A DNA stretch of 43,447 nucleotides from a virus. Within the stretch, counting starts at the first letter, position 1, and each line of letters opens with the position of its first letter. The position numbers were made by a program, and so were the translations under genes. Shown one piece after another: positions 1 to 43,447 of this stretch. The notes under the pieces are model-generated. The model was not told the origin of the DNA. It made no database searches and saw only the letters and a list, made by a program, of their open reading frames with translations. The stretch lies in the IMG/VR virus record IMGVR_UViG_3300044617_000784, positions 1 through 43,447 of that record. The stretch is one strand, 5' to 3'.

Positions 1-341
1 AATTGGAATGGTCCACCGTTATATAGCCATTCATCAAGTGAATTTGCTTCCCAGATAGGATAGAAGTGAAGACCAATAGCGTTGCTTGAAGGGACAACAG
101 CACCAGAGATGATGTTGTTTCCATACATGAGTGAACCAGCAACAGGTTCACGAATGCCATCGATGTCCACAGGGGGAGCACCGATGAAGGCGATGATGAA
201 ACAAATTGCTGCAGAAAGCAGTGTTGGAATCATCAGAACACCGAACCAACCAACATAAATGCGGTTATCGGTTGAAGTAACCCACTGGCAAAAAGATTCC
301 CATGGGTTGGTAAGATTGCGTTGTGCAATAGAAGCAGTCAT
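1..341 (-). CDS. psbA: Photosystem II D1 protein, 5' part only (runs off the window)
   Basis: Translating the minus strand from the ATG at 339-341 gives the D1 N-terminus: [17 protein letters not shown], then the [18 protein letters not shown] segment, the first transmembrane helix and [15 protein letters not shown]. About 113 residues are present; the rest lies beyond position 1. D1 is the fast-turnover core subunit of photosystem II. Cyanophage copies are known to keep electron flow going while host D1 is lost during infection. The gene has a long structured leader (342-503) and a consensus promoter at 510-538 whose -10 region is fused to a late-promoter-like motif. Identification is essentially certain; whether the full gene contains an intron cannot be seen here. 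Confidence 0.97.
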
Positions 342-364
342 TTTCGTTAAAGGGTAAGTAAAAG

Positions 365-416
365 TCCAGGGGGTTCTGGATGTTACATTATTCCCCACAC
401 CACCCTCCAGTGTGGG
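365..416 (-). promoter_or_regulatory. Two hairpins in the psbA leader
   Basis: The predicted psbA 5' leader (about 160 nt between the -10 box at 510-515 and the ATG) contains two short stem-loops. One has a 5-bp stem TCCAG/CTGGA (365-369 with 376-380). The other has a 7-bp stem CCCACAC/GTGTGGG (394-400 with 410-416, 9-nt loop). No strong Shine-Dalgarno is visible directly before the ATG. The hairpins may affect mRNA stability or translation; that role is inference. Confidence 0.4.
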
Positions 417-509
417 TATGAGAGACGCATTTATACTCCCATAGGTCTCGGTTAACGGGAGTTGCAAACATTAAAGAACTGTTACATTCCTTAACGTGTT
501 GTTGTATTT

Positions 510-538
510 ATCATAACACTGTGTTGAAATCCTGTCAA
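510..538 (-). promoter_or_regulatory. psbA promoter, sigma70-type, overlapping a late-promoter motif
   Basis: On the minus strand TTGACA (533-538) and TATGAT (510-515) are separated by exactly 17 nt. The -10 hexamer runs into GATAAATAC, so a T4-like late motif (ATAAATA) overlaps the same place at about 504-512. This would allow both early transcription by host polymerase and late transcription. Confidence 0.75.
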
Positions 539-547
539 GGGGTTTTC

Positions 548-555
548 ACTAAATA
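548..555 (+). promoter_or_regulatory. Late promoter motif ACTAAATA for the gene at 576
   Basis: The motif ACTAAATA ends exactly 20 nt before the ATG at 576. The same 20-nt distance is found before the starts at 21090, 31981, 32793 and 33663. The following CTTAAAA also resembles the leader at 32793. Confidence 0.6.
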
Positions 556-575
556 CTTAAAACTGCTTTCCCACG

Positions 576-767
576 ATGCCAAGGGAATGGAATACTCCCA
601 AAAGGGAACCTTGGAATGCACCGATACATAATATTTTAAAAGCAATAGATAATCACACTCAAGAATATTTCAAGAGTGGTGAAATTTGGCATTTGGAAAA
701 AGCAGATGCTTTAAGAAAATATCTTCACGAATTGAAGACTTGGATTCATAAACAAGAAGGACATTAA
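576..767 (+). CDS. Small unknown protein, 63 aa, plus strand
   Basis: A 63-residue charged, soluble protein with no signal peptide or membrane segment. It contains a central DNHTQEYF and a Lys/His-rich helical C-terminus (ADALRKYLHELKTWIHK). I do not recognise a family. It is one of only two genes on the plus strand and is supported by the late-promoter-like motif placed 20 nt upstream. Its stop overlaps the 3' end of the convergent lysozyme frame by 4 nt. The amphipathic helical end suggests a small binding or structural protein, but no function can be assigned. Confidence 0.65.
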   Translation: MPREWNTPKREPWNAPIHNILKAIDNHTQEYFKSGEIWHLEKADALRKYLHELKTWIHKQEGH

Positions 768-1240
768 GAACTCCAGAGTTTACCCTCAGCACCTCTTCTT
801 CTTAACAATCCAACTTCAACATTACTACCAGGATTGCGATACATTATTAAAGTATTAGGAACATTAGACCATTCTTTATTCCTAAGTACTCTACTTATGG
901 TATTAAAACCGGAAGACCCGTAAAAATTAGCACCAAGATTATAAGCAAAAGATAGAAGAGCTCCTTTTTGATTTTCATTCATTTCATTCCAGTGGGGAAT
1001 TTTTTCTAAAGAAGGAAGAAATTTACTTTCAATATCATACTCTAATAAATCATCTGCTTCGAGTTGAGTAATCTTTTCTCCCAATTTGAATGGTTGTCCA
1101 TTTCTTTTTCTGGTAGAACCCCAACCAATTGTGATTGGAAGATCTCCAGTTAGAGGATCAGGATAAGACTGCAAGTGACATCCTTCAAACTCTTTAATTA
1201 AATCGACACCACACTGAGGAATTTGTGATGTCTTATCTAC
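764..1240 (-). CDS. GH24 lysozyme module, read as the -1 frame extension of the upstream peptidase gene
   Basis: This frame encodes a phage lysozyme (glycoside hydrolase family 24, T4/P22 type) that cuts the MurNAc-GlcNAc bond. The fold signature reads DLIKEFEGC, QSYPDP, ITIGWGST, then NQKGALLSFAYNLG and LLRRRGAEGKLW. The only conventional in-frame start is the TTG at 1172-1174, but it lies after the catalytic Glu of EFEG, so a protein started there would be dead. Upstream the frame stays open to a TGA at about 1250-1252 with no ATG, GTG or TTG. Entry by a -1 slip at 1240-1246 adds 22 residues including the catalytic Glu, giving 158 residues from position 1240 to the stop at 764. The alternatives are a base error in the A6 run or initiation at a rare ATT codon. 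Confidence 0.85.
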   Translation of the reverse strand, partial: VDKTSQIPQCGVDLIKEFEGCHLQSYPDPLTGDLPITIGWGSTRKRNGQPFKLGEKITQLEADDLLEYDIESKFLPSLEKIPHWNEMNENQKGALLSFAYNLGANFYGSSGFNTISRVLRNKEWSNVPNTLIMYRNPGSNVEVGLLRRRGAEGKLWSS

Positions 1241-1246
1241 TTTTTT
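1205..1246 (-). promoter_or_regulatory. Probable programmed -1 ribosomal frameshift signal
   Basis: On the minus strand the last sense codons GTA AAA AAG of the peptidase gene contain the heptamer A AAA AAG in the right phase (1240-1246), directly before the TAG stop (1237-1239). A 7-nt spacer follows (1233-1239), then a 9-bp stem (GACATCACA at 1232-1224 with TGTGGTGTC at 1213-1205, one G-U pair) closed by a 10-nt loop. A AAA AAG is the heptamer used by E. coli dnaX, and this stem distance is typical for -1 frameshifting. A slip joins the peptidase to the lysozyme frame. Confidence 0.75.
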
Positions 1247-1938
1247 ACATCAAAGATTCTACCCCATCCAGTTTTATCTCTTCCATTTTCCAACCAACGA
1301 TGGGTAAGATCAGATCTCTTATATACAGCACCTTTACCGTTGGTTACTGGTCCAGTGTATCCATCATTCAATGATCCATAAGGATCATTTACAATATAAT
1401 CATCACCTTTCTTACCAATCACAACTACCATGTGTCCGCCTGTGGGATTAGATAAAGTCCCCCGATGAAGAATACCAATAACAACAGGTCTTCCAGCGGC
1501 AAGCTCACGATCAAGATCAGCAAAAGAAAGATTGTAACTAAAGTGTGATTTGATACCGTAAGAGTCCAGAACTTTTGTCTGAACTGTGTGGTCAGTCGTA
1601 TCACCGACTGAGAAAACTTTTCTAACGTAGGCATCATCGCCTTTAGGTCCTACTAGAGTGCCAGGTTTGAAATACTCTAATACCATAGCACAGGAAGAGG
1701 AATTACAGGTTCTGTTTGCGTCTCTGTAATTATCTGTCTGTGGAAAATAAGGAACGTTGAGAACTCCAGGAACTGTTGGTTCTGCTTTTGTTCTATAAAT
1801 TCTTACCCAATTAGATTCATCTTCAAGTAAATCTGGTTCTCTACTAGCAAGATCTACTTCAAGTTGTTCAACCGCAGCAACGTGCTTTGGGTTTTTTGGA
1901 TCATAATGTAAAAAGAAATTATGGAGATCTATTCTCAT
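1237..1938 (-). CDS. C39-like cysteine peptidase module of the lysin
   Basis: 233 residues. The second half is a papain-like peptidase of the C39_2 type: Q67 (oxyanion hole), C78 in TCNSSSCAMVL matching the usual CGPASLAMVL, H169 in GGHMVVVIG and D185 in VNDPYG. The first 55 residues are an acidic helical lead-in. Such domains cut peptide bonds, so cleavage of peptidoglycan cross-links is the likely role given the lysozyme directly behind. The ORF terminates at TAG right after the slippery heptamer, so two products are expected: this 233-residue peptidase and a 391-residue peptidase-lysozyme fusion. There is no signal peptide, so release would need a holin. Two AATAAATA late motifs stand 6 and 22 nt before the ATG. 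Confidence 0.75.
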   Translation of the reverse strand: MRIDLHNFFLHYDPKNPKHVAAVEQLEVDLASREPDLLEDESNWVRIYRTKAEPTVPGVLNVPYFPQTDNYRDANRTCNSSSCAMVLEYFKPGTLVGPKGDDAYVRKVFSVGDTTDHTVQTKVLDSYGIKSHFSYNLSFADLDRELAAGRPVVIGILHRGTLSNPTGGHMVVVIGKKGDDYIVNDPYGSLNDGYTGPVTNGKGAVYKRSDLTHRWLENGRDKTGWGRIFDVKK

Positions 1939-1944
1939 CGTTAT

Positions 1945-1968
1945 TATTTATTCGACCATCTATTTATT
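1945..1968 (-). promoter_or_regulatory. Late promoter motifs for the lysin gene (two copies of AATAAATA)
   Basis: Minus-strand AATAAATA occurs at 1961-1968 (22 nt before the ATG) and again at 1945-1952 (6 nt before it). The distal copy is the better placed. The pair follows directly on the T-tract of the terminator at 1972-1994. Confidence 0.55.
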
Positions 1969-1971
1969 AAA

Positions 1972-1994
1972 AAAGGAGGGATAAACCCTCCTTT
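1972..1994 (-). terminator. Rho-independent terminator after hli
   Basis: A perfect 9-bp stem AAAGGAGGG/CCCTCCTTT (1972-1980, 1986-1994) with a 5-nt loop, followed on the minus strand by a T-rich stretch. It ends the hli/ferredoxin transcript. Confidence 0.8.
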
Positions 1995-2000
1995 ATAAAT

Positions 2001-2108
2001 TTACCAGATTCCTGGAATTATCTGACCTGTCAGGGCATAAGATCCCATAGCAGCAACGATACCAATCATCGCTGCCCAACCATTAATGCGTTCTGCTCTT
2101 TCGTTCAT
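2001..2108 (-). CDS. hli: High-light-inducible protein, short form (35 aa)
   Basis: The minus strand encodes [20 protein letters not shown] followed by MGSYALTGQIIPGIW. This is the Hli/ELIP single helix: E-R-x-N-G-x-x-A-M-x-G chlorophyll-binding signature, then the Y-ALTGQ turn typical of cyanophage Hli. Hli proteins bind chlorophyll and carotenoid and protect photosystems under excess light. Its ATG overlaps the TGA of the upstream gene (ATGA), so translation is coupled to the ferredoxin transcript. It is close to the minimum length for the family. Confidence 0.93.
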   Translation of the reverse strand: MNERAERINGWAAMIGIVAAMGSYALTGQIIPGIW

Positions 2109-2335
2109 TTGTTTTCTCCTTGATAGGGGTGTTTTTGTTTAAGTTCTGGGTCTGGATTACAGACCATTTTTTCTTTGATAGGTTTAATTACAATAAACTT
2201 ATCATTCTTGAGAGTGCCAGCAATCTTGACTTCTAGTTCTACATTTCGATCCCAAGCACCACTGTCAATCAATTCATGAAGGGCAATTGAGAATTGACCC
2301 AGCATATCGACGGAAGATGGTTGAATTGCTGTCAC
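2105..2335 (-). CDS. Small unknown protein between ferredoxin and hli (76 aa)
   Basis: I place the start at the GTG (2333-2335) that overlaps the ferredoxin stop as GTGA, which matches the coupled style of this operon. The frame is open further upstream but would then overlap ferredoxin by 43 nt. The protein is mixed alpha/beta: a helical [17 protein letters not shown], then beta-rich [21 protein letters not shown], and a polar tail ending HPYQGENK. No family recognised. Its place inside a ferredoxin-hli transcript suggests an accessory role in the photosynthesis block, but this is inference only. Confidence 0.65.
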
Positions 2336-2631
2336 AGGTTCTCGTTCTCTTCCTGTTCGGTAACAATTACACAATCACTTGTAGGATAAGCAACACAAGT
2401 GAGGACCCAACCCTCTGCTTGTTGCTCATCATCAAGGAATGATTGTTCTTCGTTATCGACTGTACCAGAGATGAGTTTTCCAACACAGGTGGAACAAGCA
2501 CCTGCTTTACACGATGAAGGGAGGTCAACACCTGCCTCTTCTGCTGCTTCCAAGATGTATTGGTCATCGGCACATTCAATAGTAGTTTCTGTACCATCAG
2601 GAGATTGAAGAGTGACATTAAAAATGGTCAT
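2332..2631 (-). CDS. petF: Plant-type [2Fe-2S] ferredoxin
   Basis: 99 residues, the normal length for a cyanobacterial PetF. The cluster ligands are C41, C46, C49 (CKAGACSTC) and C79 (VLTC). It carries electrons from photosystem I to FNR, ribonucleotide or thioredoxin systems, and phycobilin reductases; cyanophage ferredoxins are known partners of phage bilin reductases such as PebS/PcyA. The ATG overlaps the TAA of the 28-aa membrane peptide (TAATG), so the two are translationally coupled. The C-terminus ends in an unusual acidic EQEENENL extension. Confidence 0.95.
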
Positions 2632-2717
2632 TAGTAAGTCTCACAAAGTTTTTCTACGGAAATTGCCAACAAAACAAAGAAGGCAACAGATGTTATTGTA
2701 AAGATAATTGGGGTCAT
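2631..2717 (-). CDS. 28-residue single-span membrane peptide coupled to ferredoxin
   Basis: The minus strand from the ATG at 2715-2717 encodes [20 protein letters not shown] followed by VEKLCETY. That is one clean transmembrane segment with a short polar tail containing a Cys. Its stop overlaps the ferredoxin start by one base (TAATG). It resembles the tiny subunits of photosystems or cytochrome b6f in size and topology, but I cannot match it to PetN, PsbM, PsbT or PsaM by sequence. It could be a phage version of such a subunit or a membrane tether for ferredoxin; both are guesses. Confidence 0.6.
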
Positions 2718-2726
2718 AGTCAAGTA

Positions 2727-2936
2727 TCAAACTACTCCAAAGAAGAGGTTGCCAGTGAGAGCATAAGAAATAGCCCCAGCAACAATACCGACCATAGCCC
2801 AACGTCCATTCATTTTCTCCGCTTTCTCAGCATATGGTTCGATACCATAACGATCAAGGTCTTCCTTGGTCATATACATCGAAGGTTCTTTAGCAAACAT
2901 ATTCATTTGCCCGAACTCATTTTTAGTAACAGTCAT
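2727..2936 (-). CDS. hli: High-light-inducible protein, long form (69 aa)
   Basis: The C-terminal half has the Hli helix: EKAEKMNGRWAMVGIVAGAI followed by SYALTGNLFFGVV. The N-terminal 35 residues (MTVTKNEFGQMNMF..., MYMTKEDLDRYGIEPYAEKA) are a stromal extension found in longer Hli proteins. It binds pigment and protects photosystem II during repair, consistent with nearby psbA. It is the first gene behind the strong promoter at 2962-2990 and likely the first gene of an hli-peptide-ferredoxin-unknown-hli transcript ending at 1972. Confidence 0.95.
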   Translation of the reverse strand: MTVTKNEFGQMNMFAKEPSMYMTKEDLDRYGIEPYAEKAEKMNGRWAMVGIVAGAISYALTGNLFFGVV

Positions 2937-2961
2937 TATCTTTATTAAGATTTACAACAAC

Positions 2962-2990
2962 AGTATATAGTAAAAAAAGAGGGGTGTCAA
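2962..2990 (-). promoter_or_regulatory. Consensus promoter of the hli-ferredoxin operon, laid over the porin terminator
   Basis: Minus-strand TTGACA (2985-2990), a 17-nt spacer, then TATACT (2962-2967). The -35 hexamer covers the loop and part of the stem of the terminator at 2979-2996, and the terminator T-tract is the spacer. Confidence 0.85.
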
Positions 2991-2996
2991 CCCCTC
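2979..2996 (-). terminator. Porin terminator
   Basis: A 7-bp stem GAGGGGT/ACCCCTC (2979-2985, 2990-2996) with a 4-nt loop, followed on the minus strand by seven T. It lies 30 nt behind the porin stop codon. Confidence 0.85.
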
Positions 2997-3026
2997 CTTA
3001 AGATTTTGTTTAGATTTGCTGACTTA

Positions 3027-4490
3027 TCAGAACTTGAAGGTGGTCTGAATTACACCACCCCAGTTAGAGGAATTGTCTGCAAGACGTTGGTTGTCACTAG
3101 CATAAAAGATAGCGGGAGTAATGCTGATGTTGTCAGATACTTGATACTTGTAGAAGATCTCAAGCATCGTTGCTTTCTCAAGGTTTTCACCAGTAGGTGC
3201 TTGACCGATAGCAACACCAGCAGAGTTACCATCAACAAATACATCTTCCCACTGAAGACCAGCAAACCAAGACTGACTGTTGGTAGCATCACTAGGAGTA
3301 CCACTTACAGTATTCCAACCATAACCAGCAGAGATGGAAGGTGCCCAACCAGATTGGGTGGGTTGCCAGTATGCGTTCACAGCATAACCGTTAGAGGTTT
3401 GACCAGGAACCAGAGTACCAGAAGCACCGTCCAGACCGTTATAGGTACGAACACGAGTGCCTTCAGTACCATAACGATAACCAAATGCAGCACCCCAGTT
3501 AGTGCCACGATAACCGATTTGTGCCAGGGTGTTGAGAGCACCAGAACGATCAAACTCACCAGTTGCACTATCGCTACCGTTTTGGGCAACATAGTTTACA
3601 CCAGCAACAAGACCTTTTTTGCCGTACTGAACACCGAAACCAGAACCAGTTGCCTTGTTATAAACACCAGGAGTACCAGCAACTTGGAAGAAGTCAAGAA
3701 TGTTGGACTTGTAAGCAGTAGGCAACCAAGCAATCTCAGTATTACGAACAAGAGCACCAGCAGTAAGAGTGGTAGTGTTATTGAACGCAGGGAACTGATA
3801 GAACAGACGGTCGATAACTACGTTGTTACCAACTTCACTTACAGTGTTGTCTGCTTTGTCCAGTTTGAATACTGAAGAACTAGAACCAAAAGGATTGCTG
3901 CTGAAGTTAGATGAACGCAGACGAGTACGAAGAAGATCCTTACCAGTAAACGAGGTATCCAGATTCAGACGCAGATCGTAGTTGAATGCAGTACGAGTTG
4001 CATCACCACTTTTGGTTTGATAATTATCAACACCACCGATCACGAAGTTTGCTTCACCACGCAGTTTGGTAGTGGTGGAGAATTGTTGTGCCTCAAGTGT
4101 AGTAACTTGTGCTTCCAGTTTATCTACACGACCACGAATAACAGCAAGTTCTTGTGCAAATTCTGCCTGAAGACGCTTCAGTTCATCGGTAACTTCAGTC
4201 ACACGATCAAGGCAAGCATTCAGAAGTGCTGCTGCCTCATAACGGGTCATCGCACTACCACCACCAAAGGTGCCGTTGGGATAACCAGCAACGCAACCAT
4301 AACGTTCTACAAGGTTACTGAGTGCCTGATATGCCCAATCGGTGGGACGAACATCAGAAAATTGTGTGACACTTGTAACCTGCTCGGAGGAATATTGGTT
4401 GACCCCATTCATATTAAGGTCTGCCGCCATCGCAGCAGGAGCAACCATTCCCAGAGCAACAGGTGCAAGCATCAGTTGTTTGAGTTTCAT
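3027..4490 (-). CDS. Cyanobacterial-type outer-membrane porin (SLH + OprB barrel)
   Basis: 487 residues, full length for the Synechococcus SomA/SomB family. It has a signal peptide ending ...APAAMA-A (residues 1-22), one SLH domain at about 43-95 (FSDVRPTDWAYQALSNLVER, then GYPNGTFGGG and MTRYEAAALLNACL), and a coiled coil at about 100-137 (LKRLQAEFAQELAVIRGRVD...). An OprB-type beta-barrel follows to the end, closing with the terminal aromatic signature TTFKF. SLH binds the peptidoglycan-linked layer and the barrel forms a pore for small solutes. It has its own consensus promoter (4558-4586) and terminator, so it is a single-gene unit. Likely taken from a host. It may change permeability, replace a receptor or help exclude other phages; the choice among these is inference. 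Confidence 0.92.
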   Translation of the reverse strand: MKLKQLMLAPVALGMVAPAAMAADLNMNGVNQYSSEQVTSVTQFSDVRPTDWAYQALSNLVERYGCVAGYPNGTFGGGSAMTRYEAAALLNACLDRVTEVTDELKRLQAEFAQELAVIRGRVDKLEAQVTTLEAQQFSTTTKLRGEANFVIGGVDNYQTKSGDATRTAFNYDLRLNLDTSFTGKDLLRTRLRSSNFSSNPFGSSSSVFKLDKADNTVSEVGNNVVIDRLFYQFPAFNNTTTLTAGALVRNTEIAWLPTAYKSNILDFFQVAGTPGVYNKATGSGFGVQYGKKGLVAGVNYVAQNGSDSATGEFDRSGALNTLAQIGYRGTNWGAAFGYRYGTEGTRVRTYNGLDGASGTLVPGQTSNGYAVNAYWQPTQSGWAPSISAGYGWNTVSGTPSDATNSQSWFAGLQWEDVFVDGNSAGVAIGQAPTGENLEKATMLEIFYKYQVSDNISITPAIFYASDNQRLADNSSNWGGVIQTTFKF

Positions 4491-4550
4491 AGATTTGTTT
4501 TGTTTGTACTATAGGACAAAGATTAAGAATTACAACAGAATTCTTAAGTA

Positions 4551-4586
4551 CTTATTTAGTATAAGGGATTACTTTGAGGGTGTCAA
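4551..4586 (-). promoter_or_regulatory. Porin promoter, sigma70-type with overlapping late motif
   Basis: Minus-strand TTGACA (4581-4586) and TATACT (4558-4563) are 17 nt apart. The -10 box runs into CTAAATAA (4552-4559), a late-promoter variant. The -35 box covers the stop codon of the preceding glycosyltransferase gene. Confidence 0.8.
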
Positions 4587-5380
4587 GTGTTCGGTGAGGG
4601 AACCGAACTCTCCACAACTCTACCAAGATAAGGATCATAATCCATCAATTCATCAATACTTAATTGGGCACCTTTCTGACTCCAGAAGTTCATCTGACCA
4701 TCATAGTTTCCTCTATGGAATGCATCGATATGTTCAGGGTGAATAGAAGATCCCAATTCAATTCGATAAAGAAGAAGAGGAAGACTATAGGTATTACCAG
4801 AGTTGTAAATCAAATCATCAGCAACAGGTCTTGGTTTAACTCCATTATCCAGTTTATACTTATCACCTCTTACATGAAGACGCAGTAATTTCTCTGCATG
4901 ATGACGAGTAATAATATAGCAAGCAGTGGAAAACTCATTCACAAATCTCTTATGAACTTTGATGTGAATATCTCCTGTGCAAATGATTGCAATCTGAACT
5001 ACATCCCAATCATAAGGAATGCGACAATAAAAATCATCCCAAGTAAAGTTCCAAAACCTTACAAGATCTAAATTACAATCATCTTCCATAATGATTGCAT
5101 AAGGAGAATCAGAAGTTTCATACCAGTGTTTGATAGCCTTCAGGTGAGATGTAACACATCCAATCTCACCAGAAGACATCATCTCAGGATACCTACCTTT
5201 GATGATGTCACTTAAGTCATCTTCTCTACCATCATATGCAGAGATGCGAGTATAGTTTTCAATTTCCCAGTATTTAAACTGGTCTTCCATATACTCTCTT
5301 CTTTCTGGTTGCCCGTCAAGATTGAGATAATAGATGGGTCCAAAGTTTTTAAGTTTAAATGTTGATTTGTTTTTATCCAT
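4583..5380 (-). CDS. Glycosyltransferase family 25 (LPS/LOS type)
   Basis: 265 residues with the GT25 pattern: IYYLNLDGQPERREYM near the N-terminus, GEIGCVTSHLKAIKHW at about 71-86, and the metal-binding acidic EDD at 99-101 (YAIIMEDDCNLD). GT25 enzymes move galactose or other sugars onto lipooligosaccharide. It is the last gene of the 12-gene envelope operon; its start overlaps the stop of the GT15-like gene (TAATG). The donor and acceptor cannot be read from the sequence. No signal peptide, so it acts in the cytoplasm on lipid-linked or nucleotide sugars. Confidence 0.85.
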   Translation of the reverse strand: MDKNKSTFKLKNFGPIYYLNLDGQPERREYMEDQFKYWEIENYTRISAYDGREDDLSDIIKGRYPEMMSSGEIGCVTSHLKAIKHWYETSDSPYAIIMEDDCNLDLVRFWNFTWDDFYCRIPYDWDVVQIAIICTGDIHIKVHKRFVNEFSTACYIITRHHAEKLLRLHVRGDKYKLDNGVKPRPVADDLIYNSGNTYSLPLLLYRIELGSSIHPEHIDAFHRGNYDGQMNFWSQKGAQLSIDELMDYDPYLGRVVESSVPSPNT

Positions 5381-6168
5381 TAGACTGTATAAACTGCACC
5401 GTGCTGATATGTAAAACCTTTAACTGAAATAACATGTTCTGGTTCCATGAGAAGATTTACTCCAAGATATTTGATCGGAGCATCACCCCACCTCTTGGTA
5501 TAAAACCCACCAGTTTTATCCAATTCATTATAGAATCTCATGTATTCACTTGTCAAGAACCATGACACTTTACCTAATTCAAAATTAGTATAGAACATCA
5601 TTCCCTCTTCAATAAAGTTTTCTGGAATGAGTTCATTAACTGTTTGCCACAACCCTTCAATTACTTTTGGATTATCTTTTTGAATAGCAGGTTCGATATA
5701 TCCATAGTAACATCCAACCTCTTCTGCCCACTTAAAAATATCATAGTTAAGTGGAGTATGAATAAAGGAATCAGTATCTAATCTCAAGTAATAATCATAT
5801 TCCTTTATAACACTATAATTGTAAAGTTCTCCAGAGAAGAATCTACACATATGACGATATCCCATAGAGAATCCAGGATGACCCCAATCCACAGGACCAT
5901 TTCCATGAGTAGGATGTGGAAAGAACTCTGGAATTTGATCTAAGATTTCTTGAGGATAATCAGGGACTTTAAACTCTATGGTCTCATACCTAAGATTTAA
6001 GTTTGTCTGGATCTTAGATTTATATTCCTCAAAAGATTCTTCACAAAATACCAATACATCAGTACTAGTTGTATAAGGTATAAGATTTTCTTCTACTAAT
6101 CTTAGAGATTTATTAAAATCTTCTATGTCTTGATCAGATGATCTAACTAGGTAAACTATACAATTCAT
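5380..6168 (-). CDS. Glycosyltransferase resembling GT15 (Kre2/Mnt1 alpha-mannosyltransferase)
   Basis: 262 residues from the ATG that overlaps the upstream stop (ATGA at 6165-6168); a GTG 12 nt earlier is possible. Family hallmarks are visible in order: YDYYLRLDTDSFI (DxD-like nucleotide-sugar site), YGYIEP, MFYTNFELGKVSWF and DKTGGFYTKRWGDAPIKYL. The TNFE and DKTGGFY-RWGDAP blocks are those of fungal GT15 mannosyltransferases, which lie in the Golgi; here there is no membrane anchor. It would transfer mannose, or a related GDP-sugar, onto a growing glycan. This agrees with the GDP-mannose-linked enzyme at 14871. The family is uncommon outside fungi, so transfer is likely. Confidence 0.8.
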   Translation of the reverse strand: MNCIVYLVRSSDQDIEDFNKSLRLVEENLIPYTTSTDVLVFCEESFEEYKSKIQTNLNLRYETIEFKVPDYPQEILDQIPEFFPHPTHGNGPVDWGHPGFSMGYRHMCRFFSGELYNYSVIKEYDYYLRLDTDSFIHTPLNYDIFKWAEEVGCYYGYIEPAIQKDNPKVIEGLWQTVNELIPENFIEEGMMFYTNFELGKVSWFLTSEYMRFYNELDKTGGFYTKRWGDAPIKYLGVNLLMEPEHVISVKGFTYQHGAVYTV

Positions 6169-7556
6169 AACATCTGCCACTCTTTATACGGAATCATATT
6201 GTTACTGTGAGTTTGAGTAAAAGATTGTGGATAAACTACCTTATCATTTGGTTGATTAGGATCTAGAAATGCAGCCCAGAAACTAAAAGTAGATACATGT
6301 AGAATATGATATTCGCATTCTACCATCTTCTTAAGTGATTGGAAAGCATCACCGACAAAGATCTCAAAGTTTTGTACGAAGTTACTTCTAAACCAACTCA
6401 ACTTATTCCTTGCCATTCGATTATCATCAGAGAAGATATAAACCGTACTATCAATAGGCATGGTTGATAGTGCCTTCAAATAAAACTCATCGTCCACATA
6501 ACCATTTACATGATCATCTGCGGGGCGTGTGCAGAATCTAAGATGAAGTGAAACTGTATTTGGTTTTGTATATGTTTCTACAGATAATTTTTCCCTTACA
6601 TATTCAAGTTGATCAACATCACCAAACCTAAACATATCATTTACAACAAACTTAGTATCAAAGTTTGCTTGCAAATTACCCATCCAATTTAAGTTTGGAA
6701 AACAAGAAGCAATATCCCTATGAGATCCATCATGACCACCTAATAATCTATCTGCATTATAGGATGAAGGATACTTACCTCCACCGTTCAGAAGATCCCA
6801 AGTTCCAAATTTTGGTTCTGGTAGATTAAACTTCTTACAGAAAGAAATAACTTCTGCCATTTGAAAAAGATTATTTCCCAACCCACCATGAAGTGTTGTA
6901 GTGATTGTTTCTTCTTTGAAATTAATTGGTAGTTGAAGTGCTTTAACTCCACCCTTACCAATATCAAGATTTATATCAAATATACTAAGACAATTTATCT
7001 GATATTCAGTATTGGAAAAGAACTCTGGAGCATCCACAATAACAAAGTTATTAGGATATTTTTCTTGCATTTCATTTGCAATTTGATAATACTCATCCCA
7101 ATATCTTTCAGTTGCTTCAAACTCATCCTTAGAATCACTCAGATCTGGAAACTGATCAACTGCATATCGATTATGCCCAACACCCATAGATCTATCCTTT
7201 ACATAACATGGATTACGATATCCCCATGAAGTTGCAAGAGATCTAATTGAATGTTCTCTTCTCCCTCTTAGACATAAAAATCTAATGTCTGGGTGAAGTT
7301 CGAGAAACTCTGGAATATATTTCAGATATGAATGAGTAATATTTGTAGTTGTATCCTGTAAAGAAACTCTGCGAAGTCTTTCTTCTTTTGATAAAGATTC
7401 CGAATCCCATATCAGTCCGTTCTCGTTCCATGTCTCGAAACTATTCTGATACTTCGGACCACCACCTTTATATTTGATTGACATAAAATTCTTGAGGATA
7501 TAATGAATCCTCAAGAATCCACATGCACCTGATCCAATAATATGAAACTTACTCAT
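6165..7556 (-). CDS. Fused sulfotransferase-like and GT11 fucosyltransferase-like protein
   Basis: 463 residues in two modules. Residues 1 to about 205 look like a sulfotransferase: N-terminal beta strand and P-loop-like HIIGSGACGFLRIH, a 3'-phosphate-binding stretch RFLCLRGRREHSIRSLATSW, and a C-terminal VIVDAPEFF strand. Residues from about 217 are GT11-like: TLHGGLGNNLFQMAEVISF, LHLRFCTRPADD (variant of the HxRRGD donor motif, where the second Arg is lost) and STFSFWAAFLDP. Together they suggest a bifunctional enzyme that adds fucose and sulfate to the same polysaccharide. The altered HxRRGD motif leaves doubt about transferase activity. It overlaps both neighbours, as do the other operon genes. 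Confidence 0.65.
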   Translation of the reverse strand: MSKFHIIGSGACGFLRIHYILKNFMSIKYKGGGPKYQNSFETWNENGLIWDSESLSKEERLRRVSLQDTTTNITHSYLKYIPEFLELHPDIRFLCLRGRREHSIRSLATSWGYRNPCYVKDRSMGVGHNRYAVDQFPDLSDSKDEFEATERYWDEYYQIANEMQEKYPNNFVIVDAPEFFSNTEYQINCLSIFDINLDIGKGGVKALQLPINFKEETITTTLHGGLGNNLFQMAEVISFCKKFNLPEPKFGTWDLLNGGGKYPSSYNADRLLGGHDGSHRDIASCFPNLNWMGNLQANFDTKFVVNDMFRFGDVDQLEYVREKLSVETYTKPNTVSLHLRFCTRPADDHVNGYVDDEFYLKALSTMPIDSTVYIFSDDNRMARNKLSWFRSNFVQNFEIFVGDAFQSLKKMVECEYHILHVSTFSFWAAFLDPNQPNDKVVYPQSFTQTHSNNMIPYKEWQML

Positions 7557-8364
7557 AAGACAATCCTCTTAGTTCATATTCCCAACGAACATCAGTATTC
7601 ATTCTTGGTGTTCCATCTGCTTCTATAATCTGCCCAACGAATATCCCATGTTCCATAGGTTCATGCTCTGGAAATGGACGACTATCTTGATGAGTTGGAT
7701 AGATTTCTCTAAGTTGATTATACACTTCTCTTTCGAGATAGTTGATTAATCCAACACCATAAGCATTTTGCCAGTGAACATGATCCCCTTCTTGGTATGT
7801 TGGTTGACCTACAATCTTAGAGTTTTTCCAGTGATCATGGCACAAGTGATCAAATTTAATCACAGGCCAAATTAAATTATGAAGAACAGTTTGATCATCT
7901 TCTCTTCTATTTGCAGATGGATTATCAAGATCTATTTTACCATATCGTTCATGAAATAACTTATTGTTTATACCAAACATGCCTGCCATGATGGAGTATC
8001 CATGATTATGACAATCTCTCATAAGATGAGTGGACTTATCAGATTGCATCCATTCATCAACTGCTCTGCGTTCTCTCCAACTTAATCTACTATCACAATC
8101 TCTACTAATCCAAAAGTCCACACAGTCATCGATGAATGGTCTAAATCTCCAATTTAAACCATCATAAGAATTATTTCTACGACAAATGAATACCTCAGCA
8201 TCATGATCCTTAAGTTGAGAAACGTATTCTTCGGGAACATCTTCAGCAACATAAAATCTTGCAATCCAATCTGGATAGATTTGTTTTGCAAGACGTGCGT
8301 TTTCTACTGCTCCAACACAATAAAGAGGATTATCACCAAAAAGACTAAACGTTATCAGACGCAT
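7549..8364 (-). CDS. Putative glycosyltransferase, unassigned family
   Basis: 271 residues from the ATG at 8362-8364 (MRLITFSLFGDNPLY...), which overlaps the methyltransferase gene by only 20 nt; the frame is open 99 nt further but that would overlap too far. The core has an acidic DCDSRLSWRERRAVDEW with HLMRDCHNHGYSIMAGMFG behind it, typical of GT-A-fold transferases that hold a metal and nucleotide sugar at a DxD site. The N-terminus IYPDWIARFYVAEDVP is also seen in such enzymes. I cannot name the CAZy family. Cytoplasmic, within the polysaccharide operon. Confidence 0.65.
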   Translation of the reverse strand: MRLITFSLFGDNPLYCVGAVENARLAKQIYPDWIARFYVAEDVPEEYVSQLKDHDAEVFICRRNNSYDGLNWRFRPFIDDCVDFWISRDCDSRLSWRERRAVDEWMQSDKSTHLMRDCHNHGYSIMAGMFGINNKLFHERYGKIDLDNPSANRREDDQTVLHNLIWPVIKFDHLCHDHWKNSKIVGQPTYQEGDHVHWQNAYGVGLINYLEREVYNQLREIYPTHQDSRPFPEHEPMEHGIFVGQIIEADGTPRMNTDVRWEYELRGLSYE

Positions 8365-8941
8365 ACCATGTTCCATAATAACAATCAGCACTGTGGAATC
8401 CCGACTCTGTTCCACCCTTAAAGATCTTACCAAAGTCACCAAGAACTTCAATAAAAGTTTCATCAGTAATTAAGTGTGGGTGTGCAGTGTCAACAGCACT
8501 TCCAATACTTTCAAAAACACGAATGATTTTAGAAGTTTTCTTTGCGATTTCTAATTGCTCTTGTGGATCAATCACATGCTGAATAACATTAAAAAACCAC
8601 GTCTCATCGATCTGCTCATCAATTTCCAAGTCTTCATAAGGAGCAGCAATAATTTCTACACCAATATCCTCATAATCCTTCCTAATTTCAACAGGCCATC
8701 GATCGATCAGAGGTTCAATCAGAATACCTCTTTTAAAATTTCCTTTAGTATGAAGAATAGATCCTCTTGGACCACCACCAACTTCTACAATAACCTTATC
8801 TTTAAAATCTTCCTCGTAGTTAATCTCAAGATACTTTGCAATAATCATAGATGCATGACTATATGCTTCCAATCTAAGATCTTGATGATGTGCAAATTCT
8901 GTGTCTTGGGCAATCTGCCACCGGTCCAAATCAATCTTCAT
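8345..8941 (-). CDS. Class I SAM-dependent methyltransferase
   Basis: 198 residues with a Rossmann methyltransferase core: motif I VIVEVGGGPRGS at about 50-61, motif II acidic ILIEPL, and motif IV-like ETWFFNVIQHVIDPQEQL, where the usual hxxxVLEHV becomes NVIQHV. A helix-rich lid precedes the domain. In this operon it most likely methylates a sugar of the surface glycan, but a small-molecule or protein target cannot be excluded. Start ATG overlaps the stop of the upstream GT2 gene by one base. Confidence 0.75.
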   Translation of the reverse strand: MKIDLDRWQIAQDTEFAHHQDLRLEAYSHASMIIAKYLEINYEEDFKDKVIVEVGGGPRGSILHTKGNFKRGILIEPLIDRWPVEIRKDYEDIGVEIIAAPYEDLEIDEQIDETWFFNVIQHVIDPQEQLEIAKKTSKIIRVFESIGSAVDTAHPHLITDETFIEVLGDFGKIFKGGTESGFHSADCYYGTWYASDNV

Positions 8942-9756
8942 TAAATCAATTCCCTATTTTCAATAATCCTTCGTGTATTTATTAGATCCTTATGACGGTC
9001 ATAAAAGATCTTTGTGTTTTTATGATGTGCTTTCAATAACCACGGAGCAGGAGATCCAGTTTCTACTCTGGTGCCTCCCCAAGAATCCTCACTTTCATAA
9101 TCAATCCAGTATGCACCAACAACTTTACCAAGTTCTTTATATGCACGATAGCAAAGATCATGATCATCCATATCTTGAGGAGCAAATGCTTCATCAAGAT
9201 AGTTAAGTTTCTTGAGATCTTCATGATCAATCATCAAAGGACCACGATTTACTGAGCAACGAACAGCAAATACATCTCTTGGAAGTCCTTGTTTCCTATC
9301 TGCATGATCAATATGATCTACAATATCACACCAACAAGTATCTAGATCCTCTTCCATTCCCAGGTGATTTGAGTTTGGATTTGAGATCCAGTTATGTGCA
9401 GTTCTTGAAGTTACTGCAAAGACATCATCAAATACTTTGAATGGTTTTTCCATTCTTACATTCCAACCTTTCTCTTTAATAATCATATCATCTTGAACGA
9501 TAATAATCTTATCACCCTTTGCTGCTTTCATTCCTAGATTATTTGCAGTTGTTTCAAAGACATCTGGTGCATAGATAAACTTTCTATTGACTGGAGTTCC
9601 GCTAAGAGTATCCCAGATAACTTTCTCAGAGTTATCAGTACACCCATCGATTACAACAATAAGTTCGTAAGGTTCTATCGTATTAAGAACGATACCTTCA
9701 ATTACCTTCTCAATTAACCACTCCTTATTATGAACGGTGAGAACTATACTATGCAT
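8941..9756 (-). CDS. Glycosyltransferase family 2
   Basis: 271 residues, GT-A fold of family 2. The N-terminus MHSIVLTVHNKEWLIEKVIE holds the nucleotide-binding strand, VIDGCTDNSEKVI is the D-G-C/S-T-D motif, KIIIVQDDM is the DxD-like metal site, and LDEAFAPQDMDDHDLCYRAY carries the catalytic ED-like acid. Such enzymes build O-antigen or capsule repeats one sugar at a time. It overlaps the next upstream gene by 8 nt. Sugar specificity cannot be read. Confidence 0.9.
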   Translation of the reverse strand: MHSIVLTVHNKEWLIEKVIEGIVLNTIEPYELIVVIDGCTDNSEKVIWDTLSGTPVNRKFIYAPDVFETTANNLGMKAAKGDKIIIVQDDMIIKEKGWNVRMEKPFKVFDDVFAVTSRTAHNWISNPNSNHLGMEEDLDTCWCDIVDHIDHADRKQGLPRDVFAVRCSVNRGPLMIDHEDLKKLNYLDEAFAPQDMDDHDLCYRAYKELGKVVGAYWIDYESEDSWGGTRVETGSPAPWLLKAHHKNTKIFYDRHKDLINTRRIIENRELI

Positions 9757-10483
9757 CTTTGATCCTCATCAAGAATGAATCAATTTCCCTACCAAAACCT
9801 TTTCCTCCTCTCTCATACCAATAATCATAATCACATTCCACATAGTTTCTATATTCCGGTCCACCAACAGTAAGTCCATCACGAATTGCAAGATTGGTTA
9901 AAACACTCTGGTCATTTCTATGAGAAACAAATCCAGGTAACTCATCACCAAGAACACTGGGTTCATTATTGATGATTTGATAATCAGTGCAATACTTCAA
10001 CCATTCAGAGACAACTCGAATAGATTCTTCACAAACTTTCCAAACTAAGAATCCAACTTCTAATTGATTGGAATCATGGTAGTCTGCTTCATCACAATCC
10101 ATTTTGATAAAGCAATCTCTCTTAGTATAGTGTCCATTCTTATTATTACCTACAAGCAATAGACATACATCATCTTCAGAAACTGTAGACTCAACATATG
10201 ATTTTAATCCAGGTGAGAACATATCTCCACAGTCACAGTAGATAATAAAGTCACCTTCATTACTATTTTTCATAGTATCTAAAATGATGTAAGGTTTCCA
10301 AATCCACCACCCAGCACCTATTGAATCATCTAAGATGGTTTGATTTTCTTTATAAAAATCTGTCTTATCTATCCACCATTTATTATAGGGATGGTGTATA
10401 AATCCTTCTCTATGAGTCTGGTGAAGAAACTTCTGTTGATCTGCAAACTTTTCATCTGCATAAGTTACAAGATGCCAATTCAT
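9749..10483 (-). CDS. Putative glycosyltransferase, unassigned family
   Basis: 244 residues. The pattern HLVTYADEKFADQQKFLHQT, then AGWWIWKPYIILDTM and FIIYCDCGDMF, is that of a poorly described group in polysaccharide gene clusters: a W-x-W-KP segment before an acidic D-x-G-D site. This resembles a GT-A nucleotide-sugar site. The C-terminal part has SHRNDQSVLTNLAI, also common near transferase active sites. No signal peptide. Named as a transferase by context and fold features only. Confidence 0.6.
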   Translation of the reverse strand: MNWHLVTYADEKFADQQKFLHQTHREGFIHHPYNKWWIDKTDFYKENQTILDDSIGAGWWIWKPYIILDTMKNSNEGDFIIYCDCGDMFSPGLKSYVESTVSEDDVCLLLVGNNKNGHYTKRDCFIKMDCDEADYHDSNQLEVGFLVWKVCEESIRVVSEWLKYCTDYQIINNEPSVLGDELPGFVSHRNDQSVLTNLAIRDGLTVGGPEYRNYVECDYDYWYERGGKGFGREIDSFLMRIKDA

Positions 10484-11361
10484 TTGATTCTCTCCTTCAC
10501 ATACTCCTGGTTTTCATAATACTCAATTAACTGTTCTTTAGTAAGATTCTTCAGGTATTCCCACAACTGGTTATTATTTTGCATATGAGGATTGTGATAC
10601 CAAGAATTCTGAGTTCTTTGATGTTCTAAGTGATATGCATGATTATCAACTCTACCAATATTATAACCCAAAACTTTCCATCTGTGATGTCTCTCTACAT
10701 CTTCTGGAGCATAAGCAATAAATCCTTCATTCTCCAAATACCCATCAATATAAACTTGACGATTAAAAAACTGAACCATTCCATATTCAGCCCAACCTAA
10801 TCCTTGATTACTGGGATAGTAAAAGAATCGATCATCAAAACAAGTGCAGTTATATCCAGAACCTATAAAACGAGAAACGAAATCATCATTCTCAAAGTTA
10901 TTCATATCTTCTTGGGTTTCAATCGTAAATCCAAGATTTACTTTCCTCTCTCCATGATTTCCAAAACGATAAGGATAAACAACATCATAATCTCCCTGAA
11001 GCATTTCAACTGCTTGAGTATAAGAATCTAATGGAAGAATAATATCAGTGTCGTAGTTCACTACAATCTCAGTAGATGCTTCCATCACCATATCGTTCAG
11101 AACTTTAGTTCGATGAAACGAATCATCTGTTCTTGTTTCTTCCTCAAAGATATGTCGGAGATTACTTGTATCGACTAACCTTTTGATAATTGGTAGTGCA
11201 TACTCTTCAAATCTATGTTCAGAATCAACTTCTTTGATGAGCACATTAGTATCAAAGTTATGAAGAAGATATGATGTTGTAAGGATTACATTACGAAGTC
11301 TATCTCCAGTATCAATCCTTAGAGGAATGATAAATGTAGTGTTCTTTAAATCAGTTTTCAT
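10480..11361 (-). CDS. Glycosyltransferase, GT2-like N-terminus with galactosyltransferase-type C-terminus
   Basis: 293 residues. N-terminal strand TTFIIPLRIDTGDRLRNVI and an acidic IVVNYDTDIILP give a family-2-like sugar-nucleotide site. The C-terminal half has GLGWAEYGMVQFFNRQVYI, then NEGFIAYAPEDVERHHRWK and HHAYHLEHQR-like ending. The G-x-E-D/PEDVE-x-x-R arrangement is that of the GT7/GT27 galactosyltransferase C-terminal domain that supplies the catalytic acid. Stop and start overlap neighbours by 4 and 11 nt. Confidence 0.75.
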   Translation of the reverse strand: MKTDLKNTTFIIPLRIDTGDRLRNVILTTSYLLHNFDTNVLIKEVDSEHRFEEYALPIIKRLVDTSNLRHIFEEETRTDDSFHRTKVLNDMVMEASTEIVVNYDTDIILPLDSYTQAVEMLQGDYDVVYPYRFGNHGERKVNLGFTIETQEDMNNFENDDFVSRFIGSGYNCTCFDDRFFYYPSNQGLGWAEYGMVQFFNRQVYIDGYLENEGFIAYAPEDVERHHRWKVLGYNIGRVDNHAYHLEHQRTQNSWYHNPHMQNNNQLWEYLKNLTKEQLIEYYENQEYVKERIK

Positions 11362-12160
11362 TAATCATTCTCCATTCTTCAGGAAACAAATCTTTTGTAG
11401 ACTTATCTATATTATTTGGACCAAACCATTTATTTGGATAGATAACTGTCTTATTTTTATTTTGAGATAACCAAGCACCCCACCAAGAGAATGTAGAGTT
11501 GGCAATAATATAATCAGAACACATGGACATTAAACACATATCAACGTAAGAATGACCTGTCTCAGCAACTAAAAACCTATCACTTTCAAATAATTTTTGT
11601 TGCTTACACCACTTAGGATCATCAGAAAATATAACTACCTGTCTATCAGAATCAAACTCTTTCAAAGCATTCTCATAATAACTCAAAGATAAGTTGTAAT
11701 GATTGCCAGAGTTAATCAAAAAATCTCCCCTACGAATATGTAAAGCAATAGGATTATCCAATAAGGGTTTTGCTTCTTCACATGCATCATAATACTCTTT
11801 CTTAAAGATAAAATCTTTTCGAATATCATCCTCTATGTGTTTAAAATACTTTTCACTTTGAAAATATCCAACTAAGGAAACTCCATCCGAACAGTTGTTA
11901 AACAAATCCTCATCAAAAGAAAAGTCTCTTTCACTACGAGCAGCATCTGCCAAGAGAAATCCAACACTATCTGGTTGGACCTCAAAGGCATCAAATAATT
12001 CAATTTTAAGAGTGTTTCCTAAAGAGTCTTTAACAGAATTATCATGTTGAGGAATAGTAAATTGATATCCTCTATTTCTTGCAACTCCTTTTACAGCAGC
12101 ATACTGAAACATCTGGTTTCCCAGTTGTCCCATTCTACCAAGATAGTTTAATCCAATCAT
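11351..12160 (-). CDS. GT11 alpha-1,2-fucosyltransferase-like protein
   Basis: 269 residues with all GT11 blocks: GRMGQLGNQMFQYAAVKG (motif near the N-terminus), ALHIRRGDFLINSG (HxRRGD motif that binds GDP-fucose) and NSTFSWWGAWLSQN near the C-terminus. Family members move L-fucose, or in some cases L-galactose, from the GDP-sugar to galactose. It overlaps its paralogue at 12135 by 26 nt. The intact HxRRGD motif suggests it is active. Confidence 0.9.
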   Translation of the reverse strand: MIGLNYLGRMGQLGNQMFQYAAVKGVARNRGYQFTIPQHDNSVKDSLGNTLKIELFDAFEVQPDSVGFLLADAARSERDFSFDEDLFNNCSDGVSLVGYFQSEKYFKHIEDDIRKDFIFKKEYYDACEEAKPLLDNPIALHIRRGDFLINSGNHYNLSLSYYENALKEFDSDRQVVIFSDDPKWCKQQKLFESDRFLVAETGHSYVDMCLMSMCSDYIIANSTFSWWGAWLSQNKNKTVIYPNKWFGPNNIDKSTKDLFPEEWRMINEN

Positions 12161-12977
12161 CGGGAAGTAAGTCTTTCGTGTCGTTATCTTTTAATAGTTG
12201 AGGACCAAACCAAGGATCAGGTGCGACCACATGATTTGTACGAGGATTTTGTAACCAAGCTCCCCACCAACTTAAAGTACTTGGTGAAATAATAGCACCA
12301 TTACATAAACTCATCAAGCACAAATCAGTATATGGAATAAATGAATTGCGATAAACACCATCACCTTCCATACACTTGTGAGAATATTGTTCTATATTTT
12401 CATTAATCAAGAATCTCTCTCCAGAGAAAAACTCTTGTTCTTTGCACCAAGCAACATCATCACTACAGATAAGAACCATAACATCATCATCAAAATACTC
12501 AAGTGCCTTTGAGTAGTAATCAAATGTTGGAACCGGATGAAGATGTTCTCTACCTACATTATCACCACGACGAACATGGAGAAAGATAACCTTTTCAAAC
12601 TTTTCGATAAATTCTCTACAAGGTTTTTGAATCTCCTCAATAAATTCAAAGTCTTCACGGATTTCATCTTCAATATGTTTGAAATATTTCTCACTCTGAA
12701 GATATCCATCCAAGTTCATATTATCTTGAAAGGTATTGAACAAGTCTTCATCAAAATGAAAATGAGCCTCATCCCGAGTAGGATAAGGCACCTGACCAAC
12801 ATTCTTTAAATGTTTGAGTTTGAATGGATGATGCATTCCATAGTTTGCAGTTCTTGCACTATCTTCAGGAATGCACCATTCATATCCATGTTTTGCTGCA
12901 ATACCACGGAGAGCAGCATATTGGAAGAGTTGATTTCCAAATCTTCCATTTACTCCCAGTCGATTATATCCAATCAT
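12135..12977 (-). CDS. GT11 alpha-1,2-fucosyltransferase-like protein (paralogue)
   Basis: 280 residues with GVNGRFGNQLFQYAALRG, FLHVRRGDNVGREHLHP and SPSTLSWWGAWLQNP, the same three GT11 blocks as the neighbour at 11351. The two adjacent genes share many short stretches (for example GYLQSEKYFKHIED and EDLFN in both), so they look like an old tandem duplication that has since diverged. Together with the GT11-like half at 6165 there are three such domains in the operon. This fits a glycan with several fucose-like branches. Confidence 0.9.
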   Translation of the reverse strand: MIGYNRLGVNGRFGNQLFQYAALRGIAAKHGYEWCIPEDSARTANYGMHHPFKLKHLKNVGQVPYPTRDEAHFHFDEDLFNTFQDNMNLDGYLQSEKYFKHIEDEIREDFEFIEEIQKPCREFIEKFEKVIFLHVRRGDNVGREHLHPVPTFDYYSKALEYFDDDVMVLICSDDVAWCKEQEFFSGERFLINENIEQYSHKCMEGDGVYRNSFIPYTDLCLMSLCNGAIISPSTLSWWGAWLQNPRTNHVVAPDPWFGPQLLKDNDTKDLLPDDWIKLSW

Positions 12978-14128
12978 AGATTTACTACAAAGTATGGTTC
13001 AGTAATGTTTTCTTGTTTATCTACAAACTTAACTCTTTCGCCATAAGAAGTGATCATGTAATCATAGATTTGATCAGTAACTTTCTTATCATTATGAATG
13101 TAGACAGTATATCCACGATCAAGAAGATCTAAACACAAACGATATTGCTGACTTTCTGTGAGAATATCCGTTCCTTTCTTATAAGTGATAGAATCAAAGT
13201 AAAAAGGTTTCTTATTTGCATTCATTTTCTCAAAATAATCACATACAAATGTTGCATGTTGATTATTAATCTCGTCAGTTACCGTACCAAGATTATATTC
13301 TAATCCAACCTTCTTGGCAAATGCAGCAAAGGATCTATTATCTCTAGGAAGACAAGGACCACCATATCCAAATCCATACCCAAGATATTTTCTACCAATA
13401 CGACTATCTGTTCCAACAGCAGTCAACACAGTACTAACTTCATCCCCACAACCAGCATGATGGAGAACATCTCCAAGCATGTTTGCATAACTGATCTTGG
13501 TAGTTAAGAAGCAGTTAATAGCAATCTTAGTGATCTCTGCTGCTGTTGTAGACATAGAACAAACAATTGCACGAGTTGTTTGAATCTTTTCATACAACCT
13601 TCTAATATCAGAAATAATCTGATCATTATCTGAAAATGGATCTGCTCCAAGAAGAACCATGTCAGCAGTACGAAGATCATTAATGATTGATCCTTGTGCG
13701 ATGAACTCTGGATTGTAGAAAACTTTTACATTACTTGGCAGTTGCTTTTTAAAGTTGTCACAATCTCCAGGATTGGTAGTGCATCCAACAACAAAATATT
13801 TTGCTTTAGTTACGTCTTGGAAATCATCAACAACTTGCCAAACTGAAGAGACATCATAAGAACCATCTTCAAGAGAAGGAGTTGCAACAAGAGTGTAAAT
13901 CAGATCACACTCATCAATCACTTCTTTGTTGTTGGTTGTTGCTCTAAAGTTTTTAGCAACCTTGAGAAGGTTTTCTACTTCTGGTTCATGGGTCTTGATT
14001 TTTCTTTCGTTCAAATCATTCACATAATCCTCTCGGATATCTGAAACAAGAACGTCATACCCTGCTGCTTCACACAACAGGGCAAAACAAATACCAAGTC
14101 TGCCAGCACCAATTACGCCAATTTTCAT
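12974..14128 (-). CDS. UDP-glucose/GDP-mannose dehydrogenase family enzyme
   Basis: 384 residues. N-terminal NAD-binding Rossmann MKIGVIGAGRLGICFA, substrate segment YNPEFIAQGSIINDLR, central TKIAINCFLTTKISYANMLG, and the catalytic Cys259 in GYGFGYGGPCLPRDNRSF. The enzyme oxidises a nucleotide-sugar alcohol to the acid in two NAD+-dependent steps, giving UDP-glucuronate or a similar uronate. The C-terminal domain (residues from about 290) is somewhat short. Lies between an NAD synthetase and two GT11 genes; stop and start overlap by 4 nt (ATGA). Confidence 0.9.
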   Translation of the reverse strand: MKIGVIGAGRLGICFALLCEAAGYDVLVSDIREDYVNDLNERKIKTHEPEVENLLKVAKNFRATTNNKEVIDECDLIYTLVATPSLEDGSYDVSSVWQVVDDFQDVTKAKYFVVGCTTNPGDCDNFKKQLPSNVKVFYNPEFIAQGSIINDLRTADMVLLGADPFSDNDQIISDIRRLYEKIQTTRAIVCSMSTTAAEITKIAINCFLTTKISYANMLGDVLHHAGCGDEVSTVLTAVGTDSRIGRKYLGYGFGYGGPCLPRDNRSFAAFAKKVGLEYNLGTVTDEINNQHATFVCDYFEKMNANKKPFYFDSITYKKGTDILTESQQYRLCLDLLDRGYTVYIHNDKKVTDQIYDYMITSYGERVKFVDKQENITEPYFVVNL

Positions 14129-14865
14129 AGTTTGAATGTAGGAATAGGATTCATTTTATGTTGATTCATTTGACTGAACTTAATGAGTGCTTCTAGACCT
14201 GGACCACTTCCAGTTTCCATAGCTTCTTCAAGTTCAGCATAGGAAGCACCGATCTGATCTTCATCGGTTCGTCCGTCATCCCATAATCCATCAGTAGGAG
14301 AGGCATCAATAATGCGTTGATCTACACCAAAATGCCTACCAAGTTCCCATACTTCAGTCTTATAGAGATCTGCGATAGGAGCAATATCAACTCCACCGTC
14401 ACCATATTTAGTATAAAATCCTACACCATAATCTTCAACTTTGTTTCCAGTACCAACAACAATACCACCAACAGAAGTAGCAACCTGATAAAGAGTCACC
14501 ATACGAATACGAGAACGTGTATTAGCAAGTGCATGAGTATCTGTACCAAGTTCTCCCATCGTAAACTTGAATGTTTCAAATACTTTCGTCAAATCAAACT
14601 TATTGATGATGACATTACTAAAGGTTGATTGAAGCCACTCAAGATGAGCATCAGAAAGAGTTTCTTGCTCTTCTTTCTGATGAATTGGCATACCCACAGC
14701 ATAAACAGGAAGACCTGTTTTAGCAGCAAGAGTAGATGATACTGCAGAGTCAATACCTCCAGAGACACCAATTACAAATGCTTTAATACTGTACTTACGT
14801 GCGTAATCTTTTAACCAAGAAACAATACGAGTTTCAAGTTCTGAATAATCTGTAATGCGGTTCAT
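14125..14865 (-). CDS. nadE: NAD+ synthetase, ammonia-dependent type
   Basis: 246 residues from ATG 14863-14865; a TTG overlapping the upstream stop would add three residues. The ATP-pyrophosphatase loop SGGIDS is at 35-40, with GTGNKVEDYGVGFYTKYGDGG (broken here at G-N-K-V-E-D and TKYGDGG) and IAPIADLYKTEVWELGRHFG. These are the NadE blocks that bind NaAD and Mg. There is no glutaminase domain, so ammonia is the nitrogen donor. Next to an NAD+-consuming dehydrogenase and an epimerase with bound NAD, it may raise cofactor supply during infection. A role as a sugar amidotransferase is the alternative, but the NaAD-site motifs argue for NadE. Confidence 0.85.
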   Translation of the reverse strand: MNRITDYSELETRIVSWLKDYARKYSIKAFVIGVSGGIDSAVSSTLAAKTGLPVYAVGMPIHQKEEQETLSDAHLEWLQSTFSNVIINKFDLTKVFETFKFTMGELGTDTHALANTRSRIRMVTLYQVATSVGGIVVGTGNKVEDYGVGFYTKYGDGGVDIAPIADLYKTEVWELGRHFGVDQRIIDASPTDGLWDDGRTDEDQIGASYAELEEAMETGSGPGLEALIKFSQMNQHKMNPIPTFKL

Positions 14866-14870
14866 GATAA

Positions 14871-15923
14871 TCAAATAATTGCGTTTACCTGTTCTTTAAT
14901 CCATGCATAAGTTTTAGAGATTCCCTCTTCAAGAGTCATGGAGTAATCCCATCCTAACTCTTTTCTAATAATATCGTTGTTACTATTGCGACCACGAACA
15001 CCAAGAGGAGCATCAAGTTTATGCTGCCTCTTTACAGGAATGCCAGCAACCTTAGCAACAGTATCTACCAGTTGATTAATGGTAACCATCTCCTCAGAAC
15101 CAATATTTACTGGTCCGATGAAGTTGGAATCCATCATGCGACGAGTTGCTTCAATACACTCATCAATAAAGAGGAATGAACGAGTCTGTTCTCCATCACC
15201 CCATACCTCAATCGTACCACCAACCAGAGGAAGTTCTGCTACCTTTCTACAGATAGCAGCAGGTGCTTTTTCCCTACCGCCAGTCCAAGTGCCTTCTGGT
15301 CCAAAAATATTGTGGTATCGAGCAACACGTACAGGAATACCATAGTTGCGATGATAAGCAAAATACAACCTTTCTGAAAAGAGTTTTTCCCATCCATATT
15401 CAGAATCTGGGTTAGCTGGATAAGCGGACTCTTCACGACAATCGGGATTATCAGGATCAAGTTGATTGTGCTCTGGATACATGCAAGCAGAACCAGAATA
15501 GAAGATCTTAGTTACATTCTTACCAAGAAAATCATTAAACTTCCTTACAGACTCAAGAACATTCAAGTTGATGGTAACAGAATTATGCATGATATCTGCA
15601 TCATTCTCACCAGTGAAAACAAACCCTGCTCCGCCCATATCAGCAGCAAACTGATAGATCTCATCAAATGCCTGAAGATATCGTGAAGGAACAAAGTTAT
15701 AGAAGTTTCCCTTGTCACCTTTGTATTGGATTACTCGTTCTACAAAGTTAATATCCCTTAGATCACCAACTACAAATTCATTTGCTTCTGTCTTAGAAAA
15801 CTCTGGGTGCTTAAGATCCACACCACGAACCCAATATCCCTCTGCACGAAGTCGTTTGACCATGTGACTTCCAATAAAACCACCAGCACCAAGAACAAGT
15901 GCTTTCTTTACATATTGACTCAT
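14871..15923 (-). CDS. GDP-mannose-3,5-epimerase-like NAD-dependent epimerase
   Basis: 350 residues, extended SDR. LVLGAGGFIGSHMVKRL (residues 9-25) binds NAD, EIYQFAADMGGAGFV and IFYSGSACMYPEH match the plant GDP-mannose-3,5-epimerase (GME) blocks, the Tyr-x3-Lys pair lies in SEYGWEKLFSERL, and RYHNIFGPEGTWTGGREKAP and WGDGEQTRSFLFIDECIEA are close to GME. GME turns GDP-D-mannose into GDP-L-galactose or GDP-L-gulose. As the promoter-proximal gene of the operon it would supply an L-sugar donor for the GT11-like enzymes. Close alternatives in the same family cannot be excluded without alignment. Confidence 0.8.
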   Translation of the reverse strand: MSQYVKKALVLGAGGFIGSHMVKRLRAEGYWVRGVDLKHPEFSKTEANEFVVGDLRDINFVERVIQYKGDKGNFYNFVPSRYLQAFDEIYQFAADMGGAGFVFTGENDADIMHNSVTINLNVLESVRKFNDFLGKNVTKIFYSGSACMYPEHNQLDPDNPDCREESAYPANPDSEYGWEKLFSERLYFAYHRNYGIPVRVARYHNIFGPEGTWTGGREKAPAAICRKVAELPLVGGTIEVWGDGEQTRSFLFIDECIEATRRMMDSNFIGPVNIGSEEMVTINQLVDTVAKVAGIPVKRQHKLDAPLGVRGRNSNNDIIRKELGWDYSMTLEEGISKTYAWIKEQVNAII

Positions 15924-15950
15924 AAAGAATTAATAATCTCTGTACTATCT

Positions 15951-15979
15951 ATTATACAAAAAAAGAGGGGTCATGTAAA
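15951..15979 (-). promoter_or_regulatory. Consensus promoter of the 12-gene envelope operon, interleaved with a terminator
   Basis: Minus-strand TTTACA (15974-15979), 17-nt spacer, TATAAT (15951-15956), 28 nt before the ATG of the epimerase. The -35 hexamer is the loop of the terminator at 15963-15987, and the spacer is its 3' arm plus T-tract. Confidence 0.85.
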
Positions 15980-15987
15980 CCCCTCTT
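15963..15987 (-). terminator. Terminator of the upstream small-gene transcript
   Basis: An 8-bp perfect stem AAGAGGGG/CCCCTCTT (15963-15970, 15980-15987) with a 9-nt loop and a T-tract on the minus strand. It ends the transcript of the small genes at 16015-16863. Confidence 0.85.
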
Positions 15988-16014
15988 CGGTAACTCAGGC
16001 TCGCCACCAATTCT

Positions 16015-16104
16015 TTAACTGGAAATTGGAAACCAGGCGGAGAAAGAACTTCCCCATCCGCACCACTTGCTCTTAAGGAAAAGCAAGAAACCATAAGGGG
16101 TCAT
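16015..16104 (-). CDS. Possible 29-residue peptide
   Basis: The ATG at 16102-16104 is preceded by a good Shine-Dalgarno, GGTGGAG, six nt away. The product, MTPYGFLLFLKSKWCGWGSS followed by FSAWFPISS, is hydrophobic and Trp-rich with a Cys. It is the last reading frame before the terminator at 15963. No family recognised; a longer in-frame start exists but would run into the membrane-protein gene at 16119. Confidence 0.45.
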   Translation of the reverse strand: MTPYGFLLFLKSKWCGWGSSFSAWFPISS

Positions 16105-16118
16105 TTTGACTCCACCAC

Positions 16119-16352
16119 TTAGTTTTGAGAAACTAAGAAAAGTTGGGTTAACTTTGATATCTCGGTAATACCAAAGAATGCACATAAGAATAGCACATCC
16201 CAAAGTTTAAGTTTAATCGCAAAAGGTACTGTGAGTAATCCCCCAATAACTTTTATCATTAAACCATATTTAAATTCTCCCCATAACATAGTTTGATAAC
16301 CAATTATCAGGAGAATATTTCCAATCCAACGAAGTAGATCAGATTTAGACAT
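16119..16352 (-). CDS. Small membrane protein, two to three spans (77 aa)
   Basis: Hydrophobic throughout: WIGNILLIIGYQTMLWGEF, YGLMIKVIGGLLTVPFAIKL and WDVLFLCAFFGITEISKL are the likely membrane segments. The layout resembles SemiSWEET-like or PQ-loop half-transporters in size, but no defining motif is clear. Unknown function. Second gene of a four-gene small transcript behind the promoter at 16886-16914. Confidence 0.7.
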   Translation of the reverse strand: MSKSDLLRWIGNILLIIGYQTMLWGEFKYGLMIKVIGGLLTVPFAIKLKLWDVLFLCAFFGITEISKLTQLFLVSQN

Positions 16353-16399
16353 AAGGGGTTTGCTCCCGACCAGTACTTTTAAAGTCTCTCCGTGACTAT

Positions 16400-16651
16400 T
16401 TAATCATCATCGTCTCCCACATAACAAGGAACTCGATCTGGATCTAACCATTTAGTGTATTCAAAATCTTCCATAGCAGTCATCAACTGCATTTCATTAT
16501 CACATAGATACATATCCCGATAACGACCAGTATAAGAATCTACTTTTTGAATACGGCAATCGGGTTTACCATTAATTTCCAAGGTGCCAACTTGGATATA
16601 ACGGTAAGGAAATCGTTCCATAAGAACAGTTGGTTTCCTGACTACTTTCAT
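16400..16651 (-). CDS. Unknown protein, 83 aa
   Basis: A compact soluble protein with beta-rich YRYIQVGTLEINGKPDCRIQ, then an acidic Asp-rich tail ending in four Asp. The start ATG overlaps the stop of the upstream gene (ATGA). No family recognised. The size and position among early small genes suggest an early host-interaction protein; this is inference from position only. Confidence 0.75.
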   Translation of the reverse strand: MKVVRKPTVLMERFPYRYIQVGTLEINGKPDCRIQKVDSYTGRYRDMYLCDNEMQLMTAMEDFEYTKWLDPDRVPCYVGDDDD

Positions 16652-16863
16652 GCTACCTCAACAGATTCCAGATCATTATACACATATTCCATCAGCATTT
16701 CATAGTCATCCAGAGGATCACCAGAAAATACTACACCTTCACTTTCATAGTACCGACGAACTTTTTTGTAAAGTTTCGGATTCTTTACATCAAGATAAAA
16801 TTCACCGTTTGCTGCACCACGAAGGGTCTGGACATCTTTCTTGAATTTGGAATTGAGAGTCAT
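16648..16863 (-). CDS. Unknown protein, 71 aa, first gene of a small early transcript
   Basis: Start taken at ATG 16861-16863 (MTLNSKFKKDVQTLRGAANG), since the promoter -10 at 16886-16891 lies inside the longer frame. It has a basic N-terminus (KFKKDV..., KLYKKVRRYYESEG) and an acidic C-terminus (DDYEMLMEYVYNDLESVEVA). Charged alpha-helical protein without a recognised family. Translationally coupled to the next gene through ATGA. Confidence 0.7.
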   Translation of the reverse strand: MTLNSKFKKDVQTLRGAANGEFYLDVKNPKLYKKVRRYYESEGVVFSGDPLDDYEMLMEYVYNDLESVEVA

Positions 16864-16885
16864 TTTTTTGATTGTTGACCTTAGT

Positions 16886-16914
16886 ATTATAAGGGTTTGA
16901 CTTGGAGAAGTCAA
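16886..16914 (-). promoter_or_regulatory. Consensus early promoter for the genes at 16863-16015
   Basis: Minus-strand TTGACT (16909-16914), 17-nt spacer, TATAAT (16886-16891), 22 nt before the ATG. A strong sigma70-like site located just behind the tRNA cluster. Confidence 0.85.
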
Positions 16915-16939
16915 GACGGACAGGTGCCAATCTGTCCTA

Positions 16940-17012
16940 TGCTCCTTGAGGGGATCGAACCCACCTGAGACCGATTATGAGTCGGTTGCTTTCACCAGAT
17001 AGCTAAAGGAGC
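16940..17012 (-). tRNA. tRNA with anticodon CAT (Met or Ile2)
   Basis: A 73-nt cloverleaf: acceptor GCTCCTT/AAGGAGC, discriminator A, anticodon stem ACCGA/TCGGT with loop CTCATAA. There is one T-T mismatch in the T stem. A CAT anticodon can be elongator Met or, when modified to lysidine, Ile reading ATA; the sequence alone does not settle it. A separate TAT tRNA next door would make the Ile2 role redundant, which slightly favours Met. CCA is not encoded. Confidence 0.9.
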
Positions 17013-17014
17013 AA

Positions 17015-17086
17015 TAGGAGTACTGGGAGTTGAACCCAGACTACCCCGTTATAAGCAGGGCGCTCTAACCATTAAGCTATACTCCC
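17015..17086 (-). tRNA. tRNA-Ile(TAT)
   Basis: A 72-nt cloverleaf: acceptor GGGAGTA/TACTCCT with one G-U, anticodon stem CCCTG/CGGGG, loop CTTATAA, so the anticodon is TAT (reads ATA, Ile). T-arm CTGGGTTCAACTCCCAG is intact. TAT anticodons are rare in bacteria, which normally use a modified CAT tRNA. Two bases separate it from the CAT tRNA. Confidence 0.85.
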
Positions 17087-17093
17087 AAGAAAA

Positions 17094-17321
17094 TCACGAA
17101 CCTTCTTCGTGATCTGTGTGAATGTGTATCAGTTCATCATCCACGATAGATTCTACTACGTACTTTATGGTTTCGTTGTAAGGAACTATTACAGCACTTC
17201 TATTTCCATCTTTGATAATAAAGGATTCACCATTTTCAACTCTTTCTATAAGATTGTCAAAATCTGCTTGAAACTCTTCGACTGTAAATGATTCAAGGTT
17301 TTCTAGTTCTTGCATTTTCAT
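17094..17321 (-). CDS. Phd/YefM-like antitoxin-type protein without visible toxin (75 aa)
   Basis: From ATG 17319-17321 the product has ESFTVEEFQADFDNLIERVE followed by NGESFIIKDGNRSAVIVPYN, which is the Phd/YefM antitoxin N-terminal fold: helix, then the G-E-x-x-I-I/T-x-x-G-x-x-x-A-V-I-V/L beta hairpin that binds operator DNA as a dimer. The C-terminal tail (VVESIVDDELIHIHTDHEEGS) would be the toxin-binding region. No RelE/Doc-like partner is next to it; neighbours are tRNA genes. It could block a host toxin or act as a regulator; both are inference. A longer frame upstream overlaps the tRNA-Pro gene and is not used. Confidence 0.7.
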   Translation of the reverse strand: MKMQELENLESFTVEEFQADFDNLIERVENGESFIIKDGNRSAVIVPYNETIKYVVESIVDDELIHIHTDHEEGS

Positions 17322-17335
17322 AAAGTGATTATGAA

Positions 17336-17409
17336 TCCGAGATGCAGGATTCGAACCTGCGACCCTCTGTTCCCAAAACAGATGCGCTACCAAGCTGCGC
17401 TAATCCCGG
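17336..17409 (-). tRNA. tRNA-Pro(TGG)
   Basis: A 74-nt cloverleaf with acceptor CCGGGAT/ATCTCGG, discriminator A, anticodon stem TCTGT/ACAGA, loop TTTGGGA, and T-arm GCAGGTTCGAATCCTGC. The anticodon TGG reads CCN Pro codons. Confidence 0.95.
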
Positions 17410-17523
17410 TTATTTGTTTTTGTGTACGATCATTATACCAAGGATTGGAACCATAGTCAAGAGGTAACATAAGATGAATAAGAACACTTGATTGTTGAGT
17501 AATACTCCAGCAAAATGTCTCAT
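17410..17523 (-). CDS. 37-residue membrane peptide
   Basis: From the ATG at 17521-17523 the minus strand encodes a hydrophobic peptide (MRHFAGVLLNNQVFLFILCY then LLTMVPILGIMIVHKNK): one long membrane span with a basic end. Its ATG overlaps the TGA of the next gene (ATGA). The stop TAA at 17410-17412 directly touches the tRNA-Pro 5' end. No family recognised. Confidence 0.6.
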   Translation of the reverse strand: MRHFAGVLLNNQVFLFILCYLLTMVPILGIMIVHKNK

Positions 17524-17687
17524 CGTACTTTATCTATAATCGCAATAACACCGTGGGCATAAAAGAAAAGCAGAACCGAACCGATTGTTGCTGATATTAT
17601 TGTAGCAGTTTTATTGTGTTTGTCAATAGCAGCATCGATCATTTCTTGAACTTCAGATCGACTGATAAACTCATCATGAGGTTCCAT
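17520..17687 (-). CDS. 55-residue small membrane protein
   Basis: ATG at 17685-17687. Acidic soluble head (MEPHDEFISRSEVQEMIDAA, then IDKHNK) followed by one membrane helix (TATIISATIGSVLLFFYAHG, then VIAIIDKVR). It overlaps both neighbours by 4 and 1 nt (ATGA and TGATG). The helix-then-anchor layout is like small coiled-coil/membrane phage proteins. No function assigned. Confidence 0.65.
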   Translation of the reverse strand: MEPHDEFISRSEVQEMIDAAIDKHNKTATIISATIGSVLLFFYAHGVIAIIDKVR

Positions 17688-17836
17688 CACTTTTCATCTC
17701 CAAGAAATTTAGCAAGAGGATCTCTTCTGGTCTTTACTATTTCTACTGCTCTCTTGTAGAACATATTATCGGTATTTCCAGAAGACTCGAAAGTTTCTTT
17801 GATACGGACCCAATTATTATAGGTATGTTGGTCCAT
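17687..17836 (-). CDS. 49-residue unknown soluble protein
   Basis: ATG at 17834-17836. The product begins MDQHTYNNWVRIKETFESSG and ends RRDPLAKFLGDEK: a short helical, charged protein. It is the first gene of three overlapping micro-genes between tRNA-Ser and tRNA-Pro. A promoter-like region (TATAAT at about 17860) precedes it, but the spacing to the nearest TTGACA is 21 nt, too long to be sure. Confidence 0.6.
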   Translation of the reverse strand: MDQHTYNNWVRIKETFESSGNTDNMFYKRAVEIVKTRRDPLAKFLGDEK

Positions 17837-17938
17837 GTCTGTGATGCGTATTACTATTATATACTAATCACGAGATTTTGACTGTCAACAAAATGTGTTC
17901 ATCCCGTAACACTGTTGAAGAAAATATTAAGTTTGAAA

Positions 17939-18023
17939 CGGAAAGGGTGGGATTCGAACCCACGGATGCTTTCACATCGCTAGTTTTCAAGACTAGAGCC
18001 TTAAACCACTCGACCACCTTTCC
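17939..18023 (-). tRNA. tRNA-Ser(TGA)
   Basis: An 85-nt class II tRNA with acceptor GGAAAGG/CCTTTCC, discriminator G as in all Ser tRNAs, anticodon stem CTAGT/ACTAG, loop CTTGAAA and a long variable arm (GATGTGAAAGCATC). Its first base is also the last base of the TAG stop of the gene at 18274. Confidence 0.95.
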
Positions 18024-18274
18024 TATCGAATTTCAAAGTCCAGTTTACGAACTTTACGTTGTCTTCTTGCTTCCTGAAAAGCAAGATCTTGAGAGGATAA
18101 CACATTTGTTTTATGTGTTTCCTTTAATGAGTTTAACATAACAACACGAGATAAGTCAAGTGCTGAAATTTTATCTCCACGAATAGTTGCCATATTAGGA
18201 CAACCACAGGTTACTGTCCTAGTTTGATGTCCTGTTATTTCTCTATTGCAATCCTTGCATCTTATAGAAATCAT
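18023..18274 (-). CDS. Small protein with possible zinc ribbon (83 aa)
   Basis: The N-terminus has CKDCNREITGHQTRTVTCGC: two Cys pairs (C6/C9 and C23/C25) in a small zinc-ribbon-like arrangement. A helical, basic C-terminus follows (LSSQDLAFQEARRQRKVRKL). Its start lies 6 nt behind the Dps stop. The stop overlaps the tRNA-Ser gene by one base, so the mRNA is probably processed there. Function unknown. Confidence 0.7.
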   Translation of the reverse strand: MISIRCKDCNREITGHQTRTVTCGCPNMATIRGDKISALDLSRVVMLNSLKETHKTNVLSSQDLAFQEARRQRKVRKLDFEIR

Positions 18275-18277
18275 TTT

Positions 18278-18715
18278 TCATTCCTTTAAATACGACCTTA
18301 ACATCCAAACAAATTTACCATGAGTTTCAATTAAATCTTGAGCGATATTTGAAGTAGTGTATTGCTTTGTGGTTTCTGATTCTTCTACAACTGCAGTCAG
18401 AAGTTCAATTATTTTTTTATTATCAGAAAGCAATTGAGATACCATCAGTTTATCGGTTGGGTTTGATGCTGCTTCTGGAATCTCAGATGTTTCAACTACT
18501 CTACTGATTGGTGAGATAGCTTTCATACGAAGATATCTCATATGCTCAGTCAGTCTATCTAGTTCAGTTTGCATCGTGGTGTACTGATCACCGAATGCTT
18601 CATGAAGTTGGAAGAAATCAGAACCAACTACATTCCAGTGATACACCCATGTTTTCTGCATTAAACAGAAAAGACTTGTTTGTGCTTTATGTAATGATTG
18701 ATATAACTCGTCCAT
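18278..18715 (-). CDS. Dps-like mini-ferritin
   Basis: 145 residues, the right size for a Dps subunit. The interfacial ferroxidase residues are in place: H26 in YHWNVVG, H38 in FFQLHEAF (H-x11-H spacing as in E. coli Dps), then D53 and E57 in ELDRLTEHM. The rest is a four-helix bundle ending HGKFVWMLRSYLKE, typical of the family. Dps stores iron, removes peroxide and covers DNA. A CATAAATA late motif 13 nt upstream suggests it is made late. It may protect phage DNA from oxidative damage caused by damaged photosystems; that reason is inference. Confidence 0.88.
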   Translation of the reverse strand: MDELYQSLHKAQTSLFCLMQKTWVYHWNVVGSDFFQLHEAFGDQYTTMQTELDRLTEHMRYLRMKAISPISRVVETSEIPEAASNPTDKLMVSQLLSDNKKIIELLTAVVEESETTKQYTTSNIAQDLIETHGKFVWMLRSYLKE

Positions 18716-18728
18716 TATCTTTTTGAAG

Positions 18729-18736
18729 TATTTATG
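18729..18736 (-). promoter_or_regulatory. Late promoter motif CATAAATA before dps
   Basis: Minus-strand CATAAATA ends 13 nt before the dps ATG; the same 13-nt spacing occurs before the 51-aa gene at 40204. Confidence 0.5.
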
Positions 18737-18737
18737 A

Positions 18738-18810
18738 TGGGAGCAGAGGGATTCGAACCCCCGACATTCTGCGTGTAAAGCAGACGCTGCTACCGCTGAG
18801 CTATGCTCCC
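18738..18810 (-). tRNA. tRNA-Val(TAC)
   Basis: A 73-nt cloverleaf with acceptor GGGAGCA/TGCTCCC, discriminator A, anticodon stem TCTGC/GCAGA, loop TTTACAC, T-arm with GGTTCGAATCC. The anticodon TAC reads GTN Val codons. Confidence 0.95.
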
Positions 18811-18813
18811 ATT

Positions 18814-18885
18814 TCCTCTGTCTGGGAATCGAACCCAGTTTCTATGTGGATTGTCACCCTGTCCTTACCAATAGACTACCAGAGG
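18814..18885 (-). tRNA. tRNA-like sequence with aberrant anticodon arm
   Basis: 72 nt in the middle of the tRNA cluster, with a 6-bp acceptor CCTCTG/CAGAGG, a D-arm GTCT...GGAC containing GGTAA, and a perfect T-arm CTGGGTTCGATTCCCAG. The anticodon region (GGGTGACAATCC) can form only a 3-bp stem around a 6-nt loop TGACAA; five normal pairs are absent. If read as a loop, the anticodon might be GAC (Val), but I cannot assign it. It is probably a degenerate or unusual tRNA. Confidence 0.55.
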
Positions 18886-18887
18886 TA

Positions 18888-18959
18888 CTCCCCCTCCTGG
18901 ATTCGAACCAGGGACCCTACGATTAACAGTCGTTTGCGCTACCGCTGCGCCAAGAGGGA
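18888..18959 (-). tRNA. tRNA-Asn(GTT)
   Basis: A 72-nt cloverleaf with acceptor TCCCTCT/AGGGGGA (one G-U), discriminator G, anticodon stem with ACGA/TCGT, loop CTGTTAA and T-arm CCTGGTTCGAATCCAGG. The anticodon is GTT. Confidence 0.95.
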
Positions 18960-18979
18960 ATAAGAACCCGAAGGTTCAG

Positions 18980-19051
18980 AGCGGAATACCGGATTCGAAC
19001 CGGTGACATTCAACTTGGAAGGATGACGTTCTACCACTGAACTAATTCCGC
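18980..19051 (-). tRNA. tRNA-Gly(TCC)
   Basis: A 72-nt cloverleaf with acceptor GCGGAAT/ATTCCGC, discriminator T, loop CTTCCAA and T-arm ACCGGTTCGAATCCGGT. The anticodon TCC reads GGA/GGG. Confidence 0.95.
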
Positions 19052-19137
19052 ATTTGATGGAGTAAGTGTGATATACCTCATAAGGATATAACAGTGACTT
19101 ACCCTCTATCACTTTTATATATGGAGATAAACTCCAA

Positions 19138-19211
19138 CGACTCAAGTAGGACTCGAACCTACGACCGACTGCTTAGAAGGCAGTTGCTCTATCCATCTGA
19201 GCTATTGAGTC
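19138..19211 (-). tRNA. tRNA-Arg(TCT)
   Basis: A 74-nt cloverleaf with acceptor GACTCAA/TTGAGTC, discriminator G, anticodon stem ACTGC/GCAGT, loop CTTCTAA, and T-arm GTAGGTTCGAGTCCTAC. The anticodon TCT reads AGA/AGG, codons that are rare in many cyanobacteria. The 86 nt between this gene and tRNA-Gly hold no gene that I can support. Confidence 0.95.
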
Positions 19212-19228
19212 ATTATGTTTTAAGTATA

Positions 19229-19639
19229 TCACTCTTCTCTACAAGTGTCAAGCCATGGTGAACAGAGTCTCATTTCTCCTCCAAGTTTCTTACACTCTTC
19301 AGTATAACACTTAGAAGTATCTAGAGCTTTCTCTATCAACCTGGGCAAAGGTACTCTAGGTGGTTCTGAGTCCCTTGTCAAGTCCTCATATTCTCTGATT
19401 GCTCTGTCCACATCTCTCTTGACTCTACGATCCACCACACCAGGATCTTGGAGCAGGATATCGTTGATTATGGTCTGAGGGAACAGAGTCCTCTGTGCCT
19501 CGTCTAGAAGGTCCCACAGGGTCTTCTGAGACACTCCTGAGCACTGTGAGAGGGTTGCTACAATACCACTGAGTATGAGACTTATAGTGATTATCTGCTT
19601 CTTATCTGGTTTCTTCTTTCCGAAGTTAAAATTAAACAT
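19229..19639 (-). CDS. Membrane-anchored or lipoprotein-like protein, 136 aa
   Basis: A basic N-terminus (MFNFNFGKKKPDKKQ) precedes one hydrophobic segment (IITISLILSGIVATLSQCSG). The Cys after ATLSQ could be a lipobox, though the consensus is imperfect. The remainder is soluble and charged, with two Cys pairs near the end (CYTEEC, LCSPWLDTC), so a disulfide-bearing periplasmic domain is likely. A role in lysis (for example an Rz1-like spanin) or in envelope change is possible but not shown. The ATG follows directly behind the T-tract of the terminator at 19646-19667. Confidence 0.65.
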   Translation of the reverse strand: MFNFNFGKKKPDKKQIITISLILSGIVATLSQCSGVSQKTLWDLLDEAQRTLFPQTIINDILLQDPGVVDRRVKRDVDRAIREYEDLTRDSEPPRVPLPRLIEKALDTSKCYTEECKKLGGEMRLCSPWLDTCREE

Positions 19640-19645
19640 AAAAAA

Positions 19646-19667
19646 AGAGGAGTAGCAACACTCCTCT
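19646..19667 (-). terminator. Terminator of the 472-aa basic protein gene
   Basis: An 8-bp stem AGAGGAGT/ACTCCTCT (19646-19653, 19660-19667) with a 6-nt loop, followed by T on the minus strand. It is nearly the same hairpin as the one at 21124-21146. Confidence 0.85.
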
Positions 19668-19671
19668 GTAT

Positions 19672-21090
19672 TTAGTCTGGTAGATTGAGTTTCTTACCGG
19701 CGGCATTCATTCTCCTTGCAGCACCAGTATCTGGTCTTGGTGTTCTATCCCTTCTCAAATAACTGAGTAACCTAGCAGCTCTAGATCCTCTTCCAGATTG
19801 AGTTGAAGAAATTTCCCTACCAACTTTATCTAATAATTTATCACCTCTATTCAATTGCTTTCTCTTTACTGATGCTCTAGTAAGAGTAGATCCAGACTCT
19901 CCTTTTTTAGGGGCATCATTCTGTTTTGAAGAATTTTTTGATAGATCCTTTATGGCAAGATTATCACTGTTATGACCTGGCAATACTTTATCAAGTCTCT
20001 CTTGGTTATCAGGATTTGATGTCTTTCTCTGCAGGGGTTGTATGTGATCTTTACTTTGTTTAACTCCTGTGTTTTTTCCTATTTTTGATACTCTTTTGTT
20101 TATTCTCCTCATTCTAGTTTGTTCCGCATCATAAGCGGCCGCTGCTCTTTCATTTGGATTTGGTTTATCTATTTGTTTTTTTGCAGTATCACGAAGTTCA
20201 TCTTGAGAAACTTGTGTTTCCCTTTCTTTTTTAGTTCTTGTTGATCCCTGATTTTTTCTATCGGCAACAGTGCTAACTGCCCATCTTCTTTTGCCAGTTT
20301 TTTTATCAGTACCCTTTCCCCTCATCTGATATTTTACACCATCAAATTCTTTACTTGCAGGCCCCTTTCCTTCCTCTCTATCTTTTTGCCATTTCTTATA
20401 TTCTTCATCAGGAATGGGATGTTTTTTTGCTTCTAAAATAGTATAACACTCATATATAAATTCGCCAAAAGTTTTTCCATTAAAGGAATCACTTAGTTTT
20501 GCCATCTGAACACCAGTCTTTGGGTTTCTTTCGCCCATACCTAGTTTGCTATAAATTCTACCTCTTTGTTCTGCACCCTCCTCACCACTTCTACTTTTTT
20601 TACCCTTAGACTTGGCAGAATCAATAGAAGTTGGTGTATTTGTAGCAACGCCTTTTTTAGATTTTACTGCATCTTTAGCACCTTTAAGAGCACCAACAAA
20701 TTGTCTTGCTCTTTGTCCGGGATCTTTTACTTTAGATTTTGGAGAACCAACAGTAATATCATGAACTGGAGAATCTTTCTTAGCACCAGTTTTACCAAAC
20801 TGCTTTTTTAATTCTTTACTCTGCGGTTTATCCCCCTCTCTATGCTGCTTCCTTGCAGTATGAGCAGCATAGTCACCAGGAGACTTGTGAGTTCTTACCC
20901 AAACAGGAACATCCTTCCCACTTTTTTCTACTTTTGGATCTTGAATCGGACCTTTTTTTCTAAACCCAGCACGAGATACATCTCTTCTAGCGGCACCTTC
21001 GGAACCACGCATATTCATGGTTCCAGAAGGTCTAACCTTCTTTCCTACCATCAAAGTCCTTTCATCAAGTATTTCTTCTTGAAATCGCAT
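19672..21090 (-). CDS. Large basic protein with HNH-nuclease-like region, late-expressed
   Basis: 472 residues from ATG 21088-21090. I choose this over the in-frame GTG 12 nt upstream because the ATG stands exactly 20 nt from the late motif TATAAATA, as in the genes at 32793 and 33663. It is very rich in Lys, Arg, Gly and Ser, so largely disordered and probably DNA-binding. Residues about 344-392 read KQSKDHIQPLQRK, then GHNSDNLAIKDLSKNSSKQN, which looks like an HNH core (DH...N..N). An internal NGKTFGEFIYECYTILEA resembles the T4 internal-protein targeting start. A virion-packaged DNA-binding protein or nuclease is plausible, not proven. Confidence 0.6.
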   Translation of the reverse strand: MRFQEEILDERTLMVGKKVRPSGTMNMRGSEGAARRDVSRAGFRKKGPIQDPKVEKSGKDVPVWVRTHKSPGDYAAHTARKQHREGDKPQSKELKKQFGKTGAKKDSPVHDITVGSPKSKVKDPGQRARQFVGALKGAKDAVKSKKGVATNTPTSIDSAKSKGKKSRSGEEGAEQRGRIYSKLGMGERNPKTGVQMAKLSDSFNGKTFGEFIYECYTILEAKKHPIPDEEYKKWQKDREEGKGPASKEFDGVKYQMRGKGTDKKTGKRRWAVSTVADRKNQGSTRTKKERETQVSQDELRDTAKKQIDKPNPNERAAAAYDAEQTRMRRINKRVSKIGKNTGVKQSKDHIQPLQRKTSNPDNQERLDKVLPGHNSDNLAIKDLSKNSSKQNDAPKKGESGSTLTRASVKRKQLNRGDKLLDKVGREISSTQSGRGSRAARLLSYLRRDRTPRPDTGAARRMNAAGKKLNLPD

Positions 21091-21110
21091 TTTTATAGAC
21101 ACTTTTTAGA

Positions 21111-21118
21111 TATTTATA
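21111..21118 (-). promoter_or_regulatory. Late promoter TATAAATA
   Basis: A perfect T4-type late motif on the minus strand, 20 nt before the ATG at 21090. The 20-nt leader (CTAAAAAGT...TAAAA) closely matches the one at 33663. Confidence 0.8.
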
Positions 21119-21123
21119 AAAAA

Positions 21124-21146
21124 AGAGGAGTAGCAACCACTCCTCT
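21124..21146 (-). terminator. Terminator of the RlpA-like gene
   Basis: An 8-bp stem AGAGGAGT/ACTCCTCT (21124-21131, 21139-21146) with a 7-nt loop, then T on the minus strand running into the late promoter at 21111. Confidence 0.85.
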
Positions 21147-21169
21147 GTATTTATTCAGTTTTTAGATCG

Positions 21170-21532
21170 TCATACCCGTGAGTAACAGATTCTGGCGACT
21201 CCTTGACTTGGTGAAGCAATAGAAGAGAATGCACCATAAGACAGGTCAAGGTCTCGACCAGCAATATAAGGTCCGCGATCATTAACACGCACAATTGTAG
21301 ACTTGCCATTTGATTGATTGGTTACACGCAATCTAGTTCCAAAAGGAAGCCATCTATGTGCTACTGATTTACCATAAGCATTAAATTGTTCTCCGTTGGC
21401 AGTTGTCTGCCCGTGATATCCGTCACCAATACCATAATGTGATGCAAGGGAACATCCGCTTGCTGCCTTTGCTTGCAGGGGTGCTAGTCCTGAAATAGCA
21501 ACGGCAAGAATTGAAATTGTTTTGAAAAGCAT
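21170..21532 (-). CDS. RlpA-like secreted double-psi beta-barrel protein
   Basis: 120 residues. A signal peptide (MLFKTISILAVAISGLAPLQ AKA-A) is followed by a compact DPBB domain: SLASHYGIGDGYHGQTTANG, then GTRLRVTN, VRVNDRGPYIAGRDLDLSYG. These are the RlpA blocks (N-D-R-G-P, R-x-x-D-L-S). RlpA of Pseudomonas cuts denuded glycan strands; other relatives only bind peptidoglycan. Exported to the periplasm, it might loosen the wall before lysis or ease virion exit. No SPOR domain is attached, so it is a minimal form. Confidence 0.88.
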   Translation of the reverse strand: MLFKTISILAVAISGLAPLQAKAASGCSLASHYGIGDGYHGQTTANGEQFNAYGKSVAHRWLPFGTRLRVTNQSNGKSTIVRVNDRGPYIAGRDLDLSYGAFSSIASPSQGVARICYSRV

Positions 21533-21633
21533 TAAAATTAGTTGAACTCTACATCCGTATAGAGAAAGGGGTGTACCTCTTTCTCAAGAGGCAATCTCCA
21601 CGGCTCTAAATCAAAATCAAAGTCTCATAACAA

Positions 21634-21660
21634 AAAACCCTGCTCATAACAGGGATTTTT
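21634..21660. terminator. Bidirectional terminator hairpin
   Basis: Stem CCCTG/CAGGG (21638-21642, 21650-21654) flanked by an A-run on the left and a T-run on the right, so it can act on both strands. On the minus strand it ends the gene at 21701. Confidence 0.7.
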
Positions 21661-21700
21661 ACATAATAAGTTAATATTTAGGATTTGTCAAGGGTTTGGT

Positions 21701-22003
21701 TTACCGAATATCGATTTCCTGATCTCCCCAACCCTCTTCCTCTAAGCAAAGATAATCAAGTTCTTTGGTTCCATAAGGAATATTAATCCATTCATCAAAT
21801 TCTGCAGCAAGTGCCCGTGCATTTTTATGACGATCTGCATCATGAAGCAGTTGAATTTTCTCAAGTGCCCAATCACGAATCTGCACCACAGGTTCAATCT
21901 GTGTTTCCATAGTAATCTTTTCGGAAGTAGGTTCATCCACTATAGGAGCACTTGGTTTTCTAGTCAAGAACCAATTGATAATTTTTAGTAATCTTAAAAA
22001 CAT
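21701..22003 (-). CDS. Unknown protein with hydrophobic N-terminus, 100 aa
   Basis: The first 15 residues (MFLRLLKIINWFLTR) are hydrophobic and could be a short membrane anchor. A Pro/Glu-rich linker follows, then an acidic helical domain (METQIEPVVQIRDWALEKIQ..., ALAAEFDEWIN, EEEGWGDQEIDIR). Met32 is an alternative start that would remove the anchor. Its 5' side is directly next to the inserted homing endonuclease on the other strand, so its original promoter region may have been disturbed. No family recognised. Confidence 0.65.
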   Translation of the reverse strand: MFLRLLKIINWFLTRKPSAPIVDEPTSEKITMETQIEPVVQIRDWALEKIQLLHDADRHKNARALAAEFDEWINIPYGTKELDYLCLEEEGWGDQEIDIR

Positions 22004-22009
22004 TTTCAG

Positions 22010-22017
22010 TATAAATA
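22010..22017 (+). promoter_or_regulatory. Late promoter TATAAATA for the homing endonuclease
   Basis: A perfect late motif on the plus strand, 24 nt before the ATG at 22042 (6 nt before the ATG at 22024). The favoured start is therefore 22042. Confidence 0.7.
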
Positions 22018-22041
22018 GTTTTAATGGTAGAAAGTATTTTT

Positions 22042-22743
22042 ATGACTTGGAGATATAACGACGAAGATTTTATGGAAACTCCAAAAGGTATGGAGGGATT
22101 TGTTTATTTAATAACAAATTTAACTAACGAAAGAAAATATATTGGAAAAAAATCTTTTTGGACAAGACGAAAAGATAAAAAAACAGGAAGAAGAAAAACC
22201 AAAGAAAGTGATTGGAAAAATTATTTTGGTTCTTGTGATGAACTAAATGAAGATGTAAAACTTCTTGGTGGGGATAATTTTTTAAGAGAAATATTATATC
22301 TGTGCCCACATAAAAAATCTATGTCTTATTATGAAACATATGAACAATTTAGAAGAGATGTTCTTTTGACTGATGAATATTATAACACAAATATAGAAGG
22401 TAGATTTTTCGTGAGTGAAAGAGAAGGAATATACGAAGTTGTTTTAAGAAATGATAAATTTAGAGAAGATAAAAGAAAACTTATGACTGGAGATAATAAT
22501 CCAGCAAAAAGACCAGAAGTTAGACAAAAATTAAGTGAAATGTTTTCTGGAGAAGGAAATCCTATGTATGGAAAAAAACTTACAGAGGAGCATAAAAAAA
22601 CACTCACAACATCCAGAAATGTAAAAGTGAGTGATGGGACAACCACTTGGGAAACTGTTACTTCATATATTAAGGAAAATAGGATAGGATTTCAAAAATA
22701 TAAAAAATTATTAGAAGAGGGAACTATATTTTTGATTTCATAG
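22042..22743 (+). CDS. GIY-YIG homing endonuclease
   Basis: 233 residues from ATG 22042; an ATG at 22024 would add six residues. The GIY-YIG core is at the N-terminus: EGFVYLITNLTNERKYIGKK with the basic RRKTKESDWKNYFGS behind. The C-terminal half has a DNA-binding NUMOD3 repeat pattern (GDNNPAKRPEVRQKLSEMFS and GEGNPMYGKKLTEEHKKTL). Such T4 Seg-type enzymes cut a related phage genome and copy themselves in by repair. It is on the opposite strand to its neighbours, strongly A-rich, and abuts the gene at 22744 without overlap. This is a mobile gene, likely a recent insertion near nrdB. Confidence 0.92.
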   Translation: MTWRYNDEDFMETPKGMEGFVYLITNLTNERKYIGKKSFWTRRKDKKTGRRKTKESDWKNYFGSCDELNEDVKLLGGDNFLREILYLCPHKKSMSYYETYEQFRRDVLLTDEYYNTNIEGRFFVSEREGIYEVVLRNDKFREDKRKLMTGDNNPAKRPEVRQKLSEMFSGEGNPMYGKKLTEEHKKTLTTSRNVKVSDGTTTWETVTSYIKENRIGFQKYKKLLEEGTIFLIS

Positions 22744-22899
22744 TCAATATCTGTACTCATCAATTATATCAAGGACTTCGTTGATGTATTTATGGGCAAG
22801 TCCTTTAGAGTCCCAACTCGGTTGGTCTCGATACAATCTATCTTTTAATTTTAGTACACGAACTTTTATTTCGTCTTTAGTCAGTTGATTCTTAGGCAT
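22744..22899 (-). CDS. Small unknown protein behind nrdB, 51 aa
   Basis: From ATG 22897-22899: MPKNQLTKDEIKVRVLKLKD..., then GLAHKYINEVLDIIDEYRY. A charged helical protein that could pair as a coiled coil. The ATG follows directly behind the T-tract of the nrdB terminator, so it is expressed by read-through or by a promoter I could not find. Its stop codon (22744-22746) is adjacent to the stop of the convergent homing endonuclease gene. No family recognised. Confidence 0.65.
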   Translation of the reverse strand: MPKNQLTKDEIKVRVLKLKDRLYRDQPSWDSKGLAHKYINEVLDIIDEYRY

Positions 22900-22906
22900 A
22901 AAAAAG

Positions 22907-22924
22907 GGGGAGATTGCTCTCCCC
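22907..22924 (-). terminator. Terminator behind nrdB
   Basis: A 7-bp stem GGGGAGA/TCTCCCC (22907-22913, 22918-22924) with a 4-nt loop TTGC and a six-T tract on the minus strand. It ends the primase-nrdA-nrdB transcript. Confidence 0.85.
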
Positions 22925-22930
22925 TATCTA

Positions 22931-24118
22931 TCAAAGTTTGAAACCACTGAAGGTATCTTTCTTTACATCTTGTTTTATTCCACCAACCACATAACTTTCT
23001 ACTTCCGTTTCCTGGGGTGCCACCTGGAGACCTTTAGAGGAAATCCAGTGCTGAGTCCAAGGAAGTGGATTATTGTTTGCTGCAATATCGTATTGGGGTT
23101 TCAACCCAATTGATTTAAGTCTTCTGTTTGCGATCCACTCTACGTATTGCTGAAGAAGTTTATCATTAAGTCCAATCATGCTTCCATCTTTGAACAGATA
23201 GTCTGCCCAACGTTTTTCTTCATTTACTGCACGATCAAACATAGCATATGTCCACTCTTCTTCCTCCTTCATGATTTGCTTCATCTCAGGATCATCACCC
23301 TCTTTCCACTTATTCAGAATATTTTGGGTGATTGCTAAGTGTTGATTTTCGTCTCTTGCGATAAGAGAGATGATCTTAGCTGATCCTTCCATAAGCTTAA
23401 GTTCACCGAATGCGAAAGAACAAGCAAAACTAACGTAGAACCGAATACCCTCAAGAATGTTAACGTTGGCGACTGCTCTATAGAGTTTTCTTTTAACATC
23501 GTTAATTGTTTCTTTTGCGTATGAAACTCCCTCAAGATTGTGTAACCAGGCATCGGATACACCATACTGCTGTGCTGATTGAATAAAGTCATCATACGAT
23601 TCAGTCACACTCTTAGCACGTTCAAGAATACGATTGTCGTTGATAATAGTATCAAACACCTCAGAAGGATCTGAGTATACATTCTTGATGATGTAAGTGT
23701 AGGAACGACTATGGATCATCTCCATAAATCCCCACACTTCCATACATGCCTCAAGTTCTGGTAAAGAACAATAAGGAATAAATGCCATGCCAGGACCACG
23801 ACCCTGAACAGAATCAAGCATGATCTGATACTTCAAATTAGAAGTATAGATATGCTTCTGCTCTGGTCGTAGTGTGTGATAATCTCCACGATCCTTCTGG
23901 AGAGAAACCTCCTCGGGTCTCCAGAAGTATCCTAATTGTTGAGTAGTCAGTTTATCAAAGACGGGATATTTGTAGGAATCATATCTCTGAACTCCAAGAG
24001 GTTTACCAAAAAACATAGGTTGTTTCTTGGTATTCACTTGCTCAGTGTTAAAAACAGTCATACCTTTGACTGAAGTAGTTTTCTCCACAGAAGAAACCTT
24101 AAACTGCACAGGATTCAC
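22931..24118 (-). CDS. nrdB: Ribonucleotide reductase class I, beta subunit
   Basis: 395 residues. The metal-site residues appear in order: LPELEACMEVWGFMEMIHSR (Glu/His ligands), FACSFAFGELKLMEGSAKII (Glu), and ARDENQHLAITQNIL (E and H ligands). The C-terminal tail DTFSGFKL is the peptide that docks into the alpha subunit. The first codon is GTG 24116-24118, overlapping the end of nrdA by 20 nt; the ATG at MTVFNTEQ is an alternative. It holds the radical cofactor that starts ribonucleotide reduction, providing dNTPs for phage replication. Confidence 0.95.
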   Translation of the reverse strand: MNPVQFKVSSVEKTTSVKGMTVFNTEQVNTKKQPMFFGKPLGVQRYDSYKYPVFDKLTTQQLGYFWRPEEVSLQKDRGDYHTLRPEQKHIYTSNLKYQIMLDSVQGRGPGMAFIPYCSLPELEACMEVWGFMEMIHSRSYTYIIKNVYSDPSEVFDTIINDNRILERAKSVTESYDDFIQSAQQYGVSDAWLHNLEGVSYAKETINDVKRKLYRAVANVNILEGIRFYVSFACSFAFGELKLMEGSAKIISLIARDENQHLAITQNILNKWKEGDDPEMKQIMKEEEEWTYAMFDRAVNEEKRWADYLFKDGSMIGLNDKLLQQYVEWIANRRLKSIGLKPQYDIAANNNPLPWTQHWISSKGLQVAPQETEVESYVVGGIKQDVKKDTFSGFKL

Positions 24119-26399
24119 ACTCTCCCTCCTCTACTGAACTTAACTCATTAATTAGATTTTCCAATTCGGATTTCTTTTCTTCCACAATTTCATCAGTTTT
24201 AATATCGTAAGTATTCTGATAATAGGAATTTTTCCATCCGTACTTGTATGTAGTCAAGAAGTCATTTGCCATTACAGACACTGGAACTTCATTATCTGGA
24301 TAATTTTCTGGATTATAACTCCAGTTACCAGAAATAGCTTGATCGAAGAACTTTTGCATTACTGCAACGATATTAATATATCCTTCATTAGATTTCATAT
24401 CCCACAACAGGGTGTAATGATTCTTCAGTGTAGCATACTGTGGAACAATCTGCTTAAGAGGTCCTTTCTTGGATTTCTTAATGGACAAGAATCCACGAGG
24501 TGGTTCAATTCCATTTGTTGCGTTTGACACAACGGAACTGCTCTCCGATGGCATTTGTGCGGACAGTGTTGAGTGCCTGAGACCGTGTTCCTGGATAGAT
24601 GCTCTAAGAGTTTCCCAATCATGCTGAAGTGAAATAGAAGAGATTTCGTCTACATCTTGCTTGTATGTGTCGATAGGAAGAATTCCATCGGCATACTTAG
24701 TACGACCAAAGTTTTCGCAGTATCCTTTCTCTTTAGCAAGTTGATTAGATGCTTTCAGAAGATAATACTGGAAGGACTCGGAGAGACCATGAACTGCATC
24801 CCATGCTTCTTGTGATGAATAATCATAACCGAGTTTGGCAAGATAATGTGCCAAACCAATATAACCAATTCCAAGGGACCTACGTGCCTTTGTAGCAAGT
24901 TCTGCAGCACGTACAGGATACTTCTGATAGTCAATCAATTCATCTAATCCACGAACTGAAAGATCACAGAGATCCTCAAGTTCTTCATCAGACTTAACCT
25001 TACCCACATTAATGGCAGAGAGAATGCACAGAGCAATCTCACCATTCTCATCATCAATATGTTGAATAGGATAAGTTGGGAGTGTAATCTCTTGACACAA
25101 GTTGCTCATCTCAACTTTATCCTTGAAGGATGAGTGAGAGTTGCAGTGATCAATATTCATAATGTAGATGCGACCTGTCTCCGCACGTTCCTTGAGAAGA
25201 TTAAGAATGAGTTCCTGTGCCTTAACAATTTTTTTCTTAACGGACGGATCCTTTTCATATGCACAGTAGAGATCATCAAAATCAGAGAGTCCAAATCGAT
25301 CATAAAGTCCAGGTACATCATGCGGGGAGAAAAGCGTAATCTCACCATCCTGAATGAACCTCTCATAGAAGAGTTTGCTGATCTGAATGCTGTAATCAAG
25401 TTTACGAACACGATTGTCCTCCGTACCCTTATTATTCTTGAGAACCAGAATGTCCTCTATTTCTTGGTGCCAGATTGGGAAGTGGACTGTCGCGGATCCA
25501 CCTCGTATGCCATTTTGCGTGCAACATCTGACAGTTGCTTCAAACTTCTTGAGAAATGGTACAACACCCGTGTGTTGAACTTCTCCCCCTCTGATTTTGC
25601 TGTTGATGCCACGGATCCTACCAGCGTTGATGCCGATTCCCGCCCTCTGCGCAACGTATCTACCAATAGCCATATCAGAGCTAAAGATAGAATCGAGGGT
25701 GTCATCAACATCAACAAGAACACAACTAGCAAATTGTCTAAGTGGTGTTCGCACTCCCGCCATGATTGGTGTGGGGATGTTGATTTTGTGTTTGGAGATT
25801 GCGTCATAATACCTCTTGACATATGACATACGGGTTTCTTTGGGATACTCTGCAAAGATAGTCAGAGCAATCATCATGTACATAAACTGTGGGGTTTCAT
25901 ATACACCACCACTGCTTCGATCTTGCACGAGGTACTTATCAACAACCTGACGCAATCCAGCATAAGTAAACAAAAAGTCACGGTCATGATCAATAAATGA
26001 TTCCGCACGTTCAATATCTTCTTGAGAATACTTATTATAGATATCACTATCGTAAACCTCAGCAGAAACACAATCAATAATGTGTTGCTCCATAGTAGGA
26101 AGTTCTTTCATCTTCCCATAGAGTTGCTTGCGAACAGCAAAGAGAAGTAAACGTGCAGCAACATATTGATAATTAGGATGCTCAAGATCAATCAAATCGG
26201 ATGCACTGCGAATCAGGATCTCTTGAATCTCTGAAGTTGTTATTCCATCATAAAATTGAATACCTGACTTCATCTCAACTTGACTTGCAGAGACCCCTGC
26301 AAGACCCTTACATGCCTCTTCAACCATCACATGCATCTTATCGAGATCAATACTCTCAATAGATCCATTTCTCTTTGTAACCTTTAGACCGTTGCTCAT
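24099..26399 (-). CDS. nrdA: Ribonucleotide reductase class I, alpha subunit
   Basis: 766 residues, near the normal NrdA length. N-terminal ATP-cone (VTKRNGSIESIDLDKMHVMV...), active-site loop FASCVLVDVDDTLDSIF with the first redox Cys, NLCQEITLP with the radical loop LCILSAINVG, SAQMPSESSSVVSNATNGIEPPRG, and the C-terminal Cys pair in GECESCAV that is re-reduced by thioredoxin/glutaredoxin. The intact ATP-cone suggests dATP feedback control, often lost in phage enzymes. Its start overlaps the primase stop by 4 nt (ATGA). Confidence 0.96.
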   Translation of the reverse strand: MSNGLKVTKRNGSIESIDLDKMHVMVEEACKGLAGVSASQVEMKSGIQFYDGITTSEIQEILIRSASDLIDLEHPNYQYVAARLLLFAVRKQLYGKMKELPTMEQHIIDCVSAEVYDSDIYNKYSQEDIERAESFIDHDRDFLFTYAGLRQVVDKYLVQDRSSGGVYETPQFMYMMIALTIFAEYPKETRMSYVKRYYDAISKHKINIPTPIMAGVRTPLRQFASCVLVDVDDTLDSIFSSDMAIGRYVAQRAGIGINAGRIRGINSKIRGGEVQHTGVVPFLKKFEATVRCCTQNGIRGGSATVHFPIWHQEIEDILVLKNNKGTEDNRVRKLDYSIQISKLFYERFIQDGEITLFSPHDVPGLYDRFGLSDFDDLYCAYEKDPSVKKKIVKAQELILNLLKERAETGRIYIMNIDHCNSHSSFKDKVEMSNLCQEITLPTYPIQHIDDENGEIALCILSAINVGKVKSDEELEDLCDLSVRGLDELIDYQKYPVRAAELATKARRSLGIGYIGLAHYLAKLGYDYSSQEAWDAVHGLSESFQYYLLKASNQLAKEKGYCENFGRTKYADGILPIDTYKQDVDEISSISLQHDWETLRASIQEHGLRHSTLSAQMPSESSSVVSNATNGIEPPRGFLSIKKSKKGPLKQIVPQYATLKNHYTLLWDMKSNEGYINIVAVMQKFFDQAISGNWSYNPENYPDNEVPVSVMANDFLTTYKYGWKNSYYQNTYDIKTDEIVEEKKSELENLINELSSVEEGECESCAV

Positions 26400-27364
26400 A
26401 TTTTCTTCCAGGTGGTAAATTTGAGTTTTGCTTCTAGACCAGAATAGGTATTAGATTCTATCATAGATTGAACATCAAGTCCAGATAGAACCATATCATT
26501 AATATCTTTTTGAGTCACTGTGGTTGGATAAATGACGACGGATTCTCCACTCTCAATTTTAGATTGGATTCTCCTGACGATTTCTGCATTACGTGGTTCG
26601 TTATCGTAAATCCAAACACGCCTGCTAATACCCCACTTATCAATATCACCATCAGCTCCACACATAGCAATTGAGTTGCGAACGAATGTTGAGTCAAATG
26701 GACCTTCGGTGATGTATACAATTTGATTTTTTTCGACTTCATCAAGACCATAGATTTTTGGTGCGTCATCATTAAGCATCACAGTAATGTATTTAATCTT
26801 TGATGGACCGAGTGCTCTTCCCTGAAATCCGACTAAGGTATCTTGATAGAACAAAGGAATAATAATCCTTGGTTCATCTTTAACTGTAGAGTCAAATGTG
26901 AGTTTTAAAGAGTTGGTCCACTCCTTAAATTTTTCAGTGTAATAAAATTTATAAGGGTTTAGTTTTCTTCTTTCCAGATATGCCCTTGAGTCAGGATTTT
27001 CTGATGCTCTTGGCAAATCCAACTTTGGTTTGAACTTGGGAGTTTCAAACTTAAACTCTGGTTCATCAACGACAAAGTTTTTTCCTGTAGTTCCCTCTTT
27101 AAATTTTTCAAATGTATATTGCTTGTGAGTGTTAATATCTAGTTGTTTTAAAAAATTATTGAAAGATATATTCAGACCACAGTTGTGGCACTTAAAGTTT
27201 GTATTGTTTTTGACTTGATATAGGTATCCTCGTGCTTTATTCTTATTCTTCTGAGAATCTCCACAAATAGGGCACCGAAAATTAAAAAGATTATTCTTTA
27301 CTTTTTTAAATTTCTGAAGTCGTGGAGAAATCAAATTGATGTACTTAACATCAACAAAATCCAT
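26396..27364 (-). CDS. DNA primase, gp61 type
   Basis: 322 residues from ATG 27362-27364 (a TTG two codons upstream overlaps the preceding stop). N-terminal zinc finger FRCPICGDSQ with FKCHNCGLN (four Cys). A TOPRIM-like catalytic part follows, with IVYITEGPFDSTFVRNSIAM (the conserved Glu), GDIDKWG and VWIYDNEPRN (acidic DxD-like pair). It makes RNA primers for lagging strands together with gp41 helicase (encoded at 34518). It sits in one transcript with nrdA and nrdB, linking priming to dNTP supply. Confidence 0.9.
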   Translation of the reverse strand: MDFVDVKYINLISPRLQKFKKVKNNLFNFRCPICGDSQKNKNKARGYLYQVKNNTNFKCHNCGLNISFNNFLKQLDINTHKQYTFEKFKEGTTGKNFVVDEPEFKFETPKFKPKLDLPRASENPDSRAYLERRKLNPYKFYYTEKFKEWTNSLKLTFDSTVKDEPRIIIPLFYQDTLVGFQGRALGPSKIKYITVMLNDDAPKIYGLDEVEKNQIVYITEGPFDSTFVRNSIAMCGADGDIDKWGISRRVWIYDNEPRNAEIVRRIQSKIESGESVVIYPTTVTQKDINDMVLSGLDVQSMIESNTYSGLEAKLKFTTWKKI

Positions 27365-27366
27365 AA

Positions 27367-27750
27367 TCAAGCCTTAAAGTTGCGTTGCTCTATTATAGAT
27401 GCCTGAGGTTCTAATGTCAAGATTTCTATGACACGGGTATTGTTGACAAGAAAAGTTATGCAGGCAATTGCTCCGATTGCCATCCAAACTCTCTTCTCTA
27501 TCGTTTGTACTCTTGTAATAAGTGCGTCATAATCCCTGTCAACTTTATCACGGAGTTTGTCAATTTTAGCAAAGAGTATAGTGTCGGTTTCCTCTTGCTT
27601 GGTGATCCTTTGCTCATGGACCGCGAGCATCTTAGTTACATTACTATTTACTTCACTTAATTTTTCAATAGCATCATCTATCTTGACGATGATATCTTTA
27701 AGATCTTCTAGTTTTTGTTCTAAGATTGCTACTTTAATTTCTTCGGCCAT
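27367..27750 (-). CDS. Coiled-coil protein with one membrane span, 127 aa
   Basis: Residues 1-85 are a nearly perfect heptad coil (KVAILEQKLEDLKDIIVKID..., KIDKLRDKVDRDYDAL), followed by one membrane helix (RVWMAIGAIACITFLVNN) and a short tail. The layout is like the haemolysin XhlA group that works with holins, but T4 phages use a different holin, so this is only a resemblance. It could be a lysis accessory protein or a membrane tether. Overlaps its neighbours by 17 nt upstream. Confidence 0.75.
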   Translation of the reverse strand: MAEEIKVAILEQKLEDLKDIIVKIDDAIEKLSEVNSNVTKMLAVHEQRITKQEETDTILFAKIDKLRDKVDRDYDALITRVQTIEKRVWMAIGAIACITFLVNNTRVIEILTLEPQASIIEQRNFKA

Positions 27751-27967
27751 GGGAGGATTTGAGGTAATCTAACCATTTTTTGCGAGATCCAGGTCCACCT
27801 TTAGAATAAGTTTTAACAAACTTTCTAGGTAAAAAAAACATTTTTGGACTTCTACCAGCAACTGGACCTGCTGGATCAGAAGAACTGGAAAATCCACCAG
27901 AAGTTCCAGGAGCATTTGCAACCATTTGCTCTCTAATCATTTGAATAATTCTATCAAGTTTGTTCAT
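27734..27967 (-). CDS. Small basic unknown protein, 77 aa
   Basis: A helical start (MNKLDRIIQMIREQMVANAP), a flexible Gly/Ser-rich middle (GTSGGFSSSSDPAGPVAGRS), and a basic end (FFLPRKFVKTYSKGGPGSRK..., SSHGRRN). The mix looks like small T4-type structural or DNA-binding proteins. It overlaps both neighbours (14 and 17 nt), as part of the 28346-22931 transcript. No family recognised. Confidence 0.75.
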   Translation of the reverse strand: MNKLDRIIQMIREQMVANAPGTSGGFSSSSDPAGPVAGRSPKMFFLPRKFVKTYSKGGPGSRKKWLDYLKSSHGRRN

Positions 27968-28346
27968 TTGATTTAAAAATCTTCTGGAGTTGTTTTAAAC
28001 AATTTAGATCAACAGGAATATCATGAAGATAACATTTAGGATACTCTGGTATTTTATTCAGAAATAAAATAAATGTTTTCATCGTAGACCATAATTCTTT
28101 TTCAATCTTAAAGAACAGCATAGGTGTTGCTGCTTCACCAAAGATATTATAAAGAACGATAAAATGATTGATCAAAAGGGGAACCTTAAGTTCCCCCGTG
28201 TTCCTATATCGTTTCAAAAGTCTTTTAATGTATTTGAAATGATTTAGATCTTTATCAAAATCTTCTTTCGTGACTGCCTGAGGATTCTCATAATTTTTAA
28301 TGGCAAATAGGAGGAAGTTATCCTCATTCAGTTCATTAAAGATCAT
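27954..28346 (-). CDS. Conserved-looking unknown protein, 130 aa, first gene of the primase-nrd transcript
   Basis: All-helical, hydrophobic-rich protein: NEDNFLLFAIKNYENPQAVT, KYIKRLLKRYRN, PLLINHFIVLYNIFGEAATP, MLFFKIEKELWSTMKTFILF. No signal or clear membrane span. I do not recognise its family. It starts 6 nt behind the stop of the structural protein gene, so its promoter must lie within that gene or it is read through. Confidence 0.75.
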   Translation of the reverse strand: MIFNELNEDNFLLFAIKNYENPQAVTKEDFDKDLNHFKYIKRLLKRYRNTGELKVPLLINHFIVLYNIFGEAATPMLFFKIEKELWSTMKTFILFLNKIPEYPKCYLHDIPVDLNCLKQLQKIFKSNEQT

Positions 28347-28352
28347 ATACTA

Positions 28353-28877
28353 TCATGCAACAGTTGGATCCTGGTCATAAATTGGCAAGTTGCCTGTAGT
28401 GATACCAGACATCGCAACGAGAGTTTCAGTCTTAACTCTTAATGCTCCTGTATTATCAAGATATGTTGTCACACCAACCCATCCTTGATGAGTAAGGGCA
28501 TATGAAGTTCCCTGTGCTGCTGCAATTCCACCATCAGCAACACCATAAATGTGTGGTTCATAATTAGTATTGATCTCAGACCAACGAGAATCAAGGACAG
28601 TGTACTTTGGCAGTTCACTAACATAGAAAGTTGTAGCAGCAATAGCAGCACCACTAAGACCCATCGTTGATGCGATAGAAAGTTGAGTTGTGCTTGCAAT
28701 ACCAACAATCACAGCATTTCCAATTTCACTTCTTGGACCAAATCTAATTACATCACCCGTTGCTGCGGCTCCTACTTGACCGAAAGTGGTTCCAGAACCA
28801 GTTACTACAAGGGTGCTGTAATCAAGTGATACTGTACCACCGGAACCCTTTGCATCATTATTTCCCCAGAGTGCCAT
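28353..28877 (-). CDS. Probable virion structural protein, 174 aa
   Basis: Gly/Ala/Thr-rich, beta-type sequence (MALWGNNDAKGSGGTVSLDY, VVTGSGTTFGQVGAAATGDV, TQLSIASTMGLSGAAIAATT, GWVGVTTYLDNTGALRVKTE). No enzyme motif. This composition is that of capsid-surface or tail-type phage proteins. A perfect late promoter (28910-28917) supports virion assembly use. The precise location in the particle cannot be read. Confidence 0.75.
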   Translation of the reverse strand: MALWGNNDAKGSGGTVSLDYSTLVVTGSGTTFGQVGAAATGDVIRFGPRSEIGNAVIVGIASTTQLSIASTMGLSGAAIAATTFYVSELPKYTVLDSRWSEINTNYEPHIYGVADGGIAAAQGTSYALTHQGWVGVTTYLDNTGALRVKTETLVAMSGITTGNLPIYDQDPTVA

Positions 28878-28909
28878 GTGTCTTTCCGTAAAAAATTATT
28901 TGCTATGAA

Positions 28910-28917
28910 TATTTATA
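28910..28917 (-). promoter_or_regulatory. Late promoter TATAAATA
   Basis: A perfect late motif on the minus strand, 32 nt before the ATG at 28877 and directly behind the T-tract of the terminator at 28921-28950. Confidence 0.75.
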
Positions 28918-28920
28918 AAA

Positions 28921-28950
28921 AAGGGGACCCTTGTATTCAAGAGTCTCCTT
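28921..28950 (-). terminator. Terminator of the 61-aa membrane protein gene
   Basis: A 13-position stem (28921-28933 with 28938-28950, one mismatch and one G-U) around the loop TATT, with T-rich sequence on both sides, so it may work in both directions. Confidence 0.8.
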
Positions 28951-28970
28951 AAGATTTTTTATTTCTAAAC

Positions 28971-29156
28971 TCAGGGAGTAGGATCTACTGCACCTTTCTT
29001 TTTGAGATGTTGTTGAACTTGAAGAAGAACAAAAGAAACAAGTCCATTTGACTTCAACTTATTATTTGCACCTAAGAATTCGGAAATAATGAGAAGAATG
29101 GTAGCAATAGCAGCTTCATTTGCTTTTGCCCATGCCAGGATAACTGCGAGAGACAT
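28971..29156 (-). CDS. Small membrane protein, 61 aa
   Basis: Residues 2-28 (SLAVILAWAKANEAAIATIL LIISEFLG) and a second partly hydrophobic helix (GLVSFVLLQVQQHLKKKG) with a short tail. It has the strongest Shine-Dalgarno of the region (GGAGGT, 6 nt before ATG) and a late motif TCTAAATA further upstream, so it should be made in large amounts late. A holin-like role or a virion-associated membrane peptide are both possible; neither is shown. Confidence 0.75.
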   Translation of the reverse strand: MSLAVILAWAKANEAAIATILLIISEFLGANNKLKSNGLVSFVLLQVQQHLKKKGAVDPTP

Positions 29157-29182
29157 AATAACCTCCGATAATGGTCCTGAGT

Positions 29183-29190
29183 TATTTAGA
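29183..29190 (-). promoter_or_regulatory. Late promoter motif TCTAAATA
   Basis: Minus-strand TCTAAATA, 26 nt before the ATG at 29156. Confidence 0.6.
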
Positions 29191-29212
29191 AAAAACCCTT
29201 GTTAAAAAGAGA

Positions 29213-30664
29213 TTAATAAACTCCTTTTCTTGCGGATTGCAATCTGGTTGTAAGTTCTCTTACCTTTTGAACCTGGATTTTCTTCTTCTGCATCTCAGAT
29301 GCCTTATCTACTGCTGGTTCAGTTGGTTCATCCATCTGTTCTTTAACTTGAGGAAGACCCTTATGCTTGGTCTTGGCAAAGTCTTTTGCTTGCTGCTTTG
29401 TCATACCTGCTGCTGCCTTTGCAACTTCAGGTGAAGGTGCTTCCATTTCACCTTTCTTTACAGCATAAACCATTCCCATAAACTTTTGCTGCTGCTTGCT
29501 AAGTGCTTTCTCATCAATCTGCACTTCTTCACTTCTTATTGAAGTGAGTAAAGAATCTAACTTACTTGCTTTTCTTTTTCTCTTTGGAGCAGCAGCAGGT
29601 GCTTTTGCTTTTGGTGCTGCTGCTTTTTCAGTTGCTGCTTTTGGTTTTTGTTTTGCTGGGGTTGTTGCGCTACCCTCCCAAGGATCGGAGGGTTTCTCTG
29701 CCTTTGGTTTTGGTTTTGGTTTTTGAGGAACTGTGGAACTTCCTTCCCAAGGATCAGCAGGTTTTTCTGCTTTCTTCTTGGTAGGTGGAGTATAAGAACC
29801 ACTACCTACTCTTTCTTTAGTTCCTGCACCAGCACCACGATAGGTTGATGGTTTTCTTTCTGCAGTATGTGGTTTTTTATCTCCACTTTTCATCTTACGA
29901 GCAACACCTAATGCACCTTTAGCAACCTTTCTTACTCCAGATGCTACTGCTTGTTTTGCTGCAGTTTTGGCACCACGAACTTTACTAGAAAGTTTTTGCC
30001 TTGCCAGTCTTCCAACTGACTTTAAAAGATTACCTTTCTTTTTCTCTCCCGCAGTAGGAGTATCGTGACCGAAAGTTACTTTTGCTTCAGTTAGTGCATA
30101 CTCGATTGCTTCCTCAATATCATCTTCTTCATAACCTTCTTCCAGAAGTTCATCATAAACACTTTCGACAACATAATCCATCTCATCAATCTCTACCATC
30201 TCAAGTAGAGTTCCATCCATATTTTCTACGGATTCTTTGAAATCTGGATTAATGGTGATTTTATTATTTACTTTTTTTTCCTTGACTTCTTTTTTTGCTT
30301 CAATATCATCCATGACCTCAGAAAGGTCTTGTCTCCAGTTTGAGAAAGACTCTTTCATTTTTTTCTTAGAAATCGCAGAACCACGAACCTTTCTGCGATT
30401 TAATAGATACTTATCAGACTTATCACTATCACCGTCATTATCAATATCAGAATCCTCTTTTCCAACAGGGTCTAATGCTTCCGTCTTCATCTTCTCACGT
30501 TTTGCCTTTGCTTTTGCAAGCAATCTTTCTCTTGCTGCTTCCTGTTCAGATTTAGGAATAGCAGTTACTGCTCCAAGTCTCTCAGCAGGTTTTCCAGGAA
30601 CGGCAGACTCTGCAACCTGCTCCAGATAAACAGCAGAGATATCGTTAAGGATGTTCATCGACAT
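29213..30664 (-). CDS. Internal head or structural protein with EF-hand-like loop and DUF3008-like tail
   Basis: 483 residues, modular and mostly low-complexity. It starts with a short hydrophobic/acidic N-terminus ([18 protein letters not shown]), has a calcium-loop-like [12 protein letters not shown] (about 73-84), an acidic helical segment ([20 protein letters not shown]), a basic Lys-rich stretch and two repeats of AEKP-DPWEGS. The tail [20 protein letters not shown], then [20 protein letters not shown] matches what I know as the DUF3008 type. Probably packaged in or near the head; a possible CATAAATA motif is 32 nt upstream. Function unknown. Confidence 0.7.
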
Positions 30665-30676
30665 GAGTATAAGTGA

Positions 30677-31981
30677 TTAGTTCTTTACCTTATACTTATT
30701 TATGAATTCCTTCACATTAGATTGCTTATACCCACTGTATGGTTTTGCTCCAGGTTGCAGATTCATCTTATCACCTTTCTCAAATCCAGGTGTCATATCA
30801 GCAGCATACTTAAAGTATCCACCAGTTCCAACGAGAGTATTTGGTTTTCCAGGAACTCTTTCCTTTCTTTCCATTTTTATCTCAGTATACTCCATCACAT
30901 CTCTAATCCAAGATTTAAACATAAAACCTTCTTCGGTTACACAAATAAGATGATTAGCACCTCTACGAATGATTTCTCCAACCAATCCAGTATTTAAGTT
31001 TTCTACAATATCACCCATTCTAAAAATCTTTTTGGTGACATAATGCTCACGGAGATTGAACATATCAAACTTAGGAGCAATCTCCCAGAGTGCATAACTT
31101 TCTTTCTGAACTTTAGATTTCTTTGCACCCATTCCTTGACGAACTGCATCAAATAAAGAACGAGCATCACCATCATCAAGTGTCTCAGGAGTCCCTTTAC
31201 GGAATGATTCAAAGTCATCATCCATCACAGCCTTTCTCATCTTAGATGCGGACATTCCAGATACACCTTCAGCATCTGCATCACGAACACCAGCAGATAC
31301 AACACGAATCAAATCGAAATCATAAAGATCTCCGTTGTATTTCTGAGCAAGATTTTCAAACTCTGCTTGTCTATCAGAACCAACGACTATGTTTACATTT
31401 GAATATCCAGATTCTGCTGCTGCAATCAGAACATTAAAAATTGATTTCATCTCAGCATCATTAATAATGTTCTCTTCATAGTCAGGGAACATCTTCTTCA
31501 TGAATGAAATCTTCATATCAGGATCAAGAGGATTCTTCTTAGGATCCTGTGTTCTTGAAGGATAAATCTTAAGGTCTCCATCAGCGGCAACTTTATCTGC
31601 AGACTTTAGAAGTTTCTCATGTCCTACTGTTGGTGGATTGAAACGACCAAATACAACAGTCAGAGTGTCACTTGCAGTATCTTGTCCTTCTTCTTCCGGT
31701 GCAGCAGGTGATTTCTTCTGTGTGGGTGCTTGTTGTTGTGTCTTTGCTTGAGATGTTGTTGGAGTTGCTGCTTTTCCTTTCGTTTCGGGAGGAACATCTC
31801 TTTGCCCTACTTTTTCACCCCTCTTATAGAACTTGAGTTTTCCCTGTTCAGTTTTCGCAACAAATTCTCCACGGGAATCATACCATCCCCCATGCCCATC
31901 ACTCTTAAGATTGAGTTTCTTTGCTTGTAATGATGCCTGAGATTGTGTTGCCTCAGTTAAAAATTGGAAAAAACTCTTCAT
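30677..31981 (-). CDS. Nucleotidyltransferase (NMNAT/cytidylyltransferase-like) with a capsid-targeting-like N-terminus
   Basis: 434 residues. The nucleotidyltransferase domain (about 105-270) has VVFGRFNPPTVGHEKLLKSA with the HxGH-like TVGH, NIVVGSDRQAEFENLA and GVSGMSASKMRKAV (the ISSTxxR-like loop). It joins a nucleotide to a phosphorylated partner; NMN adenylyltransferase or cytidylyltransferase is the nearest type. The first 11 residues MKSFFQFLTEA closely resemble the T4 internal-protein targeting peptide MKTYQEFIAEA, cut by the prohead protease after L/I-x-E. This suggests packaging in the head and injection into the host. A late motif is 20 nt upstream. The C-terminal 150 residues are unique. 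Confidence 0.8.
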   Translation of the reverse strand: MKSFFQFLTEATQSQASLQAKKLNLKSDGHGGWYDSRGEFVAKTEQGKLKFYKRGEKVGQRDVPPETKGKAATPTTSQAKTQQQAPTQKKSPAAPEEEGQDTASDTLTVVFGRFNPPTVGHEKLLKSADKVAADGDLKIYPSRTQDPKKNPLDPDMKISFMKKMFPDYEENIINDAEMKSIFNVLIAAAESGYSNVNIVVGSDRQAEFENLAQKYNGDLYDFDLIRVVSAGVRDADAEGVSGMSASKMRKAVMDDDFESFRKGTPETLDDGDARSLFDAVRQGMGAKKSKVQKESYALWEIAPKFDMFNLREHYVTKKIFRMGDIVENLNTGLVGEIIRRGANHLICVTEEGFMFKSWIRDVMEYTEIKMERKERVPGKPNTLVGTGGYFKYAADMTPGFEKGDKMNLQPGAKPYSGYKQSNVKEFINKYKVKN

Positions 31982-32001
31982 GGTTTATCTTAATATACTT
32001 A

Positions 32002-32009
32002 TATTTATT
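32002..32009 (-). promoter_or_regulatory. Late promoter motif AATAAATA
   Basis: Minus-strand AATAAATA exactly 20 nt before the ATG at 31981. It overlaps the stop codon of the upstream gene. Confidence 0.65.
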
Positions 32010-32793
32010 AATTCAACAAAAACGAAGGATCTTTATCTAAATCATAATTGCTTTTTTTCAATCCAGAAATTTTAAGAGCCATTAAAAAAGACCATCTTTC
32101 TTGACTGGCAGAATTTGTTTTTATCCTTATTCTAATATTGCTCTTCCCAACCATAGAAGAAAATCTTGGTACACCAAATTTTTCAATATCTTTACCCATA
32201 TAATATAATCCAAAACCCTTTACTTGAATATAATAAGTATTTTTTGAATTATAGTATTTTTCAACTGCTTCGGCAGCACCTTTTCCTTCCATGAGAAACT
32301 TGTCGGGAAAATTTTTCAGATCCAATTTTCTTGCTATTTTTCTTTTTGCTAAATTAGAATAATCATTACCAAGAACAAATCTTTGAGGGGGATTTTTTTC
32401 TGGTTTCCACCAATTATTTGCTTGACCAACAATATTAAATTCTTTTGCAATTCCTATCATAGTTTGAGCAGCTTCTTTTTGATTACTACTCTTCCTCTCA
32501 TCTATATAAAATTTATTAATTGTTGTATCATAATCCATATTTAACTGAGCAAAATCAGCTGATAATTTTTCCTTTAACTCAAACTTAGTAACTTTAGGAG
32601 CATTTTTTGGAAGTGTTATTTCCAAGTCAGCCTTAGCATTATCAGCTCCTGCAGGATCTCCACAAGTAAATCCTTTGGATCTAAGGTCTTTAATTAAATT
32701 TTCTTCATATAAAAATCCAGCATTAGATGTTATTGGTTTTGCACCAGGAGCATCACCATCAATTAATGCCTGGTCATCCTTTACCTTAGTCAT
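32008..32793 (-). CDS. PD-(D/E)XK nuclease-like protein, late-expressed
   Basis: 261 residues. A restriction-enzyme-like core can be read: a helix with E30/E31 (FLYEENLIKDLRSKGF), D56 in NAKADLEITL, and E72-L-K74 in KFELKEKLSADFAQ, which is the D...ExK metal site. A basic C-terminal part (IRIRIKTNSASQERWSF...) may bind DNA. It is expressed from a late motif (TCTAAATA, 20 nt upstream). Candidates are a packaged nuclease acting on host DNA or an anti-competitor factor. The motif reading is mine and needs a profile search. Confidence 0.6.
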   Translation of the reverse strand: MTKVKDDQALIDGDAPGAKPITSNAGFLYEENLIKDLRSKGFTCGDPAGADNAKADLEITLPKNAPKVTKFELKEKLSADFAQLNMDYDTTINKFYIDERKSSNQKEAAQTMIGIAKEFNIVGQANNWWKPEKNPPQRFVLGNDYSNLAKRKIARKLDLKNFPDKFLMEGKGAAEAVEKYYNSKNTYYIQVKGFGLYYMGKDIEKFGVPRFSSMVGKSNIRIRIKTNSASQERWSFLMALKISGLKKSNYDLDKDPSFLLN

Positions 32794-32813
32794 TTATACA
32801 AATACTTTTTAAG

Positions 32814-32821
32814 TATTTAGA
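32814..32821 (-). promoter_or_regulatory. Late promoter motif TCTAAATA
   Basis: Minus-strand TCTAAATA, 20 nt before the ATG at 32793. The leader (AAAAAGTATTTGTA) is nearly the same as at 33663. Confidence 0.7.
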
Positions 32822-32823
32822 AA

Positions 32824-32896
32824 TGGAGAATAGGAGACTCGAACTCCTGACCTCCTGAATGCAAATCAGGCGCACTACCAACTGTGCTAATTCCCC
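32824..32896 (-). tRNA. tRNA-Ala(TGC)
   Basis: A 73-nt cloverleaf with acceptor GGGGAAT/ATTCTCC (one G-U), discriminator A, anticodon stem CCTGA/TCAGG, loop TTTGCAT, T-arm CAGGAGTTCGAGTCTCCTA. It lies alone, 13 kb from the main tRNA cluster, between two late genes, with its own promoter at 32907-32935. Confidence 0.95.
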
Positions 32897-32906
32897 AAAT
32901 ATAAAG

Positions 32907-32935
32907 ATTACAAAACCCCCCAACTAAAAAGTCAA
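32907..32935 (-). promoter_or_regulatory. Promoter of the lone tRNA-Ala
   Basis: Minus-strand TTGACT (32930-32935), 17-nt spacer, TGTAAT (32907-32912), about 10 nt before the tRNA. A weak hairpin AACCCC/GGGGTT (32914-32941) overlaps it and may end the upstream gene. Confidence 0.65.
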
Positions 32936-32964
32936 GGGGTTAGAGCAACCTTCCGATTTATTTA

Positions 32965-33663
32965 TCAGTCCTTATAAGTTCCTGCTCTTCTTGCTGCTTT
33001 GTTTCCTGTTCCCCCAATTCCAGAATATGATTTTGGCCAATTGGAACCTGCTACTTTACGGTTAGGAGGAGTTCCCCCAAGTCCGTCTCTATTAGAGCGT
33101 CCGATGTGCTTGATTAGTGCGACATTAGCACCTTGACCTGCTTTTGCTCTACCAGAAGGAGTAGAACGCTTAGCAATCATTTCTGCTGCTTTTGCTTTAC
33201 CTTTTTCGCTAGTGATTGCTTCATCAAGAATTGCATCAACAATCTCTTCATCAATCATATTTGCCATCATCCACTTTGCTTCTTCCAAAGTTTCAGCAAA
33301 TCCTTCTGCTTGGAGGAACTCAAGAACTACATCAAAAATATCAAGTTCTTCATTCTTAAGTGCTGCTGCTCTTCTTGCTGCTTTGTTTCCAGTTCCACCA
33401 TAAGATCTAGACTTAACTGGATTTTTAGCAATTTTTGGATTAGGTGGTGTTCCTCCAAGATTATCTACATTAGCACGACTAATATGTTTAATTGCAGCAA
33501 CAGAAGCACCTTGACCAGACTTTGCTCTACCAGAAGGAGTGGAACGCTTAGCAATCATTTCTGCTGCTTTTGCTTTACCCTTTTCGCTGGTGATTGCTTC
33601 GTCAATAGGAGCATAAACTTCAGAATATGCTTCCATTAAACCACGTAGTTCTTTAGGATCCAT
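32965..33663 (-). CDS. Late basic protein with internal duplication, probable internal head protein
   Basis: 232 residues built as repeat-spacer-repeat. A block starting DEAITSEKGKAKAAEMIAKR and continuing STPSGRAK(S/A)GQGA(S/N)VA, IKHI, LGGTPPN and ending GGTGNKAARRA occurs at about residues 17-98 and again at about 147-229, with a central acidic helix (DIFDVVLEFLQAEGFAETLE..., MMANMIDEEIVDAI). The N-terminus MDPKELRGLMEAYSEVY is like a short targeting helix. Basic repeats and late promoter suggest packaging with DNA in the head. No enzymatic motif seen. Confidence 0.7.
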   Translation of the reverse strand: MDPKELRGLMEAYSEVYAPIDEAITSEKGKAKAAEMIAKRSTPSGRAKSGQGASVAAIKHISRANVDNLGGTPPNPKIAKNPVKSRSYGGTGNKAARRAAALKNEELDIFDVVLEFLQAEGFAETLEEAKWMMANMIDEEIVDAILDEAITSEKGKAKAAEMIAKRSTPSGRAKAGQGANVALIKHIGRSNRDGLGGTPPNRKVAGSNWPKSYSGIGGTGNKAARRAGTYKD

Positions 33664-33683
33664 TTTTACAAATACTTTTTAGT

Positions 33684-33691
33684 TATTTATA
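33684..33691 (-). promoter_or_regulatory. Late promoter TATAAATA
   Basis: A perfect late motif on the minus strand, exactly 20 nt before the ATG at 33663, and directly behind the T-tract of the terminator at 33699. Confidence 0.8.
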
Positions 33692-33698
33692 AAAAAAA

Positions 33699-33712
33699 GA
33701 CCCCGAAGGGTC
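33699..33712 (-). terminator. Terminator of the gp43-mazG transcript
   Basis: A 5-bp GC-rich stem GACCC/GGGTC closed by the stable tetraloop CGAA, followed by eight T on the minus strand. It overlaps the stop codon of the gene at 33711. Confidence 0.85.
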
Positions 33713-33896
33713 AAACACTAAGTACTGCACCAATACTATCATCAAGTTGCTGAATTACTTCACGAATATCAGTTACACGAGGAGGAACACTTACTTCATC
33801 ATAAGTATATCCTTTTTGGGCATCGAATAAAACTTGACGAACTGCTGCTGCTGCACGAGCATCTAGTTTAAGTGTTACTTGTTTTTCTTTAGTCAC
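33711..33896 (-). CDS. Small unknown protein behind mazG, 61 aa
   Basis: MTKEKQVTLKLDARAAAAVR at the N-terminus resembles a beta strand plus helix of a ribbon-helix-helix-type protein; the tail VTDIREVIQQLDDSIGAVLS is a helix. It may be a small DNA-binding or accessory protein. Start overlaps the mazG stop by 4 nt (ATGA); its own stop is inside the terminator. Confidence 0.75.
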   Translation of the reverse strand: MTKEKQVTLKLDARAAAAVRQVLFDAQKGYTYDEVSVPPRVTDIREVIQQLDDSIGAVLSV

Positions 33897-34297
33897 AGGT
33901 CTCCCTCCACACGGTTTTCGGAACGTTCAATACTAAATGCACCCTCAGGATAACGGGCACTCAGTTTCTCAAAGTTCATTTGAATTACTTCTTCAATAGA
34001 AATATCAAGTCCAATACATGCCTGAGAAACATACCACATGATATCTCCAAGTTCTCGTTTCAGGTGAAAGAGATTTTCTTCAGTTACTGGTTTACCTTGA
34101 AAGATAATCTTCTTTACAATCTCAGTAAACTCACCTGCTTCTGCAGACATACCTACAGCAGCAGTAAGCAGTCGCTCGGTAGGAAATCCGTTCTCACGAA
34201 GTTCAAGGAGACGATCGATGAACGGGGTGTGTTCTTTACTCGGACTTGAGGTAGTCGTATTAACGAACTCGACATACTTGTTAAGATCAATAGTCAT
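33893..34297 (-). CDS. mazG: MazG-type nucleotide pyrophosphohydrolase
   Basis: 134 residues. The metal-binding helices are GMSAEAGEFTEIVKKIIFQG (E-x2-E pattern) and HLKRELGDIMWYVSQACIGL (E-x2-D pattern), followed by EEVIQMNFEKLSARYP. This is the all-alpha NTP-PPase fold, which hydrolyses nucleoside triphosphates such as dCTP and dGTP, or ppGpp-like alarmones. In cyanophages it is a common auxiliary gene thought to alter nucleotide pools. It is in the replication transcript between gp41 and the terminator at 33699. Confidence 0.9.
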   Translation of the reverse strand: MTIDLNKYVEFVNTTTSSPSKEHTPFIDRLLELRENGFPTERLLTAAVGMSAEAGEFTEIVKKIIFQGKPVTEENLFHLKRELGDIMWYVSQACIGLDISIEEVIQMNFEKLSARYPEGAFSIERSENRVEGDL

Positions 34298-34521
34298 ACA
34301 ATAAAAGGTTCTAATTCGGATTGGGGTAAAATTTGTTGTGCTGGAAGTTGTAAATCATCATCCAGTCTTACATGAGGAACATTAACTGTCTCAGGATTCA
34401 AATGTTTAACCTGACGATAGGTTCTTGTAGAATCAAATTCGACAAGCATAATAGCATCTCGGATACTTGCACAATCGGCAATTTTTTTACCATTCTTGTC
34501 AAATACCGAATAGTAGTTCAA
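34294..34521 (-). CDS. Unknown protein, 75 aa
   Basis: [20 protein letters not shown] gives a beta hairpin, followed by RDAIMLVEFDSTRTYRQVKH and a Pro/Leu-rich end. No family recognised. It is coupled by ATGA overlaps to gp41 upstream and mazG downstream, so it is a true member of the replication transcript. Confidence 0.75.
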   Translation of the reverse strand: MNYYSVFDKNGKKIADCASIRDAIMLVEFDSTRTYRQVKHLNPETVNVPHVRLDDDLQLPAQQILPQSELEPFIV

Positions 34522-35894
34522 AACTTAAATCCCTCAAATGATTTCTTTGGTTTTCTATCTTCAAAATCATACTCCTCTTCTTGTTTATTGTCAAGGATAT
34601 CATTCTGAGCAGACTGTTCGCAATCATAAAGACGCATCTTTGCACGATCAATACCAACCACAAAACGTTTATGAATAGTTGGATCATTATAACGATTCTT
34701 GAGTTGCTTTACAAGAATCTGACCCAGTTCTTCGAGTTCTTCTGTAGAAATCAGAGCAAACATAAGGTCTGCAGTGGCAGGAAGACCGAAAGATTCTGAG
34801 GTATCAGTCAGTTCCACATCAGAAGAACCATAACCAGAACGAGTTGTTTGAGTAGCACTGACGATAGGAACATTAAATTCTACAGCAAGACCACGAAGTT
34901 CTTCTGCAATTGCCTTGATATAAGAATAAGAGTTGACAGAAAGATTTCCCTTATATCGTGAAGATGCACAAATGTTCAGATAGTCAATAAAGATAATATC
35001 TGGACGGAATGACTTTTTCAAAGCAAGTTCACTCAGAAGAGATTTGAAATGCCCAGAGTGTGCGGATGCAGTTGGATACTCTTTGATAATTAGAGTGCCT
35101 TGTGTCTTCTTAGCAAGGTTTGTGACCTTGTTCTCGAACATCTGTTTCGGAAGATCCCCAATATCCTGAATCGGTACATTAAGAAGGTTTGCGTCAATTC
35201 GTTCTGCAATTCGTTCTTCCGCCATCTCAAGAGTGATGTAGAGAACGTTCCTGCCTTGCAATAAGACGGAAGCAGCAACATGGCACATAAAGAGACTCTT
35301 TCCGACACCCGTACCAGCAAGAGCGATATTGAGAGTCTTATTAGGTAAACCACCTTTTGTGATTTTGTTAAAGTATTCAAGGTCGAATTCAATTTTCTCT
35401 TCCTTCTTATGATAGGATTCGTATCTTTGTTCGTAGTCTAGCAGATAATCGTGTCCGATATGTGTATCGAAAGATACTGCTAAAGCATCTGAAAGAATAC
35501 TAGGAATACTATCACGATTTTTCTTCTCATCTTTACCATCTGCAATATGGATAGACTCCATAAGTGCGATGTAAATAGCACGATCACGACACCACTTTTC
35601 CGTGGTATCTACCAACCAACCAAATTCAATCGGAACATCATCGAGATTTTGAATCAGATGGACGATTTCCTTAAAAGAAGTATCATTAATATCTTTGCGT
35701 TTCTCAACTTCAATACAAAGAACTTCTTTTGTTGCTGGTTGATTATAATTTTGAATGAATGACAGAATTTCTTCAAAGACAATTCTTTGATTCGTATCCT
35801 CAAAGTATTCAGATTTTAGAAATGGTATAACTTTTCTTACATATTCCTCATTATGTAACAGGTTTCTAAGAATTAGAAACTCAACTTTCTCCAT
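34518..35894 (-). CDS. Replicative DNA helicase, gp41 (DnaB family)
   Basis: 458 residues. The N-terminal helical domain is followed by a RecA-like motor: Walker [16 protein letters not shown] (about 189-203), DnaB motif [19 protein letters not shown], Walker [15 protein letters not shown], and [14 protein letters not shown]. It unwinds the fork as a hexamer in the 5'-3' direction and works with the primase encoded at 26396. The start overlaps uvsX by 14 nt. Confidence 0.95.
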
Positions 35895-36888
35895 AACTAA
35901 ATTCCTTACGTGCGATTTCGTCCAATTGTTGCATCACTTCTTCAGTGAAGTATATTTCAGGTTCTTTCAGAATCTGCTTAGCATAAAGTTTCTTACCATC
36001 AATCTCATAACGTCCTGCTACATTCTTCCAGAGTCCACCAATCTCACCAAGTTCCAAAAGACCATAGTAACGATCAAGACCGCGCTCATCATAATACAAA
36101 CGGACTTCAACATCTTTGTTCTCCTTACTCAAACGCGACTTAGCAGTCTTAGCTTTAATAATATTGCCGACCACTTCCGTTCCGTCCTTTTCTTTCTTTT
36201 TGCTGAGATAAATGATCGTGCTTGCTGCGTACTTGAGTCCAGAACCTCCTCCCATTTCTTTCGTTGGTACATAAGCTCCGATGACATCGTATGTATGATT
36301 TGTGACAATAAGCGGGACATTTGCTTGACCTAATTTAAGTGTGAGCATTCGGAAGGCACCTTTAATAAGTTGAGATTTAGTCATGTCTCGAACTTCTTTT
36401 TCATTCAGTGCATCAGTAATCTCTTTAGTTGTGGAGAGCATACCTAAAGAGTCTAGCACAAACATACAAGGTTTGCGTTCCTCTAGAGGTTTCTTGAGAT
36501 ACATGTCTACCGCTTTGAGTGCCTTTGTACGAAACTCTTCAATAGTAACGACGTTAACAACAACCAGACGAGTAGTATCAATTCCACGGGATTCGATCAA
36601 AGATTTGGTGATAGCAGCCTCAGTGTCAAAGTAGAGACAGTAACCATCGGGATGAGTATCAAGAAAGTTCTTAACCACTGCGAGAGAGAAAAAAGTCTTT
36701 CCAGTAGAAGACTCTCCAGCAATAGCAGTAATCTTATTCCCAGATACACCACCAAATATGCTACCTGAAACCAGTGCATTAAAAATGTATGACCCCGTAT
36801 CGACATAAGTTTCTGTTTCGTCAATATCTGCTGCAAGTTTAGTGAAGTCATCACCAATCTCTTTTACAATATCTTTAAGGAAATCCAT
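35881..36888 (-). CDS. uvsX: UvsX recombinase (RecA-like)
   Basis: 335 residues. Walker [15 protein letters not shown] at about 58-71, [11 protein letters not shown], Walker [15 protein letters not shown], and the L1/L2-type region [40 protein letters not shown]. UvsX pairs homologous DNA for recombination-dependent replication. Stop and start share a base with the polymerase gene (36888), so the replication genes are tightly coupled. Confidence 0.95.
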
Positions 36889-39383
36889 TAGGCAAAAAAT
36901 GAATCAAGGTTTACAGTTTTTTCCACACTCCATCCAATCGAATCTAGGATGACTTTCATAGGTTCTAGAAATGCTTTCTCAAATTGTAAATCGTAGTCAA
37001 CGTATTTGTCAATCCCAAGTTCCCGTGGGAAATCTTGAATATATGAGATTACATTTTCATGAATAGAGTTTGGTTTTTTGAGATAGCAGAACTTAATTTT
37101 TTCTCCATTCTGAATAAGAGAATACTTGTTTGTAAGATTCTCTTTCTTAATGTAGTGATTATAAAGAAGTGCTCCACGAACGTGAATAGGTGTTCCCTTT
37201 TCGTAGATTGAAGCACTGGATTTATACTTATTTACATCAGATGCAGAACGAGGGAATGATACTTGCTCTGGTGGAAGTTTCTTAAAGTCACTCCTACTCT
37301 TTTCAATAAAGTCAATCACATCATCTTCAGTTCCACTCATCATTAGTTTCAGTGCATCCTTAATCATCTTACGACAGGGTGCTGGAGTAGATGATTTAAC
37401 TGCCTCAATACCCATAATCTTGAGTTTTGGTTCAGTATATCGAACACCTTCACTATCCCAAACGTTGAGAATATAACGCTTCTTTGCAGTCCAGATACCA
37501 CGATCCGCAATATTCTCACGTTTCATGAACATCTTCTGGTCATAAGCATTTACATAGTCAGCCAGTTCTTGGTAAGAACTTTCAATATATTTTTCAAGTT
37601 CCATTTGACACACCTTATCAAGGAATGAAACGATGCTCTCAGTAGTTTTCTCTCTTCCTTTGAATACACATTCAACCAAAGGGCCCATATTAAGGTAAAT
37701 AGAATCAGTATCTGAAGCAATAACATAGTCAACATTCTCCGTCTTAAGAATCTTGTTGAGGTAGGTGTTCATCTTTCCCTCAATCCAACGAATAGCAACC
37801 TGTCCCGAAAGAGTGATTGCCTCAGCATTTTCTAGTTTGAAATACCTGAAATACTGATTGCCGATAGCACCATAAGCAGAGTTAAGAGAAATCTTCTTTG
37901 CCATTTGGATGTTGTTACACCTTGCAATCTCCTTTTCAAGTTCTTTTGTTGGTGTTTTTTCATATTCTTTTTTTGCTACAATCATCTTCTTTTTGAAGAT
38001 AACTCGTTCGTTATACATCTTCTCCATTAGTTCGGGAAGCATTCCACGGAAGTCCTTACGGTACATGGCACCATTAGCACACACCGCATAGTCCTTATGC
38101 AACTCAAAACTAACCTGCTGATTAAGAATCTTATCCACAGAAGCAGTGGGATGCCTCTCATCCATCAGAGTTTCTGGTGAGATGTTATACATCATAATTA
38201 GGTGTGGATATAGAGAGTTCAAGTCAAAGTTAACAACCCAATCATACACTCCAGGCTTTGGTTCCTTTACATAAGCACCAGCATACTTCGCATCTTTCTC
38301 TGTTTTTTCTTTTGGTGGAATAACAACATTACGTTTTTTCAGATAGTTGTAGATAATATTATCCCACATCCGAACCTGAAAGAATACATCAGCATAGTTT
38401 ACTTTTGCATCATATGCCATCGTAATCGCAAGTTCGATGAGTTTCATCTTGTCCTCAAGACGATCCACCAGTTCCACGTCAACGATGTTATATTCTACAA
38501 ACTTTTGCCAGTCTTTAGTATAGAAATCTTTAAATGTATCAAACTCTGAGTGATCGAGTTTCTTCTGCCCAAGTTCTACTTCAGCAATATAATCGAGACG
38601 ATATGATTCTTGTGCTTTATAAGTAAACTTCTTATAAAGATCAAGATAATCAAGTTGAGTGATACCACCAACATCATAAGAAATCTGCTTTCTTCCCATT
38701 ACTACAACTTCTCTTTCACTCACAAGTCCCCAAGGAGAGAAAGATTTCATCATCTTCTCACCCAAAACTCGATTGAGACGACGACAAATATATGGAATAT
38801 CGTAAAACTGAATATTCCAACCTGTGATTACTTCGGGGATATTTTTTATCCAATAATCAAGAAAGTTTTGAAGAAGTTGGTACTCAGATCCACATTCAAT
38901 ATACTTTACATTTGATTGTTTATTGTTGAAAGGTTTTACGCCCCAGGTAACGATTTTCTTAGTTGCATAATCCTGAATAGTAATAGTCAGAATTTCTTCA
39001 GAAGCAGATTCAGTATCTGGGAATCCATTCTCGGAAGCAACCTCAATATCAAGAGTTGCCAGTTTAATTTTTGTGATATCAAACTTAATCTCATCTTCAG
39101 GATACTTTTCGGAAATATACTGAAAGACATAACGATCGTTACCGTAGATTTTGAATCCATCTACGTTCTCGTATTTCTTATAAAACTCTCTACATTCCCG
39201 AACAGAACCAGGAACAATCGGTTCAACATTTTCACCATCAAGAGTTTTATACTTTGATTCTTTTTTGGAAGGAACAAAGAGAGTTGGTGAAAACTCTTCT
39301 TTGAACATTACACTTTTACCATTTTCATAACCACGAACGAGAAACTGATTCCCGATCATTTGCACGTTGGTATAAAATCTCAT
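36888..39383 (-). CDS. DNA polymerase, gp43 (family B)
   Basis: 831 residues. Exonuclease motifs: [16 protein letters not shown] (Exo I), [15 protein letters not shown] (Exo II), [17 protein letters not shown] (Exo III). Polymerase motifs: [13 protein letters not shown] (A), [17 protein letters not shown] (B), [14 protein letters not shown] (C, with DTDS). The C-terminus [13 protein letters not shown] has the clamp-binding look of T4 polymerase. Proofreading replicative enzyme, coupled by 4 nt to the gene upstream. Confidence 0.98.
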
Positions 39384-39631
39384 TTAATCAAGTTCTGGTA
39401 CTTTTCAAGAAGTGTTGGTTTGGGATCAGCAATTGTCAGAATCTTATCGGAGTGAATCATAAAAGTATTCTGAGAACAAACTCCAACTAACCAAGGAGAA
39501 AGAGTTTCATCTGCTTCATTTAAAATGAAAGGTTCAATCAACTTACAATCTGGTTCTCCAAGTTCTGATGGGACTTCTTCAATCTGCGATACCAGAATCT
39601 GATTGTTCATCAGTAAAATCAACTTCGTCAT
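39380..39631 (-). CDS. Unknown protein before gp43, 83 aa
   Basis: Start at ATG 39629-39631, preceded by GGAG seven nt away; a longer TTG frame exists. MTKLILLMNNQILVSQIEEV followed by CKLIEPFILN and TLSPWLVGVCSQNTFMIHSD: a beta-rich small barrel-like pattern similar in layout to the gene upstream, so the two may be paralogues or partners. No family recognised. It overlaps gp43 by 4 nt and the upstream gene by 53 nt. Confidence 0.7.
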   Translation of the reverse strand: MTKLILLMNNQILVSQIEEVPSELGEPDCKLIEPFILNEADETLSPWLVGVCSQNTFMIHSDKILTIADPKPTLLEKYQNLIK

Positions 39632-39947
39632 TTTGTTCTCCAACTTTTAATACATTTTTTTCATACATATTCTTTAGTTTTTCCAGTGGTTCCACAAGAG
39701 TAACTACCCAATCACTGGGAACTGGAATCTGTTCATCCTTCGTAAAGGGAATCCAAGGAAAAAGATTGATATCAAAAGAGTGCTTAAGTGTATCCTCATT
39801 ATTCTTAGAAAGAATCTCAAAATCTTTCAAAAGAACAACCTGAGGTTTATTAAACAAATATCCAACTACTCGTTCATCCACTATCATTTCTTGAATATCG
39901 GAAATAATATTCTCTCCAGATTTCAAATGAGCAAGTTTTACAGTCAT
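39579..39947 (-). CDS. Unknown protein, 122 aa, first gene of the gp43-mazG transcript
   Basis: MTVKLAHLKSGENIISDIQE, GYLFNKPQVVLL and WVVTLVEPLEKLKNMYEKNV form a beta-rich N-terminal part reminiscent of Sm-like small barrels, with an acidic tail DEVDFTDEQSDSG. Similar to the next gene in pattern. It is directly behind the consensus promoter at 39969-39997, so it is expressed early with polymerase, UvsX and helicase. Function unknown. Confidence 0.75.
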   Translation of the reverse strand: MTVKLAHLKSGENIISDIQEMIVDERVVGYLFNKPQVVLLKDFEILSKNNEDTLKHSFDINLFPWIPFTKDEQIPVPSDWVVTLVEPLEKLKNMYEKNVLKVGEQNDEVDFTDEQSDSGIAD

Positions 39948-39968
39948 AATACTCCAATACCTCCAACT

Positions 39969-39997
39969 ACTATACCAATAAAAAGAGGGGAAGTCAA
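39969..39997 (-). promoter_or_regulatory. Consensus early promoter of the gp43-uvsX-gp41-mazG transcript
   Basis: Minus-strand TTGACT (39992-39997), 17-nt spacer, TATAGT (39969-39974), about 22 nt before the ATG at 39947. The -35 box is inside the hairpin at 39987-40020. Confidence 0.85.
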
Positions 39998-40020
39998 CTG
40001 GATTTTGCCAGTCGATCCCC
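39987..40020 (-). terminator. Terminator of the 51-aa gene, interleaved with the early promoter
   Basis: GGGG/CCCC outer pairs (39987-39990, 40017-40020) and an inner stem built on ACTGG/CCAGT with a 6-nt loop, followed by T on the minus strand. One inner mismatch and an AA bulge. Confidence 0.7.
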
Positions 40021-40048
40021 TGCGCCGACGATATTCAATTATATTTAT

Positions 40049-40204
40049 TCAATCCCCACCAGCACTTGATGATGATCTTTTAGCACATGCTTTTCCTCCA
40101 GGAGCCATAGCATAAGGAATTGTTTTGTAACATTTCACTTTTGTTTTTTCTGGAGGATTTCCAAAATCTCCCACTTTCTCCATAAATTGCTGGAAGGTTT
40201 TCAT
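40049..40204 (-). CDS. 51-residue late peptide with capsid-targeting-like start
   Basis: From ATG 40202-40204: MKTFQQFMEKVGDFGNPPEK, then CYKTIPYAMAPGGKACAKRS and a Ser/Gly end. The first ten residues closely resemble the T4 internal-protein targeting peptide (MKTYQEFIAEA), so this is likely a small internal head protein. It has two Cys and is basic. A late motif TCTAAATA lies 13 nt before the ATG, and a terminator follows at 39987. What the mature peptide does after injection is unknown. Confidence 0.7.
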   Translation of the reverse strand: MKTFQQFMEKVGDFGNPPEKTKVKCYKTIPYAMAPGGKACAKRSSSSAGGD

Positions 40205-40217
40205 GTTTTTTTTCTTT

Positions 40218-40225
40218 TATTTAGA
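40218..40225 (-). promoter_or_regulatory. Late promoter motif TCTAAATA
   Basis: Minus-strand TCTAAATA, 13 nt before the ATG at 40204, overlapping the stop codon of hsp20. Confidence 0.6.
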
Positions 40226-40655
40226 TATAATCCCTTCTCTGATGATGGTCTGGAACAATCTTTTTCAATTCAATTCTAAGGAGTCCGTCTTCGAATGTGA
40301 CGTTGGATACTTCTGTGTCGTCGGATAAAGTCCAGGCTCGTTTGAAACTTCTTTGAGCCAATCCCTTGTGGATAAACGTCTTGTCCGATTCGGAATCTGA
40401 TTTTTGTCCTTCGACAAAAAGTTTTCCATACTCTGTGTACGCATGAACTTCCTCCTTTTTGAATCCAGCAAGAGCAATTTCTAGATGAGATTCTACATTA
40501 CTTATCTGAACAAGATTGTATGGGGGATAATTTGATGTAGTTTCATGAACATTAAAGATACGATCAAGATATTCATCCATCCCGATACTGTTACGTGTAA
40601 TCTTATCCAGAAGAGCAGGAAGATCCGCAGATGTATACCTTGTGAGGTTAGTCAT
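40221..40655 (-). CDS. Small heat shock protein (Hsp20/alpha-crystallin family)
   Basis: 144 residues from ATG 40653-40655, chosen because of the Shine-Dalgarno AAAGGAG upstream; the frame is open 51 nt further. The alpha-crystallin domain is clear: YNLVQISNVESHLEIALAGF, EEVHAYTEYGKLFVEGQK, GLAQRSFKRAWTLSDDTEVS and the closing FEDGLLRIELKKIVP (the G-L-L-x-I-x-x motif). ATP-independent holdase chaperone, common in cyanophages and linked to head assembly or heat tolerance. A TATAAT at 40716-40721 may be its -10; no good -35 is seen. Confidence 0.93.
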   Translation of the reverse strand: MTNLTRYTSADLPALLDKITRNSIGMDEYLDRIFNVHETTSNYPPYNLVQISNVESHLEIALAGFKKEEVHAYTEYGKLFVEGQKSDSESDKTFIHKGLAQRSFKRAWTLSDDTEVSNVTFEDGLLRIELKKIVPDHHQRRDYI

Positions 40656-40740
40656 TATTGTAGCTCCTTTTAAAGCGAGTTTGTTTTTTGTGGACCCTTT
40701 CGGCATCCACTACTAATTATACAAGTAATCATAAAAAAGA

Positions 40741-40753
40741 GGGTGTTGAACCC
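40741..40753 (-). terminator. Terminator behind regA
   Basis: Short stem GGGT/ACCC (40741-40744, 40750-40753) with a 5-nt loop and a T-tract on the minus strand. It ends the gp44-dam-gp62-regA transcript. Confidence 0.65.
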
Positions 40754-40762
40754 CCTACAAAA

Positions 40763-41203
40763 TCATTCGGTTTCCTGTCCCTTTCCTTTCTTACCGATAT
40801 TGTACTTCTGTTCCAGAATCCAATCGTTCTTATCTTTGTAAGCAAGGACCTTGATTTGATTCAAAGGAGCAATATCGATAATAGAGTCTTCTTTCACAAC
40901 AGTGATGAGTCCCCAATCGGACAGAAGACGAGTGATACGATTTCTACGTTGAACGTCATTCACCGTAAGGTTTGCATGTTTACCATCAAGAGCAAACAAT
41001 TCTTTAAAGTGAACAACATAATACCTACCCTGTTTGTGCAGAATATGGCATGATTGATATAGTTTTTTCTCCTTTCTGGACGCAACTCCGATACGAGTCA
41101 AAGTTTCACGTACCTTCAGAAAATCATCAGGTTCATTCAAAACGACCTCCACCATCATATCGGGAGACCAGTTTACTTGTGGTTCAATTGTTTGAGTAGT
41201 CAT
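40763..41203 (-). CDS. regA: RegA translational repressor
   Basis: 146 residues. The body reads EVVLNEPDDFLKVRETLTRI, KLYQSCHILHKQGRYYVVHF, then RRNRITRLLSDWGLITVV and EQKYNIGKKGKG, which align well with T4 RegA (DFLKVKETLTRMGIA, LYQSCHILQKKGLYYIVHFKE, LLEDWGLI). RegA binds the start region of many early mRNAs and blocks ribosomes, usually including its own replication-operon partners. The first 15 residues are an added leader compared with T4. Coupled by ATGA to gp62. Confidence 0.96.
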   Translation of the reverse strand: MTTQTIEPQVNWSPDMMVEVVLNEPDDFLKVRETLTRIGVASRKEKKLYQSCHILHKQGRYYVVHFKELFALDGKHANLTVNDVQRRNRITRLLSDWGLITVVKEDSIIDIAPLNQIKVLAYKDKNDWILEQKYNIGKKGKGQETE

Positions 41204-41571
41204 TTCGTTCCGCCAGTTTCAAGTCGTTGTTTAATAAAATTAAGTTGTTCTTTATTTAGAATCTTAAAAGCTTGAGATGCTTTATCATTAATATAACCAT
41301 AGTATTGTTTAAAGCATTCTAAATCTTTGACTTTATCTTTACGGAGCCAGGGAGAAAATCTCTTCCGTTTCCTAAGACTATTTAGATAAAAAGAATACTG
41401 CATGTCTTTGTCAAGATGAGAATTCATATTCATCTCATTTGCAAATAAGATACAATCAATATGACCAGACAAACAACGATTAATAATGAATGAAGGATAA
41501 TCTTTAATGTCCTCAGAAAGATCTTCTTTTGTAAAGTTAATGGAGTTTAACCAATCTTTTAATTCACTCAT
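41200..41571 (-). CDS. Clamp loader small subunit, gp62
   Basis: 123 residues, shorter than T4 gp62 (187). MSELKDWLNSINFTKEDLSE and the following KDYPSFIINRCLSGHIDCIL are the recognisable gp62 N-terminus, followed by MQYSFYLNSLRKRKRFSPWL and FKQYYGYINDKASQAF. It completes the gp44-gp62 pentamer that loads the gp45 clamp. It is separated from gp44 by the dam-type gene, with an 8-nt overlap to that gene. Confidence 0.9.
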   Translation of the reverse strand: MSELKDWLNSINFTKEDLSEDIKDYPSFIINRCLSGHIDCILFANEMNMNSHLDKDMQYSFYLNSLRKRKRFSPWLRKDKVKDLECFKQYYGYINDKASQAFKILNKEQLNFIKQRLETGGTK

Positions 41572-42451
41572 AAAGAAGACTCTCCAAGGGATTATTTTTT
41601 ACAATAGGATAGTTAGTGACTAAGAGTTCTGTTTTCACATTTTCATCAGTTCCTTTGTCTCCACGATGTGCCATGGAGTAACGAAGTTTCCAATATGTCA
41701 ACTCATAATCTTTGTATAGTTCCAGAAGTCTATCGTTTACATTATAGGTAATCATAAACTTATGTGGACACTTATAGACATTCTCTGCAAATACATCGTG
41801 GTCAAATGACTTGTGCATCTCACGGTTCTTACCATAAAGAAAATCCTTGATGTCATAAGGAGGATCTAAGAATACAAACACATCATCTCCAGGTGCATTC
41901 ATTACTTCGGAGTAATCAATATTTGTAATCTTCCAATTCTTCATCAGTTTGGAATACTCTTTGAGTTTCTCAATACCAACGAAAGAGAAGTTGGAACGAG
42001 AAGCAGTAACTGAGAATGTACTGTTCTCTGTAAGACCAGAGAAACTACACTTATTCAAGATGAAGAAACTTGTTGCTCTCTCAAGTCCCTCTTGAGTATT
42101 GATGTCTACACGAGTTTGATTAAAGAGTTCTTTATGAGCAGCATCTTTCTCATCCTGAGTTCCAAAGTCAGATACTTTAGTTTTAATCTCTTTCAGTCGT
42201 TCGGATAGTTCTTCTCCATTATCACGAAGTTGAACCCAGAAGTTGTATAGAGGAACATATAAATCATTAATCCAGACAGGGACATCTGGATATGCTTGAG
42301 TAGTATAAAACGCAACAGAACCTCCACCAATAAAAGGTTCCCGATACTCTTTAAAGTTTTCAGGATACCAAGGAGAAAGAGTCTTAGTTGCTTTGGATTT
42401 ACCACCAGGATAACGAAGACAAGTTTTTAATGGAAAAGTTCTTACTTTCAT
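41564..42451 (-). CDS. dam: Dam-type adenine-N6 DNA methyltransferase
   Basis: 295 residues with the D12-class layout: LRYPGGKSKATKTL at the N-terminus, SAM motif I PFIGGGSVAFY, a target-recognition region (about 100-180), motif IV FLDPPYDIKDFLYG (DPPY), then CPHKFMITYNVNDR. It methylates adenine, most often in GATC or a related site, and could shield phage DNA from restriction. It lies between gp44 and gp62, which are normally neighbours, with overlapping stop/start codons on both sides (4 and 8 nt), so it is fully integrated in the transcript. Confidence 0.93.
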   Translation of the reverse strand: MKVRTFPLKTCLRYPGGKSKATKTLSPWYPENFKEYREPFIGGGSVAFYTTQAYPDVPVWINDLYVPLYNFWVQLRDNGEELSERLKEIKTKVSDFGTQDEKDAAHKELFNQTRVDINTQEGLERATSFFILNKCSFSGLTENSTFSVTASRSNFSFVGIEKLKEYSKLMKNWKITNIDYSEVMNAPGDDVFVFLDPPYDIKDFLYGKNREMHKSFDHDVFAENVYKCPHKFMITYNVNDRLLELYKDYELTYWKLRYSMAHRGDKGTDENVKTELLVTNYPIVKNNPLESLLYE

Positions 42452-43392
42452 TTAAACTCACACTCACACATAATTTCGGTTAGTGCTGCCAAGAGATTTA
42501 TTTCTTGGTCTGCAACAAATGCAATCTGATACTGATACTTAGCAATAATAAGCACAGCAGAAGGAATGCTGCCATTTTCAAGGGATGTAAGAAGAACATC
42601 GTAAAGACGGCGGAGAAGTACACCAGAGTCATTATCAAGATTATTGACGACCCATTTACGAACTTCCGTAAAGTTCTTTTCTTTGAGACTTTTAATGAGA
42701 TCATTTAGAGAAACATCGGAGAACGATGCGAGGATACCAGAGTCAATCTTACCACCAGTTGAGTAACGTTGGATCTCATTTAGAACCCTTCGGAAATCTG
42801 GGAAGTGTTTCGATACCAATTCCGCCACGACTTTTTGATCATATTCAATCTTTTCCACATCCAAGATTGATTGAAGTCGTTGAAAGAAAGATCCTGCAAG
42901 TTGAACTCTTTGCTTTCCTTTGATTGTAAAATCGATGACTGCACAACGGGAGTGAAGAGGTTCGATAATTTTGTTCTTGTAGTTGCAGGTGAAGATGAAT
43001 CGGCAATTGCTATAAAATGCCTCAATATTTGCCCGTAGTAGGAGTTGTACGTCGTTTCCTGTGTTATCTGCCTCATCGATGATGATGACTTTGTGTTTAG
43101 AAGATCCCGTAAGTGAGACGGTCGAAGCGAAGTTCTTTGCTTGGTTCCGTACAGTATCCAGGAAACGTCCTTCGTCGGATCCGTTGATGACATAGTAATC
43201 TGCCCCTAATTCATTACACAGTGCTTTTGCAATAGTGGTTTTACCAATACCAGGAGGACCTGCAAGAAGGAGATTTGGAATCTCACCCTTCTCTACAAAC
43301 TCCTTAAATGTTTTTTTAGTATCATCAGGAAGAATACAATCCCCAATTACTTGAGGACGATATTTTTCCACAAAAAGAAATTCACTTGTCAT
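42448..43392 (-). CDS. Clamp loader large subunit, gp44 (AAA+)
   Basis: 314 residues. Walker A AGPPGIGKTTIAKALCNE (about 44-61), Walker B KVIIIDEADNTGND, sensor 1 CRFIFTCNYKNKIIEP, and the SRC arginine finger HSRCAVIDF. The C-terminal collar follows. It hydrolyses ATP to open and load the sliding clamp with gp62. The N-terminus starts at MTSEFLFVEKYRPQVIGDCI, the usual EKYRP box. Confidence 0.97.
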   Translation of the reverse strand: MTSEFLFVEKYRPQVIGDCILPDDTKKTFKEFVEKGEIPNLLLAGPPGIGKTTIAKALCNELGADYYVINGSDEGRFLDTVRNQAKNFASTVSLTGSSKHKVIIIDEADNTGNDVQLLLRANIEAFYSNCRFIFTCNYKNKIIEPLHSRCAVIDFTIKGKQRVQLAGSFFQRLQSILDVEKIEYDQKVVAELVSKHFPDFRRVLNEIQRYSTGGKIDSGILASFSDVSLNDLIKSLKEKNFTEVRKWVVNNLDNDSGVLLRRLYDVLLTSLENGSIPSAVLIIAKYQYQIAFVADQEINLLAALTEIMCECEFK

Positions 43393-43395
43393 AAT

Positions 43396-43447
43396 TTAGA
43401 CCCAATCAGGTTTGCGTTCAGGCATACGGAGGTAATTATCAGACACC
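43396..43447 (-). CDS. C-terminal end of an unidentified gene (runs off the window)
   Basis: The minus strand is open from the window edge to a TAA at 43396-43398, reading VSDNYLRMPERKPDWV. It ends 4 nt before the gp44 start. Too short to name; a tiny gene with the GTG at 43444-43446 as start, or the end of a longer one, are both possible. Confidence 0.4.
   Translation of the reverse strand, partial: VSDNYLRMPERKPDWV

Follow-up and report, generated by a model that had tools for sequence, protein, structure and literature searches.

How a cyanophage could express a lysozyme domain that has no recognizable start codon of its own is the question raised by one locus on the window, the whole 43,447-nt stretch of DNA that we analysed (IMG/VR virus record IMGVR_UViG_3300044617_000784, positions 1 to 43,447). 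An initial annotation had proposed that a C39-type peptidase gene here ends in a −1 frameshift signal, beyond which the shifted frame continues into a GH24 lysozyme. The anatomy behind this proposal was reproduced in full (Table 1): the peptidase stop falls directly after an in-phase A AAA AAG, base for base as claimed, the spacer, stem and loop lie where they had been placed, and both predicted product sizes were recomputed from the sequence. The codons at the junction read GTA AAA AAG TAG, with the heptamer in X XXY YYZ phase, and the stem is formed by the arms GACATCACA (1232-1224) and TGTGGTGTC (1213-1205), whose 9 bp include one G-U pair. The lysin is flanked by ORFs at 3-467, 2001-2108, 2332-2631 and 2727-2936, presumably a psbA-like fragment, two small high-light-inducible-like ORFs and a ferredoxin-like ORF. 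Nine tRNA genes were found on the window (16939-19212 and 32823-32897), eight of them clustered and none for lysine.

Table 1. Coordinates of the lysin gene and its junction elements on the window.
Feature	Position	Strand	Remarks
Whole frameshift gene	764..1938	(-)	predicted products of 233 aa (peptidase) and 391 aa (peptidase-lysozyme)
C39-like cysteine peptidase ORF, 0 frame, 233 aa	1237..1938	(-)	ATG 1938-1936, stop TAG 1239-1237; PF13529 Peptidase_C39_2
Slippery heptamer A AAA AAG, in phase	1240..1246	(-)	direct sequence reading
Spacer TAGATAA, 7 nt	1233..1239	(-)	opens with the 0-frame stop TAG
Presumed stimulatory stem-loop	1205..1232	(-)	9 bp, 10-nt loop, -9.8 kcal/mol
GH24 (T4-type) phage lysozyme, -1 frame, 158 aa	764..1240	(-)	PF00959; stop 766-764

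Both domains were recognized by Pfam, the peptidase as Peptidase_C39_2 (E 5.3e-14, 53.4 bits, cut-off 24) and the lysozyme as Phage_lysozyme (E 2.7e-21, 76.6 bits, cut-off 22.3). A search with the predicted fold of the peptidase (mean pLDDT 76) found 17 chains at E up to 0.001, mostly C39 and papain-like peptidases; these matches are modest, with TM-scores by query length of only 0.37-0.49. A search of solved structures with the peptidase sequence returned none matching at E 0.1. Residues C83, H169 and D185, the presumed catalytic Cys, His and Asp, were invariant across 19 aligned sequences. For the lysozyme, the claim that it lies in the −1 frame without a usable start before its catalytic Glu agreed with our count of zero ATG, GTG or TTG codons between the upstream stop in that frame and the Glu; the earliest start listed for the frame, a TTG at 1174, is already past this residue. 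With no canonical start for the domain, frameshifting would be its route.

Relatives were collected in four scans of viral contigs by peptidase alignment, each retaining the best 80 of a longer list (428, 499, 468 and 454). The scan matches, named phage records and the window made up 319 sequences, a copy of the window (L012) being excluded. The peptidase and its stop are present in 314 of these (L010, L114, L189, L234 and L251 were dropped), and removal of identical junctions left 175 distinct peptidase junctions. Since only the best 80 of each list were sampled, the shares reported here are not population frequencies and, since all the sequences are related, the counts are not independent events. 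At 91 of the 175 junctions, from isolates as well as environmental contigs, the lysozyme follows a slippery heptamer that is in phase, and is encoded in the −1 frame. The −1 frame and heptamer are accompanied by an ATGA overlap at six junctions, the ATGA overlap occurs without a heptamer at 23, and peptidase and lysozyme are fused in frame at 24. No lysozyme match was found within 400 nt downstream at 29, a class that includes S-CREM1, with its lysozyme upstream, and DSL-LC02, with its lysozyme further on; two junctions (L004, L304) were classed as other. Conservation of heptamer, stem and frame relation in related cyanophages, which the initial annotation had proposed as a check, was thus found for frame and heptamer at 91/175 junctions, with a hairpin that is strong in most of them.

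We also scanned from the lysozyme side, classifying 70 loci after ten duplicates were removed from the best 80 of 581 relatives. This returned 19 known frameshift types and three new ones, the latter not counted in the 91, together with eight ATGA types, all already known and two of them with the heptamer. A heptamer was lacking at 31 of the 70 loci (18 with the lysozyme in the −1 frame, seven in +1 and six in the same frame), and the peptidase was absent at nine. Many of the heptamer-less loci resemble DSL-LC03, in which the lysozyme is a separate gene, though not each was checked.

The heptamer of the 91 frameshift junctions is A AAA AAG in 88 cases and T TTT TTT in three. In the accessible part of one study (PMC4066793), A_AA.A_AA.G is among the most efficient frameshift motifs in E. 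coli, and H_HH.U_UU.Y, which covers U_UU.U_UU.U, is listed as efficient. The base preceding AAA AAG is A in 88/88, supplied as the third base of GTA, GCA, ACA, ATA or GAA; elsewhere in these genes 964 of 2921 Val and Ala codons end in A. The peptidase bodies at the 91 loci, 20,660 further codon positions in all, contain no in-phase A AAA AAG, and no in-phase heptamer of these kinds was detected near the peptidase end in the 29 loci without a lysozyme match within 400 nt downstream. The 0-frame stop follows the heptamer directly at 79 of the 91 junctions, and its identity is TAG at 74, TAA at 10 and TGA at seven. We noted that 39 other, hand-picked genes of the window end in TGA (26), TAA (10) or TAG (3), as against TAG at 74/91 at this site. 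TAG may be preferred here for the Val-Glu that the −1 frame encodes, or because it favours slipping.

The hairpin of the window is by itself only moderately convincing. Folded alone, the stem has a z of −2.8 at the energy given in Table 1; over the 60-nt stretch a different fold wins (z −1.3), and against the strictest null, synonymous recoding, the hairpin is unremarkable (z −0.24). Given this weak score, single-locus folding was dropped as the main argument, and the case rests on the relatives. Stimulatory structures start 5-8 nt downstream, as stated in the part of PMC4066793 available. The 60-nt folds behind the heptamer had a mean z of −2.95 across the 91 frameshift loci, below −2 in 65 and above it in 26. 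Mean values were −0.75 for the ATGA class (5/23 below −2), −0.50 for the no-lysozyme class (5/29) and −0.69 for the fused class (3/24), whose control stretch was counted from where the peptidase's BLAST match ends instead of from a heptamer; the hairpin signal was absent from the loci with both heptamer and ATGA (mean z −0.18, 0/6). An uninterrupted helix of at least 9 bp was present at 75/91 frameshift loci. At seven sites elsewhere in these genes the share was 13-34%, and it was 43% in the ATGA, 17% in the no-lysozyme, 8% in the fused and 0% in the heptamer-plus-ATGA class. The longest such helix averaged 11.0 bp at the frameshift loci versus 6.8-8.0 bp at the seven other gene positions, and 8.6, 7.3, 6.3 and 6.3 bp in these four classes, respectively. 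When the null was synonymous recoding, which keeps the protein, the 91 loci still had a mean z of −2.18, with 50 below −2; further into the lysozyme, the means were −0.44, −0.13 and +0.07.

Exchange of arms between loci provided evidence that the pairing itself is conserved. The 5´ arm paired with its own downstream region at −16.3 kcal/mol, at −9.8 when the downstream region came from any other locus, and at −8.7 when it came from a locus whose arms are dissimilar. Native and swapped arms differed by at most 0.6 in the four control classes (own and foreign, respectively: ATGA, −5.9 and −6.5; no-lysozyme, −6.6 and −6.8; fused, −9.0 and −8.4; heptamer plus ATGA, −10.4 and −9.8 kcal/mol). A cluster-based version also favoured the native arms (−14.4 against −9.7 when swapped, permutation p 0.0005), but single linkage left it with seven clusters, and the swaps between dissimilar loci took its place. 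In one gap-free stem family of 22 sequences, selected by helix and common layout with L068 and L207 added by hand, 98.3% of cells were paired, a level reached in 0/500 shuffles, and 30-52% were still paired when the arms were slid by 1 to 3 columns. Four pairs of this family have changed on both sides; its further pair types were unexceptional (50/500 shuffles). The 91 loci carry 70 different arm pairs, so the hairpin is kept as a structure rather than as a sequence. In one locus, L017, no structure forms within 60 nt, and a 10-bp partner arm lies beyond a 44-nt loop. A downstream RNA structure conserved by pairing is thus established for the family, with moderate to weak support from the window alone.

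We conclude, at a probability of roughly 0.92, that the gene encodes a two-domain cyanophage endolysin produced through programmed −1 ribosomal frameshifting, as a peptidase of 233 aa and a peptidase-lysozyme of 391 aa; the slip itself is inferred, without protein, ribosome-profiling or reporter evidence. Most ribosomes would terminate at the UAG that follows A AAA AAG, yielding the free peptidase. Others would be held up by the hairpin downstream while lysine tRNAs occupy the heptamer, move back by one base and read into the lysozyme, giving the longer product. The occurrence and efficiency of the slip, the synthesis of both products, their attack on host peptidoglycan and the importance of their ratio are all inferred, and the "fixed ratio" of two lysin forms put forward in the initial annotation is likewise an inference, as no efficiency is known.

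If RNA polymerase slipped in the run and inserted one A, part of the mRNA would carry the two frames fused, just as though the ribosome had shifted by −1. Such slippage has in its favour the A6 run (T8 in S-CAM7) and the two relatives that carry A7 in their DNA and are fused; AAAAAAA and UUUUUUU are also named as slippage-prone in the accessible part of PMC4066793. The run is, however, A6 at 87 and A7 at only one of the 88 A AAA AAG junctions, not lengthened as slippage would favour, and slippage requires neither a phased heptamer nor base-paired RNA a few nucleotides downstream, both of which are conserved. We therefore consider it improbable. By the same counts, a run of five or seven A, which had been named as grounds for refuting the frameshift signal, is not what the relatives show. 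The two fused sequences with seven A (L146, L162) retain the hairpin sequence and have kin of the frameshift type; whether their seventh A would be a natural change or an assembly error is not resolvable from these data.

Separate synthesis of the lysozyme by internal initiation or stop-start coupling, with the heptamer incidental, finds models in the 23 junctions with ATGA and no heptamer and in the six with both, and 42 of the 91 frameshift loci have some in-frame ATG, GTG or TTG before the catalytic Glu (an ATG in six), so that internal initiation is not excluded at those loci. Yet ATG is absent before the Glu in 85/91, and all three codons are absent in 49/91, including the window. The hairpin signal is, moreover, present on average where ATGA is missing and absent on average where ATGA is present. 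Relatives with a normal lysozyme start and no conserved heptamer or stem had been named as another refutation; the 23 heptamer-less ATGA overlaps lack the hairpin signal on average, as the mean z of −0.75 indicates, and do not overturn the frameshift reading. On this evidence, we give a separately initiated lysozyme slightly less credence even than polymerase slippage. At five of the 91 loci (L014, L063, L241, L242 and L299) a −1-frame GTG overlaps the stop, and translation might also restart there.

The lack of a canonical start at 49 of the 91 loci, and the public annotation of only C-terminal fragments in S-PM2 and S-CAM7, could also be taken to mean that the lysozyme frame is a decaying, unexpressed remnant. 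The startless domain is, however, under purifying selection, with a median omega of 0.19 when the window is compared with 58 relatives and of 0.17 over 1517 pairs. At the 88 loci where the DNA extends to the lysozyme stop, the frame is open throughout and none is below 130 codons, and the D and T of what we take to be the GH24 catalytic set (E-D-T) are kept in 91/91; presence of the E was demanded by the search pattern itself and is not independent. The selection test makes a remnant very unlikely. That errors of sequencing or assembly, or a recent mutation, split a fused gene, as the 24 in-frame fusions among 175 junctions (two through a seventh A) might have suggested, is already refuted by the comparison, given a frame relation common to 91 distinct junctions, isolates included, hairpins that covary and a lysozyme still under selection.

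The initial annotation had reasoned that fused relatives would point to a base error or recent mutation. Fused relatives do exist and temper the reading; 22 of the 24 form their own branch together with the S-CAM7 type, and the other two carry the seventh A. Mapped on the peptidase tree of 175 rows, the six classes require 34 changes, compared with 77.6 when labels are shuffled. The three S-CAM7 isolates read GTT TTT TTT CCA CAG TAG, with a T8 run, and in L007 this stretch forms a fold of 13 bp interrupted by a single bulge. The S-CAM7 type is nested within the fused genes, a placement that a careful 49-row tree repeats with starred branches; the 24 rows labelled "prf" in that tree include three (L001, L004, L009) that are not of the frameshift class. 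The alternative to this nesting was not rejected by the AU test (p 0.081), which leaves a second origin suggested but unproven; judged from these sequences, an independent origin of the S-CAM7 signal is possible to likely.

Among the fused genes, ACG-2014f encodes peptidase and lysozyme in one uninterrupted ORF of 405 aa. An in-frame GCA AAA AAG is present in 9/9 sequences of ACG-2014f and its nearest contigs, and a hairpin at about 2020-2053 of L006, the ACG-2014f fused ORF, folds at −13.7 kcal/mol (z −3.3); an isolate of this type (L323) has lost the outermost pair and kept the others. Within GCA AAA AAG TCT GAG, the −1 frame meets a stop one codon past the heptamer, and a slip here could release the peptidase, a reversed polarity. 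Synonymous conservation of the region is not exceptional (82 of 392 windows lower, three ties). A wider hypothesis is that cyanophages balance free peptidase against peptidase-lysozyme by recoding that evolved repeatedly: the main branch would use A AAA AAG, the S-CAM7 type T TTT TTT with a hairpin of unrelated sequence, and ACG-2014f, which normally makes the fusion, a signal of reversed polarity. We regard this as tentative and rather doubtful.

A scan of genome contigs found seven homologues, including Arthrospira, Laspinema and Roseofilum at 58-62% identity. In the cyanobacterial contigs L328, L329, L331, L332 and L333, the peptidase (58-63% identity) is alone or behind other sequence. We considered GH19 as a cyanobacterial partner domain and rejected it, as neither the relevant part of L332 nor the neighbouring ORF of L331 had a Pfam match. 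These C39-like proteins belong to the same peptidase family with other partners, and S-CREM1 joins this family to a lysozyme in the reverse domain order; no in-phase A AAA AAR or T TTT TTY was present at the seven ends examined among S-CREM1 and the cellular homologues. A further counterpart is the fused protein of ACG-2014f and PHROG 3617, which has the same two domains in the same order as the window (peptidase at profile positions 1-235, lysozyme at 243-405) but as a single uninterrupted ORF.

The frameshifting mechanism is well known. Cassettes of the dnaX and IS911/IS3 types likewise combine A_AAA_AAG, its phase, a spacer and a downstream hairpin. The dnaX frameshift shortens its product, whereas here, in a phage lysis gene, the slip would lengthen the product by a second enzyme. 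The cyanophage loci also differ from these cassettes upstream: a Shine-Dalgarno-like GGAG, GAGG or AGGA was found at only 14/91, leaving an upstream stimulator of this kind unsupported, and the GGGG present at 87/91 lies within codons of a conserved GWGR protein motif. Among phage genes, Shearman et al. in 1994 reportedly described a Lactococcus phage lysin in two overlapping genes. The tail assembly chaperone (lambda G/GT type) is the established phage −1 frameshift adding a C-terminal part, in a structural-assembly gene rather than a lysis enzyme; such chaperones account for 2397 of the 2476 joined frameshift genes in one set, and that study also lists lysins as "known to contain a frameshift", citing a range of references of which Shearman et al. 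is the first (accessible part of PMC10885494). Mycobacteriophage Ms6 LysA also yields two forms (384 and 241 aa) from one lysin gene, the second from an in-frame embedded gene, whereas here a downstream frame is added (accessible part of PMC3111421). No frameshifted cyanophage lysin was described in the titles and abstract openings of the open PMC literature that we found. A broadly conserved frameshift joining two peptidoglycan-hydrolase-type domains looks like a new use of a known mechanism, and its breadth and perhaps its second origin look new as well.

The cultured isolates show what this changes for annotation. S-PM2 and its deletion-mutant record carry GCA AAA AAG TAA with the hairpin, and S-SRM01 has retained the heptamer but has an ATGA overlap. 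The S-PM2 and S-CAM7 lysins are annotated publicly as C-terminal fragments of 72 to 90 aa; these entries need correction, as both phages encode a full lysozyme. The same junction provides a natural series of frameshift, stop-start overlap, in-frame fusion and separate genes, which lets frameshifting be studied as it is gained and lost and makes it testable why a free peptidase is wanted alongside the fusion. If a lysis enzyme with two activities does depend on recoding, lysis by marine and freshwater cyanophages would be tunable by translation.

Follow-up and report, generated by a model that had tools for sequence, protein, structure and literature searches.

We report that a phage infecting freshwater cyanobacteria, represented by a stretch of 43,447 nucleotides (IMG/VR record IMGVR_UViG_3300044617_000784, positions 1-43,447; referred to as the window), encodes a porin that is, on balance, probably the viral copy of a pstS-associated host porin subfamily, serving phosphate or anion intake as an outer-membrane partner of phage PstS. 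Computational analysis of the window and its viral and host relatives established the domains of the protein, its intactness, purifying selection, a single phage clade, the adjacency of porin and pstS, and a conserved Pho-box-like element.

Phage pstS is a textbook example of viruses feeding their host, and phosphate's first barrier, the outer membrane, has so far been absent from this picture. If viruses commonly carry a porin linked with pstS and with Pho-box-like regulation, their capture of nutrients would reach as far as the cell surface, and this raises the testable question of whether the virus alters outer-membrane phosphate permeability. The new part is the porin's company with pstS, of which we found no description for phages in the open-access literature; the porin family itself is an ordinary host family in an unusual place.

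The porin gene, its predicted fold and its transcription signals

The gene (P0001) is located at positions 3027-4490 on the minus strand and encodes 487 aa, which confirms the intact, full-length SLH/OprB porin proposed in the first-pass annotation; the plus strand of the same interval is interrupted by stops. Specifically, Pfam places an SLH domain at residues 44-87 (PF00395, 3.9e-9) and an OprB domain at residues 103-487 (PF04966, 8.1e-14), and NCBIfam NF033921 (por_somb) covers residues 38-487 (6.8e-88, 295.4 bits versus a curated cut-off of 100). The N-terminus resembles, by eye, a signal peptide. In the AlphaFold2 model a stalk helix (residues 102-135) is followed by 16 long strands with pLDDT values mostly >80, and the C-terminal F487 ends this 16-strand OprB-type barrel; residues 1-101, including the SLH part, are poorly modelled (pLDDT <50). 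A PHROGs search with the porin gave no usable family, and a PDB sequence search matched its SLH part alone (8bym, OmpM).

The promoter and terminator previously ascribed to the gene were also recovered. A strong sigma-70-like promoter, TTGACA-17-TATACT, is present at 4586-4558 on the minus strand, 68-96 nt upstream of the gene, and the sequence behind the gene holds a terminator-like hairpin with a T-run (2999-2976, minus strand). The TTGACA of this hairpin doubles as the -35 of a second sigma-70-like promoter with 17-nt spacing (2990-2962, minus strand), aimed at an Hli-like ORF, a feature not stated in the earlier annotation. Promoter-like sites overall are not more common than in shuffled sequence (64 versus a shuffle mean of 68.2), and the sites with 11 or 12 of 12 promoter positions in window 1-20000 are all on the coding strand (10/10). 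On the minus strand, terminator hairpin and T-run bases double as a sigma-70-like promoter with 17-nt spacing for the gene that follows, at both 2962-2999 and 15951-15988.

Occurrence in viruses and selection

The first-pass annotation regarded a phage porin as unusual, which holds among phage isolates, where six records of the phage collection match, and fails in IMG/VR, where 153 stretches match the peptide pattern and 150 of these encode a porin relative; the best 80 of the 150 were used. A looser IMG/VR scan gave at least 557/599 among the matches listed, some of them possibly remoter SLH proteins. Two of the six phage records match at ≥80% query coverage, both S-SRM01, and no full-length relative was detected in the collection outside this Synechococcus phage. 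The S-SRM01 'porin' (QPX48248.1) is 71% identical, full length and of the same clade; it differs in having a tRNA/Dps context and no adjoining pstS. The word 'porin' is absent from the main text of the S-SRM01 paper (PMC8557907). The proteins of S-CREM1 and S-PM2 were rejected as the same gene, having an SLH domain and lacking an OprB match; named 'iron uptake porin' (L083:2935-3813) and 'S-layer protein' (L084:3932-4771), respectively, they represent barrel-less SLH phage proteins.

The window, 101 IMG/VR loci and S-SRM01 together provide 103 phage copies. Decay, named beforehand as a sign that would speak against a working porin, was seen in none of the 103, which range between 487 and 492 aa, in scans that retain the best matches and hence are biased toward intact copies. 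Most have a TTGACA or TTGACT -35 at approximately 88-126 nt upstream of the porin. Moreover, the median pairwise dN/dS among 83 distinct phage porin genes is 0.15, indicating purifying selection; values by domain are 0.14 for the barrel, 0.09 for the SLH domain and 0.33 for the stalk, and by model class 0.12 for strands and 0.16 for outer loops (L4 alone 0.48; L7 not computable). Being of host origin, intact and conserved in phages, the porin is a candidate auxiliary metabolic gene.

Phylogeny and host origin

A comparison with host porins had been suggested. In a quick tree (124 rows) all 74 dereplicated phage porins fall into one clade (SH-aLRT 99) that is nested within the picocyanobacterial porins (42 rows). 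After 15 further genomes of one host genus (Cyanobium-type) had been added, a careful tree with 45 rows was computed; it took 17 of the 74 phage rows and 11 host subfamily rows, including G035 and G036 and omitting the G037 fragment as well as L229, whose branch is very long. Here the phage rows group with a host subfamily situated mostly upstream of pstS (support 97/89); joining them instead to a close paralog without pstS costs 3.4 log units, and the AU test does not reject this placement (p 0.116). The FACHB-13342 porin, at first a candidate for sole sister of the phage clade, lost that position once the 15 genomes were included.

The phage porin is up to 66% identical to the Cyanobium-type porins. 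Since residues 1-36 are nearer to other host porins (up to 70%; the single subfamily row that could be compared gives 50%), a mosaic origin is possible. The quick tree implies 14 changes of genome context and 16 of pstS, both upper-side figures that include unsupported forks.

Two records merit mention here. L143:2914-3381, on a contig in a cyanobacterial MAG, shows 77% identity to residues 1-153 and may represent either phage sequence sorted into the bin of its host or a further host porin, and L095, titled Bifidobacterium breve, holds picocyanobacterial porins, its organism label probably being wrong.

Genomic context and the link with pstS

Neighbouring genes were compared across the 103 viral loci, with tRNAs read in 30 of them. 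In the window the immediate upstream neighbour is a glycosyltransferase family 25 (GT25) gene (4583..5380, minus strand; Pfam 1e-13), which ends 92 nt upstream of the porin. Downstream, both on the minus strand, are the 69-aa Hli-like ORF (2727..2936) and a PetF-like 2Fe-2S ferredoxin (2332..2631; Pfam Fer2 4.9e-24). The former, which as a rule follows the porin in GT25-context loci, we take to be Hli from its motif; NCBIfam yielded nothing better than a match below cut-off. The adjoining polysaccharide operon noted earlier is thus found in the window and does not generalize: the porin is placed behind GT25 in 53/103 loci (window included) and behind tRNA-Gly in 42/103, with 8 unassigned, and its association with polysaccharide genes reflects the site it occupies.

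The surface-sugar cluster of the window (4583-15923) comprises GT25, GT15, GT2, three GT11 matches, UDP-glucose/GDP-mannose dehydrogenase and an epimerase, and has an NAD synthase gene inside it. Eight tRNA genes are present at 16939-19212, those for tRNA-Ser and tRNA-Val flanking a Dps/ferritin-like gene; it is a comparable site that the porin occupies in the 42 relatives with tRNA-Gly.

Of the 103 viral loci, 88 have at least 1.5 kb of downstream sequence and can be assessed; 31 of these carry pstS within 1.5 kb downstream of the porin and on the same strand and 57 lack it, whereas in the other 15 the contig ends. The downstream gene was identified by NCBIfam TIGR00975 (264 bits), and it is present at both genome sites (17/45 in the GT25 context, 10/35 in the tRNA-Gly context and 4/8 unassigned). 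Among 12 long viral contigs pstS is present in 6, each time near the porin and once as an edge fragment. The viral pstS of L171 has an internal stop, and for L039 and L040 the porin is positioned approximately 3 kb further along the same gene cluster. In some loci a small secreted-looking protein is encoded between porin and pstS (L045:9507-9833 and relatives, 7 members), for which NCBIfam gave no match. The window copy has no pstS beside the porin.

The same pair occurs in hosts. In the Cyanobium-type genus the porin is followed by pstS in 11/16 genomes, 244-411 bp apart match to match, a count that includes G037 with its fragmentary porin match. Two of the 13 members of the host subfamily are without a demonstrated pstS link (G036, none on the contig; G035, contig ends), and among the 11 host genomes first examined the porin is near pstS in two (G001, 275 bp; G010, approximately 3 kb). 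The phage PstS rows separate from the host rows and the nearest host PstS is not the porin-linked one; therefore, the pair need not share one acquisition.

Pho-box-like elements

A Pho-box-like element, CTTAACCAAAYCTTAGTGGACT, precedes pstS in 28/30 viral loci (22 or more of 30 matches), and its unit CTTAACCA matches the published cyanobacterial Pho-box unit PyTTAAPyPyT/A (PMC10976474). The gap between porin and pstS was read in 9 of the 30 loci. In eight of these nine it is approximately 146 nt and holds a terminator, then an element like CTTAACCAAAYCTTAGTGGACTTTAAGG and then a -10; in the ninth (437 nt) the same element is placed further down. Terminator and promoter sites within the gap argue for separate porin and pstS transcripts and against a simple operon.

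A 22-nt model trained on 28 of the 30 phage pstS promoters placed 16 of 101 porin upstream regions above 99.5% of the background, and there are porin promoters with a CTTAACCAAATCTTAGTTGACA element. Of these 16 loci, 15 are without pstS and L176 has both. Scanning 1.30 Mb of viral loci at ≥13 bits gave 53 matches, 52 of them beside the porin, and none in shuffled loci; pstS accounts for 29, the region ahead of the porin for 16 and that directly after it for 7, with 1 elsewhere, the 53 including kin sequences many times over and hence not representing independent events. A pstS-type site is present right behind the porin in 6 of the 15 loci whose contig ends early.

Only this phage-trained model, circular for pstS and not for the porin, split signal from background; a generic Pho-box scan of the porin upstream regions did no better than shuffles. 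In 12 host stretches the 22-nt model gave no match of ≥4 bits, while the generic scan predicted a candidate repeat in the porin-pstS gap of 2/11 host stretches (L246 and L261). In a published test, Pho boxes predicted in phages proved unreliable, binding by PhoB often not being observed (PMC10976474). Neither pstS nor a Pho-box match was found in 42 of the 88 assessable loci. As the window also has neither (no match of ≥8 bits with the 22-nt model), a phosphate role in its own phage would follow from descent only.

Pore and outer loops

Eight basic positions (R144, R174, R190, K209, K212, K279, R328 and R339) are present in 74/74 phage rows and in 83-100% of the 12 rows from the subfamily, compared with 0-62% of the 50 rows from other hosts; the close paralog has most of them too. 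R348 is found in 100% of the phage rows and 92% of the subfamily, versus 0% among the 8 close-paralog rows and 14% in other hosts, and so sets phage and linked rows apart from the paralog. These basic positions are in strands and inner loops, their lumen side being judged by strand alternation and not by coordinates. Strands and L3 together carry a median net charge of +6 in phages, +7 in linked hosts, +5 in the paralog and +3 in others. Structure comparison, for which Foldseek was also used, ranked OprB first (Z 25.6, rmsd 3.3, 313 aligned), followed by many porins, among them the anion-selective Omp32 (Z 23.0), the phosphate porin OprP (Z 22.6) and OprO; general porins have the same fold, and the structure therefore says nothing on selectivity.

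Compared by alignment, the outer loops total 138 aa in 74/74 phage rows versus 118-224 aa in 42 host rows (median 190), and 144-174 aa in the pstS-linked close host relatives. Set against hosts, the loops are shorter than in most and show no diversification. Being fixed in length and non-diversifying (dN/dS 0.16), the loops speak against a receptor arms race, and the altered receptor and the exclusion of competitors put forward in the first-pass annotation are left without support.

Proposed function and alternative explanations

Nutrient uptake, also put forward there, gains specific support for phosphate from the pstS link, the Pho-box-like elements and the tree. We suggest that the phage would transcribe the porin from its own sigma-70-like promoter, and that the protein, once exported, would form a 16-strand barrel in the outer membrane, with the SLH stalk tying it to the cell wall. 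The pore, with its conserved arginines and lysines, might keep inorganic anions, chiefly phosphate, entering the periplasm, where PstS (the host's, or the phage's where carried) would pass phosphate to the ABC importer; the imported phosphate could feed phage DNA synthesis, to the benefit of the phage. More tentatively, and with somewhat less than even confidence, we picture in freshwater cyanophages a phosphate intake module that spans outer membrane and periplasm, an SLH porin selective for phosphate or anions and often joined by pstS, in which the porin is expressed from a strong phage promoter, a host PhoB site drives pstS or, in other phages, the porin, and the loops are short and fixed since the porin appears only in infected cells and so escapes selection by other phages.

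The phage might instead replace host porins, as channels and wall tethers, after host shut-off, irrespective of solute. We consider such general envelope upkeep rather unlikely: the SLH domain is the most constrained one (dN/dS 0.09) and near-identical to that of hosts (median 86-88%), and OmpM is reported to join tether and channel in one protein (PMC10628300), but the association with pstS and Pho-box-like elements would be left unexplained, as would the choice of one subfamily where each host genome carries 2-11 porin matches. Exclusion or receptor change, with a host porin on which competing phages depend being displaced or masked by that of the phage, is quite improbable; loops below those of most hosts (138 versus a median of 190) and the porin Lc of the enteric phage PA-2 would suit this, yet the loops are constant in total length, their dN/dS (0.16 overall, L4 alone 0.48, L7 not computable) shows no diversification, and close host relatives already have shortish ones.

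Iron uptake, after the NCBIfam name 'iron uptake porin', draws on the NF033921 match, on the ferredoxin gene downstream in the window and on a Dps/ferritin-like gene ≤3.5 kb downstream in 21 of the 72 loci with >3.5 kb of downstream sequence. In addition, a Synechocystis iron porin gene is reported to be under PhoB control (PMC11126600), which shows that regulation by phosphate is compatible with iron transport. We nevertheless judge iron uptake very improbable: NF033921 spans this porin type at large, and the window has its Dps gene at the tRNA site (18278-18715), a long way from the porin. The chance that the gene is a passenger moved by recombination without benefit seems slight in the extreme; it switches site repeatedly on the tree (the 14 changes, unsupported forks included), but no copy among the 103 is broken and dN/dS is 0.15.

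The preferred reading, a porin for phosphate or anion intake, can also be set beside known systems. With cyanobacterial SomA/SomB-type porins (NF033921) the window porin shares SLH domain, coiled coil, barrel and terminal Phe; it differs from those of hosts in being phage-borne, in its short, length-constant loops and in forming its own clade. A tie to phosphate stress would be shared with the Prochlorococcus PhoE-type porin, which is reported to rise >15-fold when phosphate is low (PMC3349580). A porin of Prochlorococcus AG-363-O16, at most a candidate PhoE or candidate ortholog of the phage porin, is encoded approximately 3 kb from pstS and is only 43% identical to the phage porin. Like the cyanophage auxiliary metabolic gene pstS (101 phage records match a PstS query), the porin would act in phosphate acquisition, in the outer membrane whereas PstS acts in the periplasm. 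Veillonella OmpM likewise unites SLH stalk and porin barrel in one protein, but is bacterial and distant in sequence. Finally, the Lc/NmpC protein of PA-2 is an enteric porin of a temperate phage and another case of a phage-encoded outer-membrane porin; unlike Lc, the window porin is assigned by Pfam to OprB and to no enteric porin family.
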